A program made the translations under genes and the position numbers. DNA of 64,000 bases from contig NC_087078.1 of the NCBI RefSeq assembly GCF_026151205.1, positions 3,355,175 to 3,419,174 of the forward strand. The letters run 5' to 3'. The notes beneath the pieces are model-generated. The model was not told the DNA's origin. It worked only from the letters and a program-made list of their open reading frames with translations, and made no database searches. The stretch comes from Bolinopsis microptera. Taxonomy: Eukaryota > Ctenophora > Tentaculata > Lobata > Bolinopsidae. Numbering within the stretch: position 1 is the first letter of the stretch; every line of letters begins with the position of its first letter. Of this stretch, positions 1 to 64,000 are shown in pieces.

Positions 1-205
1 TGTTATTTTTTTTGGGTTTTTGAGTATACTAGTATAGATACACCCTGTAGGTACTAAGGGCTTTCCAGAGACTGATGAAAAGGGTGATGGCTTATATTAA
101 CAGTTATTTCGTTGTAGTTGGGCTAGGAGAGAAGTTGCACAGGTTTGGGAGTATTTGTTGTTAAGGATTCAGACAGCCTGACCAGGAAACAGTTACCTAG
201 AGATT

Positions 206-3200
206 TTGACGCTGCCGTTGTGGATTTATTTTTTGCACTTCTCTCCAAGTGTGTATCGCGATTATTGCGTCCTCGGCGTTTTAAGGTATGGTCTTCCTAA
301 TAGACGTAGAGGTTGGTTTTTTTATAAACCAGGATCTGTAATGTGGGTCGTTTCCACACTTAATGCCCAGAGAAACCCAAAGCATAGAGGTCCACAAGAG
401 GAAGTTATCCGTCTGCTGTTGGCACGGCATGGCATTGATATATTTCCTTGCTGTGGATGTTCTTCTTCTTGAAACAGACGAAAATCCGGTCACCATCCCT
501 CAGGCGATTTAGTTGCTACAGAACTTGCAGGCGTTTATCATCTTTCGTTGCTCTATTTTTTTTTTTTCCTAAACTTAAAGAGTGGAGGAATGGTAAAACA
601 GCTTCAGCCCTATTCACTCACTGAAGGTCGAGAGGCCGACTTCAGCCTCATTTACTAGGGGGCCGGGAGATCAGATCATGTCACTAATTAGTGAGTATAA
701 TTAGTAATGTGATCCATCGTAGAATTTAAACTAACTAGAAATGGTAGAGTTCCATTGTAAATCATAGCTGTGCATTTATGAAGTAAACCATGATCTTTAA
801 GATTTGACGCTCGATTATATACATATGGGTACAGGAGCTCTGTGCTAAAGAGGGGTTCCTTGTATCTTGGATGTCGAGACGAACTAGCCAAAGGCATGCA
901 ACGGGAGTGAGCCGATCAAGTGTTCTTAGGTATATTTATATATGGAAGATGATAGACATAGTATCGATTCTATCAACATGCCTACCTTCTCCAAATTCAT
1001 CTCTGTCGGAACAGGATTGCATACAGCTACTCGACTTGAGGATACATCTACTCCGGAAGAAGGACAAGTAAGATTCAGCCATCAAGCCTGCATGGCTTTC
1101 CACTGAGATTTAAATCCCGATGTGCATCGCCAAAGCCTCTGTTCAAAGGAGTATGGCGAGCTATCAAGATCAGCAAGTCATTACCGACTTTCCATCGACA
1201 GGTGAGTGAGTGTTGCAGACACCGCTAAGAGGCCGGAAGGAATTACATACCCAATTCACGATATACTGTTTCTTTTAGTATTGTGTGTGTACTTGTTATT
1301 TAATCAAAAAACTAAGGGGTTAAAACTGGGCTAGGATATAGGGTAGGTTCACTGTTCTGTAAAAATCGTAGCTGGTGGATCACACACTAATTATACGGCA
1401 CATCACTAATATACGTATATAATGAATCTGACAAGCCGCACTTTTGGTTTTTTCACCCAAGAGCAAAGGATCTCCATCTCGGAGCGGAAGTAAGGTCAAG
1501 CAGAAATGCCCCATGTGATGGATTCAATTCTAGATCTGAGTATTCTCTTGCTAATAAGACTGCAAGAAAGGACGATGAGAACTGGGCTTTACGGGTTGCA
1601 GCCGATCTGGAAACAGCTTCTTCACAACGGTCAGCAGAGGGAAGGGTCTGGCAGATGATCAAGTCCTTGTCAGGCAAGAAGAGTCGGAAGTCATCTGCTG
1701 TCAGAGAATAAAAAACGAGAAGTTGATTTTGCCCCGCTGCTCAACGAAAAAACGATGGGGTGAGCACTTCGATGCAAACTTACTCTCAAACCGCAGATAG
1801 GAGACGTGGACCTTTCAGACCTAGGAACAGTCTAGAGCTGAGTCGCACCATGTTTTTCCGTATCTGAGTGATAGTGATTTACCCCTGCAGAACAGAGATC
1901 TGAGCTTTAAGAGTCTGAAGAATCACATGAGCTCTGGATGATGAAATTTCAACGAACAGCTGAAGTATGGGCTCCTGGTCTTTTAGCCAGGCTTGAGAAA
2001 CTGTTTGCACGTGTTTGGAGACGGAGAATGTGCAGAGATTGGGTAATGGTATCATTGTTATTGTCCGAAAAAGGGTGATACATCATTTGCTCGACATCAG
2101 GGGCAATAACCTACGCTCCACGGATCAAAACTCTATCAGATAATAGATGTTGCGAGGATGAATGCGGGCTTGAAGAACTGCTCGAGAGAATCGTGCGGAG
2201 AGCAGGAAAAACGGTCTTGCATTTGATCAGATTTATTTCGCTCCGTTCTATTATTCACCAACAGCTTGAGTTTACCCCCCTGGTACTTAAATTTTGTTGA
2301 CTTTAAAGCTGCATTCGATTCCTATAATCGGGAGTTTATCTGGAAATGCTTTCAGTCATTATGGCTTGCCTTGTAAAAACATTCGCATAATGCAAGCATT
2401 CTTTTGCGCACCGTCAGCTTGTCAGAATAAATGGTGAGCTCTCGATTGGTTTTGACGTTAAATCTGGTTTGGGGCCCCCAGGGGGGGGATATCAGGCGTC
2501 CTCCTATCTTTATTGTTTGCATCAAACCAAGCCTGCGCATCGGGAGAGAATAAACTAAGTGTTGTCACACGGGCAGTGCTTGCAGAGAGCTACCACCAGC
2601 TTTGGTCAGGATAAGTTGTCTTGGATTACTGACTATGCAGGTTGTTTGGGACATGGACAACACCAAGGACGGTTCTCAGGAGGACGACTGATCTTTTTAT
2701 GAAGTATGGTCAGGCTGGCCTCAGAATCACTGGCGAAGAAAACTGAGGTTATGGCCATCGGCAGAAACATCACAGAGGCCGTTTTCTGAAGCATCAACGG
2801 TGGCATTACAGTGGGGGACCACGGCATCCGCAAGTCAGCAAACTTCACTTACCTTGGGTGTCGATTAATAAGTGATGGGGACCTATTGACCGGGCCTGTC
2901 TGCACGGATACAGAAAAGTCAGGAGCATTCAATCAGCTCGGTAATATTTGGAAGAATCGCAATATCAAAACTACACCAAAATACGGATATTTGTTGCAGC
3001 GGTTCTAACAATGTATTACTTTTATGGAGCGAAGTCTGGAACACTACTTCAAAGCAACTACATCGCTTCGAAGTTTTCCATCAAAAAAACTGTTTGTGGG
3101 GAATCTTCGATATTAAATGGTTCCACGGATGAGCAATGTTATAGGTGTGGAGCGGGCAAGAATAAACCCACGGTTATAACCTAATCAGTGCCAACCGTCT

Positions 3201-3490
3201 TAGTGGTTTGACATATTTCTAGAATGCGGACACCAGGTACCAAAGTATCTACTTGACGGACAACCTGCTCACGGCCGAAGATCACGTGGGCGGCCAAGAA
3301 GATTGGCGAAACTGTGTCCTGGAAGACGCCAGTGTAACATTTACAGGTGATCCAGATTGTATTGATAAGGTCCGAGAGTTGGCAGGGAAATAGCAAGGCA
3401 TTGGAGAGAGGATGATACGACATATGCGGGCAATTCCTTGGTTGCAGGGCCACTCGATGATCGAGGAGGGAAGACCTTTTCATGTATCAA
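206..3490 (+). pseudogene. Decayed non-LTR retrotransposon (APE endonuclease + RT, RTE-like)
   Basis: This is an old endonuclease-plus-reverse-transcriptase element, broken by many stops and frameshifts. Around 340-450 the plus strand still reads like the start of an APE endonuclease (a 'VVSTLNAQR' stretch, then 'LLLARHGIDIF'). At 1447-1710 it reads like the charged linker between endonuclease and RT. At 2293 the RT palm motif FVDFKAAFDS is clear. At 2811-3010 there is the usual C-terminal block (FTYLGCRLISDGD... then a run matching the 'IWKNRNIKTTPK' type). These are in the right order over about 3.1 kb. No intact ORF remains. Assignment to RTE rather than a neighbouring clade is tentative; the presence of a non-LTR RT is secure. 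Confidence 0.75.
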
Positions 3491-3788
3491 GGTAAGTAAG
3501 GTAAGTATGATCTGACCCCTAATAATAGGGGGGCCTGAATTTGTTTTTGCAGGCCGTTTCTCATAAGATGTATTGAATGTACCGTCAGCAGTAAGTTCAT
3601 CCCGACATGTTATATAATGTATATCCTGTACCGATTATGCTCCTTGTGATTTTGCTCACAAAATTGATGTGTTTATACTATTCCGTAGCAGCAGTGCACA
3701 AATATTCAAGCGATGAAATATATCTTATGGATTTTTAAAATTCACCTCGAATGAATTCTGTCAAAATAAGATGTACTTATGGCTTATG

Positions 3789-3832
3789 GAGCGGCGCTCG
3801 AGCCTGCACTGTCTTTCCGCCGAATTCTCTAT
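3789..3832 (+). repeat. Copy of a TIR-like sequence shared with the 35.6-37.3 kb element
   Basis: The sequence from GCGGCGCTCGAGCCTG through CCGCCGAATTCTCTAT matches, with changes, the terminal inverted repeat of the element at 35611-37267 (GGGCAGCGCTCAGCCTG ... CCGCCGAATCTCTAT). It is probably a decayed end of a related element. The other end was not found nearby. Confidence 0.55.
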
Positions 3833-3840
3833 ATTTGATT

Positions 3841-4030
3841 GGAACATCAAGGGGAATGAAATTAAATTATGGGATGCCAGGACTAGAAATAAATATACTG
3901 GAATACAGTGTTTTTCCATGGAGAGGTCTAATTCTAATTGGAACCATCAAGGGGAATGAAATTAAATTATTGGATGCCAGGAGCTAGAAATAAATATACT
4001 GGATAGTGTGCATTCCATGGAGAGGTTAAT
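3841..4030 (+). repeat. Two-copy tandem repeat, period 99 bp
   Basis: GGAACATCAAGGGGAATGAA at 3841 recurs as GGAACCATCAAGGGGAATGA at 3940. Both copies continue through a shared ATTAAATTAT, GGATGCCAGGA, TAGAAATAAATATACTGGA and CATGGAGAGG. Both copies are open in one frame, but nothing marks them as a gene. Confidence 0.8.
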
Positions 4031-4837
4031 TTATTGGCAACGAGTGATTTAGCGCGACCGTTTGCTGGGATCAGATTAAGATAAACAAATTTTAGTAAAA
4101 CAAATTTTATTTATACCCCACACCTATCAAGTCATATTAGTTCAAATATTTAAAGTCATAATCCATTTCTCATTAAGTGGTTTATATTATAATAAATTAA
4201 TTTGTGATAAAAATTAATAAATTAATTTAACTCAAAATTGAACAAAATATACACAATTTTTACCTAGGAAAACTGGTTAGCGCGCGTGCTGATCGAAAAG
4301 TTTGATTTGTTTTTACTAACTCAGTGTCAGAGCACGCACATGAAAAAAAAATTACGTACTGATCTTTTAATATAGGACACATTTTAAATCAGATGGTTGT
4401 CCAGTAGTTAGCCCTCAAAAAAATGTTCAAATTATGTAGGAGGGTAAAGGGGACACATTGCTAGTAGTGCTCTTTGTGCCCGTCTGACTACAATGAACAT
4501 TTTGCGAGTTTCTCAGAGGCTTTTATCGGAGTGCGTGTTATTTATTGGTTATGCACTAAGCCTGGCCACCATTTTGTTTTTGATGTCAGCGTGCTACAGG
4601 TTGCAGAGTATTATATACACATAAACAATTATACACTATACAAATTTGCTAATACAATAAATAATCAGGGAGAGTCGATCTAGTGCAAGTCAGTCACCTG
4701 TTCAGCGCCAAGTACGTTTATGTGAACACCGAACACGAGGTTTATAGTTGTATTTTGTAAATCCTTTATGGATGATAAATTCAGTAATTTTGAAGAAATT
4801 ACTGTCATGCCACCTTATTGCGTTATGTCATGGTTGA

Positions 4838-5131
4838 TTAACGGCCAAGAATAATCGTACGTGAGCCGCTTAAGAACCCGCGCAAATGTTTTGAGGTGGA
4901 AGTAGTGCGGCGCGCTTTTAACATTTTATTAGTATAGCGCCGTACGGAAACGGCAAAGATTGAGTTAAGTAAGTATTTGTTAATAAATTCCACGTTTTTT
5001 ATCATATAATCTAGCATGGTCATAATCTGTAAAAAGTTGTCATGATGCCATTCATTATCGAACCTGCTTTGGGCATCTAGAAAAGAGATCGGTTTGCCTC
5101 TTGATTTGATTGAGTTACAGGATGTGTTCAC
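4838..5131 (-). pseudogene. Possible C-terminal remnant of a CR1/L2-like retrotransposon
   Basis: The minus strand reads '...AQSRFDNEWHHDNF...'. This resembles the carboxyl end of the RT fragment at 37997-38368 ('AQNRYGAEWNDKNF'). It may be the tail of the decayed minus-strand element at 6640-9700, or a separate fragment. The match is short. Confidence 0.3.
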
Positions 5132-6639
5132 AAAGTCTAGGTATTATTCTGTGGATTGGAAGTCCTTGAATTGATCCAAAGCCAAGAAGATTTTTAAATA
5201 AAGTTATACTTGGCTTTGGTGGTATTAGACGGTCATCCCTCAGGTCAGACTGTTAAGTAAAGGAAGTAGAGAGATATGGGTACCTATTATTTTCACTATT
5301 TTAAAGTTTCAGTTATACGTACGAAAGTTTGTAAAGATTATGAACAGTTCAGGAGTTTATGGACTGTTAAATAATGGTTTGGATGATTCCTTGGGAATAG
5401 AATTCAGCTCTTGTTTTTGACAACAAGGGTCTAAAGGTTATTATTGAACTACCGACAATTTAAGAGGGAACCACTTTGCAATGGTTTATCGTGGATTAAC
5501 AGAGTTATTAACATTAGAATCATATTTACCAGTATTTTTCATTGAATAGGTCTAGAACGAGCTCATGTTTTGAAATTGGTTTGGTATGAGTTTCATCTCC
5601 AAAATATAAAAGGGTTTTGGGTTTCGAATAGAGAATTGTTTAAAAGTCATGGTGTCAGTTGAGTTGTAGAGTGATTAATCATCAATCTCAAACTAATAAT
5701 CAAACTAATAAATCCCCCAATGTTTTAGCTCATTTTACAAAGTCATAAATATTAAAACAATTAAATTTTATAGTGCTCAATTTGTAAATGACCTGTTGAT
5801 CTTTGCTTTGGGAAGTTGGTCATGGACTGGCAGCTTAGCGGGGGCAAGGGAATGCACGGGCTATAGGGCTTTTGTGCACACCAGATCACTAGCTCGGTAG
5901 ATTTTGGAAAACTAGAAGGACTGAATACTAAATTGGTTTTTGATCGAGGAGGCTGAGGCATGTTTTTTGAGAGGGACAGTATAATAGCTTGTGGTTACAA
6001 TGGCTTTACTTTAATAGGATGGCAAGTTTTAGTTTTAGGACAGGAAGAAGCAGTAAGAAGATTTGTCTTTGTTTACAAGGCAGAATATAAGGCAATGTTA
6101 GGTTATATTATATGTATCTATATCTAGATCTTCGTTTATCAATTTTCACTTTCATGGGTTTAATATTTTTAATAGGGAGGGAAATTTTTCATTTGTTTCG
6201 CAAAAAAACTTTATTAGTACCTATCAAAAATAAATCTTATATCAATGTAATAGATTAAAAAATATAATCCTAAGTCTAATATTAAATCTGGTATGTTTAA
6301 AAACCACTTCTCACTATCACTGCGCTCCCACCACACGTTAGTAAGACAAAGGTAAATGCAACACCCAGTAATTTTCAATTTCAAAGATATCTTTTTGGTG
6401 TGGGACCCTAGGGTAGAATTAATGTCAAAAATTTAGATTAGAGCATTCGAAAATCTTTGTTTGTCAATCAAGATCAGCATGGTTATGCTGGTTGCGGCAG
6501 TGATTGCTTAATCCTATACTTCAGGCAGGCCACTTAGACAGTAGTCACGTATACAAGCTTTGGCTCAATTACGTTCCAAATACGAGTCGTTTGCTGCTAT
6601 TGAATAAGTTGTTCAGGGGGGTCTGCTTGCTTAGTATAA
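5132..6639. other. Intergenic, no gene seen
   Basis: No supported exon or RNA gene. A segment at about 5610-5700 (GTTTCGAATAG ... TAGAGTGATTAATCATCA) recurs at about 33730-33815, so part of this stretch is a dispersed repeat. Confidence 0.4.
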
Positions 6640-9600
6640 AGGGTGGGGTTGTTTCCTACTTGAGCAGTGTGAATTGATTTTCATGGAGGGGAAATCGGAG
6701 CACGAATTTCATGATTTTATTTGGTGCTCAAGGAACAATGGTAAGTGTACAAGGTTTGGACGGCAAGTTTCCGTGTTCCTTGAACAAAGGTTTCGTGTGC
6801 TATTTCAAGAAAATTTTTTTGTTCAGATTTTGGTTGCACACGGCTCGAGCACGAGCACAGGTCTTAAATTTATCTAGGTATGCCCCCGTCGCCAAACAGT
6901 ACCCAGAGAACCATTTTTTTGTGCTTTGAATACAGAAACTTATTCGAGTTTTGGGCTGCCCACCCCAAACCGTGATTCCAATAGTGAGGTGTGATTTCAA
7001 TAGAGTGTAATACAAACTTGGCGGTGTAAGAAATCGGGGAGGGTGGCGTGCAAGTAGAGGGCGGCAGAGAGTTGATGTTGCATGATGAAGAGAACGCCTA
7101 AGTGATTTTATATGTTCTTCCCAGGATTAAGCTTTTCATCGATGACGACTCCAGAAACTTAGCAGAGTGCAACTTGTTTTATTGGAAAGTATCAATGGTT
7201 TAGAGTATATTCCGAAATATTGTCAGTCTGGGCGGTACGATGCTGGTTTAAAGTGAATGAAAAACAGCTTTTTAGACAAGTGTGGACATGGAGTTTGTTT
7301 GTCGCATGTAGGGAATATGAATAGCTAAAAGAGAATTACCAAGCCAAATATGCCTCCTTTGTAGATTTCCAGTCACAATTATTTGGTGTCATCAGCGAAA
7401 AAGGGTTGGACAAATTGATCCCAAAAACTGAGCTGTTGGCGATCTCATTAATATTATAGGGAGAAATAAAGAGTCCAGAATCGACCCTGAGGGGACTTCC
7501 AAACAGTATTTTCAATGCAGTCAGATTTCTCCCAAAACAACTTCGTATATGTGAGCTTTTTGTTAAGTAACTTTTTATAAGATCATTTGCCACCCAGTAT
7601 CCATAGCCTTGAATTTGACTCAAGTTACTGTACATGAACTATTGTATCAAAAGCTTGCTAAGGTCTATGAATATGCCTAAGACTTGGATGCTTAAGTTTT
7701 TAGAGATTTCTGTTATAGGTTTACTGAGTGATTAACTGCATGTGAAGTAGAGTGTGACTGCTGAAGCCAATTTGTGTTTTAGATATTATACCCTGTGAGT
7801 TAGCAAACGAAATATATTCTTGAGTAAATGATCTTTTCAAGATTTTACCAAATATAGAGAGAGTAAGAGATTGGGCGGTAGTTTTCTTTCTCTTCAGGGT
7901 TTCCCTTCTTAAAATACAGCGAGTTATTCTACCAGTCTTATTAAAAGTCGGGGAACGTGCCCAATTACGAAATTAGATGTTGATGTATCGATAAGGATCG
8001 GTGAATTACGTGAGATGGATTTTTGAGTACACTAACAGGAATATCACTTGCTTTTCCATTTTCACATCCTTTTATTATTGCCGTTATCTTATAAGGTGAT
8101 ACAGTCTTTCTAACATAATCGAATTTTCATTATGTCTTTCCAACGGAAATCATAGAATGTTTTTATAGGGAGAATTGGTGTAAACCAGTGGCCTCATGCT
8201 ACTAAGTGTTTCAATTGAGCTTAGGGGCAAATAGAAACAAGTAAGAGTTGAATCCATAGGATATTGTCTCTACGATTCATGATTCCTTCGTTGTTTATGT
8301 TAATGGGAGGCTTGTTTGCTATCTTTTTTCTTGCCTGAGCTCCATTGATTATCTGCCACGTTTTTTTTTGTTTTGTTTTCTTATTTTTTTTGGATTTCAT
8401 TGCGTAGTACTAATCGTTTGGGGCGACCTTGATAATAATTTAAGCATTATTCGGTAGTCATGAAGCTTTTTTGAGCATAGATACATTTACCCTCAGGTTT
8501 CTATTTGTTACAGTGCATGAACCAGTCTCTTCAGAGTTCATGTTTTTTCAATGAGACAATGATTCATCGGTATTCACGGGTTGAGTTTGGGAAGTCCTTT
8601 TGGTGGTAACTTTTGGTCCATCAAGTTACAGTGTTTACAAGTGTTTATTGAAGCAGTCCTAGAACTAATTGAAGTTTACGAGGGAGTTAAGTCATTCACA
8701 TACTGAGTTCATTACAAATTCTAGTGAGTTTGGAACTTGAATAATCATAGTAGCGAACATGGTTTCAGTTTTTTCAGTACTGTTTTTCGGTAGGAATTGA
8801 CGTGAAGGTGAATTAAGGCAATGGTCACCTATCTATCATTCAATACACGGAGAGAAGACATGAATCTATCTCTGCTGTGAGGAAATTGTCAATCATGGTT
8901 TTACAGTAGGACGGAAGTGGGTAGCAAGTGATATAGTAGGTTACAATATTGGTTCGAAGTAAGTGTCCTCAATATAACTGGCTGGTGGTTTGTACCTTGA
9001 GGAGGTTAGAGTTAAAATCGCCAAGAATATGGAACTTTTTACCAGCCATGCTTAGATTATCCTCAAGAGTTTGACAAAAGGTATCACTTACAGCATATTG
9101 GAGGACGATAAGGCAACCATTGTCAGTTATCACCCGGCTAAGAGTATGTCAACAATTATAGCACTCAATTATCTTTGTACAGTGTGATAGATTTTCGATT
9201 ACTACTGCATTAAGGTCGATTCAGAGGAATATCAGGATACTACTGTTCTTTTTTTTATCGGGGAATGGTTACTTGACAAAATGTTGTATAGAGAGGGGAT
9301 TGGTATAAGCCTTGTTGGCTTGGAATAGATTTCGGTTCTCAGCCTATCCAATGCATCAAAAAATTACACGGGAGGGTCTTAAGTTCTATTAAAAAGCTGT
9401 CAAAATTATAGCATAACCATCTAATTGCCAAAACAGAGGGGCAGATAAGCAGATTTGTTTTTTCTAAGGAAAAAGTTTGCTGATTGAGTTTGCTAGTTTT
9501 GTTTTTGTGTAAACGCTTACAGTCTTCAAGTATATACGAGAATTTAAGCTTCCATCTTGGTGACCTCTTCTGGTTGTTTGTATCATAGTATTTATCTGAA

Positions 9601-9700
9601 TATCATATCTTGGCTGATTGGAAAAATGGGCAATACTATTTTCGTGTGTACTACAGCAATCACCAACATCCATAGACCGATTTTTGCTTGTAAATTTTTC
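6640..9700 (-). pseudogene. Decayed CR1/L2-like non-LTR retrotransposon
   Basis: Reading the minus strand downward, I see an endonuclease signature at about 9000-9060 (HILGDFNSNLL). At 7336-7635 there is a degraded RT block with the order expected for '...SYLTKRSQYV / G.PQGS.LGPLLF / YINDI' (visible: SYLTKSSH, SPYNINEIANSSVFG). Near 6800-7015 lies the C-terminal block (ITVWGG ... YLDKFKTCARARAV, then a THTKPLF-like run). Frameshifts separate the pieces. The order and the 3-kb spacing fit one old element. The same C-terminal block occurs in better condition at 38305-38661. Clade assignment is by motif only. Confidence 0.65.
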
Positions 9701-9964
9701 GCGGGATCTGAAGCACTATTGTATGAACAAACTTTGCTGCAATTTTCACCATTCTAAGAGTGTGCTGGCCAATTATTAATGTATTTACTACAGGGGGTCG
9801 CAACACATCTTTATAAGTGTCATAATCATGATAAACTAAGCTGGGATAAACTCCACTGGGTCGGGGTGGCTTCCTTAGGTCTTACTCTCTCCTGTCTCTC
9901 CTCACATACACCCACTGTTTCAGACATCTCAAAATTTAGAATTCAAAGCTCTCCGAGATGGATT

Positions 9965-10390
9965 TCATTCATTTCTCGTCGAAGTTTCTAGCCGCAACCC
10001 TTTACCGTCTAATAATGTGGCCAACACAAGGTGCCATACATTTGGTAAAGCTAGGTAAAACATTTCATCAACCAGCTGTTGAATGCCATAATGTTTTTAT
10101 TCATCTTTGGAGTCTAGGCACGGTAAAACTGCTGTGACCATACAACTTCGCCTTAGGGTACAGTTTTCTGGATCTGCTGGATTTTTAGGTGGAGATGTCT
10201 TACCAGCTGGGTATATCACCAGGTGCCTGCACATTTTCAACTGTTAGATCGTTGGTTTCACACAAACTAAGATGACGTTTGCATAACCATGCAGAGCTTG
10301 GGTCTATTGCACTTTTAGTAATAAGTATATAATTCTCTGCATTTTGGAAGGCTTCTTCAACCTTGAACCTTTGCACTGTTGGTTGTAAAC
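9965..10390 (-). pseudogene. Coding-like remnant of unknown origin
   Basis: The minus strand stays open with protein-like composition from about 10380 to 10200 ('VEEAFQNAENYILITKSAID' and onward to 'APGDIPSW'). It then continues in another frame to about 9965, interrupted by a stop. A good splice-donor-like CTG|GTAAGA sits exactly where the frame changes. It lies just 3' of the last LDLa exon seen, so it could be a further exon of that gene, but the stops argue for a decayed mobile-element gene. I do not recognise the family. Confidence 0.35.
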
Positions 10391-10710
10391 TAGTACACTA
10401 GCGTACTGGTTTAAATCATAGGGGTTTCTATGGGGCTCTCTCTGGGTTGGAGACTGCTTATATGACTGCTTATAGGACAAATTTTAAAGTTCCTAGCTTA
10501 AAGCGTTTTCACTTTATGGTGACAAAAGCGAAAAAGAGAAAGTGGCGTGATACACCCACTGTAATTAATTAAATTTGACGAAACTTTCAGGAAATTTAAG
10601 TTTGACCCATATTTATAATCTCTAAAATTGCTATGCAATGCCAATTCTAAGAAGAATTACGTGAGTTATTAAAGGGTTGCGTGTGGGCAGTTACTTTTGG
10701 GCCACCCTGT

Positions 10711-11766
10711 ATTATCCCGATAATTGCAATTTTTCTCGAAGGTACTGTCTACGACCCAAAATCTGACGAAAAGTTTAGTCCTTATCATTGGGTTAAATAT
10801 GTTTCAAATCGGTAAATAAGTTTATAGATACTCAACCTGCGCAGTTTCTTTCGTCTGACCCATCATTACAATTTTCGTATGCATCACATACATCTCTAGC
10901 GCGGATACATTGCATCCTGTCCGCGCACTTCACCCTTCGATACATGGTTGTTCCTGCATCACACACTCTCTCTGAAGAGTGGTTGATTATTATTGATTAT
11001 TGGATGCTATATCATAATTACAGAATAATATACTTTCGTGAATTATGAGGGCTTCTATTTTGGTCAGGAAGTCAACACCCCTATCAGTTGGTATAATGAT
11101 GGGAATAATGAAAAGTTAAATGTAGCAAGGGAGATCAGTCAGCACTCTCACACCACATCTATGAAACGCATGTTGAATATTTTTATCACTATAAACTGGA
11201 AGACGTTCGATTTGGTGTAGTTAAGAAGACGTACTTACGTAAACTTAATGAAGTAGAATATTATCCAGATAATTGCAATTTTTTTCGAAGGTACTGTCTA
11301 CATCCCAAAATTTGACGGAAATTTATTCCGCTATCATTCGGTTACATATATTTGAAATTGGTAAATAAGTTTATAGATACTCAACCTGCGCAGTTGCTTT
11401 CGTCTGATCCATCAGCACAATGAACGTCACCATCACATACCTTCCAAGCGTTGATACATTGCTGACCGTCCCAGCACAACGCATATCCTGTTGGACACAC
11501 TTTCTCTGGCTCTGGAGAGTAGTTGATTATTATTGATTATTGGATGCTATATCACAATTACAGAATAATATACTTTCGTGAATTATGAGGGCTTCTATTT
11601 TGGTCAGGAAGTCAACACCCCTATCAGTTGGTATAATGATGGGAATAATGAAAAGTTAAATTTAGCAAGGGAGATCAGTCAGCACTCTCACACCACATCT
11701 ATGAAACGCATGTTGAATGTTTTGATTACTATAAACTGGAAGACGTTCGATTTGGTGTAGCTAAGC
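10711..11766 (-). repeat. Tandem duplication of an LDLa exon with flanking introns (period ~540 bp)
   Basis: Copy 1 is 10711-11226 and copy 2 is 11250-11766. Each holds one LDLa exon (10837-10971 and 11386-11511) on the minus strand. The intron just upstream of each exon (10972-11220 versus 11512-11760) differs at only about six sites in ~245 bp. The intron on the other side is about 89% alike. The exons differ in length (135 versus 126 nt) and are far less alike. Both upstream introns also keep a 60-codon plus-strand ORF, discussed under rejected items. Confidence 0.85.
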
Positions 11767-14700
11767 ACAATGTCCAGTAATGTTGCTATCTAGGGAATTT
11801 CTACAAGTTCAGCTACGAAGTTGGAACAGGCATAATTCGTATCATTGTCGACTTAGGAATGAAAGACTGAGTTTATGGCTCTGAAAGTTCCATAATCTGA
11901 TTAAAGTTCAATGTGGAATCCAAGGAAGACCTTTTTTCTATATATTCTCATATTGTGTGTAAATTTTGTGTGGAGCATTATGATTCATTCATTTAACTGC
12001 CGATTTAGGGATGAAGTCAAGTGTGTTTGGGAGTCTGAAAGTGTCAAACTCGGTTTTTGCGCAGTGAATACCGCGCTTCAGCTCAACCCGCAAACTACAT
12101 GCAGGAATTTTCCAACATCGTAGAGACTTAAAACTTTGACCAAAGTTAACCTTTACCTAATGCTTATATTGAAATAACATACATTTAGAACTCCTTCTAT
12201 ACTCCTTCGTGACTTAATTTTCGATGTAAAGAATTTTATCTGTTAAAAATTGGTGAAAAATATGGGCGTGGCTGGAGGACCACTAAAATGGTAGAGTTGG
12301 AACATATTATGTTTTAAATTGGTAAATAAGTTTATAGATACTCAACCTGGGCAGTTTCTTTCATCTGACCCATCTTTACAATTCGTCTGACCATTACATA
12401 AATAAACATTATCTAAACATAGCTGACCATCTGAGCAACCAAATTTTCCTTCTGGACATTTTCTACTCACAACTATCAGGGTGGGTTCTGGTTTATGATA
12501 GTTGAAATGCCCGAATCCGGTCAGATCAGCAGCCCTATGCAACTATGAAAGGTCCAAAGACACAAGAAAAGGTGACTGTTTGGATGTTATCATGGGGTCT
12601 CCGAACCCCATTTTGTCCAGAATGAAGATGAGAAGGCAGAAACGATAAGGATGTCAAATAACATCGCTATGTTGTGTGGAAACGTTATCCCAGTCCTAAA
12701 AAGAAAGAAAATGCTTCATTCTTGTATTTTCCAACAAGACGCCCCCCCCCCCCCCCCCGCCTCACTACTTTCGTGAAAGTTTAGCTCGACTGAAGGAGCA
12801 TTTTTGATAGACTGATCTAAAAGAAAGCGGACTTCAGCTGGCTTCCTTACAGTCCCGATCTGAATCCGACTGATCTATTTTCGTGGACCTATTTTTTTAA
12901 ATCGTGTTTATTCATATCCAGTCCCAAAAACAGAAGAAGAGCGAAAAATAACATTAGAAAGAAGGCTTAAAGGCTAAACCATGATAATATGATAAAACCT
13001 GCAATAGGCGATATGCCTCCGAGATTTTATGCATGAATGAGGCTTGGTTTGAAAAGTTTCTGAAAGATTCGGGTCATTTTTGACATTTGTTTCGAAATGT
13101 AATAATTCATTTTCAACAATCGACTGTTTGTGTAATTCGTTTATAAGTTTATAGATTCTGAGAGCCATTCAAAGTTTGGTCACGAGTTTTGAAACACCTT
13201 TGATAATGATATTTTTATATTTGTATTAATAATCTCAATAAATCCGTGTACCTGTATGTGTGAGGGTATTTTACGAACAGCTTAATTAAGAAAGCTGTAG
13301 TGCCAAAAAAACTCTGACGAAGCCCAAGAGCCTAAGTTTTTAAAAATCGGCCAGTAGTAAGTGGTTTAATTGATGATTTTGTGACCTAAATAAGTGTCTC
13401 ACGTTCTTTCCCTCTCTCCTATACTCTCACCCTTCTCTCCCCCATAACAGATTTACTATATAATTAGTTAATTTGGAAGTTGACTGCAAGATTGCATATC
13501 AAGTATTTTTATTAGATACGTGAGGGGCCCTCAGAATTGAATTAAAGTATGCTTAGACTGAGCGATTTCATATTTGTACCGTTTTAAGTGCGACAGTGTA
13601 ATGCGTGTTTTCGAATAAGCGGGATTATACTTTTGTATTTCAACTGTAATAGTGAAGTCCCGGCCCTAGGCCTGGGTTACACTAGTAATTATGTAATATA
13701 CAAATTCATAAGGTCGTCATAATAAGTATAGGCACCCAATATTCTACCCCAAATACTCGAGGTACCTTAAAATTTGGCTAGATGCATAACAATTATTCTC
13801 ACCTGGGCAGGCCTCAGTGTTGCAAGTCCTCGACTCCTCATCTTCCCCCTCGCATTCTTGTCCTCCGTTCGCTGGACTTGGGTTTGTACAGGTCTTACTC
13901 CTGCTTTGAGAACCTCCTCCACATTCAGCAGAACAGACTGACCACTCTCCAAATTCACTCCATCCACCGTCAACTGTTAACATATCCTTGTTTGTGAATT
14001 CAGAAACATAACATATGTACAGAAATCTGAAATACCCGATATTTTTGCACTTCGCAAAAAATTTAAGAATATGGTGCACAAAATAATGAGACTCAGTGTT
14101 GAGGATGACTCTGATGATGCTCCTATCTCCAAGAAATTCTAGACCTACATTAAATCTAAATCAAAGTCAACCAGAATCCCTGAAACTGTCAAATATCATA
14201 ATCACTTTCAATGAAACAATCCATTTGATCAAGCTGCCCTTTTTAACGAATATTTTTATGAGCAGTTTTCTCAAGAGAGCGATTATGGCATTGACATGGA
14301 TTTTCGTGATGATTGTTTCTCAAGTCTTGTGTTTAGAAGAGAAGATGTTCTGTTGATTCTTTAAAAGTTAAATCCTAACAAGGCCCCTGGCCCTGATGGG
14401 ATTCATGGGAAAGTTCTCAAAAACTGTGCCCAAAGCCTTGCATATACCCACTTAGTGTTTTATTTAACTTGTCATTCTCGACCGGATGTATACCCCCTGA
14501 TTGGAAGCTGGCACTTGTAGTACCAGTACACAAAAATGGCGAGAAATACAGGCCTATCTCGTTAACATATCTTGTAATGAAAGTCTTTGAAAGGTGTGTA
14601 AAAACTGCATTATACTCAGCATGTTGTGATCTGTTAGATGACCGAGAACACGGTTTTGTTAATGAACGTTCCTGCACCACCCAAATGATACCTTTCACGG

Positions 14701-17700
14701 ACAATCTTGCACTTACACTGAACAACAGGTCCAGGATTGATATAATATATTTTGATTTTGCGAAAGCTTTTGATAGCGTTTTGCATGACCTTATTTTAAG
14801 TAAATTAAAGAACATTTTTAATGTCGATGGACTAATGCTTAAATTCATCAAGTCCTATCTTGAGGGGCGACAGTAACAAGTAGTGGTAGGAGGGCAAACG
14901 TCTTCCTCTCCACCAGTTCTATACTTGGCCCCCTATTATTTGTAATATTTATAAATGATATGTGTCTCTGAAGGCACTAATATCGCCTTTTATACAGATG
15001 ACACTAAAATCTGGAGGGAGATTTTTGGTTACCTTGACCATCACATAATCCAAAATAACATCAATAGATTGTATGATTGGTCTGTGAGAAATTGAATGAA
15101 GTTCCTGCACCCACAAAAGTGCAAAGCCCTTTCTGTGTCCTTGCAAAGAAACGTGCTGGATAACTTGCCATTCAATACTTTCTTCTATAAACCTTCTGGA
15201 AGTGATATAGTAGAGGCTCTTACGGGCAAAAAGACGTGTTTTCTGCTATGAGTTTGGAGACCTAACCATTAATTGGACACAATAGTATGATGTGTAAGGA
15301 TCAATTAAGAAATATAAATATGACCTTAGTGGTCACGTGCCATACCAATGCGCGTTTTAAACTTTGACATCTATTACTCTTAGGCCAATGAAGTGATACT
15401 AATTATATTTTATATTTTGTGTGAAAATATGAGCTAGAACAAACGTAATCTCACTGAGGTATGGCTGTTTGAAATTTATGATGAAGGGGGTGCCCATTGA
15501 TAACAACTAAATGCTTTTGCTTGTAGTGCGCGTCGAAAATGTGGCAAAAACGCTTGCGGAGTGAAAATTTTCAAACTTTGATAAATTACATCAAAACCAC
15601 CCCAAAAGACCTCATTCCAAACTACACAAAAAACTTGTATATGACCTATTGGAATCTACATTAGTTAAAGTATGTATTTCTCTGATGATTCCAATACCAG
15701 GATTCCCGGACCTAAATGAAGGCATAATATACGTTCACAAAGAAGTTTCGAACTTTGTATCGCATTTAAGAAGGCAAGGAAACTTTGCAAACAGAATATA
15801 CAGCTCTTGTAACGAACGTCTGGGAGGTCTCATTACAAGAGTAACCAACTCCCAAAATAGAGACCTTTCTATTAACGAGAACAGAAAGAGGATACTCTGG
15901 TTGAGGCTCAAAGATTGCTTTTATAGATGCCTTGACCTACCGAACCCTAGCTCAATCTCAAAGGAACGGACTTTAAATGAATAAAACACACAGATTGCCT
16001 CCTGTAGCACAAAAGGTCAATCTGCTCGAAAACCTCCCAATTTTATTATTGAACATCCACAACTCGGTTATGAGCAAAGAAGTATATTCTACTATATGAA
16101 GTTGGATTGGAAATCAGGATCATATCATTATGTACATGGATTTATCAAAAATGCTAGAAATAAAAGACGTTTGAGGGTACGAAAGGGGTTTAGTCTTACC
16201 AACTTTACAGAACTTTTTGGTTTCACCATCGTCCAGACTTATATAGTTGGCATCCCAGCCTTGAGGAACAATAGTGTGTGTCTCTATACCGTCTATTTGC
16301 ACCGACACCTGGTTGATTTCAGTTAAATCTAGCAAAACCACTGATAAGCTTAGCTTGAAGCCGAGAAAGACATTGTGGCATTATTTTGCAGATAAAGTGT
16401 GCACCTTGAGCAAAAGATTGCTAAAGTGATAACTCAAATCCCAGCTATTATATTTGCAAGTAATTATTGAACTACTACCTTTTTTAGATCAAGTCCATCT
16501 CTTCCTCCAGTCCTCAGAAATACACATCTGTAATCCCCGATGTCAATATCACTCTCAAAAACACACACAACATCTTGGTTGATTACATTGAAGTTTGCAT
16601 CACACCGATGGTAAGCTGTCTCTCCATTTGATCCTTGAATGTAAACAGACTGAGGGTCTCTACTTCTTGCCCACTTGTGATTCAATATAGAGTAAGTAAT
16701 CTTGTACTGAACCGCTGAAATAACAGTTTTTTAAAGTATTTGGACTGGTCAATATGTTTATATCAGATCGAAATATTCCACTTTACTGGGTGATAATGAT
16801 ACTGATAGTGTTATCCAGAACGCTGATTCTAATCCGTTATGGAGTTGAATGTGTACCACAACCTAGTACCCCGCCTAAACGTTCGGAACTCCCGGACCTA
16901 TGTGGCAAGCCTGCTCCCTGAACAAAAAACAAAAAATATATGTCGAGGCTAACCTAATTACCAACACTATTATTACCACCGCTACATAATATACAGTATT
17001 GAGAGAGCGAGGAGTAAAAAAATTTGAGCCTATTTTGCGCAAATTTCTTCAAGACCTCCACATAACTATTTTTTATTCCTGTCATCTTTGACATTGAATT
17101 AGAATTGTTTGAACTTAAAATAAACCTGCTGAACGATTTCTGATGAATTTATAATGCCAACTTGAATGAGTATAAAGTGGCATATTCAGTCAGTGATCCA
17201 CAGATATGCTTACCTAAACACAAGGAAATGTTTTCAAATAAAATTCCGAAATTGTTGAAATAATCTCCTTATTAATTAAGTTATGAGTTTACATTTCGAC
17301 TTTGTAAAGTACCCTGACATTATAGGCAAAAAGAGATGATATTTGACCAAACCCCATAATCATGGGTAGAGTGGACTGCTGCCAGTGTCTCTCTTTCTCA
17401 AACAAAAGGAAATGACATTAATTTGGGAAAAGCGAGCGACCGATTTCATTCTCGGTATCATTTTGCATTTGCGGACGGTTATTCAAATTACTATCATTTC
17501 CTTTTGTTTAAGAAAGAGAGACACTGGCAGCGGTCCACTCTACCCATGATATTGGTTATGGGTTTTAGTCGAATACTTATATTCATTATATGAAGACGTT
17601 TATGTCGGTCAAACGTAGTTAGATATATGATTGCGTTTCATTCACATTGTATTTTGTATTATGAAATGGTGGAAGCTATAATAGCTGTGAGATGTTATTT

Positions 17701-18485
17701 CAAAATCTCAGTTTTTAGGGTAAAATTTACAAGTAAGTTAATCAATACTCAACCTGTGCAATTTTCTTCGTCTGAGTTATCATCACAATCTTTATATGCG
17801 TCACAAACATACGATTCCCATATACATTGCTCTTGATTCGCGCACTTTACCTTTCCTGCGTCACAATCTGCAAAGGAATAATATTCTGTGGTAGTATGTT
17901 TTTATCGCATCAAAATTCAAAATATAGTATCACAATTGTAAATGAATGGGAAAAGCGAGCGACCGATTTTATTCTCAGTATTATTTTGCATTTGCAGACG
18001 GTCATTTAGTTCGGTCACGGGCCCTAGTTTGTTCGTCAACAAACAGATGTCTTGAAATAAAGTTTCACAAAAATCATTGAGAAACGTTATTGGTCCGGTA
18101 TTTAAATGGTTTAATTGCCGGAGTAAGTCGGTCTGCAGGCAACCGTTATTATTATAGATTTCAGTATTGGAGCGGGTCAATTGTTTGTTACTAGACTTAT
18201 TTCTTTATTTGAAAACTATGACAGGTGACAGATCAGTGGTCTGGGATGAGATCACATCATCTAATCATTGAGTTAAGTACCTAACTGACGAAGAAAAAAG
18301 AACATTTGAAATGCGCAGATCGGTATAAAGCAAAATATTAAACTTTAGTGAAAGATTATAAAAGTTAAAATCAACATTGCATTGAACATGCATTATTCGG
18401 TAATTTTCCTACCTCTTCCAAGAACTGCACTGACTGCCAAAAGCATCAAAGCAGTGACAACAACGATTTTCAGAGACATGTTCAT
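10837..18485 (-). CDS. Secreted mosaic protein: signal peptide-LDLa-PLAT-like-TSP1-LDLa x3 (eight exons, 3' end not found)
   Basis: Exons, in minus-strand order: 18413-18485 (Met plus a hydrophobic stretch with VVVTALMLLAVSAVLG, a clear signal peptide), 17754-17867 (LDLa, six Cys, ends CDDNSDEENC), 16479-16714 and 16200-16308 (one domain split by a phase-0 intron; 'VYIQGSNGET' ... 'GDYRCVFLRTGG' ... 'DGLDLKKVSVQI' resembles PLAT/LH2), 13803-13973 (TSP1: WSEFGEWSVCSAECGGG ... ACPG), 12347-12472, 11386-11511 and 10837-10971 (LDLa; calcium-site ends such as CKDGSDERNC). All borders are AG/GT. All module borders are phase 1, so the frame joins without a stop. Such modules bind ligands or matrix outside the cell; the actual ligand is unknown. 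No stop codon or polyA site was found past 10837, so the gene is probably incomplete here. A second Met lies at codon 3. The PLAT call is less sure than LDLa and TSP1. Confidence 0.85.
12545..13110 (+). pseudogene. Decayed mariner/Tc1-like transposase fragment
   Basis: It lies in an intron of the secreted mosaic gene, on the opposite strand. Across frames it reads 'VTVW.LSWG', then 'IFQQDAPP' (broken by a run of about 17 C at 12741-12758), 'PHYFRESLARLKEHF', then a 'P..SPDLNPTDLF..' run. This is the order of the catalytic core of IS630/Tc1/mariner transposases (FQQDGAPPH ... WPPYSPDLNP). Frameshifts and stops make it non-functional. I saw no terminal inverted repeats. Confidence 0.65.
14096..15200 (+). 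pseudogene. Decayed CR1/Jockey-like reverse transcriptase
   Basis: It is inserted in an intron of the secreted mosaic gene in opposite orientation. Pieces in order: 'FNEYFYEQF' near 14250, 'LNPNKAPGPDGIHGKVLKN' from about 14367, an open frame at 14469-14876 ('FSTGCIPPDWKLALVVPVHK', 'YRPISLT', 'IIYFDFAKAFDSVLHD'), then past a stop the 'YTDDTKIW' motif near 15000. FDFAKAFD and YTDD stand for RT motifs A and C. The 135-codon open piece shows moderate age. The endonuclease part is missing. Confidence 0.8.
15560..15984 (+). other. Unrecognised open reading frame fragment in an intron
   Basis: About 125 codons are open on the plus strand ('KKLVYDLLESTLVKV' ... 'VHKEVSNFVSHLRRQGNF' ... 'RLKDCFYRCLDLPN'), with no convincing ATG. 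Composition looks coding, and similar text continues in other frames to about 16160. It lies inside the mosaic gene's intron between the TSP1 and PLAT-like exons. It is most likely a piece of a mobile element; I cannot name the family. Confidence 0.35.
17343..17571. mobile_element. MITE-like element with ~70-bp inverted arms
   Basis: The left arm (17343-17415) and right arm (about 17495-17571) are inverted copies. Each contains CATGGGTAGAGTGGAC, GCTGCCAGTGTCTCT and AAACAAAAGGAAATGA. The core between them (GGGAAAAGCGAGCGACCGAT ... GCATTTGCGGACGGT) recurs without the arms at about 17946-18006. It sits in an intron. I could not define a target duplication. Confidence 0.7.
17917..18180 (-). pseudogene. 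Repeat-derived coding-like fragment
   Basis: An 87-codon minus-strand frame contains 'NDRLQMQNNTENKIGRSLFP'. The same text, diverged, occurs in the core of the MITE-like element at 17343-17571 ('NNRPQMQNDTENEIGRSLFP'). It is therefore part of a dispersed repeat in the first intron of the mosaic gene, not a host exon. Function is unknown. Confidence 0.4.
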
Positions 18486-20243
18486 TCTCTATTCTGTTAT
18501 TCTAGAAAGTGGAATATTGTAAAAAGGGTAAAAAACGAATTTCAAAGTGGAAGCTTCGTGCCGCAATAAAAATTGAATAAATCGTTTAAAACGCGGTTAT
18601 TGATATTCTGATAATTTTTAATAATTATTTTATAAAAATGGAACCAGCCATCCTAAATGGAAATGATTAAAAGCCTTATAATAACAGTTCGGTCTTCGGA
18701 AAAGTTGAACAAATTAAATTCTTTGTCATAATCATTATATTTGAAAACATTTCAAAGCTACCCAAATGTATTACTCAACAGATTTTCCTGAAGAAAATGT
18801 CCAACTCAAGATCAAAACCCTATTTTAATTGAACCCATTATAATAACAAACCACTATACTAGCCCGTAGTATATAGTAGTACCAGCCAATGTATACTAAA
18901 AATATATACAAACAAAAAATTGTTAAGATAGTAAACAAGTTTTTGTAAGTGAGTAGCCTCTGGTTATAGTAGTACCGTGTGAAATTCTCGACAAAAGTGA
19001 GTTACTAAATTAATGCCCACGAGGCTCAAAGTCCCTGGAGCAGAACTGAATGTTATCCTCTTTAAAGCATGGAGCAGCTCTTTAAAGAGGATAACTGAAC
19101 TCATCGTGTCTCAACAATCGAACTCTACCTTGTTTTATTTTGTTCCAAAAATATCGTATTGTTTAATCTGAAGGTGCTGTTTAATCTTAAATGCCCGGGC
19201 CACAGTTGTGAGGTTTTTAGAACAAATATAACCGGAGCAGTGCAGCTGACGAGAGACTGACTAAGGGGGACCCCAATTATTAAGGGTCAGATCATATCAC
19301 CCCTAATCAAGTTGAACAAGTAGGATAAGGAATAAGTTCAACATATTGTGTTGAGTCCTACTGAACTGAATTTAACTTTGGTTACGCACGCTTAAGTAGT
19401 TCAAGTTGTGGAGATTTAATAAAGTCCGTTATCTAATCTGGTTACGGTGGCGGTATCTGGAAATTACCTGGGAACCCCTGCATGGCATGGCAGGGTATAA
19501 TGTTCATAAACATATATTCCACCGAATAGAGATTCCATGAAACTGAGCGCCGCCTAATAATCTGGAAATTGATAAGAAAGGTCATTGCAGTTGAAGTATG
19601 AAGATTAAATTAGTGAGGAAACAAACCAATTTTTTTGAGATTAGAAATTGCCGTTTGGAGCACAATTTTCTCAAACAGTAACGGACTATAACACGTACAG
19701 AAACACAAGACACAGAAAAAAAACCCTAAAGAAAGTCCACCTATCACTCATGAAGTGGGCCACGAATGCTGACATGTAACAAATGTGACATGTACCAGTA
19801 ACATGTAACAAATCAACTTTCAATCCCTCAAAAATCAGCGAGGCTAAAAGTGAAAACTTTTTTTGTTCAACAATGGAACAAAAAGCGAGAACTCAACAGA
19901 AAATTGAGATTTTACAAACTCATCAAGGCAAGCTTCGGTTGCAAAACATATTTGTCGATCGATCTACGGACACAGAGCAGACTATAAAAAAACTTGCACA
20001 ACTCAGAACAATCTCACAATGAGGGAAAGTGTGCAATACATGAAGCTCATCTCTGATGATAGGATCCAGGAATGGAAGTTCCAGAATTGATGAAGGTCTA
20101 GACTATTATTATAGTGACTCTTCATTTTCTGTAGATGATAGAAATATAATATGAAATTGACTGAAATTAAAAAGTTTTTCTATATGCATGGAAAAAATTA
20201 AGCTCGCAGTGGAAAAAATCAACGGACATCAAGTTTAGCTAAG
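18486..20243. other. Intergenic region upstream of the mosaic gene
   Basis: No exon is supported. The stretch must hold the promoter of the minus-strand mosaic gene, but no clear TATA or initiator stood out. It contains a 16-bp-arm hairpin at 19052-19095 and a decayed TIR-like copy at 19519-19561. Its right edge (from about 20217) is the left part of a repeat split by the LTR element. Confidence 0.4.
19052..19095. repeat. Perfect hairpin, 16-bp arms
   Basis: GTTATCCTCTTTAAAG at 19052-19067 and its exact complement CTTTAAAGAGGATAAC at 19080-19095 are separated by 12 bases. It lies 0.57 kb upstream of the mosaic gene's start codon. Confidence 0.8.
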
Positions 20244-20248
20244 TCGAA
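20244..20248. other. Left 5-bp target site duplication TCGAA
   Basis: TCGAA directly precedes the TG that opens the left terminal repeat, and it recurs directly after the CA that closes the right one (33273-33277). A 5-bp duplication is typical of integrase-mediated LTR retrotransposon insertion. Confidence 0.85.
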
Positions 20249-23200
20249 TGTAAGGAACCTCGAAATTCTCTCTAATTCCGATATTCCTTTTAAAAGATAG
20301 TTAAATGATTTAGATTTATAGTTAACACATTTCCATTGAAGACAGTAATGAACAATTCCAGTCATTTTGAGCTTGAATAATTTTATGTTTAAGATAGGTA
20401 TCGTTAAGTTTAGAAGATCATTGAAATAAGATGTGTATTTAAATTAGAGAAGAGATTACGTTTGATTAACAAAATGAAGCGTTTTGTGTTTAACTAATAG
20501 ACAATTCGACACGGTTGATGACATTCCATGGAGGTGTACAATCAGAACACCACAGAAGATCACCTGATAGCAGACTAGCCTATCGCAGTTTCAGACGAAG
20601 ATCTATGAATTGTGAGAATGGATGATTAGCAGAGCATAGCAGAGTTTAAACCGTGATGAGCAATAACGATCTTGATGAACAATTACTGATTTTGATGAAC
20701 CAGACTGATAGACTCTGGGAAAGTCGGAGGGAGTTAAGAGGGAGAGAGATCGGAGATCCGATGTCTTTCTCGGGTCAGTGCAGTCTTATAAGTTTGTTTC
20801 AGAGCAGTGCTTATAACAGAGTCCAGTATGCCGGTTCCATCCGGATGCTTTAATCTTTCCAGTCATAAGTATTCCAGTAAGTTCCTTGCCTTGATTTAAT
20901 GTGAGCCTTTCATATTAGTATTTTGTTTCGTATAAAATAGTTTGACGTGATTTTTATATCTATATTGTTTATAGTGTCTATTCCCGTTTCCAATATCCAC
21001 TTAAATTCTATACGACACACTGAAGGTTAATTCTATTCAGGTTGCTCTGAACCGACACATCGTGTAGTTTACCGGGCAAGTCTTCCATTCCATAATCTAA
21101 AGAACCGTGACTAAGTTTCCGGGTAGAAGTAAGCTAACGACGATAAGATTCCCGATCTCCCTCTCACTTGAAGGACCATTATACGGATTGAAGTTGTTCT
21201 TGAGGTAAAATCCTTTTCCATTAGTTTTTACATATGAAGTAGGTTTAAGAATATAGTTGGTAATTGTAGTTTCGTGCTCTCAAAATTATATACTTTGTAC
21301 AAACTTCCGTTTCCGTTCCCAGGTCAATAGACCCGAATCTTCCTACTCAGAACGTGCTGCCTTTGCCGATACCTGCTAGATTAATTGATTCTCCGTCATC
21401 AACCGAGGTAATTAGTTCAGTTATAACGTCCGCATAAAATAAGTAGTTGTCTTAAATAGTAAATTTATTAAGTATTATATTATTGTTTATCGAGTAAGAG
21501 AGTATAGACTTACTATTAATACAGAATATGATAATAATAACGTGACCTAGTCAGATACTTCTAACGAAGACTTTCAGTCCTGTGTGTAGAAAGTACCGTG
21601 ACTTATCTACAGTAATTAAGTAAACTTCACCTTTACCTTTATGATTGACCTTTAACTTCTCTTCTATTACTTGATGGCAGCAGCTCACCGTGCATGAGCC
21701 TAATTTCCATATGTACAGTAATGTATGTGTCGAATGTTCAGAGTCAAATGTACAGAGTCAAATGTACAGATCAGTCAAATGTACAGAGTCAGATGTACAG
21801 TAATGTGTGATGTATGTATAATGAGTACTGTGTAAATATCTGTGTAGATATCGTGTAAATATTGCGTCGTCGTTGTCTGAGTACGGCATGAGGTTAGGAA
21901 TTAGATAATATGAAATTGTTATGATGTAGGGACGTGGACTATTATCAAGCAGGGTTTATTTCGCGTTTTGCTGATAAGGTGTGATAGATAAGGTGAGAAG
22001 GTAGGGAATCTGGATAAGGGAAAAGTTCATTTAAGTAGTTGATTGTATTATGTGCTTTGTGCTTGAGTTTGAATTTGATTTAAGTTTCTAATTTTGATTT
22101 GAAATGACGGAAAATTTGGTAATATAGTAATAGTTTGTTCAAATAAGTTACGTTTGTTTGATTAATGAAATTGTTTGCGACTCAGCGCGAGTCTGGAAAG
22201 TTGTTCAGGATTCGATATTTTTGTCATGATAATTTGACATTAAGATATAAAATACGTCGTGCTCAGGTGCCAAAGTGGCCAGAGATTGGATAAGATATCA
22301 TACGTTTAAAGTGCTCACGTAGAGGTAGGGGTCCACGCCTGAACCCCAGTCCAATGAGCACACAGTTTACCCAGCAATCTGATAATACACTCTGTCCAAT
22401 ATAGTTAAGATGTAGACCGTCACGAGCGAGGTGAGCGAGACTAAAACTTGAGTTGTCGAAGAGTCTGAAGTTGTCATGGTGAAGGGAGCACTTAAACATG
22501 AGTTCATTAAGGTACTGGATAATGTCGTTGTGGGTGTTGAATCGGTCAGCATGTATCGATAGTGGACTGACTGCATCGAATAAGAACATAGTGCGCGGGA
22601 ACTGTTCTATGAAACTTCTGATGTGATTATGCAGCAGGACGGCACTCGCTCTGTTTTTCTGGATATCGTTTATGCCAGCACTTATGAGTACAATGTCGGC
22701 TTGCTGAATCGATTCCCGGTGTTCCTTTAAGTCGCGGAGGAAAAATAAGTTTTCCCGGAACGCTATGACAGGTGAACGAAATTGAGAACAGTCAAAATTA
22801 CAGTTTTTGCTGTCAGACAGTATCAGCACTCGTTTGGTCTGGTTCACTTTATGATGGGGTAGAGGTCGCAACTGATGGCTGCTAGATTTTCTGGAATGTG
22901 CCGAGGCCAACTGTCTAAAGGTTAAGCTGATTCGAGGACCTTCAAAATCCGCCTGAGTTTGCGGAGGAACAGCATGGTCAAAAAGGTCCTGCGATTTTCG
23001 CGTCATAGTGTAACAGTCGCCGTGTTGAACTGTCACGGTTTCATCGCGATACTCGCCTGGAGGACGTCTACGAAAAACTAAATCCCTTTTACCCCCCAGG
23101 GAAATGGTAAGTATAGTGCTGTCGGGTACTATACACGATTCATCATCGGAATGAGGAGGTATACACGAGACGTGTGATTCATATTTGGTGATCATGCAGC

Positions 23201-24783
23201 TATTGAAATCCTTATAGTTGATGTTGTTGGTCTTGCACACATCATCAACTGCTACAAGTATTTCAGCAAGGTACGTCTCAGGGTCTAATTGCTTTGCCCT
23301 GTGGTACCCTCCTAAATACTTGTAAGGAGCATCGCCAAAATATGCAACCTTTCTATTCGAGAAAACTTTATCATAGGTTAATTCAGAGTCCAATCTCTTA
23401 AAGTCAAACCTCTTCAGCTGGTCACCAGTTTCGAGCTTGGAGAAGGGCTGTTCCACAGTCTGGACCGGTGTTGGTGGTGCAGGTATTTCGGGGAGGGTGG
23501 TTGTAGGTTGAGTAGGAGGGTGAGCAGAATGGTCACGTAGAGACTGGACAAGGGACTGTGCTTCACTAACGGTGTTCTGGAGGCCGGTCATCGCATCAGT
23601 GGACGATCTCGAAAAAATTTGAGTTAGAGAGATAAGTTTGTCAGTAGTTTCGGTTAATGTAGAGGTACACTTATGACTGTCAAGAATGTGTGCACGTAGC
23701 ATTTTCTGCTTGGATTGCTTGCATAACTGAAGGTCATCTTCAGTCGCTCCAAAGAGCAGCAATTCACGGTCGAGTTGAGGTACAATGAGTTTATCGACCA
23801 ATTCCAAACAGGTTGCAGTTGAGAAACAAAACGGGCGTTCCGTCGATTCAGTCATGTAGAAAGGTAAACTTACGCTTCAAGGAGGGCTACGGTGGACTTA
23901 TGTGGAAGGAGGGGCCCAATTAAATTGGGGCCACCGAGCCTAGGGGTCTCTGTTATCTGTAGTGTTGTAGTCAGTGTGCGTAGTATTTGCGTTTAAGCCA
24001 CGTCACGATGAGCTGCTGCACTGTCGGCTTATCTATTTAGCAGCAAGACTAGATAACAACATAATGTAGGACGTGTGCAGGTTTAAAGTAGTTTCCCGTT
24101 GGTTACGTAATAAATTGTTTCTATTGCCATAGTTAAAAGATATTGCTTTCAGACCATTCGTGACAGTCAAACTGTTGACGGTGAGACTCAGTCAAAGACG
24201 CGTGATATTCCAGCCCTCCTACACTATTTCTTAGAGAGAGACATATCAAAAGGTGATTGCACCAACATAGACTTAGAGTTCCTTTAAATAGGTTATGAGA
24301 AGAATTTCTACCGTTTCAATTAATTAGTATAGTATCAAAAGGTTACTTCCATTGTTATATAACCATTTTTCAATTTAAGAAGGTTTTCTCTCATTAATTA
24401 TACTACCATTAGTCGTTCTATATTTTGTTCTATATTGTCGTTTCAATTTGTGTTAACCCACCAAAATTGAAAGTCTGAATTATAATCACTAACCGCACTA
24501 AATTAAATAAGAAGTAACATGAAACTCTGAATTCTAGCAAAACTATAATTTCCCTAAAACAAAAGTTTTAAGACGCTCAATCGTGGGTTCAGAACCTTCC
24601 GAGACGGACTCTCTTGATATAACCGGGGCCTCCCATGTATAGTTCTAGCCAAGTCAAAAGGAGCTCTAAATAAATAATTTCTTGGAGGAAATAAAGTACT
24701 ACATATCATGGACATGGGAGAGGTGATTATTACCCGGTGCTAGCAACTAATACCTGTCTAATTTGGTACCGTGGTTAATAACA
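20249..24783 (+). repeat. Left long terminal repeat (4.5 kb, complete)
   Basis: It starts TGTAAGGAACCTCG and ends GTGGTTAATAACA. Positions 20249-21499 match 31308-32560, and 24072-24783 match 32561-33272. The intervening 21500-24071 is absent from the right repeat and carries the antisense AlkB-SGNH gene. Imperfect copies of AGTCAAATGTACAG lie at about 21739-21800. A small plus-strand ORF (20653-20853) is kept in both repeats with few changes, but nothing marks it as real. Confidence 0.85.
22263..23855 (-). CDS. AlkB-like 2OG-Fe(II) dioxygenase fused to SGNH/GDSL hydrolase
   Basis: This is an intact 530-codon ORF with an ATG start, antisense inside the left terminal repeat. The N-terminal ~130 residues are unrecognised and end in a Pro/Thr-rich linker. 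Residues ~165-320 look AlkB-like: the HxD iron motif at H235/D237 (PPHSDDE), the distal iron histidine H294 (FDHAVPP), and R308/R314 in PRISLTFR, the usual 2-oxoglutarate-binding strand. Residues ~340-500 look SGNH: SDSK with candidate Ser349 in a modified GDS block, GIND at 394-397, and DGLHLN with D479/H482 as the Asp-His pair. AlkB enzymes oxidatively demethylate nucleic acids; SGNH esterases occur in ORF1 of some CR1-like retrotransposons. A role on element RNA, DNA or lipid is inference. A splice-like GTAAGT lies just upstream of the ATG, so a further 5' exon is possible. Confidence 0.8.
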   Translation of the reverse strand: MTESTERPFCFSTATCLELVDKLIVPQLDRELLLFGATEDDLQLCKQSKQKMLRAHILDSHKCTSTLTETTDKLISLTQIFSRSSTDAMTGLQNTVSEAQSLVQSLRDHSAHPPTQPTTTLPEIPAPPTPVQTVEQPFSKLETGDQLKRFDFKRLDSELTYDKVFSNRKVAYFGDAPYKYLGGYHRAKQLDPETYLAEILVAVDDVCKTNNINYKDFNSCMITKYESHVSCIPPHSDDESCIVPDSTILTISLGGKRDLVFRRRPPGEYRDETVTVQHGDCYTMTRKSQDLFDHAVPPQTQADFEGPRISLTFRQLASAHSRKSSSHQLRPLPHHKVNQTKRVLILSDSKNCNFDCSQFRSPVIAFRENLFFLRDLKEHRESIQQADIVLISAGINDIQKNRASAVLLHNHIRSFIEQFPRTMFLFDAVSPLSIHADRFNTHNDIIQYLNELMFKCSLHHDNFRLFDNSSFSLAHLARDGLHLNYIGQSVLSDCWVNCVLIGLGFRRGPLPLREHFKRMISYPISGHFGT

Positions 24784-24784
24784 T

Positions 24785-24802
24785 TGGAGCAGCGATGCGT
24801 TG
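24785..24802 (+). promoter_or_regulatory. Primer-binding-site candidate
   Basis: TGGAGCAGCGATGCGTTG starts 2 nt after the left terminal repeat's CA. Retroviral-type primer sites begin TGG because tRNAs end in CCA. I could not match it to a specific tRNA, though TGG-AGCAG recalls the initiator-Met type with one base missing. Confidence 0.5.
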
Positions 24803-26087
24803 GGCTCTTAAAATTTTTGCCAAAATTTGAAAAAATCAGAAAGTGGGTTGATACAGATTTATTTCTTAAATCAGTTTTTGTCATTTGATAATTTAACTCC
24901 GACGTTCCAATTATTTAATTTGCAATTAGTTGTTAGCCACAAGGCAAGATAGTTTAGTTTTAAATTTAATGACTGATAATAATAGGTTTGTTGCTAATTT
25001 AATTCAGTTCATTAAGAGAAATAGGAGAAAAGCGACATGAGACTCAATTTGTTCTAACCATTTTTATTTTTTCATTCAGACCGAGGACTAAAATGAATAG
25101 AGTTCGTTCCATCAATCAAGAAAGGACAGTGAACAGGGGTTTCGCAGGATGTGAGTAGTAAAGAAATTTAGATAATAAAGTGTACAGTGGTTTGTTTGTG
25201 TATTGTAAGTTAATGTTGGATACATTGATTGATTATAACTAGGACAGTTAAGGAGATAGTTATGGATAATGAGGATAACAAATGTTACTTTTGTAAGCGT
25301 CAAAATATCGTACGCGAGAAATTAATCGATATTTAAAGAAGTTAACTTGATAAGGAATATCATCTGCCTGCAGATAATTTAAGTCAATTTTATAAGGATA
25401 AGGGAGCCATGTGTCAGTGAATAGTGAGATGGATAACCATTGTCTAGCATAAAGCCGTAAGGTGTCATGTCAGGCCTGTGTGTCACTGGATAATTGCTCA
25501 GCTTGGTTATTTCATGATATTCATCTGCATGTTATGGAAATTAGGGATACAATACCGAGGGGCGGTTTGTAATTAAATTAACTTTTGTATTTCAGACTTA
25601 TGTCAAGAGTAAGTTTTGAATGAGTAAGAATAAACTTTTATTAAAGGAGTATTCATTAAATTTCACGGGGTAATTTGAAGAATTCAGAAATTTAAAGTGG
25701 ATGATGAGGAATTAGTAAGATTGTAATTCGGATAAGTAGAATAAGTTACTGTTAATCACATTAGCTCATTAGCGTTAAAATAGCGAAAATTTACAGTGAA
25801 TTAACAACAATACCATTAGAAATAAAGATGTACCTATAAAATTCGTTTAGTTCCTTGGTCTGTCTAGGTGTCCTTAATTAAGTAATTATTTAAGTTAGTT
25901 ATATAAGTGCTTTACAGATAACGCATCAGAACATAGATGGAACCAAGCCCGCTTCCAGAATATATAAATATTTCACCATGATTGCTGCGTTAGTCACAGA
26001 CTGTGCTGAACTGAGGAAGACCTGTAAGATTTAGAAGAGGGGGTTTTTTAAAAACTTTATTAGTAGTAGCTTACTTTTGAGGAGAAA
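24803..26087 (+). other. Element leader, no ORF recognised
   Basis: This is internal sequence between the primer site and the first plausible start. No gag-like ORF or zinc knuckle is visible. Short frames here are ordinary for AT-rich DNA. Confidence 0.5.
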
Positions 26088-26199
26088 ATGGGGTTAAATA
26101 TTGAGACTAACGCCATGAGGGCCGTAGGAGAGCATTTGGCAGTACATTACCCACGTCATTTAAGCAGACCGTTCTGGCAATCTCCCCAATACCGGTTAT
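26088..26199 (+). CDS. Possible first coding exon of the RT gene
   Basis: ATG at 26088 opens 37 codons plus one base ('MGLNIETNAM' ... 'SRPFWQSPQYRL') and ends at a strong donor, T|GTAAGA. An acceptor with a pyrimidine tract (CTCATTTTTAG) ends at 27027. Joining 26199 to 27028 keeps the RT frame (phase 1 to phase 1) and would replace the first 66 codons of the unspliced ORF. Without splicing the frame stops at 26215. This is inferred from splice signals only. Confidence 0.3.
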
Positions 26200-26828
26200 G
26201 TAAGATGGTATTTTAGAACTATTTATTGTATAATAAAAGAAAACTGTTGAAGCTGATGGTGATCAATCACACTATATTTTTTATTTTTTTCAAGTTCACC
26301 TACAATGTTCAGTGTTCACCTTTCGTATTTGTAAACATATTTTTATTAACACGTTATTTTTTTTACAAAAGGAAATATTGTTGCAAGGGGCCATAACGCT
26401 TACCAGTATAACATCATTACCATTTTTATCAAGCGTACAAGATTTACTAGAGCGTACAAGATTTACTAGTGTCCCTCATTGAAAGTAGGAGCTCCAAACC
26501 TAAGTTGCTTGTTTTGTTAGTGCACCGTTAGCGCAATTTGTTTATTTACATTGATAGTAGTTGTTGCAGCCATAGCCATATATTGATGAAGCCACAGCAG
26601 AGAAGTAAGTTGAAGATATAATGGTTTAGTGTAGAAGTTGAAAAGTGTAGGTATATGAGATATTGTGGCCGGGAAGTTTTGATGATGAGATTAATTATGA
26701 CATTTGGGGAATAGGGATCATGATGATGTTAAAGGGAAAGTGGTGATATAGATACCATAGGTAATATACGGCCGTATAATTGGATAAAAGATGGGAATGA
26801 TGCAAGAAATATATGATGTTACGAGATA

Positions 26829-28973
26829 ATGAGATTATGTTATTATGCGAGATGTTTGAAAAGCGGGATGATTATATTATGGGGAGATCTTAAAAAGCAT
26901 CAAGTTATAGGCCTTGGTAGCTTTACTTCTAATAATATTGGCAATGCTACTACTGATATTAAAGTTTGTTATTTAATTGTGATTGATTTATGTAACCATT
27001 TTAAAACTCGCTCTATCTCATTTTTAGATTTTAAGAAACATAATTTTAAAGTTAATAAGAAACCAGTTAATAAATATTCAGAATTTGTGCCTATTAACTT
27101 TGTATCTAAAGAGTTGGAATATTTTGGATTAAATTGTATATTAAATGATTCTGACGCTATGAAAGTATTTCCGTTTAAGGATCTCAGTAAAAAATTCAGT
27201 AATCCTCAGTTTAGATTCTCGACCTGTTTTAAATATGAGAAGTCAATCCGTGCTGATGTTACCAATTATAAGGAACATGTTTTAAATAATGAGCCTATCT
27301 CTAATGTTAATTGTTTTTGTAGTCATTACAGTGATTTCATCAACCCGAGTGTCGGGCATGTTATCACTGGGAACGTAGATATTGTTAAGAATAATAAACT
27401 TAGAAAATTATTTAAGAAAGGTTACACTTTTATTGAACCAGTTTACAAAAATAAGTTTGCTATTTTTAGGAGTGTTAAATCAGACTTACATAGATATATT
27501 AAAAGTCTGGCAACTAAGTACAGTGTCAGCACTAAATTATTTGATGGTTGGCGAGCCATAGTTTTAGATACTCTTAAACCCAAGATTTTTTCCTCTAAGA
27601 TATTTTGTAAGCGGAATCAGACTGTTATTTCCTCGGAGTTTGAGGACCTTAATGTCCTAAAAGAACATTTTATTATGACTAGCGTAGACAAAGCGAGTAA
27701 TAATGTTTCTTTTGTCTGCAAGAAGTACTATTTAGATAATTTATTGCATGAACTTTCCTCCACTAGTACGTATCAAGTTTCCACAGATTCTGAAGAGGAT
27801 ATTGTAAGAAAGCATGTGCAATTTTGCCAGAAGTTTAAGATTCCGGTGAATGATCTTTCGGTACCATTTATGCACATGTTACCGAAATTCCATAAACCGA
27901 CCTTGGATTTCAGGTACATTGCAGCTGGGGTTAAATCTTCTACTAAAGTTCTTTCTAAAATTCTGAGTGGGGTATTTAAACTGCTTGGTACTACTTTAAA
28001 ATACCTAGATAATTTTAATTTTAAGTTCTTAAACGCTTCTGGTTATTGGATTGTCGACAATAAAGACAGAGTGACATCCAACCTTAATTATCTTAATAAT
28101 GCCTGCTCAGCTAAGTCAGTGTATTCGTTTGATTTTAAGAAACTGTACACCAACCTTCCCCATGATAAACTTATTGAGAAGTTATCATCTTTAATTAAAT
28201 TATGTTTTGAGGAAAAGAAACTTGACTTTATCAATATCAACGACCAGTTTAAAGCTAGATGGTCGGGAGTTAATAAGACTAAATGGTCTTTTACATGTAG
28301 TGACCTGATAGATATGTTTAAATTCTTAATGGATAATATTTATGTTAAGTTTCGAGGTGTGATCTACAGACAGGTAATTGGTATCCCAATGGGATGTGAT
28401 TGTGCTTCCCAGGTTGCAGACCTTTTTCTATACTGGTACGAGCACAATTACATCACATTACAAGTTAAAAACAAGAACCCTGTGGTTCACACTTTGAAAC
28501 ACGCCAGTCGATACATCGACGATTTAACTACCCCCAATATCAACAATAAGACTGTCGATATTATTTGCAATGATATTTACCCCGCAGAGTTGAAGATTAT
28601 AGTCACAAACTATAGCAATTTATCTACGACTTTTCTTGATTTAGACATTAATATTTTGAACAATCGTTTCTACACTAAATTATATGACAAACGACGTGAC
28701 TTTAGTTTTAAAGTCGTTACTTTTCCTAACCTTCGCTCCAACGTACCTGTTAAACCTTCGTATGGAGTATTTGTAGGTGAATTATATAGGATATGCAAAT
28801 CTTCCTCAGTAGTTACTGAATTTATTCATGATGTTAAATTATTAATTGATAAACTGATTACCCAGAATTTTGAACGGAAAATCTTACATAGATATCTTAA
28901 ATTATTTATTAATAGTCAGCCAGCGTGTATCCTCAGACACTGGCATATTTTCACAGTTAATGACTTCATGTAA
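26829..28973 (+). CDS. Penelope-like reverse transcriptase
   Basis: This is an intact 714-codon ORF copying RNA into DNA. Upstream of the RT core is the block typical of Penelope-like proteins in many invertebrates: 'NCFCSHYSDFINPSVGHVIT' followed by NKLRKLFKKG (residues ~168-205). RT motifs: SFDFKKLYTNLPH with catalytic D435, GIPMGCDCAS (~519), and YIDD at 562-565 with D564/D565. Then comes the family's C-terminal 'YDKRRDFSFKVV' and 'YGVFVGELYRICKS' block. No GIY-YIG endonuclease follows, and no LTR-type RNase H or integrase is present. The start may lie on another exon (26088-26199). It lies between long terminal repeats, where a gypsy/copia/BEL polymerase would be expected. It is either the element's own polymerase or a nested insertion. 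Confidence 0.85.
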   Translation: MRLCYYARCLKSGMIILWGDLKKHQVIGLGSFTSNNIGNATTDIKVCYLIVIDLCNHFKTRSISFLDFKKHNFKVNKKPVNKYSEFVPINFVSKELEYFGLNCILNDSDAMKVFPFKDLSKKFSNPQFRFSTCFKYEKSIRADVTNYKEHVLNNEPISNVNCFCSHYSDFINPSVGHVITGNVDIVKNNKLRKLFKKGYTFIEPVYKNKFAIFRSVKSDLHRYIKSLATKYSVSTKLFDGWRAIVLDTLKPKIFSSKIFCKRNQTVISSEFEDLNVLKEHFIMTSVDKASNNVSFVCKKYYLDNLLHELSSTSTYQVSTDSEEDIVRKHVQFCQKFKIPVNDLSVPFMHMLPKFHKPTLDFRYIAAGVKSSTKVLSKILSGVFKLLGTTLKYLDNFNFKFLNASGYWIVDNKDRVTSNLNYLNNACSAKSVYSFDFKKLYTNLPHDKLIEKLSSLIKLCFEEKKLDFININDQFKARWSGVNKTKWSFTCSDLIDMFKFLMDNIYVKFRGVIYRQVIGIPMGCDCASQVADLFLYWYEHNYITLQVKNKNPVVHTLKHASRYIDDLTTPNINNKTVDIICNDIYPAELKIIVTNYSNLSTTFLDLDINILNNRFYTKLYDKRRDFSFKVVTFPNLRSNVPVKPSYGVFVGELYRICKSSSVVTEFIHDVKLLIDKLITQNFERKILHRYLKLFINSQPACILRHWHIFTVNDFM

Positions 28974-31300
28974 TTATAGTGTGTGTGAAGCCCTCTTGTA
29001 ATTCCTTATGCATGTTACCTTTTGCCTTTCTCCTTTAGCCATTATTTCTTTGATCGTATCGGTACAGTTTACTTTCACAGTTTATTGTTAAAATTTCAAG
29101 CGGTAAACCAGTTTATTTTCTATATTCTTTCAGACTTTTATTTAAGTCTAGTTAACAGTTATACATTATTATATCATATTTTATTGATCTAAGGTGTAGT
29201 ATTGCCAGATCCTAGTTCATTTTGTAACGGAGTTTTATACTAACAGGAAACGATGTAACAGAGTCGATATATTTTAATGTTGCCATGGGGTGGCAAGTCC
29301 CCATACATCGCAGTCCGGTAGTTTCATTGCGTCATAATATTAAACTGCAGTATAAATTATTAGCCGGCTAATGGATACGGGGTTCAGAAGATGTTGTGAA
29401 GTTTATTGGGAGGGGGTGCTATAATGGTTGTTGACAAGGTGTTAGTTTTAATAAGTAGATGGGCTTCTTACCTGTTATTTGAGTGTTGTGATACCGCCAA
29501 AAGCGCGCTTGGTGGTTAGAAACACTTCAGATTCAGTACGACCCTTCGAACTTTGAAACTAAGATTGGCAACATGATTTAGCGTAATAGGGTATGCGGAC
29601 GTGAAGAAGAGAAGATATTTGAATTATAATGATACAGAGGGAGATTTGATAAAGGGTATGTTGTTAAAGTTGGCATGGTGGAATCATGCTGGGAAATAAG
29701 GGATACAAATTTTGTTGAGTTTGGGGTAATTTACGTTCTCAAATATGGCTAGTGGCTGCACATTGATTACTGCATTATAAGTATCGTCGGCTGATCGAAG
29801 TATAGCCGCTTAGTAGTATTATATTTTAAAAGTCAAGTATTTTAGGTAAGAGTTGTAATATTCGAATTAAGGATTGTGTAATTGATTAAGTAATTGTACG
29901 AATTAAGGATATAAAACGGCTAATCGAAGAATAGCCAATATTAGAGTATCGTATTTTAATTTTTTTGGCAAGTTTATTTTGTCGTGGGTGTAGTTAGAAG
30001 CTTAAACGTGTATAGTATGTTTAAAAGTGGAGACCGTAAAATTCGCAGTTCGCACAGCACAACTATAATAATTAACATTGTCCGGTGATGTTGATTAACT
30101 CCACATAAATTCATCAATTTCAATAAATAAATATTTGCCGACACTTTTGGGTCACTTTTGTGAGAAAATGTGCTATAGAAATTTTATCGGTCATAACATG
30201 TAATTTATAATCACTAGCAGGAACCCGTATAACCCTAAAGTGGTGTCAAGACTCAAAAGACTAAAATAATTATTACCTATTTAATTCGCGTTTTTGACAC
30301 CACTTGGGGGTCCAAGTTTTGGGCTCTAAAATCACTATTCCTTGGCCAATTTTTATTTTTTATGCTGATTTGAAAGCCATTAAAGAATTTGACCCAGTAA
30401 AAAAAAAGTTTCAGTTGTATATCTTTTACGGTTTTTGCGGAAAGTCGCGTTAAAATTGATGCCGTGGTGTCAGTAAAATGGCACGGAAAACTATCGTCTC
30501 GCTTTATATATAGTAAGATTAAGGTATGGTGTATAAGTGGAGTCAGCCGTAGTAATTGTTATTTATTCATTTTAACTTATTAATTTTATTGAGGCTTGGA
30601 TCTAACGCTCTTAGTCTTAGATGTTGCCAAGTGTTGCAATATTACATGGATGAACATATTGTACTCAATATTTATGAAGTATGGCATTCAAGGTTCACAT
30701 TCAAGGTTAACATTACCATGAGGCTAACATTACCTAGGTACACGTTAACAAAGACTATAAGTAGAGAGAAGTGTATACCTCTACTAAACATCATATTCCG
30801 CACTGTTCTCTCAAAACTCAGATATACCAGAATGGGCAGATCCGGACAGATCTGTTCACATTCCCAAACACAAGCTCGAGCTCTGGCCAGGGTACATGAC
30901 TTGTTGCGCCTTAAGACCATGTATCGAGAGTATTTATATTTTTTTAATAAAATAAGATACAAATTTTAAAAAAAATATATATTTGTATCCGTAAAAAGAC
31001 ACTAAGCACAGAATAAAATAAGTTGTTTTAAAAATGAGATTAATAAATAATATAGACCATCAGTATTTCGTGTTTAGTGCCTTTCAAGGCATTATTAACA
31101 GGTATGTTTGCTTCATTTTCGAAATAGATTAACCGAAGAAATACTTTCAAATAAGTATTTGATTAATTTTTTCGAAAAGTTTATAAATTATATTACGCGA
31201 GTTTAAATGGTGTATGGATGCTTAAAAATGTGTAAAGTTTTTTTAGTAGTATATTTTCTAGTCATTTAAGTTTAATCGACGAGGCCGTCTCTATTTCAGC
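28974..31300 (+). other. Element interior 3' of the RT gene
   Basis: No recognisable gene lies here. A 137-codon frame at 30556-30969 is open on plus with an overlapping minus frame, and neither resembles a known domain. An inverted pair AAGTGGTGTCAA (about 30238) and TTGACACCACTT (about 30294) could form a hairpin. Confidence 0.45.
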
Positions 31301-31307
31301 AGGGAGG
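31301..31307 (+). promoter_or_regulatory. Polypurine-tract candidate
   Basis: AGGGAGG directly abuts the TG of the right terminal repeat. Its position and purine content fit a plus-strand primer site, though it is short. Confidence 0.5.
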
Positions 31308-33272
31308 TGTAAGGAACCTCGAAATTCTCTCTCTAATTCCGATATTCCTTTTAAAAGATAGTTAAATGATTTAGATTTATAGTTAACACATTTCCATTGA
31401 AGATAGTAATGAACAATTCCAGTCATTTTGAGCTTGAATAATTTTATGTTTAAGATAGGTATCGTTAAGTTTAGAAGATCATTGAAATAAGATGTATATT
31501 TAAATTAGAGAAGAGATTACGTTTGATTAACAAAATGAAGCGTTTTGTGTTTAACTAATAGAAAATTCGACACGGTTGATGACATTCCATGGAGGTGTAC
31601 AATCAGAACACCACAGAAGATCACCTGATAGCAGACTAGCCTATCGCAGTTTCAGACGAAGATCTATGAATTGTGAGAATGGATGATTAGCAGAGCATAG
31701 CAGAGTTTAAACCGTGATGAGCAATAACGATCTTGATGAACAATTACTGATTTTGATGAACCAGACTGATAGACTCTGTGAAAGTCGGAGGGAGTTAAGA
31801 GGGAGAGAGATCGGAGATCCGATGTCTTTCTCGGGTCAGTGCAGTCTTACAAGTTTGTTTCAGAGCAGTGCTTATAACAGAGTCCAGTATGCCGGTTCCA
31901 TCCGGATGCTTTAATCTTTCCAGTCATAAGTATTCCAGTAAGTTCCTTGCCTTGATTTAATGTGAGCCTTTCATATTAGTATTTTGTTTCGTATAAAATA
32001 GTTTGACGTGATTTTTATATCTATATTGTTTATAGTGTCTATTCCCGTTTCCAATATCCACTTAAATTCTATACGACACACTGAAGGTTAATTCTATTCA
32101 GGTTGCTCTGAACCGACACATCGTGTAGTTTACCGGGCAAGTCTTCCATTCCATAATCTAAAGAACCGTGACTAAGTTTCCGGGTAGAAGTAAGCTAACG
32201 ACGATAAGATTCCCGATCTCCCTCTCACTTGAAGGACCATTATACGGATTGAAGTTGTTCTTGAGGTAAAATCCTTTTCCATTAGTTTTTACATATGAAG
32301 TAGGTTTAAGAATATAGTTGGTAATTGTAGTTTCGTGCTCTCAAAATTATATACTTTGTACAAACTTCCGTTTCCGTTCCCAGGTCAATAGACCCGAATC
32401 TTCCTTCTCAGAACGTGCTGCCTTTGCCGATACCTGCTAGATTAATTGATTCTCCGTCATCAACCGAGGTAATTAGTTCAGTTATAACGTCCGCATAAAA
32501 TAAGTAGTTGTCTTAAATAGTAAATTTATTAAGTATTATATTATTGTTTATCGAGTAAGACGTGTGCAGGTTTAAAGTAGTTTCCCGTTGGTTACGTAAT
32601 AAATTGTTTCTATTGCCATAGTTAAAAGATATTGCTTTCAGACCATTCGTGACAGTCAAACTGTTGACGGTGAGACTCAGTCAAAGACGCGTGATATTCC
32701 AGCCCTCCTACACTATTTCTTAGAGAGAGACATATCAAAAGGTGATTGCACCAACATAGACTTAGAGTTCCTTTAAATAGGTTATGAGAAGAATTTCTAC
32801 CGTTTCAATTAATTAGTATAGTATCAAAAGGTTACTTCCATTGTTATATAACCATTTTTCAATTTAAGAAGGTTTTCTCTCATTAATTATACTACCATTA
32901 GTCGTTCTATATTTTGTTCTATATTGTCGTTTCAATTTGTGTTAACCCACCAAAATTGAAAGTCTGAATTATAATCACTAACCGCACTAAATTAAATAAG
33001 AAGTAACATGAAACTCTGAATTCTAGCAAAACTATAATTTCCCTAAAACAAAAGTTTTAAGACGCTCAATCGTGGGTTCAGAACCTTCCGAGACGGACTC
33101 TCTTGATATAACCGGGGCCTCCCATGTATAGTTCTAGCCAAGTCAAAAGGAGCTCTAAATAAATAATTTCTTGGAGGAAATAAAGTACTACATATCATGG
33201 ACATGGGAGAGGTGATTATTACCCGGTGCTAGCAACTAATACCTGTCTAATTTGGTACCGTGGTTAATAACA
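31308..33272 (+). repeat. Right long terminal repeat (1.97 kb, internally deleted)
   Basis: It matches the left repeat end to end except for loss of the equivalent of 21500-24071. At the junction (about 32560) the repeat reads GTAAGA|CGTGTG. The left copy has GTAAGAGAG before the missing part and TAGGACGTGTG after it, so the two breakpoints share only GA. This removes the AlkB-SGNH gene from the right copy. Confidence 0.85.
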
Positions 33273-33277
33273 TCGAA
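33273..33277. other. Right 5-bp target site duplication TCGAA
   Basis: It follows the closing CA of the right terminal repeat and equals 20244-20248. Confidence 0.85.
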
Positions 33278-33395
33278 CTTAACGAACGGACTTTAATTGA
33301 ACGGACGCGGACATTAAATAATAATATAAAATGAACGCTAGGCCCTAGGCGGGGCTCCAGCGTTGCAATTAATGTCCCTTCAATTTTTCGGGCCT
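33278..33395. repeat. ACGGAC-rich palindromic repeat, right half of the LTR element's target
   Basis: It contains GAACGGACTTTAATTGAACG and a long imperfect palindrome (CGGACATTAA ... GAACGCTAGG ... CCAGCGTT ... TTAATGTCC). Joined to 20217-20248 it aligns with the reverse complement of 36781-36890, which has no insertion. Confidence 0.7.
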
Positions 33396-33926
33396 TATTT
33401 GTAATTTGAACTTTAAATTAGTAAATTATAACGAGCGTGCTAAATCACTCTACAGTCGATCTTCGAGATTGTTCTAGAAGGGCCCCCGACAGTAGAAACC
33501 AACTTCAATCGATGTATTTTCGGACGCTGATTCCGAATCACCCCCCATGACATAGGGTTAAAATGCTCCCCTGACGAGATATTGGCGAAAAACTTCTCGA
33601 TCACGTGATATGACCGTACAAGGAAGTTAGTCTAATTTCTCGTTAGGGTTAGGTTTTCAGCATATGCTTGTGTTAAGGATTGGGTTAGTATATATATAGG
33701 GTTAGGGTTGGGATCAGATTAGAGGGTTAGGGTTTCGAATAGTCGTTCAAGACCAGCTAGAGAACGGGTTGAAAAAGTCACGTGACAGTCGAGTGTAGAG
33801 TGATTAATCATCATCCAAATTATAAGGTCCGATAAGGAACGTGCGATGAGCAATAGACTAGCAATTAGACCAGCAAATAGACTAGCAAGCAATAGACTAG
33901 CAAGCTAGATAAACTTAAAGATCTGA
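33396..33926. other. Intergenic with degenerate TTAGGG-like motifs and short tandem repeats
   Basis: About 33645-33740 has several GGGTTAGGG-like words but no regular array. About 33850-33905 has repeats of AATAGACTAGCAAG. No gene is seen. Confidence 0.5.
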
Positions 33927-34304
33927 TCAAGTCCTGGTGTAATTTAAGGATAGGAGAAGGGGGCTGTCTCGTATGATACTTTGGTTAATTTTGCAGTCTG
34001 TCTGCAGGTCTTGCTCTTTAAGACATCGATTAGTGAAGCCCACATGAGACACCAAAAACCGTTGTACCTTCTGCAAGGTTAAATTGAAAGGAATTCGGTA
34101 GGCCGGCCAATATATCGCGTTAATTGTCGTGCTGATACCGCATCCAGGGATAAAGTCTGTGCCAATCCAGGTCCGCTCGTAGTACTCCGTATTATATTTA
34201 TATAGCTTCACTCTCCAGCAGGAAGGGCAAGTCTCAGCTCCAGCCACTCTCCAAGTTGCATGAAGGCTATATGGCTCCCAATTCCCATCATCTGAAAGGA
34301 CTTT
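33927..34304 (-). CDS. Unrecognised exon-like ORF (125 codons, Cys/Trp-rich)
   Basis: The frame opens right after an acceptor-like TTGAATCAG|AAAG and runs 125 codons to a TGA. Composition is protein-like: 'WRVAGAETCPSCWRV', 'RTWIGTDFIPGCGIST', 'FTNRCLKEQDLQTDC'. There is no ATG, so it would be a terminal exon of a minus-strand gene or a fragment of a mobile-element protein. No upstream exon or polyA signal was found. I do not recognise the family. Confidence 0.4.
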   Translation of the reverse strand, partial: KVLSDDGNWEPYSLHATWRVAGAETCPSCWRVKLYKYNTEYYERTWIGTDFIPGCGISTTINAIYWPAYRIPFNLTLQKVQRFLVSHVGFTNRCLKEQDLQTDCKINQSIIRDSPLLLSLNYTRT

Positions 34305-34323
34305 CTGATTCAATAAAATGCTT

Positions 34324-34446
34324 AGGGGTCGTTCACATATTACGTAATCATTTTTTGGAACATTTTTGCCCCCCCCCCCCCCCCCCCCTCCATAATCAGT
34401 TTTACAAATAGCTATTGTGTAATATCAATATGTGAACGATCCCCCC
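34324..34446. mobile_element. Short MITE with GGGGTCGTTCACATATT-type inverted ends
   Basis: The left end AGGGGTCGTTCACATATTAC is mirrored at the right by AATATGTGAACGATCCCCCC. A run of about 18 C lies inside. Its length of about 123 bp and lack of coding capacity fit a non-autonomous DNA element. Superfamily not determined. Confidence 0.6.
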
Positions 34447-34723
34447 TATGTGATCCGCGATAGCTTGCAACTACAGTTATATCTTTACATGATCTGAGTA
34501 GCACCATTGTATGCCATGGGATCATGAAATAACACGAAAATCGGTACCACATGATCTGTTCATCGACATACAGCAGGGTGTCGTAATTATTGGCGCGTAG
34601 ACAATTTTGCGTGAAATTTTAGCTTACCCAAGCTTTTAGAAACGATCATTACTTGACTTTGAGGGTCACTTTCCTATGCTGATGCAGTGTTGATTATTCG
34701 AGAGATAATCCTTTAAACTACAG

Positions 34724-34873
34724 TTTTATCAGTTATTTAGAATATATATTCGCATGGCAATTGATCGGTGTAGTTGGTGTTGTACACACTGCACTGATAA
34801 TGATATCACGTTGTACGTGTAATGTAAATATAGTGTGGATAATGCGAATATATATTCTAAATAACTGATAAAA
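34724..34873. repeat. Inverted repeat, ~31-bp arms
   Basis: TTTTATCAGTTATTTAGAAT... at 34724-34754 is complementary to 34843-34873 (...ATTCTAAATAACTGATAAAA). About 88 bp lie between the arms. It is possibly a MITE and lies just upstream of the tRNA-like sequence. Confidence 0.75.
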
Positions 34874-34936
34874 TTATATTCCACACAAAGCATGAAATTG
34901 TGCTGTATATGAGTGGTGATTTCGCTCTGAGAATCA

Positions 34937-35009
34937 GGGTCAGTAGCTCAATTGGTAGAGCAAGAGACGCGAAATCTCGAGGTTCTGGGATCATTCCCCA
35001 GTTGTCCCT
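34937..35009 (+). pseudogene. tRNA-like sequence (pseudogene or SINE head)
   Basis: The 73 nt fold as a cloverleaf: acceptor GGGTCAG/TTGTCCC (one T-T mismatch), D arm GCTC...GAGC with the A-box-like TAGCTCAATTGGTAGAGC, anticodon stem AGAGA/TCTCG, and a perfect T stem CTGGG/CCCAG. The T loop is ATCATTC, not TTCRANY, so the B box is poor. The base before the would-be anticodon CGA is G, not T. It is therefore probably inactive. I saw no SINE body repeated here. Confidence 0.55.
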
Positions 35010-35554
35010 AGTTTTTCAGAGTTAATCATCACATATAGACAGCATGAGAGTAGGCCTGGCCATCTCGTAGTGAGAAACTACAGTTTAGTCTAAAAACGAA
35101 GTCCGAAAGAAGAAAGAAGCTAAATTGTAAACGTCGTCGATAATTACGACGAAAGAGAAAAATTTGGATTATTGGACTTTAAATTGAATGTTGAAGCTTC
35201 CAGTTCCCCTGAATTCCGGTATGCGTCCGCCCGACTATATTTTATTGCGTCAGTTATGAAAGAGAGCTTTTAGTTTTATAAAAGCTACAGTTTTCTATAT
35301 GTTTCGCTATCGGTTGAGAAGCTGTGCACTTTATTAGTCTAAAGAATAATTTCAGGAAAAATTCACCGAAAAAATTACACATAAATCCCTTACTCCTCCA
35401 TAAAATTAACCAAGTGGGAAATCAACCCTTTAAAATTAAATAACGGCCTTATAAAATTAAATAATGGGTTTTGAGGTACATCAACACTGAACACAAAATT
35501 CTAAAATTAAGAAAAAGTTCAAACGATCGTCTACAGACCAGTTTTTGAATTTTT

Positions 35555-35593
35555 AAGTTGTAACATTCAAGTTGAACTTGAATGTTACAACTT
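35555..35593. repeat. Near-perfect 39-bp palindrome
   Basis: AAGTTGTAACATTCAAGTT (35555-35573), one spacer base, then its exact complement (35575-35593). It lies about 18 bp outside the left end of the TIR element at 35611. Confidence 0.85.
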
Positions 35594-35610
35594 TTCTGTA
35601 TGTTAAGTAA

Positions 35611-37267
35611 AATTACTGGGCAGCGCTCAGCCTGTCATTCCGCCGAATCTCTATTATGTTTATGAATATAATGGCCTGCCCCAGGCCCCCAGCTAGGTAC
35701 GATTGAGATAAAACGTGTCTCATGACGTTGATAAAGTGAAACTGGTCGTCGGATTCATTATCTGTATCTGAATGCTCGTAAGTCGGCATTATATTAACGT
35801 TAAACTAGAGTAGTACGTGACGGTGAGTCTTTATTTTTATTGTGCGTGTTTTTCCACGTGAGAGTCGCGTAAAGTAAACCCGTTGAAACAGTATCGCATT
35901 GAGCTGTTATACTTATAATAGTAGCCCTATTAAGGCAACTATAACATCATGATTTGAACACTGTCATTTGCTTTTTTCCCTTGAATATTTTTTACAAGGG
36001 ATGAAATCTGTGGTAAATAAAATGCACTCTAAAATCCAGATCTATAAAACGGATAACGAGATACCGGGATTTGGAGTACGTGAATTTGTATTTTTATTGT
36101 GCGTGCTTTTCCAGCATGAAGTCTCAAGATTCCGAGGAACAATAAATAAGTATCAAGTTCAAAGAACATGTTATCTTACTAATACTGGGTACTGAATTCA
36201 GAATTGTACCAAAGATCTTATCTTCATGAACTCTCATATCTTTGTACAATTACAAATTAACATCTTGCAGAAGAATATGTGAAGATAAGAATCATATCTA
36301 CTTATTAGCTTGAAATTATCACAATGTGGTTCAACTGCAAAGGTGCCGTACCGGAAACTCGTACTTCGTTTTATAGATCTAGATTGTAAAATTAGTGGGG
36401 CGTGGGCGTTGTATTTCCCATGGATTTAAACCCTCGACTAAATCTCGAGAAATGAGACCAAATTTTTTTATAAGTCATATCACGTGATTGATACAGTTTT
36501 TCACTGATAACTCGCGTAGAATTTGAGGAGGTAGGGGCTACTAGAATCAAGTACGTTTGCTCAAGGACAATTTGCGAGTAAAACGATAAGACAAGACGGT
36601 GTTAGACTTAGTGTAAGTGTAACTTATTGTTTCCATAGGGCGGTATATACTATATAAGTTAATGATCTTAGCTTATGGAGGGGGGTTTGTTTTAAAACAT
36701 ATAACTTTATAAGAGATACGAAAAGTTTGTTTTAGCTTTCAAAATACATGTTTATTGTTTACCTTATCGAACCTTATTTGGACGGACATTACGTGAACGC
36801 TGGATCGAGGCCCTAACGTTCATTTTAATGTCCGTTCAAATAAAGTCCGTTCATTTAAGGTCCGTCAAACTCAAAGTTAATGTCCGTTGAATTTTTTAAA
36901 AAAAATTTTCCACTTCGAACTTTTTGTCCAGAATATGACAACTATAAAAACTTTATTGTGCCGTAAGTTAACGACGGAAAGGTTCTCCTTGGTCTGCCGG
37001 AGGCACAGAAAACTTTACTGGTATTAGGGGGTGCACGATAAAAATATTAATAAACTTGCTGATCGGATTTAAAAAATTTTTGTACCACTGTTTTCTAGAG
37101 ACTGTGAGAATTTTGACAATACCAAATTTGTTATACCTTTTTTGGAAAGATTAGTGAGTTTCGCCTAAGTGCCATATTTGCAGATGCTTTACCTGGGGAC
37201 CTCAGGCTATCATGTTCATTAACATAGAGATTCGGCGGAATGACAGGCTGAGCGCGGCCCAGTAATT
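35611..37267. mobile_element. DNA-transposon-like element with ~50-bp terminal inverted repeats
   Basis: The left end AATTACTGGGCAGCGCTCAG ... CATTCCGCCGAATCTCTAT is repeated in inverse at 37204-37267, with weaker similarity reaching further inward. The interior of about 1.55 kb shows no transposase, so the element is non-autonomous. It contains the ACGGAC palindromic repeat at 36781-36890. Decayed copies of the end lie at 3789 and 19519. No target duplication was assigned. Confidence 0.7.
36781..36890. repeat. ACGGAC palindromic repeat, uninterrupted copy
   Basis: GACGGACATTACGTGAACGC ... CTAACGTTCATTTTAATGTC pairs with itself as an imperfect palindrome, followed by TCCGTTCAT, GGTCCGTCAAAC and TGTCCGTTGAA units. 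Its reverse complement matches the rejoined flanks of the LTR element, so it acts as a paralogous empty site. Confidence 0.65.
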
Positions 37268-37984
37268 CCCAATATCGTGTGACCCAACAGAGGGGATTGT
37301 GGAAGGACACGTACATTTTTCATTAACACGTGCCCTGATCACCCCCTCCGTTGAGCTACTATACGGGGAACGTTGACCGCCAGTCTGTAGTCAGATCGTT
37401 AATAAATTATACTTTAAAATTGGTTGCCGGGTGGCACAGTAGCGCATTTCGCCGATCTAGCCAGAGTCGCTGTGAGAAGCCTTATTAAGTGCGCGGCGCG
37501 GCACAGTAACGCATCGCGCTACAATGGTGTCAGTGAGAGACGTTAAGTTAGGTGAACATTGGTACAAAAATATGATAATCTAGCAGTTTATCTCAAAGTT
37601 AAAATCACTATTTGTTAAAGTATACAAACAGTTCTATTCAAAAGAACAAAGTCCGAGAGCAGAGAGAAGATTTGGAGACTATACACGCATATGTGGGGTT
37701 TAAATTTGGTATTAGTAATTTTAGGGTTCGACCGAAAATGTTGGTCGGTTGGTTAATAGGGAGCAGTCACTGTCATTAGAATTATCAGATTAGGAGCAAC
37801 AATTAGAATCAAATTGGACATATTGTGTATTGTGTATTGTGTATTGTGAAATCAGTGAAACCTAGAATGGCGGTAAAATGCTAGCGCGCCTTGTTATGCG
37901 CGCTAACATACTAGCTGCTGAAAATAAAGAAGTATATGCATGATAATGTCGTTTGGCGTCAGCGCCTGCCGATACCTGGATTAT
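37268..37984. other. Intergenic, no gene seen
   Basis: Two imperfect copies of GGCACAGTAGCGCATTTCGC-like sequence lie at about 37433-37540, and a short (TGTATTG) run at about 37824. No coding exon is supported. Confidence 0.35.
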
Positions 37985-38725
37985 ATTGTGTTTAACTTAG
38001 AATTCAGTGAAATTTTTGTCATTCCATTCAGCACCATACCTGTTTTGGGCATTCATCAATGACTTTTGTAATTTATTCTTAACAGAAGAACAAAAGGAAT
38101 TAAAATTAAATGAGCCAATTTTACAAAACTCATTCCACAGCCACGCTGATTTATAAATGAATTGTTTAGTTGGAGAAGGTGTGATTAACATATTGTCTTT
38201 CCTATGAGATATGGTGAACAAAGAGAACATTGAAATTGGTACTCTTGTCTTAATTATCTTAAAAAATTCCATTAGGCAACGTAGTCTATATAGGTTCTCT
38301 ACAGCTAGTAATTTATGTTTTGCAAATAGAGGTTTGGTAGACTCCTTAACATAAAAATCGCAACCCAAACGTTGGGAGCCGAATAGAACGGTCTAACTCT
38401 AGCACATGTTTTGAATTTGTCTACATACCTTTTATGGTCTCCGAATAGAATTCTTATACATTTCTTCTGAGTAATAAATAGTGGTTTTAACTGGATATTA
38501 GGAATACCTCCCCACACAGAAATAGCAAAACCGAGATGTGATTCAAAGAGAGAATGGTAAATTTGTTTATATAGTGATTCTGGTAAGCATTTCTTAATAC
38601 GGTAGATACGTCCACAAGCACTGCTTAGTTTTTTGTTAAGAGATTTATGTGTGGTTTCCAACTTAATTTGTCATCAATAATTACTCCAAGGAATTTAGTT
38701 TGACTAACACGCTTGATTACCTATA
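37985..38725 (-). pseudogene. 5'-truncated CR1/L2-like retrotransposon fragment
   Basis: Two overlapping minus-strand frames (38305-38725 and 37997-38368) give the end of an RT protein. First 'TKFLGVIIDDKLSWKPHIN', then 'FAISVWGG', 'TQKKCIRILFGDHKRYVDKF', 'KTCARVRPF', and after a frameshift 'VKESTKPLFAKHKLL' to 'AWLWNEF' and the terminal 'NRYGAEWNDKNF'. The RT catalytic part is absent. The truncation point lies near 38725. It is a well-preserved copy of the family seen decayed at 6640-9700. Confidence 0.8.
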
Positions 38726-40289
38726 CATCACATCTCCGCAAGCAATCCTCGCGCGCGCCCAACTTTTTCGTTGCATGGTGACGAACGGAAGGAAGGACAC
38801 ACGACATATTTAAACCCACCTATCTCGTTCTCCAAAATTCACGTTTTCCTGCAAAAACCTCCATTTGTAACCTTTCACTATTGCTTTTTTTCAAAAGGGT
38901 GAAAAAGAAAAAATTAAACATTGGACATCGTCAACCAAATATTTACCTTAATGATTTAATTTTACTTTGTCTTAACCATTTTAAGCTTTATTTTTTTTAT
39001 ATATATAATATTTTTTAAAACTTTAATGTCGAATTAACCACATTTAATCCAGTTGTCAAAAATACGCGTACGTCTAAGTAAATTGATCGTCGGTCGCGGT
39101 TGTTATATGATTCTAATATATGACAACCGAAAAGAAAACTCTCGCAACAACCTTTATACTTCTATTTTATGTCTTATGTCACAATAAAGGATAACATTTT
39201 AAATTTGTCTCACTATTCATTTCCACTAGTGAATTTACCAATGAGCTGTCTTGCTATAATATATGCTAGTAAAGTCGTGCTAAGTTGTTGTGTTCCAGCA
39301 GTTGGTGTGGAATGGAAATTTGTAGTCGTCACGGTTAACTCAGCCAAATGATTAGCATGGTACACCACACACTGTGTTTTCAGACTACTGCAGAAATAAA
39401 TTGAATCTTGTACAATAATTTCAGTACATAGTCATTGGAATATAATATAGGTCAGTATAGTACTATGGTTTACAGTTCACCTCAACTCAGATGTAAATGT
39501 ATGATGGTTGCTTGAGTCTAAGATACTTGATCTTTTGACAAAAGGAAAACAAAATTTAAGGAAACAAAATTTAAATTTTATTGCCAATACATTATGAATT
39601 CTATTTGGATCTATAAAAAAAACTGTATTTAGTTTCCTTTTATTATTGTGATGTTATTTTCCAGTTTTCTTTGCCCTTGCTTGCCGTTGATGTCATCAGT
39701 TTTGGGACTTGCTAAAATAGATGTATATTGCAATGGCGAAACATATTGTGTATACTAATTCTTTGTTTAACTATGTGCCACCCTGCTAAATTTTGTTTGC
39801 CTTATACCCAAAAGTTTTCTAATGTCCTACTAATTTGTTTACTGTAGAATTCATTAAAAGTGATCCTGAGATGATCAGACTGATAGATTCCCCATTTAAA
39901 ATATATAACAAAATACTTTCGATCCAAAAACAGGCTAGAAACCATGTTTTTTGATCTTTTGAAGTTTTGAGCAAATTTCTTTAGTCGGCATACCGACAAA
40001 ATTTGCATGATGCTGCAATAGAACTAGCTACACATGATAGTATCAAAATTAAGCTGTTATTTCAGAATCTCCTGGTTATAAATTCAAAAAAGTGTACTTG
40101 TATCAATTCAACTTGAAAATATTTGTATCACGTTTTTTACCTTTCCAAGAAATTCCCACTTGATATTCTTTATTGAAGTTTTATTAGTTCCACTCTGCAG
40201 GCATGTGTTATCACTATGTACACAAGCACTGCAAAATCTTTAAATGCAATCTTACTGCTGACACAGCATGGATACACCTACTTAATTTG
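38726..40289. other. Intergenic, no gene seen
   Basis: The stretch is AT-rich without supported exons, RNA genes or clear repeats. Short open frames look random. Confidence 0.4.
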
Positions 40290-40297
40290 CCTAACAC

Positions 40298-40883
40298 CAG
40301 AGGCGGCTCGTGGGAGCTGGCTGGCAGTTTTGTTGGGGGTCCAATCGATGGACTGGGGGAGAGGGGCTTGGAGCCGGCTCAAGCTGATCCATCCAAACTA
40401 CCGATTACATTACACACAGGGCCTTGTAAATGTAAAGTGTACACTTTACAGGCGACAGCAAACAAAAACAAAAACTTATAACATGGGTGAAACAGGACAC
40501 CACACGTGTACGATCTCAGCCGCACAGTATCACAACAGTCAATAGTTCAAAGGGTCCTGGACCCCCAAATCGAGGCAAATCATAATAGATTACCTGTAGT
40601 GGGATGCGCACGATGTGCTTTGTAACGTTTACAATTAACTATGTGTTAAAACTGCGCGGCTGAGTAGTCCAGAGGTAGGATTGGACTCCATACAACACAA
40701 AATTTCACGAAGATCATGCGTGCGCTTACATTAAAACGTATGATAGTAAACGAAGACCTTTATATTGCGATTTGTTATTTCCTAACACTATTACTAATTA
40801 CTATTTCTATTTTAAGCACCAGCCACCAGATAATAATTTAAAGGCGTCCACGGACGCCTGGACGCCCTCAATAGCCGCCTCTG
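40298..40883. mobile_element. hAT-type MITE, 586 bp, 8-bp target duplication
   Basis: The ends are CAGAGGCGGCTCGTG and ...AATAGCCGCCTCTG. CCTAACAC occurs directly outside both ends (40290-40297 and 40884-40891). CAG...CTG termini with an 8-bp duplication are diagnostic of the hAT superfamily. No transposase is present. Confidence 0.85.
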
Positions 40884-41172
40884 CCTAACACTGCCATATT
40901 TTGTCTATCACATGACTGATAAGGACTCATTTGTAAATCAAAGAGGATTATTGATCCTTATCAACGGTTTTGAGTTTTTTTTAGATAAATTGCAACCCTT
41001 AAACGTTTTCGTACAATCATTTATCATCAAGGAGTCAGTGTTCCAAATAGGTCGGGACAACGTCCGAAAAGCATGCCCTGCATGGAGCACTTATTTTGTT
41101 TCTTAAATTTCATAGAATGATATCATTAATCCAATTTGAGCCAATCAGGCATCAGCCGACGTGTGGCTTTTA

Positions 41173-41459
41173 CAGTGGCGTAACGTTGCCTGTTGGCGCC
41201 CCCTGCCGAAAAGGCGCCCCCCTGTTGGCGCCCCCTCCCCTTTTGGTGCCCCTCCCTAAAATTGAACAAATTAGGTGATTTTAGAGGATACGCCGGTAAA
41301 ATCTCTAAAAAAGTGTGTATCTAGAGCAAAACGCGCAGTTTTGCTAGTACTTTAGTTAAGTTTTCGAAATTGTCCCACATTCAAACGACGATTTGGCGCC
41401 CCCCTAAGACGGCGCCCCCCTGCACAGCGGGGTCAGCAGGGCCCTTCGTTACGCCACTG
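41173..41459. mobile_element. hAT-type MITE, 287 bp, 8-bp target duplication
   Basis: The ends are CAGTGGCGTAACG and CGTTACGCCACTG. GGCTTTTA flanks both sides (41165-41172 and 41460-41467). The interior is GC-rich with repeated GGCGCCCCC words. It lies about 340 bp upstream of the C/EBP start codon, probably in the 5' intron. Confidence 0.9.
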
Positions 41460-41798
41460 GGCTTTTATGGTTATCTATGATATGTATAATCTGTAATAAA
41501 GATCAAAATTCAAATTTGTATTCCCTAAAATTTGTATTCCCTATGGCCCAGGGCCCTGGAAGTGACCTTTGCTAAAAACTTATGCTATCCATAAATTAAT
41601 AACTTTCCAATCAGCGAGGCAGGTACTGTGATGCTTCAGAATCTGTTCTTAAAATAGAGACCATCAGCAGGCTTGTAATAATTATAGCTTTAGTCTGGCT
41701 ATTTTTTCAATTTGGGACCAAAAATATTGTTTGAATCACTGTTTTTAAGTGCCTATTTATAACTATTTCAATAACAAAAACACTGATTCAGGTTTACC

Positions 41799-42962
41799 AT
41801 GGCTGTTACCTCTGCAAAGTTTAAAAGCGGTAGTGTCTCTGACTCACTTGTGAATTCAGAAACCCTCGATGCCTACATCAAGGATATTGATTTAACAACG
41901 CCTACACTTCTTGAAATACTAGACTCGGATTTTGATGGAATGTTAAGTGCTAGCATAACAAGATCATTCAATTTTGATGAAGCAATTCACAATGTGCCAA
42001 TGGATACTTCTTCAAATGCTGAACTTCAAAGAAACAATAAATCATCTGAAAAATCAAAAAATAATGAATCAGAGAAACCAAAAGTTAAAAGTGAGCCAGT
42101 GCAATACACGCCAATACATGTGGCTGAACTGATAACCAAACATTCTGGAAAACAGTCCCCTAGAGAAAATGTTAAAATTTCCAAATTCAATGCTGACGAT
42201 GGACACCATTCAGATTATGGTTTTGAGGGATCAAAGAAATATCCTAGCAAGCCAGCCAATATAGGCTTAACATTGCAAACACCATCCTCATCATGTCAGA
42301 ACATCTCTAAATACATGAGTTCCCAGGACATTCCAGACTGTCTTGATGCTTCGTCTGCTTCTTCAATTTGCTCAGAAAATGAGTATTGTCCAGTTTCATC
42401 ATCGTCCTCTCCTCATATAAAACAACGCAGCTCTGAATCAGACTCGCTACAAAATATGCCTGAAGGGAAGCGGTTTAAAGGAATTTCCAAGAAGGAAGAT
42501 GAATACAGGCGACGAAGAGAGAGAAACAACATTGCTGTAAGGAAGAGCAGACAGAAAGCTAAACAGAGAATTATGCAAACTCAGGTTCGTTTTTGGTGAT
42601 AGTAAAGTTTTGTTCTATTTTCTTGTGACTTTGCTTTAATAGATTGACTACAATGTACATTGTACATTCATTCTTTTCAATAACAACATTAAATACTTAG
42701 ATATTTAGCCTTCATGGATGACAATATAATATTACAAGTCATTTCGTATTCACACATTTTAATTCAAACATTTCAGGAAAGAGTTATGGAGCTCAACGAC
42801 GACAACGATCGGTTGAGAGAGAAATGCGAAAACCTGCAAAAGGAGCTGAACATTCTGAAAGCTATCGTTAACAGTGGTAACTTCATCGCTCCAGATGGAA
42901 CGATGTACAAAGTCAACGCTTCTCAACTAATAACTGATGTCCCTGGTTCAAGACTAAAATGA
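41799..42962 (+). CDS. C/EBP-family bZIP transcription factor (two coding exons)
   Basis: Exon 41799-42584 (262 codons) joins in phase 0 to 42777-42962 (61 codons plus stop) for a 323-residue nuclear protein. The donor is CAG|GTTCGT, slightly off consensus; the acceptor is ACATTTCAG. The basic region at about 234-262 (DEYRRRRERNNIAVRKSRQK...) carries the C/EBP DNA-contact core RERNNIAVRKSR. The leucine zipper at about 263-300 follows on exon 2 (ELNDDNDRLREKCENL...). C/EBPs bind TTGCGCAAT-like sites as dimers. VKSEP at 96-100 fits a sumoylation motif as in vertebrate C/EBP regulatory domains. The N-terminus has acidic/hydrophobic blocks (residues ~20-60) that could activate transcription. An acceptor-like GATTCAG ends 8 bp before the ATG, suggesting a noncoding first exon upstream. 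The basic region is nearer C/EBP alpha/beta than gamma. Confidence 0.93.
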
Positions 42963-43990
42963 AGACTGATTCCAAACACTCAATATCACACAAAGATGGT
43001 TTACCTACCAGGATGTGATGTACAGTTCTTGATTACACTAAAATAAAATCACTGAAGTAAACCTAAAACAAACACTGACAAGCAAGTGAGGAGATATTAT
43101 GTGGGCTGCAGAATGAAAAGACGGAAACTATGTGATCAATTAATCAAGGGTGATTTGAAATTTGTTTAATGCTATCCAGATATTATATAATAATCAACCC
43201 TGAACCTTGATTTAACTGTTGAATTACTGATTTTTCAATGTCGTAAAATTTGTGCTATGTGTGGATGTGATCTCATGACAATCAAACGTATAGCGGGAAT
43301 TTCACTCAGTCTTAATTGCAGAATTAATGTATTGTAGTTATAGAAGCTTAGAATTAGAAAACTTTCTTGGATTGAACCGAAACAGTTCAAATATATTCAC
43401 CGCTTATATTCGAATTTAGGAACCTAATCTGTTTTGTTTAAATCTGTTATTTAATGAGTTCTCATATTATGAGAGTATTTTTACAGAATAACATACTAAC
43501 CAATACAAAAGAGATGTAATTCAATCTTTTGTCGTGCAACCTTGGCCTAGGACAATCAAAAGTATTAGTTATTTAATCTAAGTGAAAATTAGATTAAACC
43601 ACATTCTGTGTTAAGATTAAGACTTAGATAATATTATGTCGTTTCAAAACGTTTCAATATCTTCACAAGTTAATCAGTTGGTATTTCACTGGTCATTTCA
43701 CGATAAGACTTTTTCGCTTTTTAACTCTTCAGAATATTTTAATCATTTTAGAGACTTCAAACGATGATTATTTTTAGATATTGCATACAATTTGATATGT
43801 GGATGTCTTTGGGTCAGCACAATATTTTTCTCTTGTCGATTGAACTCTCATTTTATTTAATCTAACTTATTCTTTAATTAAATTATTGATGGGCAAAGTT
43901 TAACAACTATTTATTTGGGAATTAATCAGATTTCATTAATAATGACGTGCATCATGATGAAGTACAAATAAAGCTTTTGACCAGTAATTT
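42963..43990 (+). other. Likely 3' UTR of the C/EBP gene
   Basis: AT-rich sequence with an early AATAAA at 43042 and another at 43967 (AGTACAAATAAAGC). Either could serve as the polyA signal. Several ATTTA words lie between them, which can mark unstable mRNAs, but in such AT-rich DNA this is weak. Confidence 0.5.
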
Positions 43991-44264
43991 TATTTCTTAA
44001 TTCACATTCAGCTTTTTGAATGAGTCAGGGAACAAACAAGTTATTTATTAATCCATTAGGTTACTTATGAATCACATGGATAACCAATTAATATCCACCA
44101 GATTGAACATGGATATTTCGCTTTTTCTTGAGATTATTTTCAATTTTCATGCACCTTTAACTGTTGATTCTCAGAATGTATTATCTTATTATCGGAGCTT
44201 GTTCAAATTTGATTAGATGGGTATTCAACCGGACACAGTTTTAAAGAATTAACGTGACTTTGAT

Positions 44265-44478
44265 AACGCTACCAACCAAAATCCAACAATTCTCCCATAA
44301 CCTCTGTAATATTTCTACCAACCAAAATCCAACAATTCTTCCATAACCTCTGTAATAACGCTACCAACCAAAATCCAACAAGTTTTCCATAACCTCTGTA
44401 ATATCGCTACAAACCAAAATCCAACAATTCTCCCATAACCTCTGTTATATCGCTACGGACCAACCAAAATCCAACCGT
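44265..44478. repeat. Tandem repeat, ~48-bp unit, about 4.5 copies
   Basis: The unit is built from CTACCAACCAAAATCCAACA followed by ATTCTCCCATAACCTCTGTA. Copies differ by a few bases, so it is not newly amplified. Confidence 0.85.
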
Positions 44479-44751
44479 AATCCTTTCTCAGAGAGAAAGC
44501 GGCAGCCGGCACACATAATCAAACAGTAATGCTACTCAGAGGTGTGGTGCTAACTGAAAGTTGAGAGAGTGTAAAACTTACCCCTGGCTCACTTACCGGT
44601 CACTTACCCCTGGCTTGGGAGCTCCTGTTATAACCTAAATACATGCCCGCGTGTACTGGCCTAATTATGAGCTTAAATTGAAGTGGTTACTGGCCAAGAT
44701 TATTCCTAATGCTTTGTGCCCATTTGAGTACTGGTTTGAGGTGGAGTCACG

Positions 44752-44907
44752 TGACGAATCAAGTGTCACGTGAGAGGCACGTGTCTCGTGTCGGCCAGTA
44801 AGGTTGAGAAGTTTACATGTATGGGTGAAATAAGGTGGAGGTAGAACTGATAAATAGGGGTAAACAACAATTTCATGAATAGAAGAGTTCAATTAGTTGT
44901 GCACGTG
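44752..44907. promoter_or_regulatory. CACGTG (E-box) cluster
   Basis: Three CACGTG palindromes fall within about 35 bp (GTCACGTGACG, GTCACGTGAGAGGCACGTG), and another lies near 44902. They are about 0.7-0.85 kb upstream of the kinase start codon. bHLH-zip factors of the Myc/Max, USF or MITF/TFE type bind this site; function here is inferred. Confidence 0.4.
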
Positions 44908-45608
44908 CGAGCAATATAGTCTGCCAATTTATATTCCAATAATGCCTCAAATTCTTCGTATGGTATGTACTGCAAAATTATACTTATCGGCCTGAATTCA
45001 TATCAAATTCATAATTATTAATTAGCGGAAAATTGCAGGATTATAATTCTTTCACCATGAACTCAGCTTATCGTTGAAATTTTCAAAAGTTCGAATTTGA
45101 CATTACTGTATCAAATTTCTAAGGGAGAATCCTAATTCACTGAGTTATCTCCTAAATTTTATGGAGCAATTTCAAGAATACTGTTGGTACCCTAATATTA
45201 GATTATCAGAAGAAACGCAAGAAATAAAATAAGTGTTTAATTAGGAAAATACTAATAAGTTATTTGGTTATAATAATAATTAGTAATAATTAGTCTTACT
45301 GTGTGAGCTGTTTTTAACAATGATTGTTTCTTTATTATTCAATTTCGTTGTCAAGTTTTGCTATGTAAGAAAATTCGATATTTATTTCCTTTAAACTGAT
45401 GATATCATGTGTTTTACTTGTCCTTTTTTCTAGATAAACTTTGTTAATCAAACTCTTATCTACGAATCAACGTTTAATTATTCGCATATTGTCATTGATA
45501 AAATTGTCCCAAGTTGATTTATCGCCCTTTCTTATTAATAATGAAATCGAATTTTCTTAATGAAATTATTAAATTCAAACTAACCGCCCGTAATATTTAG
45601 GTGCGGTT

Positions 45609-47796
45609 ATGCAGAGTATCGCTGCCTTCGGAAATCAGCAACAAACTCCTCACCATTTAAAAGAAAGTGGTCTTTTCCGGATACATCCAGATGATGATCC
45701 AATCAGAGTTGCAATCACAGATTTTGATTTGAAGAATAAAAGTTACATCGCGAAAGGTTCTTTCGGAAAAGTATATAAGACAAGCTTTCGTGGCGGATTG
45801 GACGTTGCCGAAAAAAAATGTATTTTCAAGGAGAGGCGTGTCGAAGATTACGAACATGAACAACACATCTCGCTAGAATCTTGGTATAGAGAATTGTCCT
45901 TTCATGGATCGAGCAAGCATGAGCACATAGTCCGGTTGCATGGGTTCATTGCTATATCTGCTGATATATCAAACGTTCCACTCCCGGACGGCAAATTGCG
46001 GCCCCTCGATCCAAACCGCCCCAAAGCACTGCACTTGTTTTTAGAACTAATGACATGCAGCTTTAGAGAAATTCTGAATTGTTTGTTCGACAAATCACAT
46101 TCTGATTACAGTAAAACCCCTTTTAAGTGCCCTGAGGGAAAAGTGCAAGTTGAGCCATTTAGAGCATTTCTGAAGCATGTTTGCAGCGGACTGATCTACC
46201 TCCATGATAATGGGTACATGCACCGGGACCTGAAGCCGGGGAACATTCTTCTGAAGGTTGAAGACGGGAGAGCTGTTGCTAAACTAGCTGACTTCGGAAC
46301 CATCAAGGTTAATTACTGTCTGAACCTTCTCAATTCCTTAGAAATCTACTTTAGTTGCGCTTCGTATTTGAATTCGATATTAAATAGAACTAGATTTAAG
46401 ATTTGGGTTCAAGGACAGAAATCATTTAAACATTAAACGACTTTAAAAAGATTGCACCTAATTCTCAGGCTAGCTTCTATGCATTGAGAAAATACAACAT
46501 ACATATTTTCGTTTTGCAAATAGGACTTATTTTCTTCACAAAAATCTCAATGAAATGTGAATTTTCAGATAGATTTTGCTTTTGAACAGGCAACAAGGTT
46601 AACAGGTTAAGGTTTCGTCTACCCATACTAACGTTCGTGCCGCCAGGACTACAAAGAGACGACACGAGGCGAGGAGAAGAACCTCCACTCTGCTGATCCA
46701 GGGACCACCAAGTACGGGGCTCCTGAGGTGATCTACAATGAGGGACCCTATACTAAGTCATGTGACTTGTGGTCTATCAGCATTACTTCTGTGCAACTCA
46801 TATCTGGTATGTGCTGTCCTGTGATAGCTTCCAATATATTGATCTGGAAACTGGTGGGGATGTGAAACACATTTTTCTTGCACGTGACTGCGATTATCCA
46901 ATCAGCTTCCAGCTTTGAGCGATAAACTGTCAAAATCACTATCACGTGTCAAAACGAATATGTTTCACTTCACCACCATGCCATAATTCACGTCTTTATG
47001 GCATTTATAAAGAGACATAAAATAGTTGTGAAGTTGCAAAATTATTAGATGCAGTAGAGTGTAGCGACCACCCCCCCCCCCCCCCCCCCGGCCCCAGTAG
47101 AGTGTAGTGACCCCCCTCAGTAGAGTATAGCGACCCCCCTCCCCCAGTAGAGTGTAGCGACCCCCCCCCCCAGTAAAGTGTAGCGACCCCCCCTCCCAGT
47201 AGAGTGTAGCGACCCCCCCCCCCCTCAGTAGAGTTCAGCGACCCCCCCCCCCCCCCCCATGCCAGTAGAGTGTAGTGACCCCCCCCCCCCCCCAGTAGAG
47301 TGTAGCGACCCTCCCCCGGCCCCAATAGAGTGTAGCGACCCCCCTCCCCAGTAATTGAAATTTTACTTTCATCCTCATTGAATCCTGCTGGTTTCATTTC
47401 ATTGTTTTTGAAGTTTTTAATATCATTGTTAAGACTAATTTAGTTGAGTTACTATTCAAGTTTCTCACTGTTTTAATGAGTGTAACCACAGGATATCACC
47501 CGGTGGTTACAGACGAGAGCCAAAACTCTACATCAAGATCCAGCAACACCATCTACTGCCGGAGAATCTCCAGTGACGATCCCTTCACTGATCTGCCTGA
47601 GAAAGTGGGACTAGGAGGTGAACTTGGTGAAATACTAGGGAAGTGTTTGGAGAGGGACCCAGAGGAGCGCCCTAGTGCGGGAGACGTGTTGGAGGTAGTT
47701 GGTGGTTTGGAGAATGATGGAGTGTTGTTGTGGGAATGGTTTAAAGATCTTGGTATTGGCGAGGATATTGAATCGAAACGTACTGGAAAGAGATAA
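45609..47796 (+). CDS. Protein kinase (Ser/Thr-type, three coding exons)
   Basis: Exons 45609-46307, 46647-46806 and 47492-47796 join (phase 0, then phase 1) into about 387 residues. Catalytic features: a partial Gly loop (AKGSFGKVY, with Ala at the first Gly), VAEK with K69, the helix-C Glu probably E95, HRDLKPGN at 205-212 (catalytic D207), DFG at 228-230, then in exon 2 an activation segment ending GTTKYGAPEV, and SCDLWSI. Exon 3 covers the C lobe (CLERDPEERPSAGDVLEVV), ending soon after the kinase fold. All catalytic residues are present, so it should phosphorylate proteins. HRDLKPGN points to Ser/Thr rather than Tyr. Residues ~118-180 hold an insert between the N lobe and helix E. There is no signal peptide or membrane segment, so it is probably cytosolic. 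I cannot assign the subfamily. The last intron contains a C-rich minisatellite. Confidence 0.9.
47068..47352. repeat. C-rich minisatellite in kinase intron 2
   Basis: Nine or so copies of CAGTAGAGTGTAGCGACC are separated by C runs of 4-19 bases. On the minus strand these are dense G runs that could form quadruplexes. The copies vary in C-run length, as expected of an unstable repeat. Confidence 0.85.
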
Positions 47797-49129
47797 ATGG
47801 ACGCTTCGAGTGCTTTTAGTGAGGTTGGTAGATGGAGCGGAACCAAGTTTAGTTGAGCTTGTTCTTAAGCTTCAATTATTATAGACATCTTTTAATTGAT
47901 CTTAATCATTCATTTTTATATGTTATTTGATATAACCGAATATTTTTCTAATCTCTTTTATTTTTCTACTATTAATTGTATATTGTATTTATATAACGAT
48001 TCAGAAATTTCGCTTCTGATTTTATCCATTTTGTATGTCCACTTAGATATAAATTTGTAACGTTGATGATGCTTAATTCGGGATGATCCTTCTACAATAT
48101 TATGTAAAATAATTTTTAGTTTTTAAATTACTGGTTCATTTAAATGTTATTGCCTTCAGACACCGACACTATCGGTGTTTTTGCCATCACTTTGAAGTTG
48201 AACCTGTCGGACTGGCTCAAAGTGATGCCAAAAAACAGCCGATTAATTTCTAACCATCGTTTCACGATATAAATAGTCAGAATTTCTGATAACAATGAGA
48301 CTCCCAATTATGTGTATTTATATTTTAATTTTGGGCTTGTATATAATTTGCGGCTTGTATTAGATAATTTTATATGGTGTTATTTAGTTGTATTGATGAT
48401 AATTTTTATAAATCTAAATGCTCGACTACTCATTGTATAGATACTTTTGGAACTGGACAACACCATGACTTAAACTCGATAAATCCATAACGAATAATTG
48501 AATCAACACACTAAAATAATGATATTATTTCTCTTACATATCAAACCCATCCACTGTTAGCACTTTATGTCTTTAAACATCAGAAAATCACTGACTCAAA
48601 CATAATATTATGTCATTACATCACTACATCAGTCAGAATATTACCCGGATTAGCACTTTATCTTAGGAGAATTAACACTGTGTATCATGGACATCTGGTG
48701 TTCAATAATTATACTCGATTAGGTCTGTGGCTATAGCAAAGACAGCTCGATAGTTCCTGCATGATCAAATAAAATCAACATTAACCAAATTCTACTGAAT
48801 TTTCTTCGCAGTTTAAACTGTGACCTCACATTTAAACTTGCTATTAATCAACATAAAAACCCTAAAAATACCTTGCACCCGATTTGTCTTGATTATGTTT
48901 CTCAGAACCCCTCTAACAGCCTGCCTCACATTCCGCAGTTGTTACTGAGCGCCACCTACTTGATTATAATATTACTGTGCTCGCTCACTTCTATAAAATA
49001 CACTGGATTTTGTAGGTCTTAAGTCTGAACTGCAGTATCAACTGGTGCCCCACACTATAGCGTTGTCGCACAATATCACAACATATCGCTATAGTTAACA
49101 AGGCCCTCACGTCCCCAGTATATCGTGCC
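47797..49129. other. Kinase 3' region and intergenic DNA
   Basis: No further exon is seen. Two adjacent hairpins lie at 48160-48234. An AATAAA occurs at about 48769, rather far for the kinase; the true polyA site is uncertain. Confidence 0.4.
48160..48234. repeat. Two adjacent hairpins
   Basis: ACACCGA/TCGGTGT (about 48160-48178) is followed at once by TTTTTGCCATCACTTTGA (48178-48195), which pairs with 48217-48234 with one mismatch in 18 bp. Confidence 0.7.
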
Positions 49130-49341
49130 CACGTGCTCAGGATCGTGCCCACGTGCTCAGGATGTCTGTATTGTGCCCCGATTTGTGGAGTCACGTGGTC
49201 TGTTAGCAAGTTGAGTTGCTAGGTCACGTGGTGTGTTACCATGCAGAGTTGCTAGGTCACGTGGTGTGTTACCATGCAGAGTTGCTAGGTCACGTGGTGT
49301 GTTACCATGCGGAGTTGCTAGGTCACGTGGTACAGCACGTG
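49130..49341. promoter_or_regulatory. Array of eight CACGTG boxes
   Basis: CACGTG starts at 49130, 49150, 49192, 49225, 49258, 49291, 49324 and 49336. Four of these sit in a 33-bp tandem repeat (GTTGCTAGGTCACGTGGTGT + 13 bp) and the first two in a 20-bp repeat. The palindrome is kept in every unit. CACGTG binds bHLH-zip factors. No confident gene starts nearby, so this could be an enhancer, a promoter or simply a tandem repeat. Confidence 0.5.
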
Positions 49342-49847
49342 ATCTGTAACCATGGCGAATTAGCAGACAGATGGTCCGTCACTCCACCGCTAACTTTAAC
49401 AAATTCAAAATGGCAGCAGATGATCGGAAACACATCTGATTTAACAGAGCCTCTCACACTTGTTAATAAAACTTTCAAAAAGCTTAAATACTTTATTAGA
49501 TTAAAAGATAATATGATCTTTTTTAAGGTATGTAGTTTGTGTTTTAGGGACCTCTGCGTTCACAAATGACACTTATACTGTAATTATGATTCTTCTCGAT
49601 TTGTCAGACATAGGTAAAGCTGTAAAGATTAAATGGGCACATTTCACTGACAACCGCTATAATGTAGTATTTTGAGGCGTGAGCACAATTTTATGCACAT
49701 TTTATGCATCTACTCCTACAGGTTTAAAGACTAAAAGCAGCTGTATGAGTACTGAATCGTTCAAGGTGTGCTTACTATACCAGCTTCTGAAAAACTATCT
49801 AAAAATACCACTTAGATCTTTAGATCTTAGATATCCCTCCGTATTAG

Positions 49848-49991
49848 GAGGGAGGGAGGGAGGGAGGGAGGGAGGGAGGGAGGGAGGGAGGGAGGGAGGG
49901 AGGGAGGGAGGGAGGGAGGGAGGGAGGGAGGGAGGGAGGGAGGGAGGGAGGGAGGGAGGGAGGGAGGGAGGGAGGGAGGGAGGGAGGGAGG

Positions 49992-50052
<61 letters not shown>
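49848..50052. repeat. (GGGA)n followed by (AG)n microsatellite
   Basis: About 150 bp of unbroken GGGA units is followed by about 55 bp of AG. It forms long open frames on both strands that are not genes. A purine-only strand of about 205 bp could adopt triplex or quadruplex forms. Confidence 0.95.
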
Positions 50053-50054
<2 letters not shown>

Positions 50055-53000
50055 GACAAAAGATTGCACAGTGACCACACCTTGCAGGTACATCATGTTG
50101 TGGAGCTGTATCCACGTAAGTACCTAATATAATGAGATATATGGGCATTCATTTGGGGATATTACCTTGTATGGAGTAGGGGGGTTGTAGTTGTGTAATT
50201 ATTGATGGAGCAAGTGATGATGGAGCTTAACGATAATCGTTTAGTGATTATCAAGGCTTTTTTAATTAATATAAATTGTATTATTTGAGTTAATTCTTCA
50301 ATCATTTGTTTGGTGATATGCTAGCTGTTATTCATTTCATTATTCGAGATCCATGAATCAGGTTAAATCGTGAATGAAAGAACCGAGTACGTATAGTATA
50401 ATATAGTAATATACAAGATAATTCAATATTGTACATTTAAATATTAAGTATTATATAAATCGATATTAAAATCTTTATACATTATCAGGAACAATATCTA
50501 ACATAATAATATAATAGACGCGAGAAGTTTGGAAACTATTGTTTACTCCTTGGCTTTACATTATATAGATATATATTATTTATAGTTCTGATAAAATAAG
50601 CTTGTAAGTTAGCACAACCACCCTTCGTTACATCCCGGCCTAGCCCAGTTATTATGCACATAATCTTCCTAGCCCAGTTATTATGCACATAACCTTCCTA
50701 GCCCAGTTATTTAAATGTATAATCATACCAGATGATCAGGACTACACACAGACGGCTGGTGCGAGTAATGATAATTATATTCACTGTAAATATTTCAATT
50801 GTTGCTGTCGGAGAGGTAACGTAGGCATTTATCAACCGTCAACTCTAACTATGTAACTAGCTATTTAAAAGGCCCGGCCCGCTCATTTTGACTCCTAATA
50901 TTCTAATACCTCATATTATAGCAAATCATAACTTTACAATCAGTCTGCTGGACCTTACAAATTATAAAATTATAGAAACTTAACAACCATCACCAGAAGT
51001 CATTAACAGTGATTTAAGTACGCGACGGGGCACACTATAACGGTACTTTTACGGCACTCACCAGAAGGTACGGCACATTATTACGGCACTCACCCGAAGG
51101 TACGGCACACTATTACGGCACTCACCAGAAGGTACGGCACATTATTGAAGCTGTTTTCAATGCCACTACCTTGAAGTGTGTCTCTCAGTTGTCACAAACT
51201 AACATAACAAGATGTGAAGCACTTTAATCTTCTGTGAGAGTCACCGCCCTTTTGTTTGTTCCATCTTCACATTATCATGATCAACTGAAATGTTAAGTTT
51301 AGTGTTTGTATTAATACCGTGTGGAGATTGTAAGGGTAATTAGTGTGAAGACGTTGTGACGTGTTTAGTATGTAATTATGACGTTTTAATAAGTAATTAT
51401 GACGTTTTAAGTATGTAATTATGACGTATTTACTATGTATTTAATTATGATACGATAAATACGCTGTTATGACGTAAAAGTAATCATGGTACAGAGGACG
51501 AGAGAGAGCACGTGAGTCACTGTGAGTGGTTGTTATATTGTGAGTTAGCGAGTTAGCAGTGACGCAATGTTTTGACTTTAGAGTGGTTGAATTTCTGCTT
51601 AAATGTCAGATAGATTTTAAGTTACCTTCTTTCATGTAGATTTAACATCGTAAACAAAGGTGGGACATTAGAGGCGGACAACCCTCTGAAGGTGATTGGT
51701 AACCGGCTGGTTACTTTGGTTACTTTGATTGGTAACCGGCTGGCGGACTTACAATCACTGATTTATTTTCAGAACCTAACAATTTTGAAGACTATATATA
51801 TATATAAAAATTATGTCATCTCAGATGATTGTCAGATTTCATTTCCTATTTCTTGACCTTGGAGGATGTAAAAAGCTTTTTGTCTGATATGAGGACACAA
51901 AAGAAAGTATCTTTTGGCACCATGAACATCACCAGATGTTCCATAATTGATAGTTTCTAAGTTTCCCTTTGCACAATTTGTGTTTTGTTGGCCACAAAAT
52001 ACCGACCAATAACAGCAAGGCGTGTTGAACAATGGAAAATACAGCAGCTTTAGGGTGGAGTTCACCACTGATGCTAAATAAAGATAATATCTAAGTGAAG
52101 GGTCACGTGATGTGTTAATCTGAATTTTCCAGCCTGATTAATTCTGTATGTTTAGACCATATATAGAGAAAATATTGAGAGAAAAATATTGCTTAATATA
52201 TACTTTGTAAAACCATGCATACAGAGGGACTTTTAATGATATACCGTGAAAAATAGAGGAGCAATATCGAAAGTTTTCGATAGAATTAGAAATGTAATAA
52301 TAGGATACAATACATAGATGAAGTATAATTATCGTGACAGGAATAATATAGTGTAGTTGATAAAAATGAAATTTAAGTTATAAAAAACCCTTTTTATGTC
52401 AATGATTTCTATTGAGATTTTGGCTTAGATTCATGGCTACTTCACCCTATCACATGATTATTATAGGACTTTAAGCGCTATTGAGCATAATTAGATCCAT
52501 TTTCGGCAGAAAACGTGCCAATTAATGCAGTTGATTTGTTTTCAAAAGTTGTTATTTTGGTGCCAATTATTTTGAAAATCCCCTAGATTTACTGTTAAGT
52601 CGAAAGTTTTACTGAAGGCATAACTATAACTATAACAATTATATTATAAGAATCGTAGCAAGTTTATGCCCTACTTAGTCGAATAAATGAGCACAGTCAC
52701 CGAGGTTATTTCTACAGAAGCAGTAGGTACTTTACAAATAGATGCAGATGCCCCAGTATTGACCAATCAGAGCTCAGAGTCACTGTACACGTGTCAAAAC
52801 ACATATATAGATCCTTACTGTGCTCTATCCATTACCTAATCTATTAACTCTGTCAAATATATCTATTAGTATTTGACCTTGTCTCAATCTAATACTTCCT
52901 CAGAAAACATCTGCAAAGTAACTTAAATGCTGTGGCTCCGTGATGTTTTTCACTGTTACGGAATCTTTGACTATAAAAAATATGATGTGAAGTGTGAAAT

Positions 53001-53947
53001 TTGAGGCCGCCAATGTAGAGTAATACACAATAAACATTGCAGTGTCATTTGTGGGCCCTCAAAACAGGACGTGTGTTAAATTCTATTAATAGATTCCTCC
53101 TGGAGAACCTATAGCTCCAGGGCTGTGTATATCTTTGTGCAAAACTACAGTAGACAGTGCAAGTGTAGTAAGACTGTAAACACGTGTGGTTTATTAGTGC
53201 CCTGAACACTAACTACACTGCTGCACACTGCGGTACTGCACGGAGGGACTGTATTAACACTCGTATCTACATTCTACTACATCTATCTATATTGTACAAT
53301 ATAGGTATATTGAGGCAGTAAAACTAATTACATAATATAATGTATATAATAATATAATAATATTATGTTCTGAAACTTCTAGTATAATACACCAATTATT
53401 GTAGTACCACTGCAACACCGGCATTTTCATTTCAAGACATTTTCTCACCAAATCCAGTGGACTAGATGTTGGGGACTAGAAGTAGGAAACACTCCCCAGC
53501 TCCAAGATTTTCTGTCAAGTTCCCTGCTCTATATCATTGTGTGGAGTTTAGGTAGAATGCTGTGAAGAGTCATGGTGGACCTTCTCATTTACATATCAAC
53601 AGTACCATCCCCACTACGTCATCGTTGTAATTATAAGATTGCATGAGTCTTATGTTTGCTGCTCTCAAACATTGTTACAACATCAGGTACAGTGTACCAT
53701 TAGAATTGACGCTGTTTGATAACATACCGCGACCTCTAATTCTGAAGAAAGTGAACTCTGTACTGTGAACTACGAGCGGACTGCTCTCTTGATCTTACTT
53801 TATCGCCGTCTCTTGCGCTACAACTATAATTACGCCCCCATTATGTTATATGAAAGGAGCTGTGAAGGAGCACCGCTATGCTGAACTTAGAGAGTTAGAG
53901 TGGTGTACCTAAATCGTTTGGGAACAGAATAAGAAAGAGAATTTATC
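50053..53947. other. Intergenic with small tandem repeats
   Basis: Three minisatellite patches: 50638-50710 (TAGCCCAGTTATTATGCACA..., ~29 bp), 51042-51147 (ACGGCACTCACCAGAAGGT..., ~31 bp, three copies) and 51357-51440 (GTAATTATGACGTTTTAA..., ~25 bp). A minus-strand 79-codon frame at 51832-52067 follows an acceptor-like GCATCAG and has several Cys, but I do not recognise it. No gene is confirmed. Confidence 0.5.
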
Positions 53948-54055
53948 ATGGAAATAATGCCAAAAGGGAATGTAATTAAGTTAACCGCACACGCCTTCTA
54001 TTTTACTCTCTCTCCCTCTCTCTCTCTCTGCATTGTTAAGTTGTTAACCACGCCT

Positions 54056-54065
54056 CTTCTGAGGA
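54056..54065. other. 10-bp target duplication of the RTE-like element, 3' side
   Basis: CTTCTGAGGA directly borders the trinucleotide tail and equals 57094-57103 at the other end. Confidence 0.8.
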
Positions 54066-57000
54066 CTACTACTACTACTACTATGTCGGAGCTAAGTCCG
54101 ATCTACGCCAGAAAACCCCCTCCATATATCCCTGTCCCGCATCAGGGTTCGCAGTTCCTCTTTAGAGTTTGTCCCAACTTCCTTCAGTAACATAGACAAG
54201 TAGCTTTGTCTTGGTCGGCCTTGCTGTGCTCTACCGTTCGTAGGTTCCCATAAGACTAAATCACTGGCAAGTAGCTCAGGATGTCGGATGCAGTGTCCCG
54301 CCATTTTTAATCTCCTGCTTCGTAACTTGTTTGACAGCCTTGGGAGGCTACCATACAAAGTTATATTGCTGACCTTGTCCTTCCATGAGATACCCAGCAC
54401 CATACGCAACATCTTTGTGTATGTCCCGTCCAAACTTTTCTCTTGAGCCTTTGTCAGTGTCCAGGTTTCTGATCCGTAGAGCAGTACTGATTCACAAGCC
54501 GCTATGAACAATCTAATCGTTAGGCTCTTTGAGAGTTTGGATTTCCAGATATCCTTCAGTCTATGTAGGGCACCCCACGCTTTTCCCTTTCTAACCCTTA
54601 TCTCCCTATCTGTGCTCTCAATCCAGGAGCCTAAGTAGATGAAATCATCTACATTTTCTATGGCTTCCCCGGATCGACTTTGTAGGTCGCTAGATCGATC
54701 CTCCATATTCAGTGTCATGACCTTGGTCTTGCCTTCGTTTATGTGTAGTCCCACGCTTGCTGCCGCCGATTCTACTCTGAGCAGGAACTCGTTAGCCTTG
54801 TCCATGTCCTCAGATATAAGTGCTATATCATCTGCAAAGTCCACATCGGTGATGATCTTGGGCCCCACTCTTCTGCTTTTTCTACGTTCGAGGGTGAGTC
54901 CAAGTCGCTCCGCATCATCGCCTATGGCTTGCCTCATACAGTAGTCGATGACTATTGCAAAGAGGTAAGGTGCTAAGGTATCACCCTGTAACACACCTGC
55001 AAGTATCTCGAACAATTCAGTTTCTCCGTCTGGAGTTAGGACTTTGGCCATTGTCTTCTCGTACATGAGCCGTATAAGCTGCACGATTTTGACTGGAATG
55101 CCGTAAGCTTCTAGAATCTTTAGCATTTTCCCACGATGTACACTGTCGAAAGCCTTCTTAAAGTCTATAAATGTCAGAACAGCTGGCAGTTTCCGACTCT
55201 TGACACCCTCTATAAGACGTCTCAGTACCAATATCTGTTGAGTTGTTGACCTTCCTGGTCTGAATCCATTCTGGTTTCTACGCAGAATTGTCTCGATTTC
55301 TGGCTTCAACCGGTTTAGAACCATCTTGTTTAGAGACTTGGCAACTAGGGATGACAAGCTTATTCCCCGATAGTTCATTGGTTCGCTAAGGTCGCCCTTC
55401 TTTGGAATTGGTATGATGTTGGCAGTTGACCATTGGTCTGGTTTCTCACCTTTCAATAGAGCATTGTTACAGAAGTCTAAGACAATTTGATCAAGGTCGC
55501 ATCGTTTTAAGACTTCTGGGGCTATGTTGTCGTCACCCCATGCTTTCCCTTCCTTTATGCTGGACTTTGCTTTCCTGTACTCATCCAACGTAAACGGTTC
55601 TGTTCCGATATTCAGAGGTGGGTGGACTGGATCAATATCCTCTTCCGCGTTCTCTACCGTCGGTGGTGAGCCGAGAAGAGTAGCAAAATAGTCCTTCCAT
55701 TTCTGAACCCTTTCCGTTGGTGAGTTTCCCTTGATTTTGCCAGTATATGATGGAGCTTTACCTGTGATCTTGTTGATCATGGTCCAGCTTTTAGCATGTC
55801 TGCCCTGCCAACTTGCTTCCTCCAGTTCCCGGACCTGCCCCTCCAGCAGGTGCTCTTTGGCTGCTTGATAAGCATCGCCTAGCTTCTGTTTGCCCTCTTG
55901 AACAGCTATTCGGTTGTCTTCTGTAGCATCTGAGTGGTATTTTATGCTACATTCCCTCAGCTTCAGCCTGGCAATTTCAACACTTGGAGTCGCTGAGATT
56001 TTACATCTTTTCTTTTTCTCCTTTTCAGGTAGTAAAAGTCGAGAAGTTGTCCTATTCGCATCAATAAAGCATTGGTACCTTTCTGTTGCCGTCTGATCAT
56101 CCTTTTCAAGTATGGAAAAGCGGTTTTTAACTTCCACTGTGTACCTCTCTTGTAGAGCGATATCAGTTTTAAGTTTAGACCAGTCCAGAACCGGAGCCCT
56201 CTTCTCCGTCTTGCTTATCCGTAGACTAAGCTTTACCGTTGCTACGACTACTCTGTGATCCGAGCCAATACTGTGGAAACTACCATATGCTTCGGAGTTC
56301 TTGACGGAGTTCCGCCATTTCTTCCGGCAAATGATGAAGTCGATTTGAGATTTACTTTGACTCATATCTGAGAGATATGTCCAGAGTTTACCTCTTCGCT
56401 TCTGAAATCTGGTGTTTGTGATTTCTAGCTGTCGCTCCAACAGCATATCCTCTAGCAGTCTACCATTTCGGTTTGCTGGACCCTTGTGGAAGGATGTCCA
56501 GTTTCCTGATGATGAGACATGCGCATTGAGGTCTCCTACAACGAATAGTAAGTTGTGGGCTGGTATCTGGTCGATGGCACCACCAAGGCTGTCGTAGTAG
56601 TTTTCTGCTTCGTCGACAGTCGCCCCCTCTGTCGGGCTATAAGTCACAATAACAGTTGTGACCGGGTTCCCTGCAAAGTTGGCTACCATCGTCCTCCTGT
56701 CATGTGAGTATACACTAATCAATGAGTTGAATACTGTCTTTTTGTCCAAGACAATACCAACCCCACCAGCAGCCGCCCCATTGCTGGTTCTCCATGCCGA
56801 AGTTGTTATGAGGTGAGAGCTTCCAAGATCTTGATACTCGATTTCAGTGCTATGTACTACCCGATGCTCCTGAATGCCCAAAATATGTACGCCACTATCC
56901 CTCATGCATACACCCAGCTCATCCCTCTTGTATTGTTCTCTTATTGTTCGTACATTAAGAGTTCCTACAAGAATTTCCTTCTGGCCACGTAGTAGTAGGG

Positions 57001-57093
57001 TACCAGCCTTTGAAAGAGTTGGAGCAGGAGATTTGGGTGTGACCCGCCGGTCGAGAGATTAAGGTGTGTGCCCGAGGTAAATACCCCACACAC
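54066..57093 (-). mobile_element. RTE-like non-LTR retrotransposon, nearly full length
   Basis: The 3028-bp element is flanked by CTTCTGAGGA on both sides. On the minus strand it ends with a run of TAG/AGT triplets (CTACTACTACTACTACTA on plus), the microsatellite-type 3' tail of RTE elements. It has one long ORF. The matching flanks give exact boundaries and suggest a recent insertion. Confidence 0.85.
54092..56905 (-). CDS. Endonuclease-reverse transcriptase of the RTE-like element
   Basis: An intact 937-codon ORF counted from ATG 56905; the frame is open further to about 57058 and encodes the true endonuclease start ('LVGTLNVRTI'), so the real start is upstream, non-AUG, or lost. The N-terminal ~230 residues are an APE-type endonuclease: GIQEHRV, VVGDLNAHV (~123) and GSDHRVV. 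A charged linker follows. The RT has NGFRPGRSTTQQIL, TFIDFKKAFDSVHRGK (~580), GVLQGDTLAPYLFAI and VDFADDIALIS (~690) as its core. The C-terminus has YLGSWI and LLYGSETWTLTKAQ. It nicks target DNA and primes reverse transcription in place. No stop or frameshift is seen, so it may still be active. Confidence 0.92.
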   Translation of the reverse strand: MRDSGVHILGIQEHRVVHSTEIEYQDLGSSHLITTSAWRTSNGAAAGGVGIVLDKKTVFNSLISVYSHDRRTMVANFAGNPVTTVIVTYSPTEGATVDEAENYYDSLGGAIDQIPAHNLLFVVGDLNAHVSSSGNWTSFHKGPANRNGRLLEDMLLERQLEITNTRFQKRRGKLWTYLSDMSQSKSQIDFIICRKKWRNSVKNSEAYGSFHSIGSDHRVVVATVKLSLRISKTEKRAPVLDWSKLKTDIALQERYTVEVKNRFSILEKDDQTATERYQCFIDANRTTSRLLLPEKEKKKRCKISATPSVEIARLKLRECSIKYHSDATEDNRIAVQEGKQKLGDAYQAAKEHLLEGQVRELEEASWQGRHAKSWTMINKITGKAPSYTGKIKGNSPTERVQKWKDYFATLLGSPPTVENAEEDIDPVHPPLNIGTEPFTLDEYRKAKSSIKEGKAWGDDNIAPEVLKRCDLDQIVLDFCNNALLKGEKPDQWSTANIIPIPKKGDLSEPMNYRGISLSSLVAKSLNKMVLNRLKPEIETILRRNQNGFRPGRSTTQQILVLRRLIEGVKSRKLPAVLTFIDFKKAFDSVHRGKMLKILEAYGIPVKIVQLIRLMYEKTMAKVLTPDGETELFEILAGVLQGDTLAPYLFAIVIDYCMRQAIGDDAERLGLTLERRKSRRVGPKIITDVDFADDIALISEDMDKANEFLLRVESAAASVGLHINEGKTKVMTLNMEDRSSDLQSRSGEAIENVDDFIYLGSWIESTDREIRVRKGKAWGALHRLKDIWKSKLSKSLTIRLFIAACESVLLYGSETWTLTKAQEKSLDGTYTKMLRMVLGISWKDKVSNITLYGSLPRLSNKLRSRRLKMAGHCIRHPELLASDLVLWEPTNGRAQQGRPRQSYLSMLLKEVGTNSKEELRTLMRDRDIWRGFSGVDRT

Positions 57094-57103
57094 CTTCTGA
57101 GGA
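57094..57103. other. 10-bp target duplication of the RTE-like element, 5' side
   Basis: CTTCTGAGGA, identical to 54056-54065. Confidence 0.8.
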
Positions 57104-57775
57104 ATAGTAATGAAATAACAAGAATGATTAACTTACGTGTACCGTAAAAACAGCACACTTGCTGTCTGTTATCAACTCATCAAACTGTTGTTTGAGCAGC
57201 TCAGTTATCAGTAACACTATATTATTTGGAGTAGACACACGGTCAGTATTAATGTGTAATGTAGTCTACAACTTATTATACTGTTCGCAATAATTATAAG
57301 AGAATCAGACAGCTGCTTTTTTTACTTATTTCACGACGCCGTTAATTTTATATTTTGATGACGGCAGATATAATGCGATTCAGTGACTACAATGTAGGTA
57401 GTTACTGACAGTAACTACATATACACTGACGGCAATTCAATCCATCGTCAGTATTTCTAAATCAACAAAAGAATACTTTAAGAAATCGGTTATGCAGTTG
57501 TTTTAATTGTGTCATAACTTAAACTCTTAAAGAAAAGGGGTAATATTGCGCAAGCTAATCCGCTGGGCTCAATCAGCTCTAACTCCCTGGTGTCTCTACT
57601 TTAGAATTCCACAGAAAGCGAGATAATAATACTCGTTTTAATTATCAGAGTGAGAGGGAAATGTTTAAAGGGTCCTCGAGACTAGACGCTCCTGACATTT
57701 TTCTCAGAACAGTTAAATTTAAAACTTAAAACCACTCCAGTCCACTCTCTGCTCTGCTGTAATGATTGGAGTGGT

Positions 57776-57834
57776 ATAATGTAGGATGTAGGATGTAGGA
57801 TGTAGGATGTAGGATGTAGGATGTAGGATGTAGT
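57776..57834. repeat. Heptamer repeat (ATGTAGG)n, about 8 copies
   Basis: Uninterrupted ATGTAGG units. The unit is not an animal telomere repeat. Confidence 0.9.
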
Positions 57835-58439
57835 GCTCTGAGTACTAATTATAAGGTGATATTATAATGTCTGGGCGTATTTTAATTTACTAGGGCGGAG
57901 CTTTGGTTAAGTGTTATTTACTGCATTTGGCCTAGCATAGTAATTAGTTAGAATATAAAACGAACTTTGAGTCACATTTGTAATCACATGATGTAATCCA
58001 GGGAATATTTACCTTCATTTGCATCATACAATTAATACAATTAATACGAGTTATTTCACGAGATTGAGAACCTACTTTCCTTCTGTACCTTCACTAACCG
58101 TGCCCCCAGACATACTGTAGCTATTAACACCCTGACCTCCTCGTGATTCGTAAACTGTGTGAGTGTAGTATCATCAGACACCCAAGTGCACTCAGACCCC
58201 AAGTGTAGCATCATAGTGTAGTATTATGTCTGACCGTCACCGTAACAAGATATCTCTAATATCTACCATGCCAGATATCTACTGCAGGATGGTTACCTTT
58301 ATATAATATCTAACTGTTAGTAAACAATACCATAACACACACACACACACACACACAATATCATGCAGCTAGCACCGGCCCCGGTACCCTATTATTAGGG
58401 AGGCAGCCACCCTTTACTAAAAGTAAGGAAGCTGCTGCT

Positions 58440-58440
<1 letters not shown>

Positions 58441-58471
<31 letters not shown>
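58441..58471. repeat. Poly-C tract of about 31 bases
   Basis: The longest of four C runs in the window (others at about 12741, 34371 and 47071). Confidence 0.9.
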
Positions 58472-60521
58472 ACTTATAGTAATGTGGGTCTATCTAACAG
58501 AGCCGCTCTCTATTGTGGCGGGTATTATACACTATATTATATTATAGTAACAGTGCACTAACAACAGCTCCTTTGTAATCTGACGACATATTTAACTGAT
58601 TCAGGTGCTCGCTAAACGAGTAAATTGAGCTCGTGTTTGTTGTTAGGAGGGCCGGTTAGACACCGTTTATAAAGGGGTAGATTGGAATTTGGAGACTAGG
58701 CCACCAAAATACGACACGTTAATACTCACAATAGTCCTTTTATTAGGAGCTGAGGGGGACACGTTAATGGGAGGTGAGTTAAGAGGGCCAGGGGGTCTTC
58801 CTCAAAATTCTCTCTAAATTGACTTTAGAGTTGTTTTTAATAGAGGGGAGTGATATCTACCAGCTGCTTTTGGTCATATTATTATGGGAAAATATTGTTC
58901 CTAGCCGAAATTATCGCCAGTCTAAATTTTGTAAGCAATCATCCTCAAACTTTCAGGTTATGTTCTTAGTATCAGTTAGAAGAGAACTCTAGAGCCCAAA
59001 TTTTGAGATAGGCCTTCAAACATTTAAAATTCGATTTTGAAATCTTTGGACCTCGATTTTTGTCGATTTTTTGAGGTCCAAGATTTTAGGAGAAGATAGA
59101 TTTTTAGACTCGATTTTCAGAACGCGCGATTGAAGATCGCTCGCGCAATACAATTAGTAACAGCAGGGGTGGGTAATGGTCGCCTCAATGCTAGCTGTCG
59201 CTATAAACTCCATTTAGATTGTCCTGGTAGACGACCATGATAATTGGTTTATAATTTATGTCAATTATTTTAAATTTTACAGACTAATGTTGTAGATCAG
59301 TGATTCAGTCTGCAGCCAGGATTGAAAGGTAGTGACAAGTCGTGTCACATTTAGACACGAGGTAAATAACATCACAATATGGGACATGCACACGCACCAA
59401 ACAATTTACAGAAGTCTTTTCCTCATTTCATCCTCCTATTCCAATTTGAGAGCATGTAGGACACGCAGAGGTCAATATATAATACTACTAGATTGAAAAC
59501 TGCTTTATCTAACTTTGGGGCAGACGTTTGTCACAAGAATCTCGCAGTATTCGTGAAATTGAATCAAGAGTTGTCGTGCCTAGTGTTTCCGTAAAATTTG
59601 AGTGCAAGTACCTCTATTCTGGATTTCCCATCGAAATCAGAGATAAATGCCATTTTCGTCATCATGTCCTGTGATAATAATGATATAACTTTAACATCCC
59701 AAAGTAATCTCATGGAATATTATATTATAATATAATGATATATTATTATATGCAGAATATGTACTCTCAGCAGTTTTGGATTGAATTTGATGCATACGGA
59801 AGTTTATCATTACGGAGCTTCAGAGCTTGCACATGGTTTCATTTTACTAGTCGTGATTAAACACAACCTGTTTAATGTTTAGTATTGTCTCCTAAACTTC
59901 TCAAAATATTTGAACACGGAGTTAAACTCTTAAACTGTAAAATGTAATCGGGATGTATAATTCAGTAATCTGTACTATTATTTTTACTAAATGATAACAG
60001 TATGTAGAGAGCTAAGAAAGTAATTTGAATCTAAAGGCTGTAGTCAGTGGTTTCAATAGTCAGTGGTTAACATAGTAAAAATATGAACATTATTATCAAC
60101 AACAAAAACAAAAACTTGTTTTAGAGTTTTAGCAGAGCCGTTAACCATTTTGTATTTTAAAAATCTGCGACGTCAAGCGGAGTTTTAAATGAGGACTCAT
60201 AACAATAATGATACATTGTACATTACCTGATGTACATTGTACATTACCTGATGAGTGTTCACATCCAATGCAAATGTTGTATGTTATATCAAAAAAAGGG
60301 CTAGTAAAATCTGTTTTAGGGCTATAAATACACGGCGCGGAAATTATTAAACTTTTCTGTTTTAAATCTTGAGGGACTTTGGTTTGAAACATTTTCACTC
60401 ATCATTTAAGATACGTTTCAACTTTCAAGTTATAATTTGTAAATTAACAGAGCTCAAGTTTCCCAGCGCCCTTCAATAAGATGATGTGGTGTGATGCGGT
60501 ATACATACATAATATTACAAT

Positions 60522-60735
60522 AATGATACATGTACAATGATACATGTACAATGATACATGTACAATGATACATGTACAATGATACATGTACAATGATACA
60601 TGTACAATGATACATGTACAATGATACATGTACAATGATACATGTACAATGATACATGTACAATGATACATGTACAATGATACATGTACAATGATACATG
60701 TACAATGATACATGTACAATGTACATTGTACATTA
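60522..60735. repeat. 14-bp tandem repeat AATGATACATGTAC, about 14 copies
   Basis: The units are almost identical, so expansion is recent. Each contains the palindrome GTACATGTAC or TACATGTA, so the array can fold into many hairpins. The edges merge into GTACATTGTACATTATACAT. Long open frames here are artefacts of the 14-bp period. Confidence 0.95.
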
Positions 60736-63317
60736 TACATTATACCTTTATACATTGTACATAACAATTGGAATAATGCTGCACTGAATGACACGTACTG
60801 ATGTAAACACTGAAAATAAACAGGTAAAGTCCGCTTGTATAATACATTCCATCCCTCATAGAACTGCATCGTACAGTTCCCAGTACCTACTGACTACTCT
60901 ACTGTACTCGGTAACGCGTGCATTGAACCAGCCTTGTAAAGATGGGGTTAAAGTGTCTCACTCTAAAGTTACAGCAAACATGTACAGTGTACACGAACAG
61001 GGGTGTAGGAAGAGGGGGGGGGCCAAAAAACTTGGAAAGGGGCCAACAATTTTAGGCTCATTTGGCCAATCTGCCATTGCATTATCCAAATTGCCTTACT
61101 GCTAAAGACAAAGTGTAGTCCAAATTTACATTCTTCATTGCTAGAATTCCTTCCTTTAACTCTTTAAGCAAATTGTCCACAAAATTGCAGATTCTCCCTT
61201 TTTTTCTCCCTCTTTGCACCCTTTTTGAGACCTATTACTGTAAGTATTTTTTCAAAATTTAAAGGACTTTATCCTTTGACCTAAACAGCAAAGCCAAAAT
61301 CTTGCTTGATTTATCATTTCACTTTATCATTTCACATTGCTATAATATTTCAATCCTGAAAGCAAACTTTCTGAAATTCTTCCAAAGAATACAATATATG
61401 GGAGCGTTCACACTTCACATTTGACGTCAGCAGCCGAGGGGGTAGGGGGGTTTGAAATGCTGACTGTTGCTGAGGGAGGGGGGAGGGGGTCTGAGCCATG
61501 GTGACGTCAGCAGAAATGTAACGTGAATTTTGGCAAACATTTTTGTTCTTAGTACCTCGGTGAACTGAACTCTGTTGACCAACTGTTTAAATCAGTCGCA
61601 TACTAATTTTTCTTGCCTACACCCGTCAGCATTTCTATACGAAAAACTCACTAATCGTACTGATCAACTCAAGGCGTACTCAAAACGTGAAAAATCGAAA
61701 ATAAGTTCAAAGTGTAGTACTAAATTATAAATGATATGGTTTATTAGATTAAACACTGCTGAGTATAAGTTTATCTTAATAGTGGTGTACTTAAACTTCA
61801 ATTTATTATTATTAATATTATTATTAAGCATTGCTGTGGTCAGTTTACTACCGCCCTCATCAGATACAAATTTCAATTGTGGCAGTGCAATTGTTTCATA
61901 TATTGTAGCTCAAACTTGGCTCTCCTTCAAAGTTTTATCTATGTTGGCCTTGGTTTTGTACCCGTAAAATCTTAATAACTTTACGTCTTTGTTTATCCAA
62001 AGCTGTGTTTGAAAATGATCTCCAATGCCAAATTTCTCATCTAGGCCTTTTGCACGGCGAAATGTTCTCTATTAATACTCATCTGGAATTTGGACAGGAT
62101 GCTGCTCTCGGCGGTCCTGTCATAAAGTTTAAACTTTAAACTTTTTACAGGCATGGTTGACACTGAATGTTTCGCAGTCGCTGTTTTGACATTCAGGCGC
62201 ACAGCGCGCTACATTTTGAAAACTCTATAATTTTGCTCCCAACAACAACCTATAACTAATCACAAAATTGTTATATTGATATTCTCCAACTTTCTCCACG
62301 TGCAAGAAAAACACAATTTCATAATGAAAACCGCCTCAAGTAAACTGTGTGTGTGTGCACAACCCTTCACCTTCCTCGACACCCCAAAACTTCGTGTACA
62401 CCCAGTCAGAGAGAGGAAAGTGATCAAATGGTGTATGCCATATAAGGTATAAAAGTATAAATACTAAAGAGAGTACTTTAGCCACCCTCTAAGTCAGGGA
62501 GGCGGTGTGAGGTGTGAGGTCACCCTTTTTAGTAAGAGTCAGGCAAATTATAGTGCAACAATTGGAGGGGAATTTTTGGAGTTTTCTGTACAAGTTTTTG
62601 GTAATTAAATGAAGTGTTTTTTTAAAGGATAATTTTTGTTCAACATAAACTTTCGTTACAAGAATCGAATCATTGATTTTGGAATCAAGTGCGGAAGTTC
62701 GTCGCGGTAGCCAAGATCTGGATAACTTATCAACCGGAACATACTGAAATATATCCAAAATGAAAGTGGGAAGAGATTTAGCTGTTTCTCAGATATCTAG
62801 ATATCCTAACATCTTATATTTTTCACAATTTCTCCATTCTAACCCAACAATGTACCTGACAATGTACCTGACAATTGTGCAACCTATTTTCGTCACTTCC
62901 TGAAATCCCCTCCCACCACCTACGTCACAGTTCGAAAACAAATTGATGACAATTACCGCCCACAACGACACAAAGCCACCCAAACCTTCGCCTCGCACAA
63001 CACTCCTCATTCTCTCTCACTCTGCACACAATTCTCTCTCTATCCCTCTCTCTCCGCCAAGTCTAATTACATCTCAATGGACTACGTAGGTCAGTGTTGG
63101 TTATGGTTATTGTTGTTGTTCTGTGAATACCCACCGTGCCAACGTCACAACCTCTCTCTCTCTCTCTCTCTCTCTCTCAATCTGCACAATGTCATTAGGA
63201 GATCTGAGTGCATGCAAAGCAAGCAGATTAAATGCTCTGATACGTGTCCAGGCTTTATATGGTTAATGGTGGAGTAGGGAGGGGCTGTGGAGCTGGCGAG
63301 GTCTCTGACGTTGTAGA
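60736..63317. other. Intergenic, no gene confirmed
   Basis: A possible decayed MITE spans about 60998-61627 (CAGGGGTGTAGGAAG and, inverted, CTTGCCTACACCCGTC), without a target duplication. A minus-strand frame at 62489-62758 has protein-like text but no start or clear splice sites. CT-rich runs lie at about 63000-63060 and 63151-63178. Confidence 0.4.
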
Positions 63318-63464
63318 GTTGTAGTCGCCGTTCTGGTATTATGTGGTGTAGAGTGGTCCTAGTGGCGTTGTAGTCGCCGTTCTGGTAGTATGTGGTGTAG
63401 AGTGGTCCTAGTGGCGTTGTAGTCGCCGTCCTGGTATTATGTGGTGTAGAGTGGTCCTAGTGGC
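63318..63464. repeat. 49-bp tandem repeat, three copies
   Basis: GTTGTAGTCGCCGTTCTGGT + ATTATGTGGTGTAGAGTGGT + CCTAGTGGC repeats at 63318, 63367 and 63416 with only one or two changes per copy. Confidence 0.9.
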
Positions 63465-64000
63465 GTTGAGACAGAGAGGCAGGATAGAGAAGTGAGATAC
63501 ACCCTCCCGCGTATTTAGATTTTAGATATTTACAGACGAGCAATAAATTTAGATTGTTTGCAGAAGCGGAGGAAGATAATGAGAAGAGCCGAGTTTTCGT
63601 TAATTCTGTGAGGGCGTGTAGTTATTGTTCTCTAATCTGTGTACTCGTACATATTATTACTGTGTGAATATGGATGGTAAATTTACTTTGAAGTTACATG
63701 TTCTGTACTACAGCTGCTACAGGTAGAAATTGTGGTGAAATGTTTGGAACTTTACCCGCGAGGGTATAGTTTGGGGTAATGGTTGGGGTAGGGGTCGGAT
63801 TTAATTGACCTTCACCCTATCTCTCATATAAGTCTATTAATCCTATAACTTTCGCCGTAACCCTACCTCTCAAGTATCACCCTAGATCCAATTCCAACAA
63901 TAACTAAAGCTATAATTTTAAGACCAGGTTTTTACTTAATACTGAAACCATTCTTAAGAAAAAGATATCATATTTATGCGAGGACCTGAAAAATTAACCA
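63465..64000. other. Window end, no gene seen
   Basis: No supported exon. A few GGGGTAGGGGT-like words lie near 63770. Confidence 0.35.

Follow-up and report, generated by a model that had tools for sequence, protein, structure and literature searches.

Why should a long terminal repeat (LTR) carry an enzyme? In a 64,000-nucleotide stretch of the Bolinopsis microptera genome (NC_087078.1, positions 3,355,175 to 3,419,174; hereafter the window), a reverse-strand frame at 22263-23855 runs through 530 codons with no internal stop, and a sequence-only reading had described it as an intact fusion of an AlkB dioxygenase and an SGNH hydrolase encoded within an LTR. Our data leave the intact frame and its location inside a real LTR standing, but the frame is not the LTR's own gene: it is almost certainly the first ORF (ORF1) of a LINE, a non-LTR retrotransposon with two ORFs, and a 3'-truncated copy of this LINE sits within the left LTR of an LTR element unrelated to it. 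The features concerned are:

20244-20248: target site duplication TCGAA, left (by eye)
20249-24783: left LTR of the host element, split by the LINE fragment (self-comparison of the window and by eye)
21494-21499: GTAAGA, 3' junction of the LINE (junction sequence)
21500-24065 (-): LINE fragment comprising the 5' part; its 3' truncation lies about 58 nt short of the ORF2 start codon (comparison with genome copies)
21500-22262 (-): ORF1-ORF2 spacer of the LINE, without a long frame
22263-23855 (-): ORF1 of the LINE, 530 aa (ORF translation, Pfam, AlphaFold2)
23856-24065 (-): LINE 5' untranslated region, without the 19-20-bp monomers of the other copies' 5' ends
24066-24071: GTAGGA, 5' junction of the LINE (junction sequence)
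31308-33272: right LTR, unbroken, the empty site (self-comparison of the window and by eye)
33273-33277: target site duplication TCGAA, right (by eye)

The TG...CA ends of the LTRs and a PBS-like TGG at 24785 (both by eye), together with the TCGAA duplication, identify the host as a genuine LTR-type element. Its two LTRs align in two blocks, 20249-21499 with 31308-32560 (99.4% identity) and 24066-24784 with 32555-33273 (99.9%), and the 2.57-kb segment at 21500-24065 is extra in the left LTR and absent from the right. ORF1 lies wholly within this segment, so the right LTR is without it. At the junctions, GTAAGA and GTAGGA may be a 6-bp duplication, mismatched at one base, or may reflect microhomology. 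Rfam, searched with window positions 18000-36000, gave a tRNA (34937-35009, +) and a single match below threshold. That the LTR itself encodes the enzyme, on behalf of the LTR element, would agree with the position of the frame inside a real LTR; this reading is nevertheless rejected as virtually impossible, because the frame is missing from the sister LTR and the nine other copies examined are ORF1s of LINEs.

The LINE was recognised in the window's own assembly of 264.65 Mb in 232 contigs, in which a search with ORF1 scored at least 81 matches (788 candidates). Ten places, the window's included, span residues 1-530 at 98-100% identity. LINE homology in the window extends over 21495-24068, at 97.7-99.8% identity to the nine other copies, one of which is split in two blocks; the flanks of these nine gave no match to the window's LTR at E<=1e-10. 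An independent 2.57-kb element is ruled out, as the nine copies run on into common 5' and 3' sequence. Compared with copy c2_7.13, five of the eight other copies match unbroken over about 6.9 kb, and c10_3.09, c3_12.1 and c5_13.9 are deleted or rearranged. The roughly 6.9-kb element has at its 5' end 19-20-bp monomers, variable in number between copies. Eight of the nine copies end with AATAAA followed by an AAAC-rich tail, and the ninth with an A-run. In c2_7.13, ORF2 begins 828 nt after ORF1 and has 1,219 codons; it matches an Exo_endo_phos endonuclease, RVT_1 and, weakly, a PHD finger, so that the downstream ORF has the APE-type endonuclease and reverse transcriptase of a two-ORF APE-type LINE. 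An ORF2 match lies downstream of ORF1 in eight of the nine copies, the ninth, c3_12.1, being deleted there. In a search for target duplications, words of 7-8 bases are shared in five of the nine copies, none located at both ends; the rearranged copy c5_13.9 has a 21-base word, at distances of 60 and 114 bases from its two ends, and three copies have no shared word. Judged by architecture only, the LINE appears CR1/L2-like.

The protein encoded by ORF1 consists of three parts:

ORF1 residues 13-108: N-terminal helices and a long helix (predicted structure)
ORF1 residues 133-318: AlkB dioxygenase domain (Pfam and predicted structure)
ORF1 residues 339-507: SGNH hydrolase domain (predicted structure, weak Pfam match)

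The proposed fusion is borne out by both profile search and structure prediction. PF13532 (AlkB) matches ORF1 at E 3.2e-19 (70.3 bits, cut-off 31.2), and PF13472 (SGNH) at E 2.3e-4 with 22.1 bits, under its cut-off of 32.9; AlphaFold2 predicts both domains with confidence, the SGNH assignment thus being weak by Pfam and clear by predicted fold. In the model a single long helix (residues 49-108) stands ahead of the AlkB domain. An NCBIfam search of ORF1 gave no match. All catalytic residues named in the sequence-only reading are present, namely H235, D237, H294, R308 and R314 in the AlkB domain and S349, N396, D479 and H482 in the SGNH domain.

Among public proteins we found 55 relatives of ORF1 at E<=1e-5 (7,996 candidates scored), including one annotated Mnemiopsis leidyi protein with 54% identity. 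A profile search added one more, likewise from Mnemiopsis (P0057, SGNH-endonuclease-RT), which may be a mis-joined gene model, since its endonuclease-RT part matches separate frames of about 1,200 aa in the Bolinopsis assembly. Conservation was assessed in two sets of 28 rows each: alignment A1, with 27 of the 55 public relatives and the window's ORF1, and an own-genome set of ORF1s chosen from the 81 places, from which L040 and L041 were left out because they are without AlkB. An iron triad HxD...H and a 2-oxoglutarate motif RxxxxxR are the signature of ALKBH2/ALKBH3-like AlkB dioxygenases. The residues of this signature (H235, D237, H294, R308, R314), as well as Y178, Y180 and E239, are invariant in 28/28 rows of A1 and 28/28 own-genome rows, and so are S349, G394 and N396 of the SGNH domain, which matches PF13472 at E<=0.01 in 27 of the 28 rows of A1. 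H482 is missing once across both sets. The SGNH catalytic Asp, D479, is replaced by Asn in six and Lys in one of the own-genome rows, and by Asn in one row of A1.

The sequence-only reading had suggested a look at other copies for signs of selection, and the window's family (family A) is under purifying selection. In copies picked by long open frames, a choice that favours apparent constraint, pN/pS in family A (9 copies, 36 pairs) is 0.25 overall, with 0.15 in AlkB, 0.09 in SGNH and 0.62 in the N-terminus. Counting variants over ten copies, with the window's, gives 15 nonsynonymous and 23 synonymous differences where 78% nonsynonymous are expected (P 4e-7); the ratio is 3:9 in AlkB (P 1e-4) and 2:5 in SGNH (P 0.006), and the N-terminus, at 7:4 (P 0.26), shows no constraint in these ten copies. 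Of seven smaller groups with few differences, six have whole-frame values of 0.24-0.59, and F has 0.98. These figures speak against a family A that is decaying neutrally, and we reject that reading, the exceptions being F, the N-terminus of group C (1.55) and that of family A itself. Between families, synonymous sites are mostly saturated.

Diverged LINE families of the same genome also encode an AlkB-SGNH ORF1. Among the best 44 of the 81 ORF1 places, 25 are followed on their own strand by ORF2 at a distance of 361-1,828 nt and 19, the window copy being one, are without a downstream ORF2 among the matches listed; 13 of the 38 ORF2 places listed are without an upstream ORF1 from these best 44. 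In families B, E, F and G an ORF2 frame follows ORF1 at the one locus examined per family, and in F the distance is 571-601 nt at nine of nine places (by eye). A weak PHD match at the start of ORF2 occurs in families A, B, E and G, as fits CR1/L2 lineages, and none in F. In a search with the ORF2 reverse transcriptase, the named entries among the best 120 of 3,419 matches were limited to two proteins from Mnemiopsis and a few with generic names. Across the assembly PF13532 has at least 151 matches (150 of 587 candidates scored), host genes included, every match listed exceeding the cut-off. PF13472 has at least 150 at E<=1, out of 424 candidates. Many of these lie in frames of 478-523 aa, absent from the AlkB matches listed, and some of these frames lie directly upstream of another ORF2 type; SGNH ORF1s without AlkB probably coexist with the AlkB-SGNH ORF1s.

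The history of the module seems to differ from that of its elements. In unrooted trees of five families and five rows, hence small trees, F pairs with G for ORF1 (97/97), and E pairs with G for ORF2 (100/100), leaving F with A and B. The identities agree, F and A sharing 32% in ORF1 and 56% in ORF2, and F and G 45% and 42%, respectively. From this conflict we conclude that ORF1 has probably moved between LINE lineages, an exchange that has been described for other Jockey-superfamily ORF1s (PMC4120745). Several long frames of the assembly hold the two domains in the reverse order, with AlkB after SGNH. Among them the frame C10 (3,388 aa) begins with SGNH and then AlkB, its AlkB matching ALKBH3 best, and contains further along a PIF1-like helicase (PF05970, 2e-22), which we take as pointing to a Helitron; C10 is probably a Helitron frame. 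A second pairing of the two domains, inverted and in such a frame, makes it less likely that they were fused by chance.

Which base would this AlkB act on? In a profile search of solved structures, ALKBH3 (3e-28) and ALKBH2 (2e-23) were the best relatives, followed by ALKBH8 (2e-4), and up to E 1 there was no ALKBH5 or FTO chain. By profile and fold the domain therefore groups with ALKBH2/ALKBH3, which repair m1A/m3C, and not with the m6A erasers. Paired aromatics contribute to the base pocket of ALKBH2/ALKBH3-like AlkB proteins. ORF1 has such pocket residues in 28/28 rows of A1, with Y178 and Y180 and with E239 two residues past the iron Asp, as judged from alignments to ALKBH2 and ALKBH3. 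E239 aligns with E175 of ABH2, whose E175A mutant is reported to reach about 10% product with m1A and 5% with m3C (PMC12295762). Together, the best relatives and this glutamate favour m1A/m3C chemistry, as far as can be judged from the sequence. An m6A eraser that shields the element RNA from surveillance by the host, the role proposed for an orchid Gypsy AlkB, has a precedent in the Phalaenopsis retrotransposon AlkB, for which m6A demethylation in vitro is described (PMC9289625); given the relatives found here, it is distinctly unlikely for ORF1.

ORF1 shares the SGNH fold with catalytic Ser, Asn, Asp and His with the esterase-type (Type IV) ORF1s. The transposon-specific His of the zebrafish ZfL2-1 esterase (H191) is absent: the corresponding position, four before N396, is Ser in 27/28 rows of A1, with His in one, and in 28/28 own-genome rows. 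The ZfL2-1 esterase (4c1b) was not among the profile matches up to E 1 nor among the 50 fold-search matches listed. Liposome binding and weak activity are described for it (PMC3905857), and by analogy the SGNH domain of ORF1 might behave similarly at membranes.

We propose a joint mechanism, to which we give just short of an even chance. ORF1p would multimerise via its N-terminal helix and bind the element's RNA within the RNP; the ALKBH2/3-like domain would oxidatively remove m1A and m3C from this RNA; ORF2p would then copy a clean template; and at membranes the SGNH domain would anchor the RNP or remodel it, a role suggested before for the ZfL2-1 esterase. Both m1A and m3C modify the Watson-Crick face and hinder reverse transcription, and their removal would hence benefit ORF2p. 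The R2 reverse transcriptase used in OTTR is described as impeded by m1A, and AlkB treatment, which removes m1A and m3C, as causing a modest change for intact tRNAs and a larger one for 3' tRNA halves (PMC12140624). Our computations show the sequence and gene order, the fold as predicted, the conserved sites, the conflict between the ORF1 and ORF2 trees and, for family A, purifying selection; multimerisation, RNA binding, substrate, timing and membrane role we infer. LINE identity and mechanism combined are the best explanation overall, and one that we hold to be evenly balanced between right and wrong.

The pocket is also compatible with DNA repair. AlkB might act during target-primed reverse transcription, repairing the cDNA or the nicked target DNA, or it might edit host DNA marks at the site; the titles of the solved ALKBH2/3 relatives name alkylated DNA as their substrate, and the probable Helitron frame, for which an ssDNA intermediate is expected, has an AlkB of the same type. 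However, ORF1 proteins of known LINEs are presumed to package RNA (PMC3905857), and we consider a role on DNA rather unlikely. The AlkB fold might also be a nucleic-acid-binding module only, its catalysis irrelevant, that fills a gap in esterase ORF1ps, since those in RepBase are reported to be without a structural RNA-binding domain (PMC3905857). Invariance of the iron and 2-oxoglutarate ligands in both sets exceeds what binding alone would demand, and makes this very unlikely. Extending the demethylation mechanism beyond LINEs, transposons with an exposed single-stranded stage (LINE RNA, Helitron ssDNA) may repeatedly have acquired an ALKBH2/3-type demethylase paired with an SGNH hydrolase, a lesion-repair kit of their own that would clear base methylation where it blocks replication, and LINE lineages may trade it as a module; we offer this tentatively and with considerable doubt.

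The role of enzymes in LINE ORF1p is presented as an open question in PMC3905857, where RNA engagement by esterase ORF1ps is left to speculation. A conserved demethylase in ORF1p suggests a direct and testable answer, namely that the enzyme may service the RNA template: the AlkB-SGNH pairing might let a LINE clean its RNA before copying. One may then ask whether retrotransposition is limited by methylated bases in the element's RNA, be they natural damage or host defence. The fusion is seen here in a ctenophore, and ctenophores have been argued to be the sister lineage of the other animals (PMC10232365). Neither esterase ORF1s nor an AlkB in an LTR element is new. A literature search on AlkB in LINEs and other mobile elements found no report of AlkB in a LINE, a passing mention being possible; the main text of PMC4120745 contains neither 'AlkB' nor 'dioxygenase', and the word esterase is absent from the text of PMC9289625.

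Human ALKBH2 and ALKBH3, the nearest solved relatives, are cellular proteins outside mobile elements and not fused to an esterase, in contrast to the AlkB of ORF1. The AlkB of plant RNA viruses (Alphaflexi-, Betaflexi- and Closteroviridae; PMC9289625) is likewise carried by a replicator with an RNA genome, but is described there as part of a viral replicase, without reverse transcription; in a BFVD fold search, viral replicases were among the first matches, with TM-scores near 0.3 against the full-length query. The Phalaenopsis Ty3/Gypsy elements (PMC9289625) are retrotransposons that likewise bring their own AlkB demethylase. They are described, however, as LTR elements with an m6A-active AlkB in a separate ORF, a description that sets the orchid protein apart from the LINE fusion found here. 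With the Type IV ORF1p of CR1/L2 elements such as zebrafish ZfL2-1, as described in PMC3905857 and PMC4120745, ORF1 shares the SGNH domain, the helical N-terminus and the position 5' of an endonuclease-RT ORF2; it differs in the Ser at the transposon-specific His position and in the AlkB domain that stands between helix and esterase.

Numerous open frames of 478-523 aa in the Bolinopsis microptera assembly encode an SGNH domain and have no AlkB match among the matches listed, and some of them lie directly 5' of an ORF2 of another family, as does the frame at C11:1890603, ahead of C11:1891768. Since such frames occur, some of them beside a different ORF2 family, the gain or loss of AlkB in LINE ORF1s could be datable. 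A related public protein of 774 aa, P0056, reads as a PHD-like zinc finger followed by AlkB and then SGNH, and carries His at the transposon-specific position of its SGNH domain (the site of ZfL2-1 H191); judged from its sequence, it possibly represents an intermediate architecture.

The window itself contains two further frames:

26829-28973, plus strand: reverse transcriptase frame, 714 aa (RVT_1, 1.9e-5; YIDD motif)
54092-56905, minus strand: putative endonuclease-reverse transcriptase frame, 937 aa, by reading of the translation

The 714-aa frame, which we take to be Penelope-like, lies between the two LTRs of the host element, and the 937-aa frame reads as the product of a second LINE type. 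Tandem arrays with units of 14 bp (60466-60787), 33 bp (49190-49354) and 46 bp (44258-44487) are also present.

Elsewhere in the assembly, SGNH domains occur in frames with helicase-like domains:

L040 585-3542 and L041 540-3596, both minus strand: frames of about 1,000 aa, helicase/NTPase-like domain (weak matches) fused to SGNH
C10:16874000-16877400 (L052 1-3401) and C10:16880800-16884000 (L053 1-3201): open frame of 3,388 aa

In the two shorter frames the SGNH domain is 44-49% identical to that of the window ORF1, its Asn and His are substituted, and it is perhaps a captured LINE fragment. The 3,388-aa frame begins with SGNH and then AlkB, with a PIF1-like helicase further along, and SGNH likewise precedes AlkB in further long frames on contigs C3, C9 and C12. 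The C10 frame is probably a Helitron that carries both ORF1 enzymes, in reversed order compared to the AlkB-SGNH ORF1.
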